A stretch of DNA of 64,000 nucleotides. It comes from Rusavskia elegans (Eukaryota > Ascomycota > Lecanoromycetes > Teloschistales > Teloschistaceae). Below are positions 1-64,000 of this stretch, one piece after another; the stretch's first letter is position 1; each line of letters starts with the position of its first letter. Where the stretch lies: assembly GCA_011316305.1 (NCBI GenBank), contig SAUG01000050.1, forward strand, positions 496,001-560,000, written 5' to 3'. A model generated the notes under the pieces. It saw nothing but the letters and a program-made list of their open reading frames with translations, had not been told where the DNA came from and searched no databases. Made by a program: the position numbers and the translations under genes.

Positions 1-463
1 TAATCCTCAATGCCGCGAACATAGCCTAAATCAACATAGAGCCACCCCACAGCAACCACCGGACAAGTCTCTCAAGATGCAGAACACGTTCCAAATCACT
101 ACGATAGCAACAATATGCCATCCAACATATGCCCCAAAAAGCAGCTGATGTGATGTAACGCGGGCATTCAAAACATCGTTACAACGAGTTTCTATATCGA
201 GGCACCGAGTGGGCTACACCTCTCCTTGCCATTGATCATCAACACCTGCTACCGGAGCGCAGACAACGAGAGACCGAGAGCGAATATATCACGACATGCA
301 GGTATGTACATATGGCTTAGACGTTCAATCTCACCAGAGAGGTAGGTGCCCAGTTTTCCATCCCCGATAGAACTGCACCGGCCAACCCACGCGCGATTTT
401 GCATCTCATATTTTCCTTTCGACGGAAAACCTCCATCTACCGTTTCCCGTAGTTTTCCTCACC
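1..463. other. Left flank without a gene; palindromic motif pair
   Basis: I see no coding region here. Two motifs stand out, TCGTTACAACGA at 176-187 and TCGAGGCACCGA at 197-208, with 9 bp between them. The same pair, with the same spacing, recurs at 2516-2548 upstream of the SDR gene. If these are control sites, this pair would belong to the promoter of a gene lying to the left of the window. Confidence 0.5.
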
Positions 464-2015
464 TCACATATTACCCGCAACGCTCTGGGTGATTCCACCA
501 TCGACGATAGAAATAGTTCCCCACAAGTATTCGTTGGTGGCGAGAGTGAGGAGAGACTGTAGCAGGTATTAGCGAGAATTTTTGATACGACATCATCGTC
601 ATCGACTCACGGTCGCCAAGTCCTTTGCATTGCCCATACGACCAGGAGGAACCCTCGCCCCGATGCGCTCCATTTCCTGCTGAAAGAGTGCGTCTTCCTG
701 TGGTGTGCTCTCGTTGTCATCACCGGAGCCACCAGTCGTCATTTCTGAGGGGAACCAGCCTGTGGGAACATATTCGGTGGTTAGACATGCTCCGCTTTAT
801 ATAATTGTCGGTTTTTCTTGGTGATGAGAATTGGAGTTTGAAATTAGAAAAAGGGTTCTACGTACCAGGGGCGATACCGTTGACACGGACGTTGATATTC
901 TTGTGGCTTAGATCGTAGGCCAGCTGTCGGGTTACATGCACAGCGGCGGCCTTGCTCACCTGGTCGTCTTGTTGTCAGTCTCGTGCCTGAGCGCCCATCG
1001 CCAATCTGGATTTCCCCATGCTCAACATACGTACATTGTAGGCTAATTGAGAATCCTCGGTCCTGCGAGATACAACGGGTCAGAATGACGTTGTTTCAGA
1101 CCCTGAGAGAACAGAAGAAGATTCTCTCACATCCTAAGAAACCCGCTATTAGACGTGTTGTTGATCACGCTGCCCATCTTGCCGGTGGGGCTGGAGATTG
1201 ATTTGGCGAGAAGTGGCAGGAACGCCGCCGTCACGAAGTAAATGGATGTGGCGTTCGTAAGGAAAGCTATGGACTTTCCTTTAGCCTGAACGCGATCGCC
1301 GGAATGGTGGACAAAGACAAATCAGTCCTCACCCTTCTGCCAAGCATCGATGCTCTCATCAAACATGGCTTTCCCAAACGCCTCCGGTCCAGCTTCCGGG
1401 TCTATACTTGGCTTTGCGGTCCAAATGCCGGCATTGTTGACGAGCCTGGTTACCGATCAAACGGTCAGTCTCTGCCTTGTCGTCCAGTTGGTCGGGCTCC
1501 AGGCAATTGTGGGTTGGTGGGATAGAAGTACAGGTTAAGATAACCCTCAGTCTTCGTGATGTGATCCACGACCCCCTTGATGCTCTCCTTGCACGTTACA
1601 TCCATGGCAATCGGGATGATACTTCCGCCTTCCGAACCGAGCTTATCTGGGGACCCGTGGATGCGGGCGGTTGTCTCCAGAGTCTCAAGGCGGCGTCCAG
1701 TGATATAGACTTTGCATCCATTGGTGGCCAAAGCCTTGGTCAACACTAATCCAATAGGTCATTGTGAGAGCTGCAAGATCTGTTTGCGGATAAGAGCGAG
1801 GGAGAAGAAGACAAACGAAAGAGGCGATGTGAGGAGGGTCGATGATATGACAAAACATACTCAAACCAATTCCAGTACCTCCGCCAGTCACTGGTAGAGC
1901 TGTTAGTGATCGAATGCAAAGAGAGTAAGGAGCGCGCCAATCATTGCGTACCGAGAACAACCCAGTCTTTCACGGAGAATAGAGAGGCGGCTGAAAGGCA
2001 GTTCATTGCGGCCAT
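464..2015 (-). CDS. Short-chain dehydrogenase/reductase (classical SDR), 9 exons
   Basis: NAD(P)-dependent oxidoreductase; substrate unknown. The joined exons give 306 aa: 1952-2015, 1861-1890, 1532-1745, 1333-1445, 1131-1266, 1035-1062, 866-959, 611-759 and 464-556. Every join keeps frame at GT..AG borders. The cofactor loop TGGGTGIG lies at about residues 23-30, NNAG follows the third intron, the catalytic serine is probably in NNTSNSG, and the active-site pair is Y194/K198 in YNVSK. The C-terminus NEYLWGTISIVDGG is typical of fungal SDRs. The start ATG at 2015 gives the usual short lead before the Rossmann strand. Eight introns in a 306-aa gene is intron-rich. The next gene is the AflR-type regulator, and the motif pair at 2516-2548 lies in this gene's promoter, which suggests co-regulation. 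Confidence 0.88.
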
Positions 2016-2515
2016 TGTGTTTGAGACGTTAGGAAGAGAACTAGGCAGTTTTTTCATAGACTATAGGGTTGAACTAAAAGCAGCACAAAGGACTAGACTA
2101 GACCGTGAAGAAGACCAGGAAAGAGAAATAAGGGGTTGAGCAGGGTTGGAGACATGCTCGACGGATCGACCCAAGGCATTATTCGAACCGAGGGGTTAAT
2201 GGACGAAGGTTCCCGATCGGGGAAAAGGAAAATTGTTTCGGTCGTCGAGTACGACTGCGACCCGAACTTGTCTCCGTTCTCTGACATTAGTATCAAATTA
2301 GCCCGAGTTCAATCTCGTGACGACGTTCATCCCGTGTCGTTTCGGTAGGATCCGCAATAGCTTGCTCGTCAGAAAAAGAATAGATCGCCATGTGGGACGT
2401 ACAGTGACCAACAGACCTGGTGCAAAAGACACAGATCCAAGTCACTACCAGGCCACTACTCTGTTGAATAAGACGTTTTGAACAGATTCGGTAGCTGTAT
2501 AATGGTATAAGACGA

Positions 2516-2548
2516 TCGGTACAACGAGATACCTCATCGAGGTACCGA
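2516..2548. promoter_or_regulatory. Paired TCGGTAC..CGA motifs upstream of the SDR gene
   Basis: TCGGTACAACGA (2516-2527) and TCGAGGTACCGA (2537-2548) are imperfect palindromes, and the second is the exact reverse complement of TCGGTACCTCGA at 7373-7384. They lie about 500 bp upstream of the SDR start, in the gap after the regulator gene. The TCG(N6)CGA shape resembles Zn2Cys6 targets; AflR itself binds TCG(N5)CGA. Binding by the neighbouring regulator is inferred. Confidence 0.45.
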
Positions 2549-2706
2549 CCGTTGATTTTTTTTCTGACGATGCTTGCAAAGTTCGTTACTCTACATCGTC
2601 GTTGTGATTTTGAATCGCGTGCCAACCATTGTGCGTTTGGCTGCACTACTGAATGAACACTCAAGATCCTCATCGCTACCCTACATATGCCTATAGAATT
2701 TTGCTG

Positions 2707-3933
2707 TCAAGTCCAATATCGCCTCAACTCATCAATCAGTTCCAGCGATAGCGTGCTCAAACGTTTCCGAACTTCGGTATATAGTTGGTTCAAGATTGTC
2801 GCCGAGAAAGGAAAGCCGGCCAGTGTCGTGGGACTCGTGTCGTTCCCAATTGGAAAAGCCTCAATGCCGGACGTGCGGTTATGTTTGGCCCAGAGCTGCA
2901 TCCCCGCCCCCAGCTGATCCATCGATGCTTGTACCTGATACAACTCGTCCAAAACTCGCTGTGCGGCGATTGGATCTTTCTTTTCCGACGACGTCGATGG
3001 TGTGGACGTGCCTGATCCTCGCCTATCTTTCTCCCGAGCGGATGATACACGGACCGTAGATTCATAAGTGTTCAAGACTTTTGAGACGACCAAGCACACG
3101 ACTACGAGAAGATATCCGTCGTGGGAGTTGGTCGTTTGTAAGGTACGGCGGACGGCCTCCATTGCCTTTCTGTTCTTATCTATCACGATCGGCAGCTGAG
3201 AAAGCTCGGTCACTTGGTGATCAGGACCGGTGGTGGTAAGATTTGCGAGTAATGGGTGGTCCTCTCCGCTGGAGAGTTGCTGCATCAGCCGGAGAGCAGT
3301 CTCAAGGCTGTCTGGCTGCTGAGAGCCAGTCCCATGCCATGCAGCGCCCAATGGTGGAGCTGTCGGGACAGTCGGGAAAGGAGATAAGCAAGACGCGAGC
3401 CCGGGTTCCTCACTGCCGGGCCTCGTCTCACTGGATGCAGACATGAAGCTCTCGCTTGATGGAAAGGCTAAGTCGACCTCGTTGAGAGCGCTGTCGCCTG
3501 CGTAGCTCCGGGTACGATCCGGATAGGTGTTCGGATAGCTCAAGAGGTTCTGGGAAGGACCGACGGGCAGCGAGAGCGGGTCGTTGGTCGGACGTGATGG
3601 CTTGAAGCCATCGGTGCCCATGGAGAGGATGGAGCTCGAGTCGAGCGCACCGAATGATGAATCAAACAAGGAAAGGTCGGCGGCGGTGTCAAGCTCTGGA
3701 AAGAACTGCTCGTTCGATGACGATGGCTGGAGAGCTGCATCCTTCACGATATTGTCCTGCACTGAATCTCGACGGCGAAATTTCCTTCCAGTCCTCTGCT
3801 GGACCGAATACTGGCACTGTGTACCCCTTTCGGCGCACCTGTGGCATGTCGGCTTCTCTTTCGAGCATCGGACTTTGGAAGCTGCACAAGACTCGCAGCT
3901 ATCGCGCAACTTGACTCCTGATGGACCGGGCAT
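2707..3933 (-). CDS. AflR-type Zn2Cys6 transcription factor
   Basis: Nuclear regulator of the kind that controls fungal secondary-metabolite clusters. It is a single exon of 408 aa from the ATG at 3933; the open frame extends 13 codons further upstream but only from a TTG. The Zn2Cys6 cluster is at residues 13-40 with spacing C-x2-C-x6-C-x6-C-x2-C-x6-C (C13, C16, C23, C30, C33, C40). The linker QYSVQQRTGRKFRRR is characteristic of the AflR/AurR-like group. A Ser/Pro-rich middle follows, then a helical C-terminus ending in a short ELIDELRRYW helix. It sits between the SDR gene and the MFS exporter, all on the minus strand, as expected for a pathway-specific regulator. The target pathway is not visible: no PKS or NRPS is in the window. 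Confidence 0.88.
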   Translation of the reverse strand: MPGPSGVKLRDSCESCAASKVRCSKEKPTCHRCAERGTQCQYSVQQRTGRKFRRRDSVQDNIVKDAALQPSSSNEQFFPELDTAADLSLFDSSFGALDSSSILSMGTDGFKPSRPTNDPLSLPVGPSQNLLSYPNTYPDRTRSYAGDSALNEVDLAFPSSESFMSASSETRPGSEEPGLASCLSPFPTVPTAPPLGAAWHGTGSQQPDSLETALRLMQQLSSGEDHPLLANLTTTGPDHQVTELSQLPIVIDKNRKAMEAVRRTLQTTNSHDGYLLVVVCLVVSKVLNTYESTVRVSSAREKDRRGSGTSTPSTSSEKKDPIAAQRVLDELYQVQASMDQLGAGMQLWAKHNRTSGIEAFPIGNDTSPTTLAGFPFSATILNQLYTEVRKRLSTLSLELIDELRRYWT

Positions 3934-5019
3934 TGATGCCTTTTTGAGACGAGAAACATTAGCCGCAAGCAAGAAATTTCAGAGTAATAGTATGAAAGTC
4001 TTTCATCCACGGCCGGGTACCAGCCAGTTGCAAGATCAGTCAACGTGTCAATACTAACTATATCTCCATCAGTAGTTCATCATAGCGACGGCTGCCTTCC
4101 CGGGTCAGCGTCCGATGACAGGAAGGTTCCTGGCTCAACCTCCCGAAACGATCTTCAGGTGAAGCACACCCGCTAACGGCCGCAGAAGATGCCAAGATGG
4201 CGGGATGAAGGCTTGTTGACCAATCCAAGCGCGAGATGAGAGATATGGCCCTGAAGACAGGCTCTTGGAGAGTTACAAGCGCACGAGTCGACCGGGTATC
4301 CCCATTCGCAACGGCCGCTGGGGGTTGCATTTGGTTTGGCACTAAGCTGCTGGTGAATGGGTTAGCGAGCACTGAAAGGGGTGGGAAGGGGGTCATGAGC
4401 GTGGAGTTGCAGGTGGTCTTGACTACTAATGCATGACTGCAGCCATCGACCGTGCTGAGAACCAGTCTCTGGGGCACGTCGTCCAAAGTCGAATACGACA
4501 GTGGCATTTAAAGTTTCCACGTGCGGTACGGCTCCTCCCACGAGAGGCTTGGCATTTAGTCCCAATTGGTGACATTTTGCCGACCTCGGGACGGATTGGC
4601 TCAGCCCACTGACGGCGCCATTCGATTGCAACCATCATCTGTCGGTGAGATATAAGGCATGATTCGGGCGTCCTTGCTTGATGCTGCATTCGACCGTCGG
4701 CAACGAAAATCAAGTCCGAGTCGAATCCATCAGACTCGCCTGGAGTCTCGACCTGATGGTGCATCCCGCAGCAAAGATGTAGCACGACGTCTATCCATAC
4801 ACCGGCTCCTTGCTGTGACATATGGAGAAATGCTTGCTAATATCGGGCTCCAAAGTACCGGCCAGCTCCTGAAGACAGAACGTCAAACTACTGCTGCTTT
4901 AGGCAAGCAAGATGTACAATCAAGACACAGCGAGCCATCATCCTGGTAAATTCGCTGCCAATATCCGCTCTTGCCATCGACCGATCAAAAACTCTAAACG
5001 ACCGGCGTCCACCATGTCT
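3934..5019. other. Regulator promoter and MFS 3' flank; doubtful 149-codon frame
   Basis: This gap holds the upstream region of the AflR-type gene and the 3' flank of the MFS gene. A minus-strand ATG frame at 4058-4507 (149 codons, stop just upstream of the regulator) has no domain I recognise and no hydrophobic or cysteine pattern. It could be a long upstream frame or chance. Nothing else is supported. Confidence 0.25.
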
Positions 5020-6953
5020 TCAGTTCGTTCCTATCCTGCATCCTGTGGTCACCGTCTTCACTGCCGTCATCGCAATTTTCCGCCCCATTCCATGGACACC
5101 ATCAACTGCAGTACCGCGCCCCTGTAAAGAGAAACCCTTTCTCGAATCAAGTCCCAACTTTGCCAAGCTGCTTCCTCGTCAGCAGTCAATAACATTAAGA
5201 GTCGAACAAACGGCTGTCACCTACCCCGAGGAAAGGCGAGACAATGGCCGTAAGCCCACCGGCAACAATCGTCATGGTGTAAAGGTAACTCATAGCCGAA
5301 ACGATGGCTTGTGCAACCTGAGCCTGGAGACCTTCAGAAAAGCTTCGAAATTCGGAGCTGCTTGAACCCGCGAGTATTGCAGTTGCACTGCCGCTGAAGT
5401 CTGGTGGTAGGTATGGTTCGATGTAGCTGGCACCTAGGTTCTGGAAGATGCAGCCACTGATTGCAGGGAAGAACGTGATGCCCAAGCACTGTACCAGACT
5501 AAGAACTCCGATAGCGTTGAAAACGTCGCTGGCGTCGACGACCGCCGAGACACATCCGAAGGCACTCATCAGGAAGCTGCCTCCTCCTACGCCCAGGATC
5601 GCAGTGTAGCCGTATATCGCTGAAGTGCTGGTGTCGGTGTCCACCGTGAACATGAGGGCACCCCCAACGACGGCTAGCATGGAACCGCCCAGGAACCATG
5701 GCATGTAGTAACCAAGCTTGGACATGAAGAAGCCGTTGAGGATGGAGACGGCGGCGATGATTAAAACAAATGGCAGCAGCCTCACGGCGGCCCCAACCGG
5801 GCTTTCTCCCTTGGCGAATTGAAAGAACAGTGGGATGTAGTAAATGGGAATGTAGACGGCGGCCGGAGCCGAGAAGATGGCGACTTGGAGGATCCCGAGC
5901 TTCCGGTTCCGAAGCATGTGCCCAGGATAAAGGCGATCCTCCACAGGGACAAATGGGTGCATCTTGTGAGCCAGTACGAAGGCGATGGTGAGGACACCGA
6001 CAAATACCCAAAGGATGATCTCACTGTAGGAATCCCATGCGTAGAACGTCCCACCGAATATGAGCGCCATGAAAAACGAAATGGACCAGCCGGTCCAGAT
6101 GAAAAGTCCAAGCCAGTCCAGCTTCAGCAACTTCTGCTTGGCGGATAGGTCCGGGGTGAAGTTGAGCGAAGGTAGAAGAAACAACATCACCGGCGCGGCC
6201 GCAATGAAGATGAAAAGGTTGATGTAGAAACCCCATCGCCACCCGACTCTGCTCTCGGCAAAGCCTCCACCAACCTGCCAAATTAGACGGGTCGCCAACT
6301 ATGAACATTCAAGAAGACTTACGATTGGACCTAGCACGGTGCCGATTCCCCAGACGGGAGTAATGAGGGAGATGTACATGGGTCTTTCTTTTGGAGTGGT
6401 GATGACGCTGAAGAAAGTTAAGCTGCCGACATACATTCCGCAACCACCAACACCAGCGATCATGCGGCCAACAATCAGGGCATCCATCCGAGGGGCGGCA
6501 CCCGAAATGGCGCTTCCGATCTCGAAAAGAAGGACAAAGATCAAGTAAAGCCATTTGATGTTGAAAAGGGCGTACAGCTTGGACTGGGTCAAGACTAGCA
6601 CGGTGCCTGGGATTGCGTACGCAGTGGCCAGCCAGGGGAATTTCTCAAACTCGCCGAGAGACTGGATGATGTTGGGCTGGATATCAGCGACCTGGAATGC
6701 GTCAATAGGTTGGATCGAGTGCCTTGATGGTGATTTCCGGCTTTGAGCATACGACTGTCGTGTCCAAGGCGAACAGGAAAACGCATGACAAGATAGCACC
6801 AACGGTCAGGACCCATTTGACACCGTGAATCTGGCGTTCAACTTCGTTGGTCTTCTCATCCGCCTCAGGCACAGGACTTTCGACGTCGGTGGAGGGGCTG
6901 TGGGCGCTGCCTTTGTGGGGAATGTCTGAGTTGTCTGTGGAATCTTGGTCCAT
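5020..6953 (-). CDS. MFS drug:H+ antiporter, DHA2 (14-TM) family
   Basis: Plasma-membrane exporter, probably for the product of the adjoining cluster or a toxic compound. Exons are 6753-6953, 6323-6691, 5225-6274 and 5020-5121, giving 573 aa. The N-terminus is an acidic cytosolic tail, then TM1 with FALDTTVV (motif D1 of DHA2 pumps), FPWLATAY, the A-like loop region and motif C (PVWGIGTVLGPIVGGGFAE), followed by TM helices in the second half. Joins at TTV|VAD and GPI|VGGG restore conserved motifs. The last intron (5122-5224) is inferred from a GTAGGT donor and a TTTACAG acceptor. If it is not spliced, the protein ends at the stop at 5195 (549 aa). Similar pumps accompany AflR-like regulators in many clusters. 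Confidence 0.87.
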
Positions 6954-7572
6954 TCTGGACGGGTGAGAGTTGCTAGTGTGTGAGGGTAGCGTCTATGATC
7001 AGGTCAGAGGCAGACAACGAGAGAGTTGAACTATAGCTAATGGGAGTGAAGCGTGTTCAGAGAGGTTACTATGTTGTAATTGGAAAGGCAACGACGTTCA
7101 CCCACTGTTACATCATGGACAACATACTCCATCTACCTTACTCAGCTGCAGAACCACGTCAAGTCAACCACGGGCGACCAATAACTGGACGCAGAAACAG
7201 TCCGACTGCTTCGTCCCGATTCCGGGGTATTGATCCGACAACGAATTAATTTTCCTCTACTTCGCCAAGAGCCCGAGCCAAGACTGCGAGAGGAGTCCGA
7301 TCACTCACTACTCCGGGGCTCTCCAACCTTTCATGCGAGAGCGGCAATCAATCGGTAAAGGGCGTATAACAATCGGTACCTCGATTTGGGAAACTGTTTC
7401 AACGATGGGCTGATCCAGCCGTCCACTCTGCAGGGATGCACTACTGATGATAAAGTCAACCCTTCACGCTCTACGGTCGTCAACAACGACACCCGCAGTC
7501 CTGCCTTCTCGTCTGGCCGCAACCCAGTCCCAACTTGCACATTTCAATCCAAACCTTTGGACTGCTCCAATC
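6954..7572. promoter_or_regulatory. Divergent promoter between MFS and DUF2306 genes
   Basis: These 619 bp separate the divergently transcribed MFS (minus) and DUF2306 (plus) genes. It contains TCGGTACCTCGA at 7373-7384, part of a longer block (about 7359-7386, AGGGCGTATAAC followed by the palindrome) that recurs with few changes at 36930-36957. No other gene is seen here. A plus-strand frame in phase with the DUF2306 gene opens at 7447 and offers a longer but less likely start. Confidence 0.5.
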
Positions 7573-8776
7573 ATGGCAAAGACGGAAGGAACTTCTGCTG
7601 CCAATTCGTCGACGCTTTCATGCCCGGAGAAGCATGAGGGTGCTGTGTCAGGTCATGCGGCTAGATATGCAAAGGTGTATACCTTCTTCGGCTTTGGACA
7701 CGCTTACAACTTTCCCTTATGTATGTTCGAGGAAGAATGCTGCTACCGTTGAGTCGGCATAGCGCTCACACTCGTTCCCGCAGGGGTGATATTCGCTGGA
7801 GGCATGCTAGCCTTCTCCCTCTCTCGTCTCTCGGACTTGGATTTCGACCACCACTTTAAGAACGGGTTTGCATTGGTCCCGGGATACTGGTACTATTTCC
7901 ATCGTGGGCCTCGCCGCGTGGGTATGATAATGCATCTTGCGACGGTGTTGCCAGCCGGTATTCTCATGGTGTTGCAATTCACCCCTGTAATCCGCAAGAA
8001 CTTCATTACATTCCATCGGATCAATGGCTATACTGTCCTTACACTGCTCCTTGCCAGCAACGGAGCCGCCTGCGTCGTCCTCCCACACAAGCAAGGAGGA
8101 GGATCACGGACAGCAACGCAATCCGCAGAGGCATTCCTGGTCATCATCACCACGCTCGGGATGGCCATGGCTTGGTGGAATATCCGCCGAAAGCAGATCG
8201 ACCAGCATCGAGCTTGGATGCTGCGGACCATGTTCTACATGGGCACCATCATCACCAGCCGTGTTATCAATTTCATTTCGGCCCCGATCCTTTCACGTAT
8301 TGGTAATTACTATGGCGTTTGGAGTTGTGCAGAGCTAGACTTCTTGTACGAGAATCTTGAGATGCCGTTTCCAGAGGCCGAATATCCGCAATGCTTGTTA
8401 CCAAATGGGACCCTAGATGCCGGTTTCCGTGTCGCAGTCAAAGCTGCACAAATCCTGACCAAGCCGGAGCAATTCGGCTCGAGTCATATCCAACCCTTCG
8501 GCGCCAACGTGAGTCTCGAATAGCCTTCTCCCGCTCTTCCAACAGCATTGGTAGAATGTCGTTTCGTTGACATGTATTCATCAGTTGTGGATCTGCATCG
8601 CAGCCCACATCATCGGCGTCGAGATATACCTAGGATTAACCCCCCGAGAAACAGAAAGACTACGCCAAATCAGCTATGAGAAGCAGGTGGAGGCTGGCTT
8701 TGCCAACCCGGGAAGTGCAGGTTTGACGGCGGATCGTTGGGGCGATGCCGAAAAATGGAGCCCGACCCCAAAATGA
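7573..8776 (+). CDS. DUF2306 multi-spanning membrane protein
   Basis: Predicted integral membrane protein of the DUF2306 family; biochemical role unknown. Exons 7573-7720, 7784-8508 and 8585-8776 give 354 aa, and the joins YNFPL|WVIF and FGAN|LWIC keep frame. The family core is clear: GFALVPGYWYYFHRGPRR, a hydrophobic span after VGMIMHL, FHRINGY, and H/R-rich KQIDQHRAWMLR before TMFYMG. Several more hydrophobic helices follow, and the hydrophilic C-terminus carries LGLTPRETERLRQISYEKQ. The first ATG at 7573 was chosen. An in-phase ATG at 7447 would add 42 residues that do not resemble the family. It is transcribed away from the MFS gene and shares its promoter region, so it probably belongs to the same cluster. 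Confidence 0.85.
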
Positions 8777-10545
8777 GCAGAGAACATCCTCACTATGCGT
8801 GCCATGGATAAAATGGAGATAATCTATCAACTCATGGGAACAAGACGTCGTTGCTGTCTGTATATAAATCAAATTTGTATGGCCCCTATCACCACTATTA
8901 AAAAGTAGGTAGGTAGATATGGGACGTCCATAGTCTAATTGTTGCAAACAAGAAAACCGCCGAGTCACAACTTCTCGGCAAGAAAACATATAGAATATCC
9001 ATCCCATGGAATGGCAAAAAATATTTTCTTTCGCTTCTAAGATCCTTTAGCCAAAGAGGAAACCCGCGCAGCAAGCCAATAGAACCAACAAAACATGTGC
9101 TGATTTTCTAATATTCTCACTCTCCAGCGCTCGGAAAGGCAAGCAAGCAAGCAAGCAAAAATCAACTACGCTATTGATAGTGAAGAGCGAATGCGAAAAT
9201 CAACCTTGCGAATACATATGCAGATAATACTTCAAGTCCACTTATATATGAACTCCGCTAGTATGTTGTATAACGGGACTAAGAAGAAGAAGAAGAAGAA
9301 GAAGCACCCCAGCCCCAGCTCCTGTAGTTGATTATCTGAAATACAGGTGCTGTGGCGTGAGGAAGCTGTAGCGGCATGATGTAAGGATATGCGAGCGAAT
9401 GAGTAAGTAAGTACCTAATCCAAACCCCTCCCCCCCCAAAAGAAATAAAAGCTTAACAATTAGAAAGACCGCTGCGTAAATACCGGATAGATAGTTCATA
9501 GGTTGGGAGTTCCCTCTCTCTCTCAGCATATACATATACGTAAAAGAAACTACCCCATAAAACAACAAAAACACCACCCTCAAAAAGAGAAAAACGGGGG
9601 ATCGAATCTCTGAATTATACAATCGACCAACCAAGGTGGTGGCTGGTGGCAGTGATGATTTCACTCCCGGATTCGCACAATTCCTCCAGGTAGCATGATA
9701 ATAATATAATAAATTCTTCTTATAGCATATCCATAGACTGAATATCCAATAAAGTGCCATTGGGTATATCATATATGGCATATCATATCCACTCTACTGC
9801 TATTACAATATGACCTCTACTGCTACTAGAGAGTTCCGGCCTCACACTTTCTACAATTGAATCGGAACCACTCACTAGCAGACTCAAGAGTGAAAATGGG
9901 TTTACGATAGTATCTGTAATAGAGGAACGGAAATGGTTGTTATGTTACCAGCGTATGGTATCTCAATCATGTTGTTTGTATACATTACGATCGAAAGCTG
10001 TAAGCATGTATGTAGCCTGCACCCCGCTGGAACGTGGTTGAAGAAGCTGTTTATTTCTTTCTTCCTTCCTTCCTTTCATGTCTCTTACGGGCAAGATGTG
10101 AGAGGATACAGCATGAAAGATTCGAGGTATATAGATACTATATTTTATTCTATTCTTCGTAGTAATATCTCATAATTGGTCTAGCGGATGAGCAATACGT
10201 AGGTAGCTCTGGGCCGCGATATACTCAGGTACAATGGCAAGGATCAAATGTGGATGGATGGAAGATACAACTTGTATCATTTCATTAAAGGTACCTATTG
10301 TCGTCACCAACTAACTTATTATCTTATCCATCAGTGGATCGTATACCCTGACCCTTTTTACTTATTTTTCGTGGATCTCCATCACGAAACAATGACAATG
10401 ATGCTCGCTCAATGCTGCTGCACATCAACCCCGCTAACATCGCTCATTTGAAATAGTGTTTCGAAAACGACAGACACGAAAAGGAAAGAAATCTCTCGCA
10501 CCCTGTGCAAAATGTATTACAGGTCAGCTTGCACATTACCTCCAC
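8777..10545. other. Convergent 3' region without genes
   Basis: This AT-rich stretch lies between the 3' ends of the DUF2306 gene and the Gin4-type kinase gene. It contains simple repeats (AAG tract at 9281, short C run near 9430, GTAG tetramers near 8908) and no frame with domain or codon support. Terminators of both genes must lie here, but no specific signal is clear. Confidence 0.6.
9281..9304 (+). repeat. (AAG)8 microsatellite
   Basis: Eight perfect AAG units in non-coding DNA between convergent genes. Confidence 0.9.
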
Positions 10546-13500
10546 TCACTCCAATACACTCCTCATCCCCCTCGCCTTCCCTGCATCTTCAACCAGGAAG
10601 CCCCTCTCTCCAAGTACTTTCTCCATAGTCTTGACAACCCTCTCAAACGAGCTCTTGGCACCCTTCTCCTGCGTGAAGCGTGCGAGGGCCAGATTCGCCT
10701 TGCGGCCTCGTTCCAGCACAGTGAAGGTTTCGATGGCGAGGGAAACGGGACGGATGTGGAGGGCTAGTCATCCGAAGATCAGTACTTGTCACGAATACAT
10801 CATTGGTGGCGCTTGGAGTATCCGCAAGGGAGGCGACGAATTTCAAGAAAGAGAAAGACAATAGAGAAACTCACAATTCTTCTCTGCCACCCTTGCCCAT
10901 ACCCTCCCGGCCGCCTTATCGACCACGATATCTCTCATGCCATACCTCCTCCACTCCCTCAGCAGGCTCACCATCTCTTTTCTCGCTCGTACTCTCGAGA
11001 CTTGGAACGGTAGTACCGTTACGGCCGGCTTGATACGAAGGAACTTCTGCAACCAGTTCTGATGCCATGGTTGGATCTCGCGAGTGGCAGCCGGGGCCGG
11101 CATCGAAAGTGAAGACTTGTTGTTCGGGTACTGCACCTTGTCGCGATGACGAGTGACGCTGGTGGTACTTCGGGTCTGAAGACCGCCGCTCATGAGATAT
11201 GGTTGATGAGACGTCGTCGAGGCCGAACAAAAGCTGGCGTCGTCTTCGAGATCGTATTCTGCAAGAGAAGATCAGCATCAACAAGTAAGGTACTGAAATC
11301 CTGAAGAACACTTACCGCCTCTCAGCTCCTGCGATGATCGCTTGGATTTCAGATCCTTCCTTCCAAACAACTTCAGTAACCTCCGTTTTCCTGTCATTCC
11401 TTCCCTTTTCACGTCACTATTCTGCGAAGTCTCGCTGGCCGGGTCACTTGTTCTCTTCCATGCAGCTACTTCTTTTCTGCCGCCAAAATTCTGAAACCCC
11501 TGCTCCTTTGGCGGCGGTAGAGGTGGAGGAGGCATCTTCTCGCTATCCTGGCTCTTATTCGCTTGATGACCGCGGAAGAACCAACTTTTCTTCTTGGTCA
11601 CTGTACGAGGCTTTTGCTCAATGTCGTCGGCATGCTCTTCGATGGGTGCCAATGACTTGTCGAGGAGATTGAGACCGGCAGATCGACCTTCACTGGACTG
11701 AGAGCGATCATACTGTGTCGGGGCACCAGGCTGTGGCAGTTGTTCCTTGGACGCTCGTTTTCGAAGAGTCTCTGTCGACGGCGTAGAAGAGCCGCTCTTC
11801 TTACGGATAGTCAGGGGCTTAACGGGAGAGACGACAGGCTTCTGTTCTCGATCATCTACAATCCGGATAGTATCACCTGGTCGCTTCCGCTTTCGAGGAG
11901 ACTCCACGGTAGGCTCTGAAGCCGATCGGAAAGCCACATCTCGGCTCTCCAGGAATCGTTCGAAAGTATCCTTGTTCGATGGAAGACCTGGTGATTTGGG
12001 ACCAGGTGCTGATGCCGCACGCCGAGTTGCTTCTTCTAATCTCACAGCACTCGGCTGCATCAGTCGATCGAGATGAGCAATGACTTCATCAAGATAGCCA
12101 GGCGACATGTTGGAGTCCGCGGCACGCTTGATCAAGATGTCTCGCGTCTTGGCGAGCTCTCGTTGTGTGAAGCTTCCTAGATTCTCCTCCCTTGGCGGTT
12201 GAGGGAGGGGACGGTCTTCATAGGCTCTCATGTTTGAAGACTTCGCAACACGACGTACAGCTGAGCCCGGCAAGGGGAAATTGTCGTGAACGGATCGTGA
12301 GGTCGCTGGCGTACCAATACTTCTATGCTCGGTAGCAGTAGTAGCAGTCGTGGGAGCGCTAGACGCGACCGATGCTCGGTTGAAGGCTTCGTCACAGAAG
12401 TTCTCAAGCTCTTTACTGACTTTCCTGGTATCTTCTTTCCAATACTGGCTCGTGATTTTAAGTCTCCGGTCTGCATCATCATCATGCGGGACAGGAACAG
12501 TCTTTCGCGAACGAACGACTGGTAACGGTAGACGAGGAGATGGTGTCCGGTGGGGCGAGTCAGGAACTGTTGGTAGAGGCGTCGACGATGCGCGCCGCTG
12601 TACAGGGCTGCTGATTGCCTCTGGAGCAAGGGATGAAGAATATCTGAGAGAAGGTGAAGGGACGTCGGCACTGACAGACCTTTTGCGGATATGTGCAAAG
12701 CTAACGCCCCTACGATAACTGGCGGACTTACGGACGACACGAGTTCCAGTACTGCTAGCAAAGGTATGGCGGGAGCTCGTGCGCGACACGCGGCGTTCAT
12801 TGCGAAATCTCGCGAGCTGGGAACTATATGCCGCTGGCGGAGAGCTGACAATGCTGAATTCATCATGGTCTGGAGTGGGGGGAAGTGGCGAAGGGCGCTG
12901 GCTGGATGCTTTACTCGGTACACGTCGATTGAGTGAACTAAGAGATTGTCGGTCGCTTTTATTACGATTCGATAGGCCACGAAGAACAGTGATCCTTGTA
13001 TGATCAGCTTGAGGTTTGCTGAAGCGAGCACGGGATGATCGGTAAGGATCGTAGCTCCCTTCTGTCTCAGCAACGCTTGATTGTCTCTGATGACTCAGGC
13101 CGGGCCCTTTACAACTGGAGCTAGGTGGACGCTGAAGACTGATACTCCGGCGAGGCGGTTGCTCAACTAAGATGGAATAGCGAGACTGAGATTGGCCATG
13201 GTGGAGGAGCGATTGCTGCAAAGATGCTCGCGTCGAAGAGAATCGTGGCATTGGAGGAGGTTTCTCATCCCTCGGCCTATGATGGTAATCACTGACGGAA
13301 TATTCGATGTTCGGTCCTTGGTAGTCCTCCAACTGTTCTTCTTGATACTGAAGAAGCTTGGTGTATAGGACTCTCTCATGACTCGGTCTATTACATATCA
13401 GTATGATGAGGGTTAACCGTCGTAACAGGATACTCACTCGTCACTGAGTAACTTCGCAACCAACTTCTCTTCATCCACCCCATGCCATAGATTTCGCAGA

Positions 13501-14923
13501 TTCCGAAGTAGCTCCATGTCGATTTCATCACGAGATCTGATTTGCGGCCCGCAATCGAGCAGTGTCAAAGGAGGCAGAGGGCCGATGTAGGGTCGACCAC
13601 TGGCATCAGGGCTATCCAAATGCTCATATTGTCGTAATAGCGGATGGAGCCACATGTTTTTGATTGACATTCTCTCGTCCGGGTCCAGCTGCAGTATCCG
13701 GTAAATCAAGTCTTGCGCATACCTCGACATATCATCGGGGAAGGTATACTTCCCTGAAAGTACGGTTTGAACAACGTCTGACCAGTCACCAGGACTATCG
13801 AAAGGTAAGGATCCGGTAAGCATTGCGTACAATATAACTCCACAAGACCATATATCAGCTCTGTCGCCTCGGTACATTTCAGCACGGATGACTTCCGGAG
13901 AGGCATAATGCGGACTACCGCATGATGTATTCAACGGCATGTTCCTGGGCTGCAGCACAGCCATACCAAAGTCGACAATCTTGACGTTGTAATCCTTGTC
14001 CATAAGGATGTTTTCTGGCTTGAGATCTCGATGGCAAATATGGAACCGATGGCAGTACGACAAACCAGCAATAATCTGCCGGAAGATGCGAACTGCCTCG
14101 TACTCTGGGAGTTTGCCATTCTGGGATATGTGGTCGAACAGTTCGCCGCCTTCGATGTATTCCAGAACAAGATATCTGCGCGTGGTCAGCAGTATTCCAA
14201 TCCTTGAGCGCCTGGGTCGTACAATTCTCCACGATTTTCCCATACATCGTACAGGTTGATGACATTCGGATGTTCAATAAGCTTCATAATGAGCACCTCT
14301 CTCTCGATACCAAAAGGTATGTGACCCTTGCGCTCGCCAGCCGACAATAGATTTTCCATGTGCGCCAAGCTCGTGGTTCGTAACTTGGCAGCCACAGACC
14401 TGCTGACGATCTTGACCGCTGCATCCTGACCGGTCACGCAGTGACGAGCCTTCCTCACGCGGCCAGACGACCCCTTGCCGATCGTCTTTCCCAACTGCCA
14501 TGGCCCAACGTGTGTCTTGCGGCGCGAGGCTTTGCCGGAGGTATTGGTCGATACGGTGAGCTGTGAATCGCGGTTGGTGCTGCGTTTCTCTTCATTCGAA
14601 ATGGCTGATACTCGATTGTTGGCGGTAGCGGCAAGAAGAGGGGAGCTCGGGTTGTGATGGGCTTGGAGGGTACCACCTGGCTTGAGTGACTCGTGATGTG
14701 GTATATTGCTTGGTGGAGAAGAGCGTTGAGCTTGCGAAGCTTGCGGAGGCCGTGGAGGAGTCTGATTGTTGACCCAATTGGATGTGGCGGTCAACTCAGC
14801 CAAGGGCTGACGAGGTCGGACGGGCCGATTGCGAGAGGCGTAAGACTCCATGATGGAACTGATGGTGCTGTGTTGCGCGGTCTTGGATCTCGGGATGGAT
14901 CTTTCTGGGTCGGGAGATAGCAT
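10546..14923 (-). CDS. Gin4/Hsl1/Kcc4-type (Nim1-related) Ser/Thr kinase
   Basis: Bud-neck/septin-associated kinase of the Gin4-Hsl1 group, acting in the morphogenesis checkpoint upstream of Swe1/Wee1. Exons 14223-14923, 13438-14175, 11316-13387, 10875-11258 and 10546-10763 give 1,370 aa. An N-terminal Pro/Ser-rich segment is followed by the kinase domain (about 140-430): glycine loop GKGSSGRV, AVKIV lysine near 171, HRDLKPEN near 282, DFGMA near 302, CGSPHYASPEV activation loop. A long basic, Ser-rich disordered region of some 700 residues follows. The C-terminus (from WHQNWLQKFLRIKPA) is the KA1-like membrane/septin-binding domain of this group, ending RGMRSVLE. Introns were placed where they restore GELYLVLEY, SDEPSHER, RGEYDLED and EKNSLHIRP. 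Length is usual for filamentous fungi. Confidence 0.93.
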
Positions 14924-17084
14924 GCAGTTGGAGAAGTCGCGTTCAACAGGTACGCATCAAATAGTCGTCGCAGATCTCTTTTTGTGTTCTCCCTTCAATC
15001 CACATGCAAGTCGGTTCGGCAACACCTGTTTGTCCAGCGTCGATAGAGATAGAGCAAAATGAGCAAGCCGAAGAAGTAATAGGAGCAAGAGCGATGGAGC
15101 GATGGATCGCCGCGAGTACAATTAGCAAGACAGGGAGGATCGTAGTCGTCTGTACAGTCAGTCCGTTGGGGTCATAGTCATAGCATGACACATCGAGTCC
15201 TAGTAGAAGCCCATAAGTAAATTCTCATGACCGGAGCAAATGTCGGAGCCCCAGGGTACATCCTGCCTTAGCGCTGAGGCCTCTCAAGCACCGAACCCAT
15301 CCACAGGACCATTAGAGTAGGAGAATGATAGAAGTTGAGGTCCAGACAGTGCAGTGAGGTCGTTGGAATGGACTTTTTTTTTTCCGGAATGCAAAGTAAA
15401 CAGACGTATCGGCGGGGCCTTGGCAACCACCGCACCTTCCAGCGCCAATACAAATGAATGAGAGTGCAAATCAAATGAGAGAAACTTTCGCATCGGACAT
15501 AATGTCATAGTATGGTGAAGTGCAACAGTAGACCTAAGAAACTTGACCGTTGACTGACCTGCCGGCCATATCTGAGCAGCGATTGCCCCCCGCAGGAGTA
15601 AAACATCTGATCCCTTTCCATCCCAACTTCTTTTCCAAAAACACCCAATCGAAATCATCAGTGAGTACTTAGACCTGGACGAGCTTCCCTTGCAAACAGC
15701 ATACTGACCGTAAGTAATCAGGACTTCCCTCTTAAAAAGGACTCCCAAGTAATTGAATCCGATCCTTCCATCCCATCTCCCTTTCCTCATACACAAACCG
15801 AAATCAGCAACCACGCAGACTCGGTAGTATCCTGACCAATTCCCTGCCGGCGACCGTAAGTGATCGAAATCTCATCAAACCCTTCACCATATCCTAACAC
15901 TCCCCACCCAAGCATTCATATCAAATCATTTCCAATCCATCCATCTCATCTCAACCCCTCTCAAAAAAATACATCCTCCCTCTCTCGCACTCACCTCTCC
16001 TCTCCTCTCCTCTCCTCTCCTCTCCTCATTCATATAGCTCCTTCAATCCCCACAACTCCACCCACTCCTTCCCCTCTTCTCCTCCTCTTCAAAACACGCA
16101 ATCCACCCCATCACCAAAAAGCAAGCCCACCTTTCTCTCCTCCTCCCATCTCCCATCCAACACAAATCTCCCATTCAAATACCAAACAATCGTCTACCAA
16201 GACTCAAAATCTCAAGGTCTCAGTTCCAGCAGACGTTGACATTGAGACCCCTGTCGCACCGCACGGGTGGCTTTAGCCACATTCGTCTCATCTCTGCCCC
16301 GCGAGCCGCCCGCCAGAGTAGTAAGTACCCTTACCCTTACCAGTACCGCGGCTCCTCAGTCTCCCCCATTCAGTTGAACCTTAGATCCATCATCAATCGA
16401 CGCTAAAGTAAGGCTGACAGGAACAACTTTCCCATGAAACCTTGACTATACGTCGAGCCAGGGTGCTAAATAAACACTCCTATCTAGGTAATTCGATGAC
16501 TCAGACTTATAGTGGCGAAAATATACGAATCAGAACCTTGCTCGAAGCACACAATCACATGGACGATGAAACAGACTTTTCCCTTCTCAATAACCGCCCG
16601 GCGGAGAGAATTAATTCTCCTCCATGGTTCCGCGTCAACAACACGTGTGAAATACACTCATTACGGAGCAAAAGATCCTCGACTTTTCTGCTCTGCCTAT
16701 TTTGCCCTGGACGCTTATAGCGACTGCTATGGCGAATGACCGCTCCTGAATGAGGCCCCTCTCCATAGGATGACTATGAAACAGCGATGGGGAATCGCTC
16801 CATAACGCCAGGCCCGCAATAAAATCCCTGCAAATGGTATCTCGTAGAACATGATCGAAAAGAATTAGAAGGAGCCAGAGAAGCGAAACCGACGAGCTCA
16901 AGAGGATAACCAACGCCAGATTAATACCATGAACCTTTGTACACCCCATCATGCCCAACATCCACCATATTATGAGGGGAAATCCTGCGTCAGTTCATCC
17001 AGACCGTCATTGCCAACACCTCAGAGCGCCATACCCAGCCATGAATGCATGTGACACGAGGGATGCAGCGACACGACGGTTCCC
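14924..17084. other. Kinase upstream region; no convincing gene
   Basis: This 2.2 kb lies between the kinase start and the end of the FlbC-like gene, both on the minus strand. It includes a long pyrimidine-rich tract on the plus strand (about 15860-16200), i.e. a purine-rich leader for the kinase transcript. Two related, imperfect copies of a CCCATCYC..AAACCGAAATCA-type segment lie near 15620-15660 and 15760-15810. Open frames here (for example 15284-15814 minus and 15860-16276 plus) lack family motifs and look like composition artefacts. Confidence 0.5.
15995..16027 (+). repeat. (CTCCT)n microsatellite
   Basis: About six tandem pentamers inside a longer pyrimidine tract upstream of the Gin4-type kinase gene. 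Confidence 0.85.
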
Positions 17085-18494
17085 TCATACCGAGGTGTTC
17101 AGTACGGGACTTTCATCATTGTCGTCGCTCATCGGCTCCGACTTCTCGACGGGCGAAAGGGACTCTCGCTCTTTGTTCGATGTCGACGTCCCTTTGCCAC
17201 AGTTTTTGACAAGGATATGCCTCTGTTCGAGACGTTAGTCCGAGACCGTCTTCGTGACAAGCGATGGACGAACCTTGAGAGCATCTTTCCTTGAAAAGCT
17301 CTTGTCGCAGTGACCACAGGGGAACGGTTTGACCGCTAGATGTATCCTCTTGTGCCTTTTGAGATCGTGGTTTCGATTGAAGCTCTGCGGGCACTGATCG
17401 CATTTGAATGGCCGTTCGTTGTGCGGCGCCGGCTGGTGACTGCCGTACATCTGTTGCATCTGCGCGCTTGATCCGCTGTTGAAGCCAGGCATGATATTTC
17501 CCGGAAGCCCATGGCTCGGGATGCCAACCAAAGCCATTTGCCCACCCGGACTGTGCATGTTGCTCATGATAGGCCCCGGCATCGCTGGCAAGTTGTACTG
17601 TGAATATGGGCGGATGAATGTGTTTCCTTGCTGTGGCTGGGGCTGTTGCATGCCTGGACCCTGCGCGCTGATGGGGGAAATTCGAGACCCTTGGGGAGTC
17701 GACGCGCTCATGGGGCTTTGTTGTACCGGCGAAGGGTTATGGAAAGCTGGGAATTGGCTGCTTTGAGGTGTCGACGAGGGCTGGGATCCGCTATAATATG
17801 TAGGCGTTGGTGGTGGTGGTGGTTGCCGGTATGAGTCCGAGGCATTGACTGGCGACGCTTGGGATGTTGGTGCTGACATTGGCGACTGTACATTGTTCAT
17901 GTATTGCACTAGCGTCTGCTGATGCTGCTGAGTCGCAACGGGAGGTAGATTTGACGGACTAGGCATTGACATGGTACCTGGAAAAGGCGGCAGTTGATTC
18001 ATGTCGTATGGAGGCGGTGGTGGCAGGCCATCGGCAGACGACGGGGAATGTGAATTGTTCCGAACAAGCGAGTTAAGCGACGGAGAAAACATGCCTCGGG
18101 GCGGACATAAAGGGTTCATGGAGCCCTGATTCCACGGTTGAGGCGTTGTACCAGTAGCGAGCGAAAAGGGGTTGTTTCCGCCGGGAGGTGGCCAGAAACC
18201 ACCGGTCGGAGTATATGGATGCACGTTTTGGTTTCCGTTGCCATTGTTACTAATAGACGAAGAGAGTGGGCTCAGGCTGCCGCCTGGTATGTTGGATGGG
18301 GGCGTGAGCAGGTTCCCAACGCTCACCATTGCCGGTGTTGACTGCGTTGTCGAAATGCTGGAACTGTTAAAGGTCATGAACTTCTGCGAGATTGAAGGGG
18401 GTGGAGGTAGTTCGAAATTTGGAAGGTTCGATGCAGCCGATCTTCGAGCAGTGAGACTCTGGGACGCCCCTGCCGGTTCCATTGTGGAAGCCAT
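17085..18494 (-). CDS. C2H2 zinc-finger transcription factor, FlbC-like
   Basis: Probable nuclear regulator related to FlbC, which promotes asexual development in Aspergillus; assignment to FlbC is from memory of the family layout. Exons 17274-18494 and 17085-17222 give 452 aa. A long Pro/Ser/Asn/Gln-rich part contains VGNLLTPPSNIPGG, YTPTGGFWPPP and RGMFSPSLNSLVRNNS. Two adjoining zinc fingers end the protein: FKCDQCPQSFNRNHDLKRHK and FPCGHCDKSFSRKDALK|RHILVKNC; the second is completed only by the small last exon and has a C in the last ligand position. After the fingers comes an acidic tail ending ESPVLNTSV. The start MASTMEP at 18494 was chosen because there is no ATG on this strand for the next 1.3 kb upstream, although the frame stays open to 18821. 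Confidence 0.78.
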
Positions 18495-19822
18495 CGAGGG
18501 CTGGTGGCGTGCGGCGGCAGCGGCCAGGTTGAAATCGTGATTCCTATTGTGGCCGGGTGGTCTAAAGACGTCGGATTCGGTGGTGGGAGGTGTTGGTAAG
18601 GTATGCGATGGAGTAAAGGCGAGGGAGGAAGTTGATGCGGTCGCACCAGGCCAGTATTGACCTGCCTGTGCGGCCTGGATCTGTGAGATATCCAGGAAGG
18701 GCAACTTGTACTTGAATTGGAAGGACTGCGGTGTAGGCTCGAACGGTCGAGGCTTTGTGAAGTAATCGGCCGTGGTTGTGGATAGAAGCTCTTTGTCCGC
18801 CAGGACGTTTTCTGTTTGCAACCGTGTTGAATAGATGAATGACTTGGTGAACTTGGACCCCTTGATTAACCGTCAATGAATGATGTTCTCCTTGCTATGA
18901 CTTGTTCCCAGGGCGCGTTCTTCGACGGGACTGACGAGACCTTGGGCGAGTCTTCGGGGATGAAGTGATCCGAAACAAGCGACGGCGACTGGCGACGGCA
19001 AGAGGAGGATGCTTTTGACGCGTAAATGGTGAGAGTGTCGCAGAAAGGAAGAATGTGTGAAGAGTCGAAGCAGGTACCGATGCAGGATGCTTCTGGTCCG
19101 TGGGCCAAAAGGTGCGAAGATCAGCGAAAGCTCGAGGAATTGGCTGGGATACTTCCGAGTCGGCGATGGGAGGAGTAAGCCCAGGCCTTCGGCTCTATCG
19201 ATCGGCGTGCTGATCGACACAACCCAAACAGAAGACCTTCAATGATTCCAGTTGTCAGTAATCAGAGAGCTAGCCCCTTTCTTGATCTTTCACACGTTTG
19301 AACAGTCTCCGAAACGTGAGATGGAACGCAGTGCTGGGATAGTACTGGTCAACCGACGGGAGATGATCGAGTCCAGTAGCTGCAGGCTGGCAGGTGGTTT
19401 GGCGTTATCTGAAAGGGAAGGCTCCCACGTTCCTTTGTTGGATTCCAGCGGCCTGGCTGGCGGCAGGCGGTCCTTGAGGCTGGATGCGGGCTCTTTGGCT
19501 GGTCCTGGTCGACAGCCCAGGTCCAACAAAGACTATGCAAGACAGTCGTAGTCTAAGATGCTGTTGGATGCAGAAGCTTATAACTTCTCTATCCCAGGCA
19601 AGGCTCCTGTATCAAATCGATAGAGCTCGGCGTATCTGGGAGAAAAGGATTTCCCCGGCTTACGTGCAAATGCTCCGTGGTCAAAGACTGTCTTAGCCGG
19701 CGATCTGGATTTCGAGCGTCGCTTGACAGCGTACTCTAGGCTCTGGTGCCCTGAAATGGGATTGGGAAGCTTGGACGCTTTCGAAGCCCAAGCTCAGATT
19801 GGCCAGGACACAGAGCAGGGCG
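18495..19822 (-). other. ATG-free leader upstream of the FlbC-like gene
   Basis: On the minus strand there is no ATG trinucleotide between the chosen start at 18494 and about 19823, while the plus strand of the same stretch has many. About 20 would be expected by chance. This fits a long 5' leader kept free of upstream start codons. The first 330 nt are also open in the gene's frame but can only be entered from a non-ATG codon. No domain was recognised in that extension. Confidence 0.6.
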
Positions 19823-21149
19823 GCATAGTCTCGATAATGTTGCCTTGCTCTAAGTGACCAGCGTTGCCAGATTGGGCCTCGAGTGCAACCGCAATCTAGC
19901 CGTCTACGATAGATACTTCTATTACGTGTACGATTTCTCCGGAACCATTGGAACTTCGGTCAAAGATGACTCCGAGGGATCTCGAGCCGTAATCTCGAGC
20001 AGAAAGCTCTATCACCTATCGACCCTGACAAGAGAATGCTGTTCTCCACCCCAACTCAAGCAGAACAACGACGTCCGGACCAAGAGATCGGGGAAAGCCT
20101 TCACATGGCCGAAGAGGCTGCCTGGCGCTGCGGGACGGCTTGACCACACAGGATATGGTGGGGAGCATGTCGAATCTTTGGGTCTAAAGCGGAGACATCT
20201 TAGCCACACATCGGCTGGGTGGTATCGCCGGGATGCATTCCTTCAACTTGGCCGTTTGTGGTTAGACACAGCGTGCTGCATGCATGAGATTGACAGGGGG
20301 AAGGGCATTTCGTCCAAACGATCCACCAATCGAATCACTTAACCGGACCCTTAGTCGACGAACCCCCGGCCGCGGTCACTGTGTTGGACAGAAGTATGGA
20401 GCTTCTCATGTAGGAATGGTCGGCGCTGACAAATGTGCAGTATTGCGATGGCGGAAATGCGGCTGGTGATGGCTCGGCTGTTGTGGTCCTTTGATGTAGA
20501 GAATGTCTTGCAAGATGACTGGATGGATCAGCCCACCTACCTTCTATGGGAAAAGAAACCGCTACCTGTCCGGCTCACTCGACACCGGTAGAGATGTTGA
20601 GCGTGTAGTCCGAAGCGCTTCTTCCGTTGATGTACAGCAGCAAAGTTGAACCTGACGGAAACATGATAGTATGATAAGAGCAGAGTATATAAGCCTACCA
20701 CCGTGGCTTTGGAGACTGTTCAGTCTCGCTTTTTGACCGTGCCAGGCAAATCGGAATGGAACCGCAGGAAAACCAGTGCATTCGTTAGACAGATGTACGC
20801 CCAAGCGGTCTGCTCCTCCAGACAAGCTCGCTCCTCTTTGACGAACGGAACCGAATTGTGTCGGAATTTGCTCCGATGAGGCGGAAGGTGAAGATATTAG
20901 CGAAACAGATCGTCGCTGTCAATTACAGCATTTACTCTACCCTCCTTCTCCTTCAATTCCGTATCAGGCCAATCGGAGTGCTCGAGTTTCATGATAAGAA
21001 ACTGGATGATGTATGGAACAACACAGTCCGAGCGGTAATAGTGGAGTACAATCCTCTCGAAAAACGGAGTCATCATTTGACTGTTATGACATGACCTGGG
21101 GTTGACCGAAGGTCAATGGTAATATCACTAAGTACAGTCGAACGCCTTA
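19823..21149. other. Region with no gene seen
   Basis: Lies between the ATG-free leader and the first array promoter. A 162-codon plus-strand frame at 19854-20342 starts from a non-ATG codon and has no recognisable motif. The FlbC-like gene's promoter probably lies somewhere here. Confidence 0.5.
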
Positions 21150-21158
21150 AAGACTCAT
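21150..21158 (+). promoter_or_regulatory. AAGACTCAT element of array gene 1
   Basis: Same 9-mer as upstream of array genes 2 and 10; it matches the Gcn4/AP-1-type half TGASTCAT except at the first base. A weak TCTAAGAC lies 18 bp downstream in the TATA position. It precedes the ATG at 21287 by about 130 nt. Confidence 0.45.
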
Positions 21159-21286
21159 TACGTTCCCTAACCTTGATCTAAGACCCAAGTCATACTCTCT
21201 ATCCTCAAGTATCCCGCTCCATACATCAAGCTCCTACATTCTTGTACAAAAATCGCAAAGGGTACTGATTGCTGATACTGATCACA

Positions 21287-21736
21287 ATGCACTTTTCCGC
21301 CCCACATATTTACAGCCATCATCATCACGATATGCCCAACACCAACCAAGAACTGGAAGAACTCAACGAAAAAACACACAATCGTCTTCTGGAACTTTGC
21401 GTCACACGCTTCATGTACGATCTAAAGAAACAATATCCTCAATGTCTCATAGACAGCATAAACAACCGTTTCAGCGACAGAGAAGAGGCGGACAAACTCA
21501 TCATCGAGCAAATCGAACGTCTGGCTGCTCTCTCCATGATGCGAGAGAATGATAGCATTGCAATAGCGAGCAGGGACGTTAAGCTACTGATTGACAAAGG
21601 TGAGGCAGTGTGCAAAGAAGAGGGACATACAGATGCGTCATGTCAGTTCAAGATGTTGCATGATTTGATCAAGAAGAGGACTGGAGATCTGGCAAAGCTG
21701 AAGGCTGGTAGAACGGAAGCGGCCAGCGACGTTTAG
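21287..21736 (+). CDS. Array gene 1: small helical CHCH-signature protein
   Basis: Single exon, 149 aa from ATG 21287 (a second in-frame ATG at 21332 gives 134 aa). I do not recognise a named family. The protein is predicted helical and charged, with no signal peptide or membrane segment. The C-terminal half has the array signature as C-x4-H-x4-C-x5-H (AVCKEEGHTDASCQFKMLH), followed by DLIKKRTGDLAKLK. The N-terminal half begins EKTHNRLLELCVTRF, which matches genes 2 and 3 of the array. First member of a same-strand tandem array running to about 32 kb. Confidence 0.65.
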   Translation: MHFSAPHIYSHHHHDMPNTNQELEELNEKTHNRLLELCVTRFMYDLKKQYPQCLIDSINNRFSDREEADKLIIEQIERLAALSMMRENDSIAIASRDVKLLIDKGEAVCKEEGHTDASCQFKMLHDLIKKRTGDLAKLKAGRTEAASDV

Positions 21737-21741
21737 TGTGG

Positions 21742-22210
21742 TTACAATGAAAGAGCTTGCCGATGTCTCTCAATATACCCTACCACTTGCTCATCGTACA
21801 GTGTAAATAGCTTCCAGTCTACCACCAACCCGAACTTATAATAGAACCCACTACCTTTTCCTTTTTCCCCGCCAGCGCATTCGAATCTGCCGTATTCGCG
21901 ATGATGGGGTCCAGCATTCGACACCTCGATACAGGATATCGTTGTATTGATTACTTCGACCTTTCCAATGTAGCTGCCTATAAATTTATTAATGGTTGAT
22001 ATGTTGCCTATACTGCAGCTGTCTTTTACACAGAGAGATATATTGCATAGAATGACCCCTGAATCGAATGCCACGACCGGCGGGGGAGGTGATAGATCGG
22101 CTATTTGTTCGAGGTTGAGATCAACTCCACAGTACTTCTTCTTGGACCTCAAGGAGCCCAAGGCCGAAAATGAATAACCCAAGAATGTATGCGATGACTC
22201 GCACGAACAT
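21742..22210 (-). other. Minus-strand frame between array genes 1 and 2 (possible secreted protein)
   Basis: A minus-strand ATG at 22210 starts MFVRVIAYILGLFIFGLGLL, a convincing signal-peptide-like sequence, but this frame stops after 29 codons. An overlapping frame then stays open to 21742, is cysteine-bearing, and includes STINKFIGSYIGKVEV and FECAGGEKGKGSGFYYKFG. I found no intron of normal size that joins the two frames in phase, so it is either broken or spliced in a way I cannot see. The STINKFIGSYIGKV motif resembles SINTIINGAYISAV in the minus-strand frame at 26925-27140. Function unknown. Confidence 0.3.
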
Positions 22211-22247
22211 ATCAAGGGTACAACCCGTCATCCGGCGGACACTCTCG

Positions 22248-22284
22248 AAGACTCATCCACAAAGCTGCGCGCGAGGGTATAAAA
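22248..22284 (+). promoter_or_regulatory. Array gene 2 promoter: AAGACTCAT plus TATAAAA
   Basis: AAGACTCAT at 22248-22256, then 21 bp, then TATAAAA at 22278-22284. The ATG at 22385 is 107 nt downstream of the TATA box. Confidence 0.55.
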
Positions 22285-22384
22285 TGGGACTTCTCCTCCA
22301 TTATCCTTAGTCTACCACACATCACTCCACAATATTCGAATATAAACTTCTTCTACGATCCACGAGACAGCAAATACATATCTT

Positions 22385-22894
22385 ATGGCTACCACGACAA
22401 CGAACAACCTCCCCCAGTCGGACGAGCTTATCATACCTTCCTACAGAGAAGCCTACAAACAGATTTCACACAGGCTTTTGATGGACGCCATATGCTTCAG
22501 CAGCTACAGCCCACCTGAGAAAACGGAAACGGAGCATGACCTAAAATTCACAGAAGCCGTCCAGAACCAGGCCCCCAGCCGCGAGGAAGCATTGACTAGG
22601 GTTATCATGAGCCTTGCCAGTTTACAAGGACTTACCAACCTCCGCGAACATATGGGCTTTGTGGACGATATTGACACCGCAGACCGCGATCTGGGCCTTC
22701 TGGCTAGTTTACCCACAGTACTTGGGTGCGAGCACGAAGCGAGCACACATGAGGCCAGTCAATTCAAGGTGTTGCATGAATTGATCGATCGGCGGACGGC
22801 GGATGTTCAGCGCATGAAAGCGGAGGGAGCGGTGCCAAAATCCGAAGCGGAGAAGAAGGGGACGGAGAGCGGCGATGATGACGAAGCGGAGTAG
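22385..22894 (+). CDS. Array gene 2: small helical protein of the CHCH-signature family
   Basis: Single exon, 169 aa, ATG 22385 about 107 nt after a good TATA box. The N-terminal part YKQISHRLLMDAICF matches genes 1 and 3. The signature reads VLGCEHEASTHEASQFKVLH, so the third ligand position (C in most members) is serine here. It continues ELIDRRTADVQRMKA, the common R-x(6)-M/L-K helix end, and finishes with an acidic tail (SGDDDEAE). No signal peptide. Function unknown. Confidence 0.68.
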   Translation: MATTTTNNLPQSDELIIPSYREAYKQISHRLLMDAICFSSYSPPEKTETEHDLKFTEAVQNQAPSREEALTRVIMSLASLQGLTNLREHMGFVDDIDTADRDLGLLASLPTVLGCEHEASTHEASQFKVLHELIDRRTADVQRMKAEGAVPKSEAEKKGTESGDDDEAE

Positions 22895-23335
22895 GCTTGA
22901 GCCTTGCTTTGAATTTTTGAAATCATGCGTGCGATTTTATTTTGCTCACCATTGATGTTGCTTAACCATAGAGGATGGGGACCCCACAATATGCATGCGA
23001 ATTCTGTTTGCACAAGTCCATCTTTAATCGAGCATCATAGACTTGGCCACAACTACCTTGCTGATCAGAGACGAAAGTGAGAGCGACTAGATAGTCCACG
23101 CCAGTATTTGACTTTTAAGTAGTGCAGCAGTTACAAGATTAAACTCACTAGTCCAGCCTCGGAAGAAGCTATGTTTTCTACTCAAAGCCTTGTGTTCGGC
23201 AACAAACGATTGTCACCTTTGGCAGTACCCACATCGACATACAGTAGAACCCGAGCAACGACGCGCTTTATCCAGTGGACTATATGCTCATTCACATACA
23301 CTTCCAGTATGAATTATACACAACGCTGCCACGGG

Positions 23336-23673
23336 TATATAATGCCCATTCTCCCCCATAATCCACTATCTTCCATGATACAAGCTACGGCTCCACATCT
23401 ACAGTCGTCGACACCCCAAAAAAAAATTACTTTTCAGTCATGGCCGCTCCAGCCACGAACGAAGACGCCCGGCCCCATAAATCCATGCAACCTGTTATCG
23501 ATCCCTGGAGAAAAATGTACGATGATTTATTGGATCGTCTTCTCGTAAACATACTGCTTCCCCAAGCACAGAAATCATCCGTAGAAGAGGAAAATGAACA
23601 ACAGATTGAAAACCGGAGATACGTGCAACAGAAACCTTTCCAAAAGTTGAAGGTATTCTCGGTGCAGCAATAA
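23336..23673 (+). CDS. Array gene 3: truncated family member with TATA box
   Basis: A TATATAATG box at 23336 is followed 104 nt later by ATG 23440 and a 77-codon frame ending at 23673. The first half (WRKMYDDLLDRLLVNILLPQ) corresponds to the N-terminal helices of genes 1 and 2. The C-terminal half with the C-x-H...C-x5-H signature is absent, and I could not find it downstream in another frame. Either a short functional variant or a 3'-truncated copy. No GASTCAT element was seen at the usual place. Confidence 0.45.
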
Positions 23674-24117
23674 GACTGGTATTGTTCTCCCAGCCTTGGT
23701 AGAAGCTTTAATTCTTTTCTCTGAGAGTGGATTACTGAAATAATACTATGTAGAATCGTATTTTTTCAGGCCTTACCGTTATTTGTAGGAGTAAAACTCT
23801 AACGTATATTAGTAGACTCGCAGGTATAGACTTTGGAGTCCTTCTGAATTTGTCTAATTAGGCTGCTAGTTCCAATTTCCCGAATACTGTTGTATGTACC
23901 AGGTAATCAGTTTAGCACTCTGCGCGAAAGAAGTACGTGAAGCGTCTTGATGACTTCACCGAAGGATTGTCATCCCCAATACTGTTGATCCATCATCAGA
24001 CCTGCCAGAATGTATCTAAGCAGGGCGACTTTTGTTACTTTTGGTTCACGTCAAAACAGGGCCCTTTCGAAACTCTCCCCAGAAACCAACAAGAACTTCT
24101 CAGATCTCCCTTCCGAA

Positions 24118-24570
24118 ATGTCTAGAACTCTGTCCGAAGCGAGTAGCTACACTACCCATCTCCAGTCCCTCGAGAGCCTCGTCGAAGTCTGCACCAACTA
24201 CCAGAGAGACAATGTTGGCATCCCCGAAACACTTATCCAACGGATTCAGGAGAAACTCGAACAACTAGTTCTGCCCTCTATCGAAAGAAACACAACAGTC
24301 TACGAGACTGCCTCCGATGAACTGATGGATCTCGAAATCATCGCCGACGACCTTGGATGTCACCATAAAAACAAGGCTGAAGACAATGCATGTCAATTTG
24401 TGGTGCTACATGATTGCATTGAGCATAGAATAGAGGATATGAAACGACTAGATGGTCTGATGGGGATGTCTTATGATGAGGTTGAGCAGGAATGGACGAG
24501 GCATTGTGAGGAAGCGTGGGAGATGGCTGCTTGGGATGAGCAGCATGCGCAGATATATTTTGGCTTTTGA
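24118..24570 (+). CDS. Array gene 4: small helical CHCH-signature protein
   Basis: Single exon, 150 aa from ATG 24118. An upstream in-frame ATG at 24010 would add 36 residues unlike any paralogue, so the inner start is preferred. The N-terminal domain reads YTTHLQSLESLVEVCTNYQ, then IPETLIQRIQEKLEQL. The signature is complete: DDLGCHHKNKAEDNACQFVV, then LH, a C-x-H-x8-C-x5-H pattern, then DCIEHRIEDMKRL. A tail rich in E, W and aromatic residues follows. The best reference copy for aligning the others. No TATA box or GASTCAT element found upstream. Confidence 0.68.
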   Translation: MSRTLSEASSYTTHLQSLESLVEVCTNYQRDNVGIPETLIQRIQEKLEQLVLPSIERNTTVYETASDELMDLEIIADDLGCHHKNKAEDNACQFVVLHDCIEHRIEDMKRLDGLMGMSYDEVEQEWTRHCEEAWEMAAWDEQHAQIYFGF

Positions 24571-24679
24571 GGGATAATTGTTAATCGTGCAAAGAGACAC
24601 AGGTAGCTAGACTGGTACAAATTTTGATCCGTGCGGAGTTATATATGCATCCGTAACTGCGGTGGTGTCATGCTTTTTT

Positions 24680-24975
24680 TTAGACCTTCGAAGTAATATT
24701 TATCTCTGTACGAACACATTCATAGCCAAAGACAAACTCTATAGCTCTGGCACCTTTTTTTTTCTTATCGAAGTGGCTTTCTTCAGCCCAGGTCGGCATA
24801 GTGAGGCACTCGACGAATCGGCTACGTAGATCATGACAGTGTGGTGGTGATGCCCACCCTGTTGACCCACAGCAGAAGGTCTGAGCTGCTGTGTGTGACT
24901 GACACTTCGGGTTGATCATTTGGTACACACGATGAGCAAGATGAAAGCAAATAGTGTGACCCTCAGGGATTCCAT
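24680..24975 (-). CDS. Candidate small secreted protein, antisense between array genes 4 and 5
   Basis: A minus-strand ATG at 24975 begins MESLRVTLFAFILLI, a good signal-peptide core. A 50-nt intron (24881-24930, GTGTGT..CAG) would join it in phase to a frame ending at 24680. The result is about 81 aa, starting TFCCGSTGWASPPHCHDL after the signal core, with six cysteines in all and a basic KKKK stretch. The segment PPHCHDLRSRFVEC loosely resembles PHHREYGRFEC in the minus-strand frame at 21742-22210. Unrecognised family; model rests on one hand-placed intron. Confidence 0.35.
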
Positions 24976-25107
24976 TAGCCGAAAGTTAAGAAGAGAGAAG
25001 TTTTGAGTGGCTTAGGGCTGCAACAATGAACATTTTGTGTGACTCTATTGCCTAATTCGAGTCACGAGGATAATTTAATGCTTGAGCATCGAAAAATATT
25101 ACTCTAC

Positions 25108-25142
25108 AAGAGTCATTGCCCAGGAGAGCTGACTATATAAAG
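25108..25142 (+). promoter_or_regulatory. Array gene 5 promoter: AAGAGTCAT plus TATATAAAG
   Basis: AAGAGTCAT at 25108-25116, exactly 17 bp, then TATATAAAG from 25134. The ATG at 25250 is 116 nt downstream of the TATA box. The intervening CAGGAGAGCTGAC aligns with CGAGGGAGGTTAAC and CAAGGGTAGCTGGC in front of genes 6 and 7. Confidence 0.6.
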
Positions 25143-25249
25143 GTTTAGGTGGTCCCCTTCTTTCTATATTGCTTCTGCACCTTCCAAACAACTCCTCCTT
25201 ACTCAATAACATCGAGTAGCACACATCTAGACAACCAACGACTTTCAAA

Positions 25250-25669
25250 ATGGTTTCCCCAGAAATCCGCAACCAAACCTTCAAGGCTCATCTCCGCTGT
25301 CTCGGATTTTTGGTCGGTGCATATCTCGCATACACCGAGGCAGGATTCACAGTTCCGGAATCTATCCTTGCAACTATCCAAACCGAATGCCAAACGCTGT
25401 TGGACATATCTAAGAATTACGAAATTGTCGACCTCGAGGACGCGAGGGATGATCTAGATGATCTCAAGGATCTAGTCGACGGACTCGGGCGCTGTCAACA
25501 GGACACTACTAGCGAATCATCTGAGCTCCAGATACTCCAACAGCTGATAGCTCAGAAGGAATCTCGAGTCAAAGCTCACGAGGAGTTGTATGGAGCTGCC
25601 GAAAGAACGAGAGGACGGAGAAGAAGCTCCTCGAGTGATTCGTTAGCGGAGTCTCATGGGAGTGATTGA
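25250..25669 (+). CDS. Array gene 5: helical family member, subgroup without the CHCH ligands
   Basis: Single exon, 139 aa. Forms a subgroup with genes 6 and 7: LRCLGFLVGAYLAYTEAGF, then VPESILATIQTECQTLLDIS, then a D/E-L heptad region (ARDDLDDLKDLVDGLGRCQQ), then LQILQQLIAQKESRVKAHEE. The signature is degraded: one C kept (shifted), the second C replaced by S, and LQ instead of LH. A Ser/Arg tail follows (RRSSSSDSLAESHGSD). The 3' flank at 25697-25740 is nearly identical to that of gene 7, showing that duplication units included flanking DNA. Confidence 0.68.
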   Translation: MVSPEIRNQTFKAHLRCLGFLVGAYLAYTEAGFTVPESILATIQTECQTLLDISKNYEIVDLEDARDDLDDLKDLVDGLGRCQQDTTSESSELQILQQLIAQKESRVKAHEELYGAAERTRGRRRSSSSDSLAESHGSD

Positions 25670-26235
25670 GTTCTAGATAGTTTGGCTTTTCTTTAGTTGC
25701 TTGCGGGTTAGTTATGCGTTTGTGTTCATAGATGTTCCAGGCACCAAAACCTGAAATAGTCCAAATAACAGGAATATTACTACTTTTCGATTAAACCGAC
25801 TCTTGTCGCAGCTCTAGCGCTATGAGTAGTTACCTCTCCTGTGATTCGCTAGTGGAAGTGCTGACATATGCGTAACAGCGTTAGTAATTCTGGGACGTAC
25901 TAAAGTAGAGATATTAGCTCTCAAAAGATCACTATTTCTTCAAAAGTGTCTCTACCATCATAAAAGATAGCAAAAGTGCTCTAAGAGTATCTACTGGCTA
26001 TCTACTCCGTCCTAATAGGTTTAAACGATAGAAGAACTATACCGGCTATCAGCGAATATACCTACCGAGCCGTCTCCTGAGTCTCTATTTTGTTCGTCAA
26101 AACAAGACCCTAGTAGGACTGTGGAACGTTTTGGTACATCAAAGCTGAACAATGACTTAGCTATTTTTCATGTCTTTGCGGTCCTCTTCTAGTCACACGA
26201 ATGTCATGAGGGTCAATTCAAAAACATGGTCCCTT
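25670..26235. other. AT-rich spacer, possible decayed transposon fragment
   Basis: The first part (25697-25740) is the 3' flank shared with gene 7. From about 25890 to 26090 the sequence is rich in TA and CTA/TAG triplets with stops in all frames and translates patchily to text reminiscent of a Fot1/pogo helix-turn-helix region. That resemblance is weak. No intact gene. Confidence 0.3.
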
Positions 26236-26270
26236 ATGAGTCGTTTTCGAGGGAGGTTAACTACATAAAG
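26236..26270 (+). promoter_or_regulatory. Array gene 6 promoter: ATGAGTCGT plus TACATAAAG
   Basis: ATGAGTCGT at 26236-26244, 17 bp, then TACATAAAG from 26262. It is intact in layout although the gene behind it carries a nonsense codon. Confidence 0.5.
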
Positions 26271-26365
26271 ATCGAGGTACCGCCCTTCATCGACGCCCCT
26301 TTTCCAAAGTATTGCACAGCTGCCACACCACCAAGCAGTACACAGTCTCAATACTACTCACCTTC

Positions 26366-26812
26366 ATGATGCCATCATCAAATTCCACAGACATGAAATC
26401 CCGTCTCCGCTGCCTCAAATCATTAACCAGTGTTTATCTCAGCTATCTTGACGCGGGACTTAAAATATCAGATCCCATCCTCCAAACTTAACAACCCGAA
26501 TTCGAGATTCTGTTCGACTTATATACGGACCAAGAGCTTTATAGCATTGAGGAAGCCAAGGATGAGCTAGATAAGCTTAGGGACAGGGCTGATTTACTTG
26601 ATTGTCATTGTGACGAGAAAGCCAAGGAACATGCTCTGGAGTTACGGGTGTTGTGTGTTGTAATTTCTCAGAAGAAAACCCAGGTGGAAGATTATGTTCC
26701 CACTCATATTGCGTCTTATGGATCCAATGAGGAATTCGAAGCTTTGCAGGAATATGCTCAAAGGCTCGCGGATATGACAGAACTCGAAGCGATGGCGGCT
26801 CGAGATATGTGA
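26366..26812 (+). pseudogene. Array gene 6: family member with an in-frame stop
   Basis: From ATG 26366 the frame runs to a TGA at 26810-26812 (149 codons) but is broken by TAA at 26489-26491, codon 42. The codons on both sides match genes 5 and 7: LRCLKSLTSVYLSYLDAGL before the stop, then EAKDELDKLRDRADLLDCHC and LRVLCVVISQKKTQVEDY after it. No other frameshift is seen, so the lesion looks recent. It could also be an assembly error, or the gene may use a downstream start. TATA box, upstream element and 3' flank resemble those of genes 5 and 7. Confidence 0.7.
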
Positions 26813-26924
26813 TTCATATATGCTTGCGAATCAAGCTTGCGTTAATGTAATACCGAAACTTGCAGGACGATTCCGGGGCCCTAAGCTTGAGATAACTTTT
26901 AGCATATAGAAATTTCCTTACCTT

Positions 26925-27140
26925 TCATACCGTTGTTGAATTCCGCTTGGCATGAAAGATCCTGAAGTTGAAAGTCGATCCACATTCGTGAATCTCCTCT
27001 CTGGGTTGCAAGGTGACTGCGCTTATATAGGCCCCGTTGATTATCGTATTTATTGACGCAGCTTCCACCAATAGCACAAACATACCAGAAGAGTCATTAT
27101 ATTGTCCAGTAACTTGGATCAGGCTTTTATCACGAGTCAT
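26925..27140 (-). other. Minus-strand frame overlapping gene 7 promoter
   Basis: A 71-codon minus-strand frame from ATG 27140 contains SINTIINGAYISAV, similar to the motif in the frame at 21742-22210. It lacks a signal peptide and overlaps the promoter element and TATA box of array gene 7, so it is probably a remnant if it ever was a gene. Confidence 0.22.
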
Positions 27141-27166
27141 AATCAAGGGTAGCTGGCTACATAAGG
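27132..27166 (+). promoter_or_regulatory. Array gene 7 promoter: ACGAGTCAT plus TACATAAGG
   Basis: ACGAGTCAT at 27132-27140, 17 bp, then TACATAAGG from 27158. The ATG at 27281 is 123 nt downstream of the box. Confidence 0.58.
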
Positions 27167-27280
27167 GACAAGGACTTCCCAGATCCTCCGTTTCTTTCTT
27201 CCTAACTACCACAACTCAAGAATACCTACCTTCTTATTCTCACCAAATAGCACACAGTCAAGATTACAAACACTCCCAAG

Positions 27281-27688
27281 ATGTCCGTCTCAATCTCCAA
27301 AGACAAGGTCTACTACACCCACATCCGGGGCCTTCTGTGCCTTACTGGACTGCAATTTGACTATACCGAAGGAGGAGTTGACGTACCCGACAAGGTTCTT
27401 CAACTCATCCAGGAAGAAGGACGGATCTTACTAGACCTATCGAAAGATCAAGAAGTCGGCAGTGTCAGAGATTCCAAAAGCCATCTAGAACAGCTTCGGG
27501 ACATAGCTTCTACCATTAGATGGTATCACGAGGAGATTACTGAGACCATTTCGGAGCAGTGGAAGATAGTGCAGGAGTTGATCGCTCGGAAGGAAGCGCT
27601 GTTGAAAGCCCACAAGGCATTGCATGGGTCTGAAGGAAAGGAGGAGAAGTTGAAGAGTGGACTCCCGAGGGTACCGTCGACGGATTGA
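27281..27688 (+). CDS. Array gene 7: helical family member, subgroup without the CHCH ligands
   Basis: Single exon, 135 aa. Closest to gene 5 in sequence and layout: IRGLLCLTGLQFDYTEGGV, VPDKVLQLIQEEGRILLDLS, HLEQLRDIASTIRWYHEE, then WKIVQELIARKEALLKAHKA. Both signature cysteines are lost (W and S/E in their places). It ends with a short Lys/Pro tail. Its promoter, ATG spacing and 3' flank (27723-27766) match gene 5. Function unknown. Confidence 0.66.
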   Translation: MSVSISKDKVYYTHIRGLLCLTGLQFDYTEGGVDVPDKVLQLIQEEGRILLDLSKDQEVGSVRDSKSHLEQLRDIASTIRWYHEEITETISEQWKIVQELIARKEALLKAHKALHGSEGKEEKLKSGLPRVPSTD

Positions 27689-27859
27689 TGGAGGCCTGGG
27701 TGGCATGATTTATTTTAACTGATTGCTTGCGAGTTGAGTATGCGTTGGTGTTCATAGATGTTCCAAGCCACGATTTGAACAAGATACTATTGTAGTTTGC
27801 ATTAATGGAATACACACACCCGTCAAATCTCCATCGTGAACACTACGTGAGATTTTTAA

Positions 27860-28491
27860 GGGTCATGATCCGCGCACTCCACAGTATCACTAAAGCACTC
27901 CATAGAGATCACTAAAACACTCCATGGGGATCACTATAAAGCTCCACGCTTATTAAGCAGGATTTAACCAATCGGCGTGCTCAGTTGCCACTCCGCCACC
28001 CCAATAATTGGCTGTATCGGGTAGTCTAGCCTTATACAGCTAGACTGCCGAAACTATACCGACGGAGAATATCAAAGAAACAGAAGGAGAATAGGGCTAG
28101 CCCTACCTCAGGGCATCTCTAACAGCTTTAGGTAGTAAGATATTCTCTACAATCGAGGTAAACGAGGTTCAAGAGGTATTCCGTACCCAATTCTGGCCGC
28201 GTATACTGGATGTTCTTATATTTAACAGTATAGGTATATAGCTAAAAGATATAAGAGTTTTAGCTCTAAACCTTAAATATTAGGTATATAGTACAAGGTT
28301 ATACGAGGTGGTTAAAGAATTGGGATCTCGATAGGGTTATTTACGAAGTAGGGTAGACCCTGTAGAATTTAATTATCTGATTGGTCAACTCGGCTGCGCG
28401 ATACCTTATATAGTAAAGAATGACCATGGAGTGTTTTAGTGATCTCCATGGAGTGCTTTAGTGATACTATGGAGTGCGCGGATCATGACCC
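27860..28491. mobile_element. 632-bp hAT-like MITE with 8-bp target duplication
   Basis: The ends are inverted copies: left GGGTCATGATCCGCGCACTC, right its reverse complement with an A/T change a little further in. The same 8 bp, ATTTTTAA, flanks both ends (27852-27859 and 28492-28499), as expected for hAT transposition. Subterminal direct repeats of about 22 bp (ATCACTAAAGCACTCCATAG and variants) occur at 27886-27950 and, inverted, at 28428-28475. The interior is AT-rich with no open frame for a transposase, so it is a non-autonomous element. It lies between array genes 7 and 8. Confidence 0.85.
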
Positions 28492-28505
28492 ATTTTTAAG
28501 GCGGG

Positions 28506-28540
28506 AAGTCGTCATTCGAGGGTGATATGTGTGCAATGTA
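28506..28540 (+). promoter_or_regulatory. Degenerate array-type promoter block of gene 8
   Basis: AAGTCGTCATTCGAGGGTGA at 28506-28525 aligns with GAGTCGTTTTCGAGGGAGGT of gene 6, but no TATA box follows. The MITE's target duplication ends only 6 bp upstream, so the insertion now adjoins this block. Confidence 0.4.
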
Positions 28541-28696
28541 TGACATCCCTTCACTGACCACACCAAAATAGAGAATCTCGATCTCAAAAAAAAACCGCCG
28601 GTGCTTCAGTAGAGTCACCACAATCAACAAACACAAAATAAGAACCCTTCTTCTTCCTCCTTTTCTAAGCTCTCCATCGACTACTCTCTTGCTCCC

Positions 28697-29173
28697 ATGA
28701 CGTTTCCAAAAGGACGGACAGTAATAACAGCGGACCAACCTACAATGCCTCCCCTTGACGAAGATTTCGAGACATTCAGCCGCCACATAAGCCGCCTCAA
28801 GCACATCGTAGGGCTATCACAATCATACAACCATGTACGCCGCCCCGCCCACATCGATGCCCTGATAGCTCAACAACTCGAGCCACTACATAATACTTTC
28901 ACTCGACTCCGCAGGGCCCAAGCCTACGACCTGAAAATAAAAGGCAACCGCGAAGACTTCGTTGGAAATCTCAAACTGCTCAACGAGCTGCTACTGGGTC
29001 TGAAATGTTTTCGACATCCACAAGAGAAATATGCAAAGGAGGCTTGTCGGTATAAATTGTTGCATCAGATGGTGGGCCAGCATTTGGATGATCTGAGAGC
29101 TTCGAGGGAGTGGGAATGGATGAATTGGAAGGAGAGCCCGGGGTCTAGTTGGGAACTTGCGGAGAAGTCATAG
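28697..29173 (+). CDS. Array gene 8: small helical CHCH-signature protein
   Basis: Single exon, 158 aa from ATG 28697. A second ATG at 28745 (MPPLDEDFETF) matches the paralogues' N-termini better and would give 142 aa. Domain: FSRHISRLKHIVGLSQSYN, then HIDALIAQQLEPLHNTF. Signature: LKCFRHPQEKYAKEACRYKL then LH, i.e. C-x2-H-x9-C-x5-H, followed by QMVGQHLDDLRA. A Trp-rich tail resembles that of gene 4. Promoter lacks a TATA box and has a MITE next to it. Confidence 0.64.
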   Translation: MTFPKGRTVITADQPTMPPLDEDFETFSRHISRLKHIVGLSQSYNHVRRPAHIDALIAQQLEPLHNTFTRLRRAQAYDLKIKGNREDFVGNLKLLNELLLGLKCFRHPQEKYAKEACRYKLLHQMVGQHLDDLRASREWEWMNWKESPGSSWELAEKS

Positions 29174-29970
29174 GTCTTAAGAGTCTTGTGTGAAGACTTT
29201 GCAATAGCTTGCATCGAATAATAGCTCTTGCTGTGCGACCACAGTCGCGTTCATGATCATCCGTTTCTCATCCACCTTTATCACTTCAAAGATTAACCTA
29301 GCTAGGGTCCTACTGTAGAGCCGCTCTGATTATCCCTTCGCTGCTGGTGTCTTCGATTCGAATTCCAGGGGCTCGGCGAGCAGAAAGATCTGGACACAAA
29401 GCCTATCGACCTAAACGATTGGTTATTGTAGTATAGCTAGCATTCGAGGTATCGGATTCCTACTTCCGCCAAGTCGAAGGGATACTAAGAATATCCAAAC
29501 AATTCTGCTTACCGCAAGAGAGGGTTTCAGACGGAGTGAAGTTCTGCGAAGACCCAATTCAGCAACGGAAGGAAAATCACGCTTAAACTGCAAAATAGGC
29601 AGCAGACCTTCCATGTCCGGGTATCGACTTATCTACGCCCCCTTCCATTGATTTATGCTATGGCCAAGACGCTGGATCGGAAGCCAAATTCGGGAAGGTG
29701 GAAGTCCCACATGTTCAGCCATTGGAGTCACGATGAGTTTGTTACCATTGTAGGCGTCAGTCACGAGTATACGCTCGCTACTGTCTGGAATTCCGAGTCG
29801 TCCAAGTAGGTCGGAACCATGACTGGTATTTGGAAAAGGCCTCCGCCGGCTGGGGATTTGAGTGACAGTAAGAAGTGTATCTCGCAATGGCTTTTCTACA
29901 CAGAGCTGGACGGGATACAGCTGACTGTATCAGTGCGAATCAATCTGACATTCACGTTGATCGTGGATCT
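29174..29970. other. Spacer between array genes 8 and 9
   Basis: No supported gene. A minus-strand frame at 29633-29887 starts from a non-ATG codon and shows no motif. Nothing else stands out apart from the gene 9 promoter that follows. Confidence 0.5.
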
Positions 29971-30004
29971 ACGAGTCATCCGTACGGTTTAAAGTGTATA
30001 TAAG
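29971..30004 (+). promoter_or_regulatory. Array gene 9 promoter: ACGAGTCAT plus TATATAAG
   Basis: ACGAGTCAT at 29971-29979, exactly 17 bp, then TATATAAG at 29997-30004. This decides the start codon of gene 9: the ATG at 30010 is too close to the box to be used, so the ATG at 30139 (142 nt from it) is preferred. Confidence 0.6.
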
Positions 30005-30138
30005 CAGCGATGCGAAGGAGATTCCCAGAATCAGAAGACGCAACCCCACTACTGCCTCCACAGTCTACGGAACGAATCGCGTATACTCGAAGACAATATA
30101 TACAGTCTACCATCTACATCATCGCTACCCAAGGCACT

Positions 30139-30618
30139 ATGTCGCCATCTTCTTTCTCCACCCACATGACCTACCTCGAGAACCTAGCCAAGCTCCACCA
30201 ACACTATGCCTCCCAACGGGACGACGGAAAGGCCCCCGAAGAGCTCATCAGTCTGATCCGGACAGAGATCCTCAAATTAGGAGCCCATCGTGATTCCTCG
30301 ACTCTAGACCCTACACTTGCGAAGACTCACCGGCTAACAAGTTTGACCACGGCGCTTGGCTGTAATCATGGCTCCACAGCAGCGGAGAACGCTTGCGTCT
30401 TCACTGATCTTCATGCGCTGATATTACGAAGGATCAATCATCTCAGAGACCAAAAATTGAAAAGCGGAGGTGGGAAAGTGAAGGCGGCTGTCAGAAGAAG
30501 GAGGTTTGGGAGGGCTCGTCGGTCTGACAGTTCTGATGAGGAAACCAGTTACAGCGGGTCGGATGGCGAGGAGAGCGACGGTGACGGTGGGACCATTTAC
30601 CCCGGCAGAAGGGCTTGA
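30139..30618 (+). CDS. Array gene 9: small helical CHCH-signature protein with acidic/basic tail
   Basis: Single exon, 159 aa from ATG 30139. Domain: FSTHMTYLENLAKLHQHYAS, then APEELISLIRTEILKLGAH. Signature: ALGCNHGSTAAENACVFTDL then H (C-x-H-x8-C-x5-H), then ALILRRINHLRDQK. The C-terminus has a basic patch (VRRRRFGRARR) followed by an SD/ED-rich acidic tail, the longest in the array, which suggests nuclear or nucleic-acid/histone-like contacts (inference). No signal peptide. Confidence 0.68.
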   Translation: MSPSSFSTHMTYLENLAKLHQHYASQRDDGKAPEELISLIRTEILKLGAHRDSSTLDPTLAKTHRLTSLTTALGCNHGSTAAENACVFTDLHALILRRINHLRDQKLKSGGGKVKAAVRRRRFGRARRSDSSDEETSYSGSDGEESDGDGGTIYPGRRA

Positions 30619-31450
30619 TACCGGCGGAAATCTTGAATATAGCGGTTAGGTTGTTGATGTCTCGGGTCTCCACATTGTATACCTGTATGCGATTGAATCA
30701 GTATATCGTTTGTCTGGTATTACATCGAGGGTCTACCTATCATCAGCAATCTAGGTTGATTCCTTCTTGCTTCGCACATATAGATCAAAGAAGAAGCTAT
30801 CGGTCCATTGTGGAGTTTTTTTCAGATCTTGCCCAAAGAAGAGGTGAGTTCCACGAAGTGAGATTTGTTCAGATCCAGCTGAACATCAATCACCCCAATG
30901 ACGGCATCTGACAATACGAACACGACTCTCCGTTTGTAGGGCGCGGCTCTCTTTGATTTAACGTTTGACTTACCATTCCTCCCAGACCCGCCTGTTTACT
31001 TCTTTCCTCCACACACTCTTCCATCAATCCACGCACCCCCTACAGGAAATCATCATTCCTCACGTCAACCAGCCTCGCGGTGAGCAGAATTGTTCGGACA
31101 CTTTGACCTAACGGGTTAGGTAGTCGATACCTCGATTGGGAGCCAAATCAGCGCCCCGGCCAAGGCTTGCTGTCCGGATCTTTTTGCTCACGACGAGCCA
31201 GCATACCACTCGTCACTAAACTCCTACGAACCTATCTCCTTCGATGAACATCTCGACCGACTCAACAACGCCGCGAACTTTTAAAACTCTTACCTTGTCG
31301 AGCAAGTTGCCGAGCCTCCGATAGATCTCTTCGAATTCACAATCCTGAGATACCGATACGTACCGCACATGTCGGAAACCTTGTGTGATGATACTCGAAG
31401 CGACTTCACTTTTCGCGTGAAGTAAGATTCGGTTCCGATTTTGTGGAAAG
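30619..31450. other. Spacer with minus-strand frame 31216-31557 and palindromic motif
   Basis: TCGATACCTCGA at 31124-31135 differs by one base from the TCGGTACCTCGA motif of the left cluster. A minus-strand ATG frame of 113 codons (31557 down to 31216) overlaps the promoter of gene 10. It has no signal peptide or recognised domain and is not counted as a gene. The rest shows nothing. Confidence 0.35.
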
Positions 31451-31486
31451 TAAGACTCATCAGGCAGATTAAACTGGGGTATATAA
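31451..31486 (+). promoter_or_regulatory. Array gene 10 promoter: AAGACTCAT plus TATATAAG
   Basis: AAGACTCAT at 31451-31459, 19 bp, then TATATAAG at 31479-31486. The ATG at 31608 is 129 nt downstream of the box. Confidence 0.57.
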
Positions 31487-31607
31487 GTCGGTCCTCCCCC
31501 GATTCTTTCTGCGTCCTCTACACTCTTGATATCTCCAACGCCTACCACCACTATCATTAATCACAATCTCCTATCAGTGTCCCAGACTTCTTCCAGGATC
31601 CTAAACC

Positions 31608-31967
31608 ATGCCCCAGGAACTCGTATTAAGCGAGGACACACAGTGCATACACGATAAGTTTGACCGCCACATCACTCACCTCACCAATCTCAGCAAGATC
31701 GGCAACTTCTTAACCAGCAACCTCCACGACCGTGGCGGCGCAGGACTCAGGAACATAATCGTTCAAGAGCTCCAGGCTCTCAAGACTTTGCCAGAATGTT
31801 GTGGAGACGCTGAATGTGACGCCGAAGATCTTCTCAAACTCACAGCACTGGCAAAATCTTTAGGCTGCAAACATGACAAACAAAGTGAGGAATCGTGTAG
31901 GTTTCGGGATTTACATACGATCATTAGCAAAAGGATCAGGACAATGTCTTTGCTGGACGACCCATAG
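31608..31967 (+). CDS. Array gene 10: small helical CHCH-signature protein
   Basis: Single exon, 119 aa, the most compact complete member. Domain: FDRHITHLTNLSKIGNFLTS, then LRNIIVQELQALKTL; DLLKLTALAKSLGCKHDKQS continues into EESCRFRDLH, giving C-x-H-x7-C-x5-H, then TIISKRIRTMSLL. The extra motif CCGDAEC precedes the signature. No tail after the last helix, so this probably approximates the minimal domain. Function unknown. Confidence 0.68.
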   Translation: MPQELVLSEDTQCIHDKFDRHITHLTNLSKIGNFLTSNLHDRGGAGLRNIIVQELQALKTLPECCGDAECDAEDLLKLTALAKSLGCKHDKQSEESCRFRDLHTIISKRIRTMSLLDDP

Positions 31968-32548
31968 CCGTCAGTCAGGGAAGCGGGGTTTGTTGGACAG
32001 GGTGAGGAGCATGATAGTCCTAAGCGATTGTTTGATCAAGCGTTTTGTGGGGCTGGCTGGAGAATCTTGTCCTTGTTAGTCTCAGTTGAAACGTTGGGCC
32101 ATGTTCGATAGGAGAAACGTGCATGCCCGTAGACGCGGTTGCGGATGGCTGTCATAAAGTGCTCTCTTAGAATTATGAACACCTTTGTCCTTTGTAAATA
32201 CAAGCATTGCGAGCCTCGTGGCTTTTTAACCAATCGGACGTAATTTACCTGATCAAGGAAAATTAGCGATATCCTCTTCGGTTGACGCGGACGTCCGGCT
32301 TTGGTCTTACCGGCAGCCCTCGCCCGCCTGCAGCTACCCTTGATGACGGCTACACGAAACCAGTCAACCTCCAAGATCGCAGCATCCGGCTGCAGAACGA
32401 TCAAAGCGTCTTTGAGGTTGTTTCCGGTACTCAAAGCTTTGGTTTTCCGTCAAGGAGGGGTTTCTCGGAATTCCTTGTTACCCCTTGCATCCCTTGCTGC
32501 CCACAACATGGCGACAAATAAACCATCGCAACCCTCCACAATGATGTT

Positions 32549-33373
32549 ATGTCGACGATCATGAAGCCAGATTTCCTTGTGTCCACCTATGCGGCGTCCC
32601 AATTCTACCAACCACTGCCACCGAAATGGCTCAAGAGGAAGACGCACCTACCCAGAAACTTCGAGAAGCCCGCTCGCGAATCGCTAAAGGCTCTCGAGAC
32701 TCTAGCTGAGATTCGCTCAAAGCTGGATGACTTCGACACGACCCAAATTGATCTTTTGATCGACCACAAGATCAATCTGAACGCGCAGTTCACGCCTCGC
32801 AACGCCTTCGACGACTCGGAAGAATGCCAGCTTGAGCGGCTGTCACGGCTGACGGAGGTTCGCAAGAGGTTGGAAGGAACGAATTATGCGCTGGCGAATC
32901 TGGATGCTATGCTCAAGCTCAGTCTTGATAACCTCTCCATGGCGACTGGGATCTCTCGCGCTCATTCTGTACGCCCCTTCTTGTGTCCAGGCCTTCAAAA
33001 TGCTAACAAGATCAAGTTCCTCACGGCCCATATTCCCATTCTATCTTTTCGAACAGAGGCGTTCACTATCCACACCACAAGCCATGACACATCGGTCTCG
33101 CTGTTCTTCGATGATCGTACCCGTCAACTCCACGTTTACCAGGACGGGAAAAAGTCCTATTGGGAGGGACACGAGATCAAGCTAGCGCTTCTCGACATCT
33201 GGAAAGCGACCTGGGCTGAGAAGAGCGCTAAACTTTGCCTCCATCTCTTCAACCCCCACGACCTCTTGTACGAATCCTGTATGCTGGAGATGAAGGTGCC
33301 TAGGGATGCACGTGGTTTTTTGCAAAAGATGAGTGGGATCGCAAATTTCAAGACTTGCCGTGTGGAGAGGTGA
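32549..33373 (+). CDS. Unidentified 274-aa protein at the array end; N-terminus array-like
   Basis: Single exon from ATG 32549. Residues of about 45-130 recall the array domain: LKALETLAEIRSKLDDFD (gene 4 has LQSLESLVEVCTNYQRDN), then IDLLIDHKINLNAQF and LERLSRLTEVRKRLEG. The C-H-C-H ligands are missing. The second half (about 140-274) is different and beta-rich: PFLCPGLQNANKIKFLTAHI, then FFDDRTRQLHVYQDGKKSYW, KLCLHLFNPHDLLYESCMLE. I recognise no named domain in it. It has the same strand as the array, 0.6 kb beyond gene 10, and its promoter shows neither TATA box nor GASTCAT element. It may be a distant relative carrying an extra domain, or unrelated. Confidence 0.6.
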   Translation: MSTIMKPDFLVSTYAASQFYQPLPPKWLKRKTHLPRNFEKPARESLKALETLAEIRSKLDDFDTTQIDLLIDHKINLNAQFTPRNAFDDSEECQLERLSRLTEVRKRLEGTNYALANLDAMLKLSLDNLSMATGISRAHSVRPFLCPGLQNANKIKFLTAHIPILSFRTEAFTIHTTSHDTSVSLFFDDRTRQLHVYQDGKKSYWEGHEIKLALLDIWKATWAEKSAKLCLHLFNPHDLLYESCMLEMKVPRDARGFLQKMSGIANFKTCRVER

Positions 33374-33982
33374 TTCATATGCAAATAGAATCGCCGGCAT
33401 TTGATAGCTGACGTGAATGTTTAGTGACGAGATGAGTGAGCTTTTCGCCCGCGGACCGAAGTGTATTAGACTACCAGAGTAAAGATCCAGGGAAGGCCTT
33501 GAGTTTATGCATTTTGCAGCAGCATATTAAAGTATCCAATATACCTGTAGCGGTGGCTTAGGTATAGCCAGGAATGTACCCAAAAGCATCAATGTGACAA
33601 GCATGTGGTCCCTCCAGAGAGGTTTCCATGACTCTGAAGTCGAATGAGTTTAGAGCTGGGTAAGCTCACAGTGATGGCATGATAGGTATGGTATCTTCAT
33701 CCATAAGCTCCAGTCTGGAAGGTACGTGACCAGTCGATGATGGAGTCTTGGAATTGGAGACCCTAAAGTCGCCTTGCGTGTCAGTGCAGATGAATTGTCT
33801 TCCTATAGATAGTGATACCGATTGACCCTTCGCTGACTGAACCCTCCGTCGATTGCATTTTGACTATGAAGGCTCGTTATTTGCATATATTGGTCTTCTC
33901 GAGCGAAATAAAGGCACCATTTGTGTGCGCTGGGGAGGATAAAGGCTCATAAACCCATGTGTGTGTTCGGGCTAAAATGCTC

Positions 33983-34658
33983 TTATTCGCGTAATTTCAT
34001 CTCCCAGTCCGCGCATAGGCGGAACAAAGTACCCTCAGGGGTAGTGACATTGAATACAGCACTGTAATTCGCCTGAACTTGTCAGCATCAGGAGCCAGCA
34101 CATCCAGGTATGTGGCGCAACCCACCACTGGTACCCATCCGCCCAAGAGCAGGAAGGACTGATTCATTAATGCCGGACCGGGCTGAAGATGTTTGGTCCT
34201 TGTGTCGTTTTGGTAGACGTTTACCCAGCGGTAGAAATCGTCGATGCCTGGGATGGTCCCTACGCGTCCGTCATTGAAGTGTGGAGCAACGTTCCATGAT
34301 ATGGTGGCGTTAGTGATGTTCTTTGTGAGAGTTCCGGTGATGTTGACCTTGCATATGGTTTCACTGCACCCTTTATCAGTCCAGAGACCGACAGGTTGGC
34401 CTGATAATCTTCGGAATCCTCGTGAAATGCGACTTTGGGAAGACAGGAAATGTTCACGTAGACCATACACGGATTGGGGTCCATCCCCGCATGATCAATC
34501 TGGTATAGATGGTCTGTGGGGTCTACGCAATTTCGCCATGGTGTGTCTCCTGGAATCGGATATCTTGGCGCTGCCTGGCCCAAGGGTTTCTGATTGGGCG
34601 TGTATGAAGTCGACGCCGTCCCAGCTAATGCCAGTACTGCAAGAGGGATTACAAGCAT
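33983..34658 (-). CDS. Secreted ML-domain (NPC2/PG-PI transfer-like) lipid-binding protein
   Basis: Secreted or vacuolar protein of the MD-2-related lipid-recognition type, expected to bind a sterol or phospholipid. Exons 34469-34658, 34135-34400 and 33983-34072 give 181 aa. A signal peptide (MLVIPLAVLALAGTAS) is followed by PWRNCVDPTDHLYQIDHAGM, matching the ML start, then DPNPC and CKVNITGTLTKNITNA, the G-T-L strand. The last exon FNVTTPEGTLFRLCADWEMK is the typical ML end. Intron 1 has GTATGG..CAG (68 nt); intron 2 ends GCTGAC..TTCAG (62 nt); both are needed to keep the domain. At least six N-glycosylation sequons. The array signature is absent; it is unrelated to the array. Confidence 0.78.
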
Positions 34659-35417
34659 ATTAATATAGTTGGATTAGAGCGTGCAATCAAGGATCTTAGC
34701 TGTATCGAGTGTAATTGTAGGAAGCACGCAGATCTTAAAGAGTCAGGTAATCAACAAGACTGTACCGTAATTGCTGCGTCCTCATGCCAAGATATGCCCG
34801 GGTTTCATGACGTCTCTAGTGGCTTGGCAAGGCTTGTAGTAGCTGCCCGTATCTGCAGGGGTGCGGCGTCAATCTCATTGCCGCCTGGGTCGGAGTATGA
34901 ACCAACCAATCAATCAATATCCTTGTATTGAACAACAGGAGGTCCAGCTTTTCATTGAGGCACGAGCTACCTCCAAACCTCTGCACCTAGGAACCGAACC
35001 TGAACTGCCCATAATGCCGCCAGTACCAAAAGCTAACGCGTCAAAGACTGGTTAGTGGGTCTCTTTTGATCAACTCTACCCGGTGCTTCTGCCGCACTAA
35101 GCTCTAAATGGGAATGTCCAAACCGCGCAGTAATGCCAAGATACCAGACCAATCGCTGGATTGAGTAACTAGCTCACCAAGCCTCACCGAACTATTGGTT
35201 CACTGGCACTATAACCAACCAAAGACAAATGACTCATAGCAATCTGCTTCAATTTCTCGTCGATACTCTTGCATCCACCAATCCTCCACTGTCCGCTATT
35301 GTGCCAATTATCATCACACCGGCATCTCCAAAGGCGAATTCTGAACCTAAGTCGCCGAACTCTTTTACCTAGAAAAGCAACGACACGAGCATCGAATCCC
35401 TCCAAGAAGTTCGCAGC
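34659..35417. other. Divergent intergenic region
   Basis: Promoter region between the ML-domain gene (minus) and the gene at 35418 (plus). A TATAT-like stretch lies just upstream of the ML start. No other gene seen. Confidence 0.5.
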
Positions 35418-36224
35418 ATGACAAAGCGCTCGAGAATGATATCCCCCCGCATAAAGCCATTCATCAACAAGCTCTTCACGTCCAGGAAGCGTGACGAACT
35501 CGCAGCGGTCAACAGAGACAACAAGATGCTGTCAGGCGTCGAAAGAAATTCCGATGGACCGCCAGAAGGGTTGGGCGGAATGGTGGCGGAGTACATCAGA
35601 TCGATGACCGAAGTCCGCGTAGCCGCAGAATTTCGCGACTACGTAGCGTGGGCACACCAGGAGTTACAGACAGATGATATACAGTCGGTGCTATGGACAC
35701 ATCCGCCACCGCCGACCCCGAATGTTGACTGGCAGGTGTTTGAGTCACAGCTGGCTCAGGATGAAGAGAAACTTCGTATTCATCGCCTCATTACTCGAGG
35801 TTCCCAACTCCCAGATAATTACGAAAAACCACATGTCCCATGGTTTTCCGAGTTCGCGACGGCTGTGGAGATCCTCGGAACGGACGACGAGGACATACGG
35901 AACCAAATCAAAGCGTATGCCCAGGGGAAATCAATGTGTCACGAAGGTATCTATCAATTAGTCTATGAAGGCGATTTAGACGGCCTAGCACAGCGGCTCG
36001 CACGGGAGACAGCCAATCTGGAATGGTTTTTCAGAGATAGGGATGATCCACAGGAGGAGATAAGTATGCGTTACATCCTGGAGCGTATTCAGAGCCAGTT
36101 CTTTACTCGTTGCTTTCTCCAAGAGAACAAGGTAGTATACTCATTGACGGAGGAGTCCGAACGTCAACAGATGGCACATTTCGGAGGGCAGTCAGCTGGT
36201 TATGAAGACTATTCAAACTACTGA
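35418..36224 (+). CDS. Hypothetical protein, 268 aa
   Basis: Single exon from ATG 35418 to TGA. No domain recognised, no signal peptide or membrane segment. The N-terminus is basic (MTKRSRMISPRIKPF), the rest acidic and mainly helical, with VAAEFRDYVAWAHQELQTDD, a proline stretch THPPPPTPNVDW and IHRLITRGSQLPDNYEKP. Codon use and length support a real gene. It may be lineage-restricted. Confidence 0.6.
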   Translation: MTKRSRMISPRIKPFINKLFTSRKRDELAAVNRDNKMLSGVERNSDGPPEGLGGMVAEYIRSMTEVRVAAEFRDYVAWAHQELQTDDIQSVLWTHPPPPTPNVDWQVFESQLAQDEEKLRIHRLITRGSQLPDNYEKPHVPWFSEFATAVEILGTDDEDIRNQIKAYAQGKSMCHEGIYQLVYEGDLDGLAQRLARETANLEWFFRDRDDPQEEISMRYILERIQSQFFTRCFLQENKVVYSLTEESERQQMAHFGGQSAGYEDYSNY

Positions 36225-39200
36225 TGCGGCAAGGTTGCTTCCAGGCTGTAAAACGCATCTTGTACATCGCTCGATTTCGATCTGCATCAGGACCAAGACA
36301 TGGGCTTCACATTGATGAAACCAGGAGTGTTCATAGTAATATTAAAGGATTATCCGGTTCAATATAACTACTGTCGCGGTCTCTTCTTATTACTCCTCTC
36401 CAGTTCACGATCACCATGATCATTTATTACGCATGCACTATGATCTACCATATACAGCACGATAGGATACCCGCGTGTTTAAAAGTTCATACTCATAGCT
36501 AAGAACTGTACTGCGTTGAGTCGCGTCTCAAAGGGATTGTCGAGCGAGAACAAGATTTAAGCAAACATTTCCTCCGGCGGCCCCGACAGCTCGAAAAGTT
36601 CCAACTCATGGCTGGAAATCCTACAACATTAAGTCGGCAATGAAAACATGCGCGACAACCGGAATTACCTGTGAGTATTGAGCAAGTATACTGAACAATT
36701 TCCCCCCGGCCCCTTTTTCGCAAATAATTTTTTTTTTTTTTTTGAGATCTTATACAATCGTGTTTCAATACCATATGCGCGGCGACAATCATTGTTTATA
36801 CAACAGTCAACCCTCGTAGCAAAAGTCAAGCATGGGTTGCAGCGCAAGTGATTACTTCTATTCTAATATCACATCCCCCGCCTTGGCATTCGATTCAGGG
36901 GCTTATCGTATCAACGATCTGTGGTAATAAGGGCGTATAACAGTCAGGACCTCGATATACGATTTCGCTGGAATAAAGGCTTAGACTATATAATCCAGCA
37001 TCTCCTTAAATACTGCGTGGATAGTGCGGGCCTATCTTGCGATTGATTTTGAACACGAGAGAGGGTCTGTACTGACCCCCAAATCAGATGCCACAACTAG
37101 CGGGTGAGGTAATCTTCTTTCACCACTATTCCTCCACCATGAGTGTACCTTTTCGCCTTCCTCGGTCCAGTCCAAACATCAAAAAATGCAGACGAGCTTC
37201 TACCGCAAAGTCTCCTCTTTAAGATTATACATGTTGATTCTGCTCCATCGTCAGGATTCTCTGGTCCGAATTAGCGTACTTTCGTGCGTGTAAGGTGCAA
37301 GCATGCTCAGGCAGTAGCCATGGTAGGGAGTGCATGATCCGCATTTTATTTATTTAGTTAATTTGTTTTGGTTTTGATGCCCGGTGAACCAGTGGTTCGG
37401 TGAGCAAATCAAGCGTTGGTACACCAGCATCGAATACACACTTATACCCCAGTTCAATTAACGCAAATAACGGTTCCTTGGAATTTCAGTTCGAATTTAC
37501 TCAGCAATATGACGCATCCTTCCACCGAGCACTTTACTTACATGAATACAGCTTTAAAGTCTGGTCTTTACAATTCGACGCTTTAGTAAAGTTTACTGTA
37601 TGTATTTACTCCGCCTTGTTCTTGCAAGTGCGCCACAACAGGGGCCGGAGCCTGAGCCGGGAGAGCAATCACTTCAACAAAATGAAACGGGCTTAGGCGG
37701 CGCGGTCTAAGCAAGGCATTTAGAACCTCGCAAGCAACCAAAGACTCAGGGCCAATGATGACTGGAGGCATAGTAGCCAGCCTCCCACCGACGACGAGCG
37801 GCGCAACCGGGTTGCGCTTTGCCATGATTTTTAAACAAGATTGTTACCGGAATGACTGCGAAGATAATCTACAAGCCTAAATGCAGTTTTCTTCAATCAT
37901 AGCAAATCTCACTTTAAGACCCCCAGGAAAACGGGCCACGTTGCGAACCAGAAATTGGCACATTGGGGCGCTGGGTCAAGTTCGCCCGTTCACCGGGGTC
38001 AATCCCCATAGCAGGCCTACATTGGACCGGTACCACTGCTAAAGAATATCTGGTCTGATTGCGATGCCTGTATCGTAATCCGGAATATATCTGGATCATC
38101 CCAGAGGATCGTTACATCTGGACGCCTCTGGCGACCGAGAATACTCAGTGCTTCTGCTCTTCCCTTGAGGAAGTCCGATCCAACTCATCCCAGCCGTTGG
38201 GGGGCTCCTTGACGTAGCTACCCATATCACCGGTCAATTGCTGCAGCTACTTCCGGATATCGGTATGATAGCACGCCGGGCTCCATTCAGCAAGGTTGAA
38301 AGTTTTTGCCTACAGGCGAGGGTCCGATGACAACTGAGATAGTAGAGATTCTCCATCTCTTCTCTTATTCAGATACAGTGCTGCGGTCTTTTCTCCGCCT
38401 CTGGGGACGCGAGCTTTGTCTACAATTCCAAATACGAAAGCCGATCTGAATGAATCTCGTACAATTCCCGAGAACACGACTGCCAATTCTTTTGTGCGAG
38501 TTTCCGAGTCAGCGCTCGTTACTTCACTGTGTCACCAGAACAGGCATCGACCCGCTGGCGAAAGCCCTTCTCGCAATAGTTTTCGGAGCAAAAACCGAGT
38601 GCACAGCTGGTAACTACGCAATGGCAGCACCAGGGAGAGCTTGAATGGATCAGTCATTTCACCTTGTAATCATAATCAATGAAGTCTCATGAAGCTGTGC
38701 AGTTTTCATAGTGCTAAGCATGTTGGAATCCCAGGTGATGAAAACGAAGTCTATCGATACTTCAAATTTTGTCGATCGACCTTGCGATGTCGGTAGTACT
38801 CCGTTGTACTGGTAAACACAGTGAGCCTTCGAGTGTCTTATCCAGTGTAGATTGTCGAGGGTCCATCCATTGTGAGGTGAAGTAATATACCTATACGTAG
38901 CAACAGCCAGTGACCTTAAAAAGCATATATAGACTGCTTAGATGTTTACTTTCTTTGGCTAATCCTATTCTGGTCGCAACGATGAGGTAGACTGAGGAAA
39001 ATAGATGGTGTCTGGTAGGCCATAGCCATTTTATCCATTCACATGGCTTCATCCGTGCCAATAGTGGTCTGGCTTGAAGATTATCAGACACTGTTTAAAG
39101 ATGTCTGCCATTTGTGGAAACAAGCACGCTGCCTACGTTGTTTGGCGATCCTCAACTATTTTTTCGTCCCTTTCACCCAAAGAGCATTCGCTGTAGTCTC

Positions 39201-40037
39201 TAGGATACACTCGACACATTGAGAGGTGTCATGTAGGTAGGGTACGATTGACTATGGAGAGCTATGGCCAAGGTTCGGGAGGAAGGCCTGGAGAAGACAT
39301 AAGACCCAGCTATATAGAGCTAGTCCCCATTTGTCCTACAAGTCGCCCCCTCTGCAATATATATACCTATTTCCCCTTTTGGTGTTTTAGAAATCTCGAA
39401 GCTCCTGAATCCTCCTGGCGTACTACCCTGAAGAAACCCCTATCGACCATTGTCCGCCTATAACCACCATGTTTCATACTGTGATTCCAGATGGGGAAAA
39501 AGGCCAAGCCGGGGCCGGCCCCCCGGGGGGGGGGGAGGTTCGAAATCTGTGACAAGTTGCAAATGGTGTGCAGTAATACTGTGGCGCCAGACGTAGCCTC
39601 GCAACACAGTGATTGACTCATCCGTGTCCATCTGGGAATACCATCAAGATAATGGTTGGAATCGTACTGCTGAAAAAGTAATGCGTATGGTGAAACTGTA
39701 GGCGTGATTAGAAAACGGAAAGAACATGGTTTGGATCGTTCGAAGTTTTCCAAATTCGATTCATGTCGACTTCCTCCTCCTTCTCGGAAAGCAGTGCTCC
39801 AAAATCTCTTTCTCCAATCTCCCTTTTCAAGGCTTCTGGGTCGAGGCCATGGTTGTACCCCCACCTCAAAAGTTCCTGAAATTTCAAAAGATCTTCATGG
39901 AACTTCCCATAAGACGATATGGCTCGTCCACCTCATGGTTGTTCGACATGAAGCTTATGATGTCTGCAAAAGGCTGGACAAGTGGAAGCTGCACGCGTTA
40001 TGGGGTGACTTATATGAGCGATAGAGTCGAGAGGGGG
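36225..40037. other. Gene-poor region
   Basis: No convincing gene in 3.8 kb. A poly-T run lies at 36728-36743. AGGGCGTATAACAGTCAGGA near 36930-36950, continuing into CCTCGAT, repeats the block at 7359-7386. A minus-strand 80-codon ATG frame at 37583-37825 (MAKRNPVAPLVVGG) has no recognised domain. A G/C-only palindromic run sits at 39511-39535. Overlapping frames near 39370-40046 on both strands are mutually exclusive and carry no motif. Confidence 0.45.
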
Positions 40038-40550
40038 CTACAGTGAGCCATCTTTGCGGAGCTTGGTGTACGTCTCTCTATGAGCTGCTTGCGCTTGTTG
40101 GAGCTGCTCTCTGGGCCTTTCTGTCTCCTCTTCCATAATCGCCTTGGACTGCAATTCTCCATAATCTTTCCGGCTCCATGGCGCAACTCGGATCTTTGGA
40201 TCTGGATAAACAAGAGAAGGACTGGAAACGACATCTCCTGACAGATCTTCGGCCATATACTTGCTCTTTGGATACTACTTGCACTTTGGATGCGGACGCT
40301 CGATGTCGAGAGAGATGGTAGTTGACTTCTTTCAAACATAGAGAGAAGCCTTCTTTTATGCAGTGTGAAGTCCGACCACAAACCTTTCCTTCTTGCGCCG
40401 GATAAGCAAATCAGCCACATAGCTGGGAAGTCGATTATGGTCGTGTGGCAGCGAAATTCCACTTTGACGAGCAGGGATTGTACTTCGCTTGATCTCCGGC
40501 CATAAATCGCCTTCATCGGCTCCCACGCAAACTTGAACTGCATCAGCCAT
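40038..40550 (-). CDS. Candidate two-exon gene of unknown function
   Basis: ATG 40550; exons 40384-40550 and 40038-40263 with a 120-nt GT..AG intron joined in phase give 130 aa. Exon 1 reads naturally (HDHNRLPSYVADLLIRRKKE) and exon 2 has IRVAPWSRKDYGELQ and the charged helix EEETERPREQLQQAQAAHRE. I recognise no family. A competing continuous frame from 40726 exists but looks less protein-like. It may be the 3' part of a decayed gene. Confidence 0.35.
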
Positions 40551-41984
40551 CTCTTGGAATTTCTGTGGGGTTCCCTATGAAAGTCTGGTATATTGTACTG
40601 CAAGGTTGCAGTCAGTTTTGGGAACTGTGCTTTGTTGGGAAGGTGCGGAAAGCAGGTGTAAACAAAGGATTCTCTGTAAGTGTGGGATTGCTGGGTTGTC
40701 GTAATGGAGGACATCACACCCACCACCTACACAGTAAGTACTTTAAGCCACCTAGGCCCTGAAAAATCGCCGCTGGTATCTCTCTCCTCTTTACTCATGA
40801 AAGCAGATAGCTGACATGATTTGAAGTCTTATCTATACCTTCTCTCAACAAAGTCGTTACGGGACATCTAGACCGAACCCAAAGACGATGTTTCAGCAAA
40901 GGGAAAGTCGCAATTACTTATTTTGGGCGACGTTGCATTTGAAAGAACGTCGGGTTGAGGTCGATGTCTTTGGCCACCTTGCCGATATCTTCATGCCATG
41001 GAATATGACGTGAAACAGCTATTCGGACAAAACATGACTGGTCTCTATTCTTTGAAACGATGGGTCTTCCTACTGAGCGTATTAGACAATTTTCGAGGCA
41101 GATGAGTGACCAAAAGTATGACTTGATGACGAGTATTTGCTTGAGTGAACCTGGGGGGAATGTGGAAGCTCAGAGGAGAGAAATGTGAAAGTATGGAAGT
41201 TTTGTAGAATGAAGACAACATCGACTGTGCTATGTCAACGAGGTTCTTAATTTCCTAGCAATCGTCATCGCGACGGGCAATAAGATGATATCGACCACTG
41301 GTGGAGGGTTTGGAAATCTCCTGGGGAGGTAGACTTCGAGGTGTCTGGTGGAAGCGGCGACTGGTATCCATTCATACTATAGCAACTAAGCAAACGACCG
41401 TCACACGAACTAATCCCGCAACGCGTTGATATCGAGGATGCCAGGTTCGATGTTTACCCGGGGGCACAGGAAACGCGTAACCCGGACAAAACGATTCTGC
41501 CCAATACGCATCATCTTGCTCATTCTTTGTTCCTCATCTGCGGGCTTGTGTGTTGGGCTCCATGATAATTACCTTATCGGCTGCTGTAGGTGTAACACCC
41601 GTGCTTATGGTTTAAACGTCTCGGTAATCACGTTTCGATCCCATTTGGGGTAGAGAAGCTTGTAGATTGAGCACGGATCGAGGGAAAGCCAGAGCCGCGT
41701 CGGTAGGAACGACGACCCAATTTCTGGAATGAATATGACAATTCTGCCGGTTATCTGTACGTATAGCACAGTCTTTGTTGTAGTGGCGTTTCAATTTCAA
41801 TATCTGCTCTTGAATTTTGGGAAATCCTTCGAAATTTTGGTGAAATTGTGTCGATGACCCGAACCTTGATTACGTCCATCGAATGGACTGTAGCTGCAAA
41901 CCACACACCTTCGAATGTATAAGTCCGTCTATACTTTGTACGCCGACTTAGATTTTCTGGATGGTCCTTCGTTCGTGGTAATCG
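40551..41984. other. No gene seen
   Basis: 1.4 kb with only short frames lacking motifs. Flanked by a doubtful gene and a methyltransferase pseudogene. Confidence 0.5.
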
Positions 41985-42815
41985 TCAATTGTCCAGACTA
42001 CTCCTTGGCATATATCTAATCCCTCGGAACCAGAGATCGAATCCTGACTGGCAATCGATACAGCCAGGCGGGAGTTGTGGTGGCATTGCGTTAGTGATAA
42101 TAAGGCCTATATCGCTCGCAATGTCCCTCGCATATTGACGGCATTCTTCGAATGCCTGGTTCTCGGCCCCTTGGAAGGCTCTAAGCATCGTTACCGTGCT
42201 GGCATTCAGGTTTACCGGGCGCGGACCAACAAGAACAGCCCCTCCGTCACGGGCAGGATGTGGGATATCGACGATCATAGATCCTCCAGGCGTTAGCATC
42301 TGTGCCCACTGTTGTAGCAGGGCTACGCGTTTGTCAATTCGGCAATTGAGGAGGACGCGTTGGGCGGTGAGCAGATGGATTTGGCCCCGTGGGGCAAGCT
42401 TATCCCGTAATGCGTCCTGGTGATCAATAACATCGTAGGTGAAGGCATCTAGCTCAGGGGGTCCCGGAAGAGCCCTAGTGGCTGGCCAGCGTTTTCGTAT
42501 GGCTTGGTCGAGCATTCCATCGAGACCGTCTACGAGGACGACCCTGGGAAAGAGGCCTCGTGTCGCGAGCTTATCGACGCACGCGAGCGCTGTTTTGCCG
42601 GTGCCCGTCCCTAAGTCGACGTATTAGTGGAGAGTTGTTATCATGGGAACTTGTGAGGCTATCAGGGCAGCGGTTTCGTTGAACCCGGTGATTACGGCGT
42701 CGTAGGCCGAAATCTGCTGAGGAGAATAGATTGTGGACAGAGCATGATAAGAATGATGGAATCCATCACTGGTATAGTCAGCCGTCCGTAAGGCGATTCT
42801 AGCAGCAATGTAGGT
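41985..42815 (-). pseudogene. Class I SAM-dependent methyltransferase, disrupted
   Basis: Reading on the minus strand from about 42815: DYTSDGFHHSYHALSTIYSP, then ISAYDAVITGFNETAALIAS, then a TAA stop at 42624-42626, immediately followed in the same frame by YVDLGTGTGKTALACVDKL (SAM-binding motif I) and VVLVDGLDGMLDQAIRKRWP. A clean 176-codon frame ends at 41985 with MLTPGGSMIVDIPHPARDGG (post-motif region) and LWFRGIRYMP. No in-frame ATG precedes motif I. The open frame alone would lack the SAM site, so this is a broken gene rather than a short enzyme. The parent resembles small-molecule methyltransferases of fungal clusters. Confidence 0.7.
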
Positions 42816-42899
42816 ATGGTCCCGTCCTCACACAGGATTCTGCTGCCTAGTGCCAGGTACCACATCCAACTCAACTTCTCAGGTAGCAGGACGGCCTCA

Positions 42900-44010
42900 T
42901 TATACACTTGCATCCGATTGCGAATACATCTTGTATACTCTCTCGGCTATCTGCTCATAGATCTTATCTTCAGGATACACTCATCGAAAGTTTCCTCGTC
43001 ACCTTCAAAACCCAGCTCTTGGATGTCTTCTCGATGTTTGAGGTTGGTTGCCGTTTCGGTGTAGAGACTGTCGACTTGCATTGTCAAGTTATCGAGTGCA
43101 TTGTAGGTGGTATCCTGGACCGTGCCACAGCATTCGATACCCGAAGCTGACGAGCTGGGTCTTCATGATACCTCACTGCCCGTGTCTCCAGCTTCTCGTT
43201 AATCTTCTAAACCCAGGGCTGCGAGCCTTTCCTACGACCTTAGAACGAGAGCTGCTCTTGATCACGCGACCAATGGTAGTCCCTTTGCTGCATGACTCGA
43301 TAGCCCGTAACAGTCTTACACCCAAGCTCTAAGGATACTAAAAGTTCTTCCAGGCTAGTTATTTTGAACAATGATGCTCCTTGTACTTCTTTGATTGAGT
43401 CTCAAGAGGGTGATGTCGTCCGATCATTACTCTTAGGACGAGTATCAAGGCGAAGAACCTCTCAAATTTTTTAAATCCTCGATCCAAGGATGCTATTCGC
43501 CCCTCTTATCTGGTGGTGGCCAGAGATATGATACAGGACGGACAAGTCCTCCATACAACCGGACTGAGATTGAATCGAGAACAGAGTTCCTCATGTCCAC
43601 TTTCGCCCAACGTCTCTCTAGTTTCTTCGTACTTTGATCTAAACGCAGTGAACATTGCACTGGTATTATCTCTGTGAGATTGATAGTTACTCGTGACTGT
43701 AGCCTCTCGGATTTCAGGGCCGAAACCATATCGGCAGTAGTCTTGCCTGGTTGCAGGTATTCGTACGTAAGCGAGCATGGTAATCTGCCGATCGGGCTCG
43801 TCAGCCTAGCCTTTAGTCTTTATCCCAGAAATGTCTTCTCTTTTGCTTCTGATTCTCGAAATACTCGTACGCATCCATCAATGTCACTGAAAAACTACGG
43901 TGAGTTCCAGCGGCTGCGTCGACAGTCTATCGATCAATTGCTTTTCCCTTGTACCGCTGTCCAGAATCCCTGGAGCAACTCTCTGCGCAGGTTGGAGCTG
44001 GGTAGTATCT
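42900..44010 (-). pseudogene. Decayed coding fragments, helical protein
   Basis: Several minus-strand stretches look coding but are separated by stops and frame changes: REKQLIDRLSTQPLELT then DIDGCVRVFRESEAKEKTFL (with a short GT..CAG between), FTAFRSKYEETRETLGESGH, LLRAIESCSKGTTIGRVIKS and ECCGTVQDTTYNALDNLTMQ, then KHREDIQELGFEGDEETFDE. The leucine-spaced helical text recalls N-terminal domains of fungal STAND/NLR-type proteins. The family call is a guess. Confidence 0.35.
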
Positions 44011-44706
44011 GCTAAACTTTTTCCTTCGAGAAGGCTGGTGCGATAGAAATAACAGGGATTCCGGCAATTGAATATTGCTGAGCAGTATGTCAGTGCTATG
44101 AAAGTATTCTGCGATCTCTACATCGGATAGACCGTAGCGAAGATTATTAGGGTAGCCTAAAATATCTCGAGTATTGCAGACATAACAGGTGGCTCCGGTG
44201 TTATGTTGCTTGATTTGAATTGCATTGTAAGCGTCAGGTTATCTGAGGTGTCCCTGACCACCCCCTCGATATCGTCAAGAACGAAGACAGCTGTGACAGC
44301 ACCATCAAAGGAAAAGAATAACTAACTCGCTTTGGTGGCCCTTACGGCCAAGATTCCGCAGCTGGCGTGAAAGTGAATGGCAGTTTCGGCGCGTTCTACT
44401 CTCCCCCTTTGCTGTAGACACAGCACTAAGCGCTGTGCTGCTTGATTCCGAGTTGGTGGAGTCGAGATTATTTGTGCCTGATACCTTGATGCCAAATAAC
44501 CACTACAGTAGATATCACAGTCAGCATGCCTGCAACTCAATTATCTCAGGAGTACAAAGGAGACTGTATATCCTATAGCATGGCAGTCTATTTGAGACCT
44601 CGACTATATCTGTCGAGGTCTCGGACGCCTGATATACCAGGGATCACTCCAATGTCAGGCGGTATTATAGTTGAACCTAGCCCGTATCGATATTGACTGA
44701 TTCTAC
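44011..44706. other. No gene seen
   Basis: Short frames only; flanks decayed coding fragments on one side and a small gene on the other. Confidence 0.5.
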
Positions 44707-45015
44707 CTACATGTCCTCCCCATTAGCACGGGCCCTCTTTGACTCCGAATGCCCGTCCGTATCCTCTGCCGTTCTTTTTGGCACACGGTTGTCCATCTCG
44801 ATCCGGTCGTGGTAGGCAATGCGGCGCTGTTCGGTAGTCAATAGTGGATGCGATTGACCCAGATGCTGGCCAAAGCCAGTCTAATTAACAGAATTAGTTT
44901 TGCAAGAACCGATCTCGGGTTCCATAACACCCTATTCGTTCTGGGTGGTGAAAAATGAACTTACCTGCAGATTGTTGAGGGGGCCATTAGCACAATATGC
45001 GTCAAGCTCACTCAT
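44707..45015 (-). CDS. Small two-exon gene or 3' remnant, nuclear-signal-like tail
   Basis: ATG 45015, exons 44965-45015 and 44707-44880, intron 84 nt with GTAAGT donor and TTAATTAG acceptor. It gives 74 aa: MSELDAYCANGPLNNLQ then TGFGQHLGQSHPLLTTEQRR, IAYHDRIEMDNRVPKRTAED and a KRAR tail. The perfect donor and phase argue for a real exon pair. It may be the end of a once longer gene, because a coding-like stretch (VEGEKIQQAIEWNKKNLGKK) lies just upstream on the same strand near 45130-45220 and is followed by stops. Confidence 0.4.
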
Positions 45016-46376
45016 TATGTAACGCAGACAACCACAGTGTTTCAAGCAATCTTTGTTCCGGAAATGACTCGCTTAACATTTGTCTCTCCAAACTACCGAG
45101 GAATGTATGTTTCCGGAGCGATCTTCTTGCCCAGGTTCTTCTTGTTCCATTCGATAGCCTGTTGGATTTTCTCGCCTTCCACGCCGGCTGTTGCTTGGTT
45201 GTGCTTCTCTCTGGCTGTCCTAGCTCTTGAGTTCTAATCAGAAGACATGTGACTTGTCGAAATCTTCCAAAGTTGAAAAGTGATCCGATCCATTCTAAAC
45301 TGCTCATCTGCGCCAGATTGGCGAGTGGCAAGAAAGGTGTAGATTTTGGGCAGCAATCCAATGGTTGCGTGCCTAGACCATGGCGTCTGATAGCATTGCG
45401 CTGGATGCACTAGGTGACGATAATGAAACATACAGGTATCGTTGGAGATTGTCTAGCCGAAGAATAGGCACGTAAAACTAAAGTTTGTGCACCGACTGAA
45501 CGATGGCCAGAGGAAAAGAAACGAGAGAGGTGATTTGCCATAGCTAAGAAAATATATCAAGTGAATTTGAAAGCAGATCGAGCGGATACCTACGGGCAGA
45601 CAAATTGGGCGTCGCTACGTAACACTTAGCTTGATGATCTTAGCTATCTTGCCTTGGATTTATCGAGCCTCTCGACTCTCTTTCGTAAATAAAGAGGATT
45701 TGGTCTTGTATTGAAGGCGGCGTTCTGTTTTGCTCCTGGAGGTATTTGATGATACCTTATCGATTCTGCTGCTTATCTGACGGTTATCATTCCCAATCTC
45801 CTTAATTGGTCCGACAAAGTGGCGAGTTGCTTCGCTATAGTTATCTTCGATCGACTATCGTGTTTGCTGTAAGCTTCTCATCGGGATATCTATGCGTCGA
45901 CCTATATTCAGTATTCAGGCCGTGTCTCCCCCCACCTTTCATCTTATACATCCTTTTGCGACGCTTAGGATATCGACATTGTCTTGGTGCGCAGAAACAA
46001 GACTGTGACTTTCGATAAAGTTATTAGCAAAGCCTATAGAGTAATAAATGTCAGTAGGAAGGTCGCTTTAGAATAAATATAAGGACCACATTGCCGACTA
46101 GCCAACGGTCAAGGCGAGGTTAACATGTGGAACGGACGGGCCTACCGTACGAGGCACTACAGCCGGCGCGGTAAGGAAGGAGTAATCAGGGATAATGCCG
46201 AGGTGTTGTAGTGGAACGAGAAGATACCGACCCACACTTGACCAACTTTATCAGACTATCCTTCTATACATCAGTGTGGGCCGACCTGATATTACAAATG
46301 ACTGTTCGTGTTGGACTCATCTATAAAAGTCACGTGTTCTCATCGAGTTTTAAGTTCGAAGTGAGTGTATGATGTT
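45016..46376. other. Mostly non-coding with a coding-like remnant
   Basis: About 45110-45235 on the minus strand reads as protein-like text (ATAGVEGEKIQQAIEWNKK, then KIAPETYIPR and a stop). No gene can be built from it. The remainder shows nothing. Confidence 0.35.
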
Positions 46377-46876
46377 TCAGTGCTGGCGGCTGTAAGATTC
46401 CTCACATCCTGAAAGTTGGCGGCCTGCATCCCTAAGTCTTCTGCCCGTAAAAGATCCAGCGTATTCATCGCCGCATGTTGCGCGTTTAAAGCTGCTTCTC
46501 ATAGTGTCTCGATGACAGGGAATCTGTGGGCGGGACTCTGCTTTTGCATCGGCAATGACCTTTCGCCCGTTCCATGGGAATAATGATGCCAGGCGACAGC
46601 AGGAAATCTGTGCAGATAGAAGAGAAATGTTGGTAGTGACTTGGCCCAAAGTGAGCCATTCAGCTGCGGTGGTAGGTACTTCGTCTGGCTCTAGAGTATC
46701 CTCCAGGGCAGACTGACTGGGTGGTTCCGTGGATCCCCAGTCAGCCAAGGAAGAAGGTTCATACGGTCGAGTTTTAGAGAAGATCTTGACCCCATAAGGT
46801 GACGGAGCAGCCTAAAATTTGAAGGCTCAAGGCTGTAAATTGGCGAGAAAATGTTGCCAAAGGATATGTGTTCCAT
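46377..46876 (-). pseudogene. Fragmented coding sequence
   Basis: ATG 46876 opens MEHISFGNIFSPIYSLEPSN; the continuing coding-like text (SPYGVKIFSKTRPYEPSSLA, then DTLEPDEVPTTAAEWLTLGQ) is in a different frame, reached only through a TTTTAG that could be a splice acceptor without a suitable donor. A likely frameshifted remnant. Family unknown. Confidence 0.3.
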
Positions 46877-47446
46877 GTCTCATACGTCGCAACCGATAGG
46901 GGCCAATTGACAAGACTGTAACACCTAGTTTTCAAGGTTTATTGCAAAAGTCTTTCTCGACCTCGCCGCTTCCATGACTCATATTGGTCAGATCTTCACT
47001 AAAAAGACGTGACTTTTACGAGATCCGGTCTGAGTTCGCTAAGGTACTGCAAGAACGTCTCCATTCGATACGAGTTCAACTGTAACTTTTTAATGCAGAG
47101 AATTGGACAAGAGTGAACCTGTATGTCATCACAAGTTTACGCTAATAATGAGCAGAAATTCGTCTGAGAAAGTAGCTCGAAGTTCTACTTTGCTGGGCGA
47201 CAGACTCTGTACTCACTCATTTGTGAGTATGGTTAGACATCTTGGTAACGATTGTCTTCCTGGCTCCGGGAGTGAGGAGCTGTTTGCCAGGTGGAAGCTG
47301 AGACTCCCCAAAAGTGTGATGTTCAAAACTTCGCTCACGCGGCTATGCAGGCTGATGGGTTAGCAGGTCAAGTAGCCCGCAAACGCTTCACGATGGCTGT
47401 CGATGATGTTAGGGTTGTCATACCTATACAGGCCTGGTATGGCCAG
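46877..47446. other. No gene seen
   Basis: Short frames only, all starting from non-ATG codons or lacking motifs. Confidence 0.5.
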
Positions 47447-47839
47447 CTAGGTCTCCATGTATTCGTACACTTGCGGTGATGTCATAGGCCGGGTGAAGTC
47501 TTGAGAGGTATAGAATAGGCCGTAGTTTCTGTTGAGATCGAAGTCCATGTACCTCTCAGGGCGGGTTTTGATTCCCAGGTCCATGGCAGTCTGGCCTTGC
47601 TTGATCAAGATACCATGACGGTAGTAGTGAGCCCCTGCGGCTTGGTCTGTGCTGCCCAGTTGACGGTCGCAAAGCAAGCAGTACTGATGGAGTGGCTCTC
47701 CGGATAGTGTCTTTTCCATGCATAGGTTGCAGTGTACGACGAACCGGCCTATACTCTTCTTGACGTTGGTGGAAAACTCCTCATGGGTTACAAAGCATCG
47801 AGGGCAGCGGTCAAAGTGGTTCCCTTCAAAGGGTGGCAT
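47447..47839 (-). CDS. Small CxxC-rich protein (putative zinc-binding)
   Basis: ATG 47839, 130 aa, single exon. Three CxxC pairs in the N-terminal half, DRCPRC, HCNLCMEK and YCLLCDRQL, with H residues after them (GAHYYRH) suggest one or two structural zinc sites. The C-terminal half (ERYMDFDLNRNYGLFYTSQD) has no cysteines. No nuclear signal or membrane segment. I recognise no named family. An open frame upstream to 47977 lacks a better start. It is first of three minus-strand neighbours, two of them cysteine-rich. Confidence 0.5.
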   Translation of the reverse strand: MPPFEGNHFDRCPRCFVTHEEFSTNVKKSIGRFVVHCNLCMEKTLSGEPLHQYCLLCDRQLGSTDQAAGAHYYRHGILIKQGQTAMDLGIKTRPERYMDFDLNRNYGLFYTSQDFTRPMTSPQVYEYMET

Positions 47840-47936
47840 GATGTTCTGCCGACTTTTGTCGAGCGCGTGGTCTGGTGGATTGTGCGAAAACACTGCGATA
47901 TAAAATAGCAGTGGAGGGGTGACGGGGAGATGATAT

Positions 47937-48590
47937 TTACTGGCGGTGGCTGCCAATGTGGTTGTGGGGCCCATCAAAGGCAGTGTTCAATTCCCCGTCT
48001 GGTTCAATAGATTCCACCTGCTCCATGTATGTGCGATAAAGTTTGGATCGGAGGACGGGGGCGGCGACATAGATGTCCATGGGGAACAACAGCAACATTT
48101 CCAGAGATTCCGGAGCGAGCGAACAAGTGGCATTTCTGCGATGTTTTTCGTATTTGCGGTTATTTTCGTGGGCTTCGAGAACAAGATTTGTGGCGACCTT
48201 CTCTCTATAGCGAAGGCGGAATTGTGCGGCCATTGCTGCAGTCGTAGAATCTACAATATACCTCGAATTAGCTTTTACTCGCAAACCGGGGCTCTAATTG
48301 TGGATATTCCACATGTCAGAAATCTCTATTTCGGTTGATCTAGCAACACCATCGGGAATCCGTAGATTTAGCTCGGATTGGTGTAGCATCAGGATTCTTC
48401 TGGTAGAACGCTTGAGTAGAATCGAGCCACGAGGGCAAGTGACATGCTCCAATAGAAATATGTCGATGGAATCGTTTATGGGACTATTCAAGAGCGTCTT
48501 GAGTGCCGAATAATGTCCCTTGTAGCTTGAGTATTGAAAATCATACGCCCACATTTTTGAATTAGATGGAATCGTCGATCTAGCTGTCAT
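47937..48590 (-). CDS. Hypothetical protein, two exons
   Basis: ATG 48590. A continuous frame is interrupted only by TAG at 48294-48296. A 99-nt GT..AG intron (48251-48349) removes that stop and stays in phase, giving 184 aa from exons 48350-48590 and 47937-48250. Contents: WAYDFQYSSYKGHYSALKTL, IFLLEHVTCPRGSILLKRST, then AAMAAQFRLRYREKVATNLV and SLAPESLEMLLLFPMDIYVA. Function unknown. The alternative is a pseudogene with a nonsense codon. Confidence 0.42.
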
Positions 48591-48734
48591 TCTTCCAGAA
48601 TGGATATGCGAACAGACGGCAATAAAGGCGGTTTTTGCTTGGCTCCATAATGATACTTAGTGTGAGGTGGTCTGTTTCTGGTGGTCCTTGTAAGGAGAGA
48701 TTTGAATTACGAGTATGAAGATAATGACGAGTCC

Positions 48735-49567
48735 CTATTGGCAACCAGACTCAATCCGGGCAATGTCGGTACGAGTGGCGCCTCTCATGGAGCGGGTGAC
48801 TGGGCTATGAGGGTTAAAATTACGCTCTCTGATGTAGGGTCGGGCTGACGCTGAGCTGCCCCTGAGTATGTCTGGCTCGTCGCGTCTTTGGACGACCCAG
48901 CTCGAGCATTCAATAGAGGCTGGTTGGACTTGTCTCTGACGTAGCCACGTCTCTGATAACAGTGCATGAAAGTCATTCATAGATCGTAGCAGCAGCGCCA
49001 TGGCATCTCTTAATTACTTACCGTGAGTCTGCTTGTCGCGTCGCAACCGCGTGTGAGACTGCTGGCATTGTGCCAGATACTTGCATGGTTTCCAGACCTC
49101 ACGTTTGAGGAAGATGCAGGTCGTCGGGAGGTGCATTGCCTCTGGTATCCCACATGTACAATCGCAGTTGTTATTCTGTACAGAAATTAGCAAGGACAGA
49201 ACAACACGAGCTGGAAACTCACCACAGAGGTACAAACCCGTATTGGGTAGCCACAACCAAAACCCATTTGACGCCGAACGCAACGATGCCCACCCAGCTC
49301 GCAGGGACAGCACCGAGACTCATCCACCGGCGGCAGAGGATTCGAGCGGACGACAGGCACGTTTGTCGGAACCGAGCGGACTATAGGTGCAGAGGCGGCA
49401 TCCGCCCCAGACCACCCAGATGACATTGCGGAGATGGCTCTGATGGCAGCAGATTGGTCCAGAGTGGTGGCAACAACAGACGGACGCGTTGCAGCTGGCG
49501 TCGCATTGACAGTCGCAAGAGATGAGAAGGAGAATTCAGGCTCCACATTTATGTGTTGTTCTACCAT
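48735..49567 (-). CDS. Cysteine-rich protein of unknown function, three exons
   Basis: ATG 49567; exons 49223-49567, 49022-49175 and 48735-48952 join in phase (GTGAGT and GTAAGT donors) to 238 aa. An N-terminal Ser/Ala/Thr-rich region of about 88 residues is followed by a dense cysteine block: SRCCPCELGGHRCVRR, GFGCGYPIRVCTSV, NNNCDCTCGIPEA and EVWKPCKYLAQCQQ, with more than a dozen Cys in about 75 residues. A basic, Ser/Arg C-terminus follows. No signal peptide, so a nuclear or cytosolic metal-binding role is more likely than secretion; the N-terminal half resembles fungal transcription-factor accessory regions only in composition. Confidence 0.5.
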
Positions 49568-51056
49568 ATCTCTTTCCACGGGAAGGTTTCGTCGGCGACG
49601 CTCTCAGGTACTGCTCCCCAAACGGAAAATCTACAGGAGTGTCTCTCCTTCAGTGGTCTTGCCTGGACGGTCACTATTGGTGCTCTCTCATCGACTGGGT
49701 GCTGGCGTTCACCAGTATCTCCCCAAAGGACGGCATTGCCCACTACAAAGTACAGCATCTCCTAAGACGTCAGGCCAGTGACTTATTCACCGGATGTCCT
49801 GACAGAAAAGCTTCGAAAGAATGCTCTCACTGCTGACTGTAGGAGTGTAGACTGAGAATCAACAGGAGGAGAAAGAGGAAGCGGATGTAAGGCTTCTGAT
49901 GAGATCAAGGCGCGATTTTGAGTAAAGGTATGATGTATAGCTGAGATTTACAAGTTTGACAAGTCTTAAAAATGATTTTACGAAGTATTTAAATCAGTTC
50001 AGACCCCATCATGTCCACTTTCTAGTGGTTTGAACATCACGGATACTATTCGGGCATTTTGTCCATCTCAGAGGTCGAATTTTTCCCGATTGCTGGGTAC
50101 GCTCCTCTTAGTGATGGTAGACCGCCAAACAGACGCGACCTAGATTTGCTGCTCCGCTGCGTGCATTGCGGACATCACCGAGGTCCATTTGGCTGCGGCA
50201 GCAAGTGGATCGGAGAAGCTGACACTGGTATTCTCCATTGCTGTTGCTGCCTACCCTTCTACTGGATTTCTCAATTCCAAGGTCGGTGTCCATCGCAACC
50301 TTCGATATACACGCCAAGGGCTTTGTAGTTGATCGCCGTAGCAGGGCATTTCTCTTTCCGATGCTGCATAATATAGTCTACTCAGTATACCAAGTTCGTC
50401 GGAAGTCCTAGATAGTCAAGCCCTTGGGTCAACACTGGACTAGGTGTCTTCATCTTCCTTCTCATGGATCTCAAAGTAGATCTTCTTGTAGTGCCTCACT
50501 ATAAAAGCTCGAGGTTTTTCGCCAAACAAGATGGGCGTCGTTCCAGTTATCAATTACATCACAGGGAAGCCTTCCTGACTTCCTTCATACTGCTCTTGAG
50601 GTGTCTAGGGTATGAGGTGTCTTTCCCAATAGCCTCCTCTCTTCGACTGTCAATGTAGATTCCTCAGTGGACATACGCGTTCTGCGCGATTACTGGCACT
50701 ACCAGTACAGCATACTACCAGTATTGGTGACGAGCACTCAGAACGGGGAGGTAATGGCGAAGGCTCCGTGGAAGTTTGGGCTTTCGCTGTCATACGCCAT
50801 GGTCGACTGGATGGTTGAAGTCCAGATGACGTGAAGTCATCACGTTTGGCGATATCCTTTCGGGCCAGACATTAGATCCAACTTCGCTCTCGATGATCAT
50901 AGGTAACCTTTCAGCTGATGCCGGATCTCTCAATATCAGGAGGCACCACAGAGTGAGAAACTGTGAGAAAACACTCGCTGCCAACCTTCGGTCGGAAGCA
51001 CTCGTCCAACGTCCACCCGCACGGTCTCCCGACCACTAAAATAACGGATCTCATCC
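49568..51056. other. No convincing gene
   Basis: Contains a minus-strand ATG frame of about 61 codons near 50108-50290 (MDTDLGIEKSSRRVGSNSNG) and coding-like text near 50930-51050 (DEIRYFSGRETVRVDVGRVL) that is soon broken by a stop. Both look like remnants. Confidence 0.35.
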
Positions 51057-53287
51057 TTAAGTCATCTGGACCAATTGTGATCTTTGCTTGATGTCCCTGG
51101 AGGCCTTTCTGCGAATTTCTATGAGTTCTTCTTGCTGACGTATTTCAAAGGTCTCTCCTGCAGGTCTCCACGGTGCCCAGGTAAGATCTTTATCAATGAT
51201 ATCATTCTTCAATCTTTTCATTGAAAGTTCAACCCGCTTTCCAGGCATGCTCAGAAATGTAAGTATTCGATGTATAGAAACCCTTTGTCTTGCTTGCATG
51301 CTCTCGTGTGTACTGGTAGCTGCCTGGGCCATCTGACTCATTCGCACCAGAATGTTGATGTTATTGGATGATGACATGACTTTACTACTATGATTGTTTC
51401 GCTCCCAAAGATATACGCTATTTCTTTGATATTGCCCGGGACGGGAGAGATATGCGCGCATTTAATAGAGTCTGGAATAACTTCCAGCAGCTTTTTGATA
51501 CGGGCGAGGATCTTCCTCTCGCACGCCTCCGCGACTAGCTTTAGAATCTTCATTAGCTTGTCCAGACGCTTTATAGCATTCTTAAGGCTGAACAGATAGT
51601 TTGTCTCTTGCCTGGTAACTAGGTAAATTTGATTTTTACCCAGACTATCGTGAAGCCGTTTTACGATCTTAGAAGTCCCGTAGCGAATATATCTCCTTCA
51701 GGTTTATACACAAGCAGCAGGGCAATATGGTCGAGCAGCACGACGTGCTTCTTGGCATCGTCATTCGCCTCGTCAGGCCTGGGTGACGGAGTCCGGAAAC
51801 GACCAGAAACCTGGGATATTATAATAATTCAGCTCCCTGATAACGTTGCGTAGTTTGAAACTGGGCATATCCGCCTCTCCATTTTCTGGCGACTGGTCCC
51901 CCAAACTGTTTTTCCCGTTCGCAGATTATCAATCAGACCGCTGTCTAACCGTCAGAGTGCTCACAGACGACGGCGAATATGCCTGAGGGGCCAGGGTGCC
52001 GGTAGTATCAACCCCTAAGGGTTGAGGGCCGGACACCTCTGGCCAGCTCGAGGCCGCATGGGAGACTGTCAAGGGTGACTATGAAGGCGCGACAGGGGAC
52101 AGGTTCTCCTTTTCTTAGACTCCCGGGGGTGTAACCCTGTAGAGCTTATCGTTATTATCGGGTACGCTGGGGAAGAAGCTACCAGAGGGTGTCGTTGGAT
52201 CCTGCAAAGCGGGTGATGGCGCTACTTTCGGAGGGGACTGTACCACGGACGACGGGGGCGTAGACTCTCAGGACGAAATGTCGATGAGGGGTGTTGGCTT
52301 TCTGGCATTTGGCGTAGGGTGACCGACAGTGGGAGTCTGAGATGGCGCTGATCGAATCCTTGTACGATCTATAGATCAGCGCTTGTATCGATGAGTCTGC
52401 TCTATTACAATATTATAGCGTGGCGACTTTCGATCTTAGCGACGGCGAGCCTGGCGACGTCAGGTAATTACTTAACTCGGCCTTGATTACCTCCGGAATC
52501 GACTTTAGGGTCTCGAGGAGCCGCTCGTACGTGATGAGTTCTCCGTCTACGTATAAGCTGCCAAGGGCCCAGTCGATAAGGTCGAGGACCGCCTCGTTCT
52601 GATTGACGGCAGCCATATTAAAATAGTGGATGTCAAAGTGTCGGTGATGATCATCGTCAAGATAGTGAACGGATGTCACTTTGGCTTTGAACAGGCGCTT
52701 GAGTTTAGGGAAATCCTTTGCTATCCGTTGTAAGGTGTGGAACGCCTCATTCTCTTTACGCTTCAAGACCACTTTGACGTTGTTCAATTCCTTTGTATCT
52801 TTCGTTACGTGCTGTTTGAATCCCCTAGCCAGTTCAACAGTGGATGGTACACCCTGACGTTACTCCGGGCTCGGTGTTGAAAGAGACTCCACTCCAGCTT
52901 TGGAGCCCCCAAAAGTTGTTCTGTATCTTGTGTTAATGAATCTTCTACCTTAAGAGAGATCTTAGCTGCTACTCGAGCCCTACTGATGGCTGTTCTTGAC
53001 ACGAAACTTAGAGTTTGCTAGTCTTCTACAGCGTAAGAGTTAACCTCTAAGGTGATAGCAGGGGTAAAGTCTTGGAATATAGGACTGTAGACTCTTCTAG
53101 GCAAGTTAGACTTGCGGGGCTGCGAGCTGTCAGAAGATATGATCGCTATTGAATTATAGAAGAGCTGAGAAGATGATGTCCCGGAGAGGTGTTCCTGGTA
53201 AAGAGGAAAAGTATTGTAGACATTTCTCAAGTACTGCGAGATCGTAGATAGATGACAAACAAACACGAGTCTGTCGGTCGCTGTCAC
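51057..53287 (-). pseudogene. Long decayed gene of an unidentified fungal family
   Basis: In minus-strand order, coding-like pieces are PRRVYSPIFQDFTPAITLEV (near 53100), SRARVAAKISLKVEDSLTQD (near 52950), RGFKQHVTKDTKELNNVKVV then HTLQRIAKDFPKLKRLFKAK (52790-52650), YVDGELITYERLLETLKSIP (52550), DDAKKHVVLLDHIALLLVYK (near 51740) and KILKLVAEACERKILARIKK (51540). They are split by stops and at least two frame changes, for example at about 52810 where two frames meet. The last pieces recall a helical domain seen in multicopy fungal proteins, but I cannot name it. Confidence 0.45.
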
Positions 53288-55462
53288 CAGGACATTGTGA
53301 GTAGGAGGTCACGAAACCGTTGCAGAAAGCTCAGACCGAAGATAAAACCCATAGGTTCTTTTTGTCAAACCTAAAGATCTCAGCCTTCACCTTGTCTTCC
53401 AGCTGGATAGTCAAAATCCCGAAGCTATCTCCTTGAGATTTCGAGCCCAAGCCCGTGGATCAGAGGAATAGTGGATGATCCTGAATTCATAAAAGATAAG
53501 TGCAAAAGGTGGTTTTTAGCCGGATTGATCATGCTGTACTGAAGCCCCGGGCTTCTCTCTCCATCCCGCAAGCATCAACAAGTGCAACAGCTACCTGTGC
53601 CTCCCACCAACACCCCCACGTAGCTGAAATCTCCTTGTTAGGATCCAGTTACGCCACGTTCTGGCAATTCTGTGGCAGCTCGAAGCGCTACCACGACCAG
53701 TACAATAAAGATGTTTGAACAGATTGTTCATTTCAAGAGGAAAGGCGAGAAAGAAAAATCTCTTTTCGACTTAGTAGAGACAAAACACCGAAAGACAATA
53801 GAAGTAGGTTAACTGGGTAAATAAGACTGTATGCTGGCATTGGAGACGCTGTGGAGAGTATACCAAAAAGAGCAAGCGATACACAACCCATCAGACGCCA
53901 CAAGGAAGAAGAAAGTTGAAAAGCCCCGAAGCCTACACACTTAGAAAGAGAGAAAGTGGTCGAAGGAGATGATGTAGGAAAGTTGGAAAGAGAGAGAGAG
54001 GAAGCTGCTTAAGTACCCAAGGGAAAATCCATGTCCTGTGGAGAAGTGATGAAGCCACGTCACCTTGATCATATCATGGATGACCGAAAGGAAATGAAGT
54101 TGCGATGAATAGACTCATAAAGGAAGAAAAGAGCAATGCCCTGTGAAGATGTGATTAAGCCATGCCATCTTCATCCCAGCGCGAGTGATGAAGTCTTCCC
54201 AAACGGCATGGGCATGAGGAAGCAGATGAATGTAGATGAGTATATCGAGGAGGAAGATGATTGATGTTCGATTTGAGACGACTTCAGCTTTTTCTTAGCG
54301 TGAATGATGAGATTTCTGGGAGGGTTGTTAGATGATAGGTGAATGGAGATGGATAACAGTTGGAAGGGGAGTACCGAGCAAAGGGTGCTATGGAGATGTG
54401 ATGGATTCACGTCAGATGTCTTTTAGAGTGTGTCGAGTTTGGCCGAAGCAGAAGGCAAGGCACATGTGAATAGAGATGAATAACCGTATGAAGAGAGTTA
54501 TCAAGTAAAGTCTATCGTGGGTATGATAAACCCATACCCGTCATACTTTTGAGCGGTGTATCCGGTGATGATGTGCTTCGGATGACGAGGACAGATGTTG
54601 TGAACGGGGATGGATAGGCTGGGGGATAGCATAGAACGGCGCGTGACGAATTTGTCCAGGAAGCAAGGGAGAGATGGGGTGAACGGGCATGGAACGAGAT
54701 CTGGTGAGTCTACATCAGTGCAGTCTTATCGCAGGTTGCTAACATGAATGGATAAGAGAAGAACGACTTAGAACAGTAGATGAAGTGTGCTGCAGATATT
54801 TCGTGGAACCAAGCCAGCTACATCTTCATCATTCGAGCTGAAGCGAATAATGGTGTTCTCACTACGTATGCCTTCCCAGTGCGATCGTGGTGTCGACAGA
54901 CAAACCTCGAGAAACCAATGTCATTTGAAAAGCTCTTCGCCAGGCAGCAGGGAAGATCGTTGAAGATCGAGATGCGTCAAAGAAGAGGCCCGGCAGATGA
55001 ATGCGCGGCGATTGTACTCAAGTCTTGGAGGCGACACGCACCATTTGGGCGTCGGCTTACGTTAGCATCAAAGAAATGTGATTGGATGAAGTCTGTGATG
55101 GGCGATGGATCAACAACATGAGAATGTGTAGAAGGCCGAAAGAGATCAAGTTGGACGAACAGATGGCCTATCTTTCATGCGCCAGCAAAACGAGCATGCA
55201 ATGCCTCGAATGTTACTTATGTGCGTTGCCATGCTAGTGCGTTTGAGGAGAACATCACCATAAACTAATTGAAAGGCAGAGATGACAGGTGTGGAAGTTA
55301 ACACGTGCAATGTGCACAGACTTCGAGATAGATTAAAGAATTGTATTAACAACGTAAAAGTCGTCTGTGAGCTGATCCTTACATAGAGAATAGGAATCGT
55401 GAGTCGTTAGATGCGATCCAAGGTCCGTCCCTACCACTTTGCGATCAAGGGCACAAACGCCT
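53288..55462. other. Gene-poor; diverged tandem segments near 54 kb
   Basis: No supported gene. Around 54024-54080 and 54132-54180 two segments share TGTGRAGAWGTGATKAAGCC with variations, about 105 bp apart, suggesting an old tandem duplication. A 113-codon plus-strand ATG frame at 54780-55121 has no motif. Confidence 0.4.
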
Positions 55463-56698
55463 TTAATGATCTGATTCCCAGTCCCTAATCGTCTGGAGCA
55501 ACCACTTGCCCCTTTCGTCGCCCTCTTCATCTTTAGCAGTAGCCCAATCCAGCATGTCAATGTCATCTAGTCGCAAACCATTGCCGACCCCTTGGCGAAG
55601 CAGCATATTGACGACCTTTGACTTGCAGCCGCCCTCGAAGATCGCCAGCCGAAGATGTTCTTGGGTGATCGGGATGCCGGGATGGTATGGCCAGCCATAA
55701 ATTTTTTTCTGTGAGTCTGACGGAGCTATTTCTGGTGTTCTCAGCATCGCTTGCAGGAGCGGCGTATTCCCTTGGACGATAGCCTCCCGGAGGCTCGTCT
55801 CGGCGACCTCGCCATTGTTGCTCGTTTCCCAGTCAAGGGTCGCGCTGGCATTCAACAACGCATGTAGAAAATTAAGCTTCGTTTCGGTCCAAGGACCATG
55901 GAGAACTTTGGTCGGGATCTCACAGGCGCGGGCGAGTTGGAAGTCGCAGATGAACTTACTGGAGGACACGCGTTCGTGGTCTGGCTCTGTATATATACCC
56001 AGCCACACTCTACCTGGATAATCTGAGAAAAGCATAGTGTACTTTTGATCCGAGTAGGAAACCCACTCCCACCGCCTCTGATCCAGCGGTCCAGACTGGG
56101 GTTTCAAGCTCTCGACAAATTGAGCTACGGTCGAGGTCGAAGTGTCCGCAACAGGGCACCCAGGCCCGAGCAACGCATTGTGCGGGGCGGCGCCCTTGAC
56201 ATTGCACATGGAAGCATGTGAAGGGTTTTGAAAGAAGGCGGCAAGTTTGGCAAGGCGGGCCTGGTGAAGAGCATGCGAGAACATGTCCTCGTCAACCCAT
56301 CGACATCGCAGCAATGCCGATTGTAGATCTCCAGTCTCGCATGTTTCATCATCGATACAGTCGTCGAGATATGGGTCTACCAAGATAGTGCGCAGGACCA
56401 GGTGTTTGAAGCCCGTTGACGAAAGTGCTCTGCCAAGTGCGAGTGAGGCGCGGGGTAATTCGAGGTCCTTGCTATAGAGGAAGATGGACTCAATAATCTC
56501 TGTTGGGAGGGATTCGAGCTTAGCAGATGGTACTTCCGCGGCGAGAGCAGCTTCTGAGGATGTCATGTCTAGCTCCTCGACTGCTTCTCTCAGTTCTCGT
56601 TGGGCTCGCAGTCTTGCTTTCTGTCCTCGTTTGCCTCTGATTTTGATGGGAGTCATGCGCTCGGGCGGTAGATGGGTTCGTCTACCGATTGGGTCCAT
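55463..56698 (-). CDS. F-box-like protein with helical repeat C-terminus
   Basis: Single exon, 411 aa from ATG 56698 (the open frame extends 12 codons further but only from a TTG). After a basic N-terminus (IKIRGKRGQKARLRAQRELR) comes the F-box-like stretch LESLPTEIIESIFLYSKDLE at about 63-82, followed by LPRASLALGRALSS. This is the form found in large fungal F-box families, in which SCF-ubiquitin-ligase substrate recognition is assumed. The C-terminal half has ankyrin-like helix pairs (FLHALLNASATLDWE; LREAIVQGNTPLLQAMLRTP; LRLAIFEGGCKSKVVNMLLR), too irregular to count firmly. No introns. Confidence 0.72.
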   Translation of the reverse strand: MDPIGRRTHLPPERMTPIKIRGKRGQKARLRAQRELREAVEELDMTSSEAALAAEVPSAKLESLPTEIIESIFLYSKDLELPRASLALGRALSSTGFKHLVLRTILVDPYLDDCIDDETCETGDLQSALLRCRWVDEDMFSHALHQARLAKLAAFFQNPSHASMCNVKGAAPHNALLGPGCPVADTSTSTVAQFVESLKPQSGPLDQRRWEWVSYSDQKYTMLFSDYPGRVWLGIYTEPDHERVSSSKFICDFQLARACEIPTKVLHGPWTETKLNFLHALLNASATLDWETSNNGEVAETSLREAIVQGNTPLLQAMLRTPEIAPSDSQKKIYGWPYHPGIPITQEHLRLAIFEGGCKSKVVNMLLRQGVGNGLRLDDIDMLDWATAKDEEGDERGKWLLQTIRDWESDH

Positions 56699-57449
56699 GG
56701 AAGGAGCACCTTCTGCCGTGAAATGCGCTCCCAATGTCGGAACAGACCTTTGGAAGGAAGGAAGCGAGCTGTATGGATCGGCTGATGTCGGATAGAAGAG
56801 CTTGAGTCATGCGCCACAAGATCTGTCAATTTGATTTCTTCATCAGTCGTAGCATTCGTTAGTCCTGCAGATGCCAATGTCGATCATGCCGATCTACTCC
56901 CCTTTGACTCTAGCGGTGGCTCAGTTTCCCGCTGTGGCTGTGCTCAGCCACGTATCATAACTTGACTTCAAACATGATTCACTTGGCTCATTGGTCTCGT
57001 GCATGCTCTTTACCCCAACCGAGCAAGATCACAGCCGGTCTAGGGAATCACGATGCAAGTCTACGAAGTGAAGACGTGTAATCGCTGGCACAGACCGCTC
57101 GAACCGGATTCAGACCCTGGGTGGAGAATCATTTAAGAAGGCTGTCCTTCCCGAGGAATGGGAAATTAATCTGCATCGAAGCTCGCACTTTCCACTTTCT
57201 GTTGACCACTCTTCTGTCCCTTCACTGAAAATTCATCTTGTGTCACGCCTGCCGCGTCATCACAAAAAGACAAAGCCTAACTGGTCTTCTCCCACCAACT
57301 TCTTCCTCCGTCTTCCTCAATCCACATCGACCACCCTTCATCCACACCACGCATCCTACCTACAGATACAGCTCCAGCTACTCAGCATCACTTGATCCAG
57401 ACACTACAATTAAACCTCTTCAAATCTACAGACCAGAACAACCGTCAAG
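56699..57449. promoter_or_regulatory. Divergent promoter region
   Basis: 750 bp between the F-box-like gene (minus) and the small MGAVVSC gene (plus). The last 250 bp are pyrimidine-rich on the plus strand, typical of a fungal 5' leader, ending ACCGTCAAGATGG, a good start context. No other gene. Confidence 0.5.
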
Positions 57450-58036
57450 ATGGGTGCTGTCGTCTCTTGCGTAAGTGAAATCTCTCCAACGTCCTGTATC
57501 CTCCCCATCCCGCGGTCGGACGACCCTCAATACAGGAGCATGACGACGAAGAGTTTCGATGACACGGAAGAACCTCGACAATTACATACCACCACACACA
57601 TCTCTTCCTCCAGCAACACGTCCTTAACATCAAAGCCATGAGCGTCGCTACCTCAACAGCAACAGCATGGCTTCCTCCCCTCCTGGCGCTCCCACACTCC
57701 AATGCTCAGACCCCACCTCCGACACCTCAATCACTCTCAATCCACGACTTCCCCTCACCAGAAAGCTTGCCCTACTGCGCGCCTTATCCTCTGTCTCTCA
57801 TTGGCGTCGCTACGTCTCAATCTACTGCGCAATCCCGCTAACATCTTTCTTCCCAACAGATCAAGTCCGTCTTCCAGACCATCGGCGCCTGCATCATGGC
57901 CGTCGTCAACGGCATCGGCAACGTCCTCAAAGCCATCCTCAACGGCATCATGTCCGTCTTCAACATCATCATCGGCTGCCTTACCTGCAACCGCGCTGGC
58001 GGACGACGAAGAGGCGGCGGGGTCAGTCATGTCTAG
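57450..58036 (+). CDS. Conserved 65-aa fungal protein, predicted N-myristoylated
   Basis: Exons 57450-57470 and 57860-58036, a 389-nt intron, joined as MGAVVSC|IKSVFQTIGACIM. The N-terminus MGAVVSC fits N-myristoylation (G2, S6) with C7 available for palmitoylation. An amphipathic/hydrophobic stretch VVNGIGNVLKAILNGIMSVF, then NIIIGCLTCNRAGG and a basic RRRGGG end. I recall similar short proteins in many Pezizomycotina but no assigned function. It probably sits on the inner face of a membrane. The frame in exon 2 matches only if spliced; the first exon is just seven codons, so automatic annotation often misses such genes. Confidence 0.72.
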
Positions 58037-58919
58037 CCCCTCCTTTCCGAAATCATCTCCATCCAACAAGCCTCGGTCGTCCATCTCTTCGATCTTGACA
58101 TCGCATGCGCTACACCCCGATGCAAGAAGGATCATGGCAATTGATCATAGAGACAACTCATCCGGGAGGGCTCATTCAAGGGGAGGATGACTACAACTTC
58201 TACAAATGCGACTGCGACTGCGACTGCGACTGATACCCTGGAAAATATTTCTTATCTTGGCTTGTTGTTTTCCTTGCGGCTTTGGTGAGGGATTCGGCGA
58301 GACATACTGTAATGCGAGGCGGCTTGGTGTGTATGGCGGATTGTTGTTATACCCCTGCGGTCGAGATGAGTTGGCATGCTGTTTAGGCAGAGCGGAGTGA
58401 GCATGGCTTTTGTTGTTGTACTCTACATACAGAGACGCAAAAGAGTCTCAACCCCAGCTCTGGCGATTACTCTTGGAAAACTGAAATCACTCCCACTGCC
58501 TTCTTAGAGTTCATGATGTGTACTTGTAGTGAGGATCTGAAGGTATGTACAGCCGTTGGAGGAAGAATGCTACCCGTTCATGTCATCTAACATAGGGTGC
58601 GGGGGAAGGGCTACAAGGGTCGGCTGGTCTCACCTTGATGTAACCCAGCCAAGATCATGTATGGTCTATTTCGTTGGCGGTCATGTTGAATGTGGACTTC
58701 TGCGGTTGTCTATCATGAAAGCAAGGTTGAAACGTTTGGAGTGATGGAGGATCACAAATGCTGGCATTGGGACGTCGTAGATTGAAATTATGTATGAGTA
58801 GATTTCCGAATAATACTGTGACCTAGATATAATTGATTGAAGCTTCCGAATTGAGCTCTGCTCCTTGACGTTCGTTTCCCGTGTTTCGTGCAGATCGTCG
58901 TCAACGAGTCTGCCCCACA
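58037..58919. other. Intergenic region with hexamer repeat
   Basis: 3' flank of the small gene and promoter of the aldehyde dehydrogenase. (GCGACT)4 at 58208. A plus-strand frame through 58190 overlapping the previous gene is a frame shadow. No gene seen. Confidence 0.5.
58208..58232 (+). repeat. (GCGACT)4 microsatellite
   Basis: Four perfect hexamers 170 bp after the small gene's stop codon. Confidence 0.85.
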
Positions 58920-60976
58920 ATGGAACTCTCCAGTCCTTTCCTCCCAGAAGACCTCCCATGGCTGGAGATCGCAATCGCCATTATCGGCGTCATATTGACC
59001 TATGTTGTCGTCAGATCTACAATACTCCGTGAAGATGACGAAGCCCCAGTCGACTATACAGTACCACTGCCAGAACAATGCAAACTGGGGTGGTCTGGTA
59101 CGATATTGGAAAATCCGAGCATCAAGGTACGATGAAAGCTCAGGACGTGTCTACCCTTCCCTGTGGACTGCTGGCTGACTTCATCAAGATCCCTCGCTCG
59201 AGTGCCATTCAGTGCTACAACCCGGCAACCGGCCAGCTACTCGGCCAGGTCAATCCCGCGACGCCTGATGGCATCGATAGGGCCGTAGCTAGGGCAGCGG
59301 ACGCACAAATAGAATGGGGCACGACCACGTTCAGACAAAGGCGGAAGGTTTTAAAGACGATGTTGAAGTACGTGGTGCTGGGGATCGGGGTCTCCTCGAG
59401 GAAAGCCAGTTGACGACCCCCGCGTTCTCGCAGGTTCATTCTGGACAATCAAGAAGACATCGCAACGGTAGCATGTCTGGATTCTGGCAAGACCAAGGTC
59501 GATGCGATGCTGGGGGAGATTCTGGTCACCATCGAGAAATTGAAATGGACCATCCAACATGGCGAGAGAGCATTGAGGCCTGAACGACGGCCGACCAATT
59601 TCTTGATGATGTACAAGCATAACGAAGTACGGTGGGAGCCATTGGGTGTTCTCGCCGCATGTGTGAGCTGGAAGTACGCCATTATCCCTTCCAAGCCTCT
59701 GTGGTAGGAAAACATCAAACTGACATCTACCAACAGCTACCCCTTCCACAACGCCCTTTCCCCTATCATCTCCACTCTTTTCACCGGCTCTGCCATCCTC
59801 GTTAAGTCTTCCGAGCAAACCGCCTTCTCCGCCGTCTACTTCACCTCAATCGCTCGGAACGCCCTCTCCGCCTGTGGCCACTCTCAAAACCTGGTCCAAT
59901 CCCTCGTCTGTTGGCCCCAGACGGCCAATCACCTGACTTCTCACCCAGGAATCTCTCACATCACCTTCATCGGCTCCAGACCAGTCGCCCACATCGTCTG
60001 CGCCTCCGCTGCGAAAGCTCTCATACCCGTCTGCGTCGAGCTCGGCGGCAAAGACCCAGCCGTAGTCCTTGACTCCGTCAGCGACTACGACCTGGAGCAC
60101 AAAGTCGTTCCAATCCTCATGAAAGGCATCTTCACCTCCTCGGGCCAGAATTGCATCGGTATCGAACGCATCATCGCCTGCCCCCGCTCCTACGACCGCT
60201 TAATACCCCTTCTCGAAAAACAAATCCGTTCACTTCGCCAAGGCTCTTCCATTCCCTCCCAAACCCAAGAAACCATTCACAACAACAAAGCCAATAACAT
60301 CGACATCGGCGCCATGATCTCCCCCACCTCCTTCCCCCATCTAACCTCCCTAATACAATCCGCACTCTCCCAAGGCGCAACCCTCCACGCCGGCACCGGA
60401 AAACAACACATCCACCCCTCCCACCCACACGGCCACTACTTCTCCCCAACCTTTCTCTCCGCCATCACCCCATCCATGCCCATCGCAAACACCGAACTCT
60501 TCGCCCCCATCTGCCTCCTCCTGCGCGCCGCCTCCCCTTCACACGCAATAGAAATAGCAAACTCGACCCCTTACGCCCTCGGCGCTTCGGTCTTCGGAAA
60601 CGCGTCCTCGGATAAAGAGACTATAGACATGTCCGTGCAGAACATCAAAGCGGGGATGGTCAGCGTCAATGATTTCGGCGCCTATTACGCCGTCGGCCTG
60701 CCCTTCGGTGGCAGAGGCGGAAGCGGCTATGGGCGCTTTGGAGGCCAGGAGGGCTTGAGGGGAATATGTAATTTGAAAAGTGTGTGTAGGGATAGTGGAT
60801 GGGCGGAGTGGGTGGGTATGGGGACTAGGATTCCGGGGGTGTTGGATTATGTGCATGGGAGGGAGGTGGAGGGGGGAAGGAAAGTAGCGTTTTTGAAGGG
60901 CATGATGCAGTTGGGGTATGCGGAGGGGGTGAGGAGGAGGGTGAGGGGTTTGTGGGAGATGGTGAGGAGTGCATAA
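58920..60976 (+). CDS. Msc7-like membrane-anchored aldehyde dehydrogenase
   Basis: NAD(P)-dependent aldehyde oxidation; related to yeast Msc7, which carries an N-terminal membrane anchor and is thought to be an ER protein. Exons 58920-59126, 59189-59367, 59434-59673 and 59737-60976 give 621 aa. After the lumenal start comes a TM helix (IAIAIIGVILTYVVV, about 18-32), then the ALDH fold: NPATGQLLGQV, SWNYPFHNALSP, the TFIGSRPV turn, general base in VCVELGGKDP (E310), nucleophile in FTSSGQNCIG (C348), LFAPICLLL and GLPFGGRGGSGYGRFGG. All introns restore family motifs. The C-terminus is extended and basic. Length fits the family. The gene is complete, with no missing catalytic residue. Confidence 0.93.
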
Positions 60977-61424
60977 TACGGTGGATGATTGTGTGGTCGA
61001 TTGATTGTCGTCATGGCAGATGATGTACATTGTCACAAAAGTCCCCTGTATTCACACATTTACCCCTGCCATCCGAGCAATCGATATAGCGGCTATTGTA
61101 CGACTTCCATTACGATTGATCTGTGATATGACATGACTTGACTTGACCAGCCTGGTAGGGCCGAGGGAAGACGCATTTTAGTAGACGAAGGGATAAAATT
61201 ATACCATATGTCTGCCAGATGGATGATCAACCTGCCTAAAATCGAATATATTGGACCGCCCAAACCGCAAAACTATCCCAGAGGCCACGTAAGAAGCCAT
61301 CACCATCCACTACGGATACATCGCGGCTGCTACTATTATTGATTGATCCATGTCCCTTGACTCCTGATAGAGGTCCAACCCCTGCTCTTTCGCCCCCTCT
61401 GCCTGCGAACCCTGCACCCTAGAC
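60977..61424. other. Convergent 3' flanks
   Basis: 450 bp between the stop codons of the aldehyde dehydrogenase (plus) and the NAD(P)-binding protein (minus). No gene; AT-rich terminator-type sequence. Confidence 0.55.
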
Positions 61425-62242
61425 TCAATCACCAATCTCCTTATTCTCAACAATCTGCCTCCCACCCCCATCCAAAGCCCTCATAATCATCGCTCCAGCT
61501 AACCTATCCACCCTCACACTCGGTCCCAACCCCTTCACCAGATCCACGAAATTCTTCTCCTTCGCCAGCACCAGCCCGGGCCTCACAATGCACACCTCAA
61601 AGGTATCCCCATAAGCTCTAGCATGAGCAAGAAGCTCATTCTCAACCTCTCCCTGAAAAACAGCCACAAAGCCAAAATCAACACCCGTCCTTCCAACCCA
61701 CGCACACAATCTCAAAACTTACGCGAAGACGGCGGTAATCCTGCAAGAACCATAACGGCTTCGTCTGATCCCTCTCCGCCGCACTCCCGCTCAGGTACAC
61801 GAAACGGAATTTCGGTTTTTTCTTGGCACTACGCGCAGTTTTGGCGCCTACATTGGTGATTTTCTTGACTGCAGCCATGGTATACTCGAGGCAGATTTCC
61901 CGGGCGGTGTCGTTATCTGGCACCCTGGCTTTGCCTAGACACCTGTATTCTTTTGCTCGTTTGCGTTGCGTTCGTCGGGAAGAGGGAAAAAAAAAAAAAA
62001 AAAACGATGGCAGGTGTAAAGGATGCTTACCAGATACAAGCTTCAGCGGCCTCGAATTCCCGAGCGACGGACTCCGGGTACTCGAGGAAGTTGTCGAGGA
62101 TGAGGGTTCTGAGTTTTGGGTTGCTGCGAGAGAGATCACGGCGAGAGAGCGCGACGATGGAGGTGATTGAGGGGCTTTGGAGGCATTGTTCGAGGACTTC
62201 ACGGCCGATGAAGCCTGTTGAGCCTGTGAGGATGACTTTCAT
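61425..62242 (-). CDS. NmrA/atypical SDR-like NAD(P)-binding protein
   Basis: Exons 62031-62242, 61723-61942 and 61425-61652 give 219 aa. Starts MKVILTGSTGFIGREVLEQ, the NAD(P) glycine-rich turn at residues 7-13, followed by ALSRRDL, an arginine that favours NADP(H). EACIW|CLGKARV, FVYLSGSAAE and VRPGLVLAKEKNF mark later strands. There is no classical YxxxK pair in the usual place, so it may be a regulatory (NmrA/HTATIP2-like) rather than catalytic member. Intron 1 carries an 18-nt poly-A tract on the plus strand (poly-T in the transcript) next to a normal acceptor. Confidence 0.82.
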
Positions 62243-63420
62243 TGTATAAATGCTTTTTGTGCAGTCTCGGACTTTCTTCGCGTAAGAGAGTGATGGTAAT
62301 GAGAAGGTGGGGTTGGTTATGATATGCAACGATAACGTTGATCTCAGCTGCGAAGGATCAATGACTAAGCAAGAAACCGTTCGAATAGTAATCCGACGAG
62401 GTTGAAGTTAAACGTAGAGATTTTTTCCCAATCAGAAACCATATCTTCAACCTTTCCCTCTATGTATTGCAAAGTCATTCATTGCCTACTAGTAAGGCGC
62501 ATACTGTTTAATATACATAGATCATGGTGATTGATGATGGGGAAAGAACGAATGATGGGTTAAGGCTGGTCTAACCTAGTAGAAAGTAGGCTTTCTGAGC
62601 ATCGATGGCTGGTATGTTATCTTCTGTTGAGCTCCGTGGAGCAACAACAACAACAACAACAACAACGAAACTTAGGCCAGGGACATGACCGTTGAGATAA
62701 TGTGTCACCGACCGTGTCATCACTTGCCATTTGATATCGCATGAAAGCACGCACCACCTTGTGACCTTCCTACCTTCGCAGCTCACACGTGGCACGGCGC
62801 GGAGCGGGAAGCAAACACATGACAGTGATAGCTCACATAGGGGAAAGTTGATCCCTGACGCTCATTGGTACAGAGTGGATGATCTGGACTGATTGCTTGC
62901 CATGGTTGGCGAATTGGTGGCTTGTGAAATCACGCTTGCTATTGCAATCGAACGATGCCAAGGCCGGGGAATTTTCCATTGGACTTCTCCTCATCACAGT
63001 GCAGATGGCGTACATCCGTAGAGAAGGACTTGTGCTGGGACTGATAGAAAAGAGGCATGGTCCTTGGAGCCACAAGTAAGGAGAGGCTTCCTCGGGCAAC
63101 GTGTTGGGAGAGGATACGGAACCGAAGGATTCGGAACACTGAAGACCATTGGATTGCTATTAGCTGGTCGAGGAAGACTTTTCCCCCGAGGTTTGCCCCT
63201 TTTGCTGGTTCAGGGCTGCGGTGTGGCTTTCTTTGCTGGCGCGGCTATTGACCGCTCCACGAATTACCAACTGCGGGCAACCGGACCAGACACAGGTACA
63301 GTGGGGGGATTGTTGGCTGTTGAGACGATACACTACTCGCGTCTCAAAGGATGAGGTCTTGTTCGAAGTCTCTCGTGCGATCTCGGAGGGCTATCCTCCA
63401 AACAAGTTGCTGCAGCGGCA
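62243..63420. other. Unassigned region
   Basis: A (CAA)8 tract lies at 62642-62666. Plus-strand frames near 63064-63354 are hydrophobic (LPLLLVQGCGVAFFAGAAID) and the segment SKDEVLFEVSRAISEGYPPN near 63348-63410 looks coding, but I could not build a gene linking them. Confidence 0.3.
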
Positions 63421-63736
63421 ATGTGGATCAAGGACCGGGTGAAGTCTACCGGCCGGGGGTTGAAGAAACCGGAGTTGGGTGCGGTACCTGTGGATCATGG
63501 ATCGACGGCCCCCACGCGGCTCATACTAGTCAAGGGATCTTGCCAGGACTCAGGAGGTCCAGGCCGAGATGATCGAGATCCTAGTCTGGTGTGAGATGGC
63601 GACACTGTTGGATGAGGATCTGAGTAGTAGTGCGAGGACTGGCGCTATCAGGAAGATGGTTCTTGAGACGGTCGAGTATTTGACCCATGGGCCCTTGACC
63701 CATGGCATTTGGGGGGTGAGCCATGGTGGCGCTTGA
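63421..63736 (+). CDS. Partial gene model, helical protein of unknown function
   Basis: Exons 63421-63483 and 63530-63736 (intron 46 nt, GTACCT..CTAG) give 89 codons in phase: MWIKDRVKSTGRGLKKPELG, then ARTQEVQAEMIEILVWCEMA, TLLDEDLSSSARTGAIRKMV and LETVEYLTHGPLTHGIWGVS. The text is convincingly helical but the 5' end is probably missing: SKDEVLFEVSRAISEGYPPN just upstream lies in another frame. The opposite strand also has an open frame here, so the strand is not certain. Confidence 0.35.
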
Positions 63737-64000
63737 ATCCATTGTGAATTGTATCCGGCACGTAGAGCTCTCCAGTCCCCAAGCAACTCGAAACAAGAGT
63801 TGTGATATCTCGTTCCGAAGGGTGCAGGCAACGGGCCAGGTTTTTACAGGAGAATCGTTTGCTGGAACAGGGCAGTTTTGGCGACAAAAATTAAGGCTAG
63901 AGTTTTTCCGCCAATCGGCTCGCTTGATTTGCGCTAAGGGAAGGCGGCAAGACCAATGCAAGGCTAAAAAGACTAACGAGGAAGTGGGGTGCCGCCTTGC
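63737..64000. other. Right edge, no gene assigned
   Basis: Nothing convincing. A minus-strand frame enters from 63961 and overlaps the preceding model; no motif was seen. Confidence 0.4.

What the first reader, a model, noticed from the sequence alone, without database searches (positions are those of the whole stretch)
21150..33373. Tandem array of an undescribed small-protein family
Ten same-strand, mostly intronless genes (21.3-32.0 kb), 119-169 aa when complete, share one helical layout: an N-terminal YxxHLxxLxxL helix, a second helix with LIxxIQxxLxxL, a DELxxLxxIADxLGC helix, then CQFxxLHxLIxxRxxxMKxL. They differ strongly elsewhere, as in fast-evolving birth-and-death families. I recognise no known domain. 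One copy is truncated, one has a nonsense codon, and one possible relative at the end carries an extra domain. Direct observation: the shared motifs and layout. Inference: common ancestry and rapid divergence.
Basis: partly seen in the sequence, partly recalled or inferred. Interest (0 to 1): 0.9.

Follow-up and report, generated by a model that had tools for sequence, protein, structure and literature searches.

The report
Lichen-fungus array of small helical proteins
A lichen-forming fungus carries a row of eight small related genes of no recognised family, probably folding into the same four-helix bundle; the named relatives found are all in closely related lichen fungi, and what they do is not known.

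Summary
Eight intact genes (21.3-32.0 kb, one strand) form one protein family: each left-out member is found again by a profile built without it or its orthologues, E 2.7e-8 to 3.2e-21. A ninth copy is a pseudogene with one in-frame TAA; a tenth is a probable N-terminal stub of gene 2 (weak). The 'relative with an extra domain' (32549-33373) is not supported. No Pfam match is better than E 0.012 in 29 members. Eight single-member searches of the 44-Mb genome found no convincing copy elsewhere. Of 21 database relatives, the 11 with a species name are Xanthoria, Rusavskia and Flavoplaca, one subfamily of lichen fungi. Each paralogue has near relatives 80-96% identical, while paralogues are 21-37% identical; three paralogue lineages predate the split from Flavoplaca. 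So the array is old and kept, not freshly expanding. AlphaFold models of two members give the same four-helix bundle, with only generic PDB matches. Most likely these are intracellular protein-binding modules, each with its own partner; that step is inference. An undescribed, lineage-restricted family of an ordinary kind: moderate interest.

The parts
21287..21736 (+). g1, 149 aa (relative P0006 begins near an inner Met); family member
   Evidence: leave-one-out HMM 1.3e-9; relatives P0006, P0008, P0009, P0010
22385..22894 (+). g2, 169 aa; family member
   Evidence: leave-one-out HMM 4.1e-17; relatives P0012-P0016, P0018; TATAAAA at -107
23440..23673 (+). probable N-terminal stub of a g2-like copy, 77 aa
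   Evidence: colinear with g2 from residue 1; 2 of 500 shuffles reach the score; profile does not find it; TATATAA at -104
24118..24570 (+). g3, 150 aa from the start used by relative P0005 (186 aa from 24010)
   Evidence: leave-one-out HMM 3.2e-21; four-helix model, helices 35-66, 73-92, 98-114, 131-150 of the 186-aa form
25250..25669 (+). g4, 139 aa; lacks the paired Cys; Ser/Arg tail 32 of 33 identical in each of two relatives
   Evidence: leave-one-out HMM 1.9e-18; four-helix model, mean pLDDT 81.4; tail count
26366..26812 (+). pseudogene, g4/g5-like, broken by one in-frame TAA at 26489-26491
   Evidence: two pieces found separately (second piece); position of stop
27281..27688 (+). g5, 135 aa; sister of the g4 group in the tree (36% identity to g4)
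   Evidence: leave-one-out HMM 3.4e-15; P0001 96%; tree
28745..29173 (+). g6, 142 aa from the start used by relative P0004; weakest match to the profile
   Evidence: leave-one-out HMM 2.7e-8; P0004 92%
30139..30618 (+). g7, 159 aa from the start used by relative P0011; basic then acidic/Ser tail
   Evidence: leave-one-out HMM 6.1e-14; P0011, P0017, P0019-P0021; TATATAA at -142
31608..31967 (+). g8, 119 aa; shortest, nearly core only
   Evidence: leave-one-out HMM 5.9e-13; P0007 90%; TATATAA at -128
25697..25742 (+). 46-bp element 3' of g4, 87% identical to 27723-27768 3' of g5
   Evidence: these two places only in the genome search

Best explanation
The array is a lineage-restricted family of small, probably intracellular proteins that share an antiparallel four-helix bundle and differ in surface and in a disordered charged C-terminal tail. 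Shown: the family, its one place in the genome at this sensitivity, and its orthologues. Predicted: the fold. Inferred: constraint on the protein (similarity survives where DNA similarity is nearly gone), and that each bundle is a protein-binding module (adaptor, chaperone or inhibitor) with its own partner, duplicated in tandem before the genera Xanthoria and Flavoplaca split and then kept by subfunctionalisation. In five of eight members a Cys at the end of helix 3 and a Cys at the start of helix 4, with a following LH, could clamp the loop between them by metal or redox chemistry; this last part is a guess.
Against: No partner, expression or localisation data. No PDB Foldseek match below E 0.26, so the look-alikes carry little functional weight; the top row is a designed repeat protein. 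The Cys/His set is absent or incomplete in g2, g4 and g5 (g4 has a Cys one place further on), so it cannot be needed by the whole family. g4 has a hydrophobic stretch near the N-terminus (mean 2.04 over 11 residues). 5 of 10 copies, g1 and g3 among them, show no TATA match at the place scanned.
Confidence: 0.45

Rival explanations
1. Self/non-self or conflict genes: the bundles are quickly diverging recognition or antagonist proteins used between fungal individuals or against mobile elements.
For: Tandem array with one pseudogene and a probable stub; cores only 49-61% identical to Flavoplaca orthologues; lineage-specific genes cluster with HET-domain genes in Neurospora (start of the abstract of PMC10684091, seen in the listing).
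Against: No HET, STAND or HeLo-type domain among the 20 other ORFs of the window that were scanned (not all ORFs were); orthologue groups kept across genera; no recent duplicates.
Confidence: 0.15
2. Symbiosis proteins acting on or for the algal partner, inside the fungus or exported by an unconventional route.
For: All 11 named relatives are Teloschistaceae (taxonomy), a family of lichen formers (recalled).
Against: No clear signal sequence by hydropathy (no dedicated predictor was at hand). The search tool needs shared 5-residue words, so distant relatives in other fungi could be missed, and the restriction itself is not shown.
Confidence: 0.2
3. Small ligand or lipid carriers of the Aspergillus Afmp4p type (helical bundle with a fatty-acid pocket).
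Confidence: 0.08
4. Chance resemblance of unrelated amphipathic helical ORFs.
For: Leu-rich helices resemble one another; composition shuffles do not keep helical periodicity.
Against: Leave-one-out hits at 2.7e-8 or better; with E up to 10 the family profiles returned only 8 of 3590 and 13 of 4786 candidates, the named ones all Teloschistaceae, and no PDB chain below E 0.25, so helical proteins in general do not match.
Confidence: 0.01

Closest known systems
Lineage-specific ('orphan') tandem gene families of fungi
   Same: Short, intronless, no known domain, tandem, known from one lineage, with decaying copies
   Different: Paralogues here are old and kept in other genera; no HET-type neighbours among the ORFs scanned; about 90 kb from the contig end, telomere not examined
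STAT coiled-coil domain and syntaxin/Sso2 bundles
   Same: Four-helix bundle of similar length used for protein binding
   Different: 5-13% identity in the alignments, generic Z level; stand-alone protein without SNARE, SH2 or DNA-binding part
Flagellar protein FlgN (bacterial)
   Different: Bacterial, 16% identity, no sequence support; a shape analogue only
Afmp4p lipid-binding domain (Aspergillus fumigatus)
   Different: Secreted lipid binder (recalled); no sequence match and no shown pocket here

Membership tests
Any Pfam-A family | Whole-protein score above the curated gathering cut-off | tested here: not met
   9 window proteins, all matches below the printed cut-offs; 29 members, best E 0.012, cut-offs not printed in that table
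This new family | Found by a profile built without it and its orthologues | tested here: met
   8 of 8 intact members
This new family | The stub 23440-23673 as a member | tested here: inconclusive
   missed by the profile; pairwise with g2 2 of 500 shuffles
This new family | Gene 9 (32549-33373) as a member | tested here: not met
   missed by the profile; hhalign probability 0.04%
Secreted effector proteins | N-terminal signal sequence | tested here: inconclusive
   hydropathy only: seven members have an N-terminal 11-residue mean of at most 1.18; g4 reaches 2.04
Membrane proteins | Transmembrane segment | tested here: not met
   highest 19-residue mean hydropathy 1.29
STAT coiled-coil / syntaxin bundles | Shared fold above the generic level for helical bundles | tested here: inconclusive
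Afmp4p-like lipid binders | Lipid pocket and secretion | not testable with these tools
Zinc-binding or disulfide-clamped bundle | Conserved Cys/His ligands in all members | tested here: not met
   both Cys in 17, none in 9, one in 3 of 29 rows; may hold for a subgroup
Recent birth-and-death family | Recent lineage-specific duplicates | tested here: not met
   highest identity between intact paralogues 37% in 26 usable of 28 pairs; orthologue groups across genera for g1, g2, g7

The most novel reading that the evidence does not exclude
A protein family that arose within the Teloschistaceae lichen fungi and supplies a set of partner-specific intracellular switches (bundle plus charged, Ser-rich tail, some with a redox or metal clamp) used in building or regulating the lichen association; a lichen-lineage invention with no counterpart in other fungi.
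Probability: 0.12. Interest if true: 0.7.

Novelty: new member of a known kind. Interest (0 to 1): 0.4.

Why it matters
Lichen fungi, like other fungi, hold genes with no known relatives, and few of these have been ordered into families (my judgement). Here one such set gets a border, a predicted fold, relatives in three genera and a gene history, which makes it a ready target for expression and binding tests. As a kind of thing, an orphan tandem family with a common fold, it is not surprising.

Tried and rejected
Rfam, Pfam and PDB-sequence searches led nowhere. Foldseek and VIA-align gave only generic helical-bundle matches in PDB; the best viral-library match is an unnamed 456-residue protein at E 0.05, probability 0.97, rmsd 12.2, not taken as a relative. 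A family missing from those lists is not excluded. Gene 9 was tested as a member and dropped.

A Gcn4-like GAGTCA motif (name recalled) occurs within 400 bp upstream in 6 of 10 copies against 17% of background stretches (p 0.003), but it was picked after a k-mer scan and is not claimed. In one search the starts of the stub and the pseudogene were entered 18 bases short and 1 base late; one search used the right ones.

Two weak genome hits outside the array (C142, E 0.67; C215, E 0.38) hold stops and were treated as chance. The genome search is not fully sensitive: with g6 it found no other member and with g2 it missed the stub, so far-diverged copies elsewhere are not excluded.

In one search two of 28 paralogue pairs (g5-g6, g5-g8) gave alignments of only 5 and 9 residues and were left out of the identity range. 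The tree warns that long branches meet, its deep forks are unsupported, and g4 with P0002 and P0003 is an open fork together with the g5 clade, so the g4 group is not resolved as a clade.

Papers: five searches; no listed title or abstract start names this family. I saw passages of PMC9907504 and only listings with abstract starts of the others. dN/dS was not possible: no DNA of relatives was at hand.

Full report
Where it lies. The window is bases 496001-560000 of contig C167 (618,509 bases) in a 44.16-Mb genome of 217 contigs. The nearest named proteins belong to Xanthoria sp. 1 (P0004 92%, P0005 89% over 95 residues) and Rusavskia elegans (P0003 90%), so the organism is most likely a fungus of the Teloschistaceae, subfamily Xanthorioideae; the species was not settled.

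The observation. Eight intact, same-strand ORFs that need no intron lie between 21,287 and 31,967, with start-to-start spacing of 678-1469 bp when the stub and the pseudogene are counted. phmmer within the window links them, and a leave-one-out profile search over 1424 six-frame ORFs recovers each left-out member at 2.7e-8 or better, with nothing better than E 0.057 in shuffled ORFs. A ninth copy (26366-26812) is broken by one in-frame TAA; its two pieces hit g4 separately. A tenth (23440-23673) aligns with g2 from its first residue over 62-65 residues; 2 of 500 shuffles reach its score, the best of 18 comparisons, and the profile misses it, so I call it a probable stub. Gene 9 is not supported as a member.

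Start codons. For g3, g6 and g7 the relatives P0005, P0004 and P0011 begin at an inner Met. For g7 a TATATAA stands just before the outer ATG and 142 bp before the inner one, which again favours the inner start.

Is it known? None of the 9 window proteins reaches a Pfam cut-off; among 29 sequences (8 from the window, 21 from the database) the best Pfam E-value is 0.012, from scattered unrelated families; no PDB sequence is below E 0.25. In five literature searches no listed title or abstract start names it. The names given by sources are 'hypothetical protein'.

Who has it? Three searches of 5.8 billion proteins returned 21 different relatives. The 11 with a species name come from Xanthoria sp. 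1, Rusavskia elegans and Flavoplaca species; the other 10 have no name. The search needs shared 5-residue words, so more distant relatives may be missed. In the own genome, eight single-member searches found no convincing further copy; two weak hits elsewhere (E 0.67 and 0.38) hold stops. That search is not fully sensitive: g6 found only itself.

History. Identity between paralogues is 21-37% in 26 of 28 pairs (two pairs gave unusable alignments); against near relatives it is 82-96% for g1, g3, g4, g5, g6 and g8, 92-93% for g7, and for the g2 core 82 of 103 and 90 of 97. In a tree of the 29 sequences seven of eight paralogues form a clade with their relatives; g4, P0002 and P0003 stand in an open fork with the g5 clade. 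The g1, g2 and g7 clades hold Flavoplaca members beside the window's gene (support 100/99, 91/87, 99/99), so these three lineages split before the genera did. Deep branching is not resolved and the program warns of long branches. Four relatives (g1, g4, g7, g8 types: P0008, P0002, P0011, P0007) are each listed with a contig of 18,746 bases, and the g2 and g4 types of Rusavskia have consecutive tags Q9199_002925 and Q9199_002924 on contigs of 49,662 bases; this suggests, but does not prove, that the array is kept together. The cores of g7, g1 and g2 are 49-61% identical to Flavoplaca, tails mostly less. No calibration against ordinary genes was made, so 'fast' is not measured.

Anatomy. AlphaFold2 gives four helices in g3 (35-66, 73-92, 98-114, 131-150, with a short helix 122-125 and a further helix 155-184 of lower confidence) and in g4 (4-30, 37-54, 62-83, 91-121). 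The last 20 residues of g4 are low-confidence. In g4 the Ser/Arg tail is 32 of 33 identical in each of two relatives, while the core is 75 and 85 of 96, so the tail seems constrained. A Cys pair brackets the loop between helices 3 and 4 in 17 of 29 rows (g1, g3, g6, g7, g8 groups), is absent in 9 (the g4 group has a Cys one place on), and single in 3. No member has a transmembrane segment by hydropathy.

Promoters. TATAWAW stands at -104 to -142 in 5 of 10 copies (g2, stub, g4, g7, g8), against 2.4% of random stretches outside the array, so these copies probably have their own promoter; the other five show none at that place. A 46-bp element after g4 and g5 is 87% identical, while their proteins are 36% identical, and the genome search shows it only at these two places.

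How it most likely works. Shown: a tandem family with orthologues kept across genera. Predicted: a common four-helix bundle with charged tails. Inferred: constraint on the protein, and a role as protein-binding modules with different partners. I give 0.45 to this, 0.2 to a symbiosis role (which is compatible with it), 0.15 to a recognition or conflict role, 0.08 to ligand carriage.

Verdict. It is a new family of an ordinary kind.

Noticed in passing
window 27860-28491: A 632-bp transposon-like element (MITE) between g5 and g6: terminal inverted repeats of 68 bp (97%), flanked by the 8-bp duplication ATTTTTAA. The genome search lists 83 match rows (inverted arms matching each other included; 40 of 87 candidates scored), and 5 of 8 fetched copies show a perfect 8-bp duplication. 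An 8-bp duplication is typical of hAT elements (recalled).
   Followed up: partly
window 25697-25742 and 27723-27768: A 46-bp stretch downstream of g4 and g5 is 87% identical although the proteins are 36% identical; the genome search shows no other place. Unexplained: recent gene conversion or a kept 3' signal.
   Followed up: partly
window 2707-6298: AflR-type Zn2Cys6 regulator beside an MFS transporter, as might stand at the edge of a secondary-metabolite cluster.
   Followed up: no
window 32549-33373: Orphan 274-aa ORF, no Pfam match, single place in the genome; by eye its N-terminal part looks helical and its C-terminal part strand-rich.
   Followed up: partly
window 34000-58200: Ten larger ORFs of this stretch give no Pfam match, nor do 35373-36224 and 55463-56806, while 41985-42623 is weakly methyltransferase-like; no repeats of 40 bp or more in 33000-58000. 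It may hold intron-rich genes or further orphans.
   Followed up: no
L021: A diverged copy of the MITE whose ends have changed towards A and T, as repeat-induced point mutation would leave.
   Followed up: no
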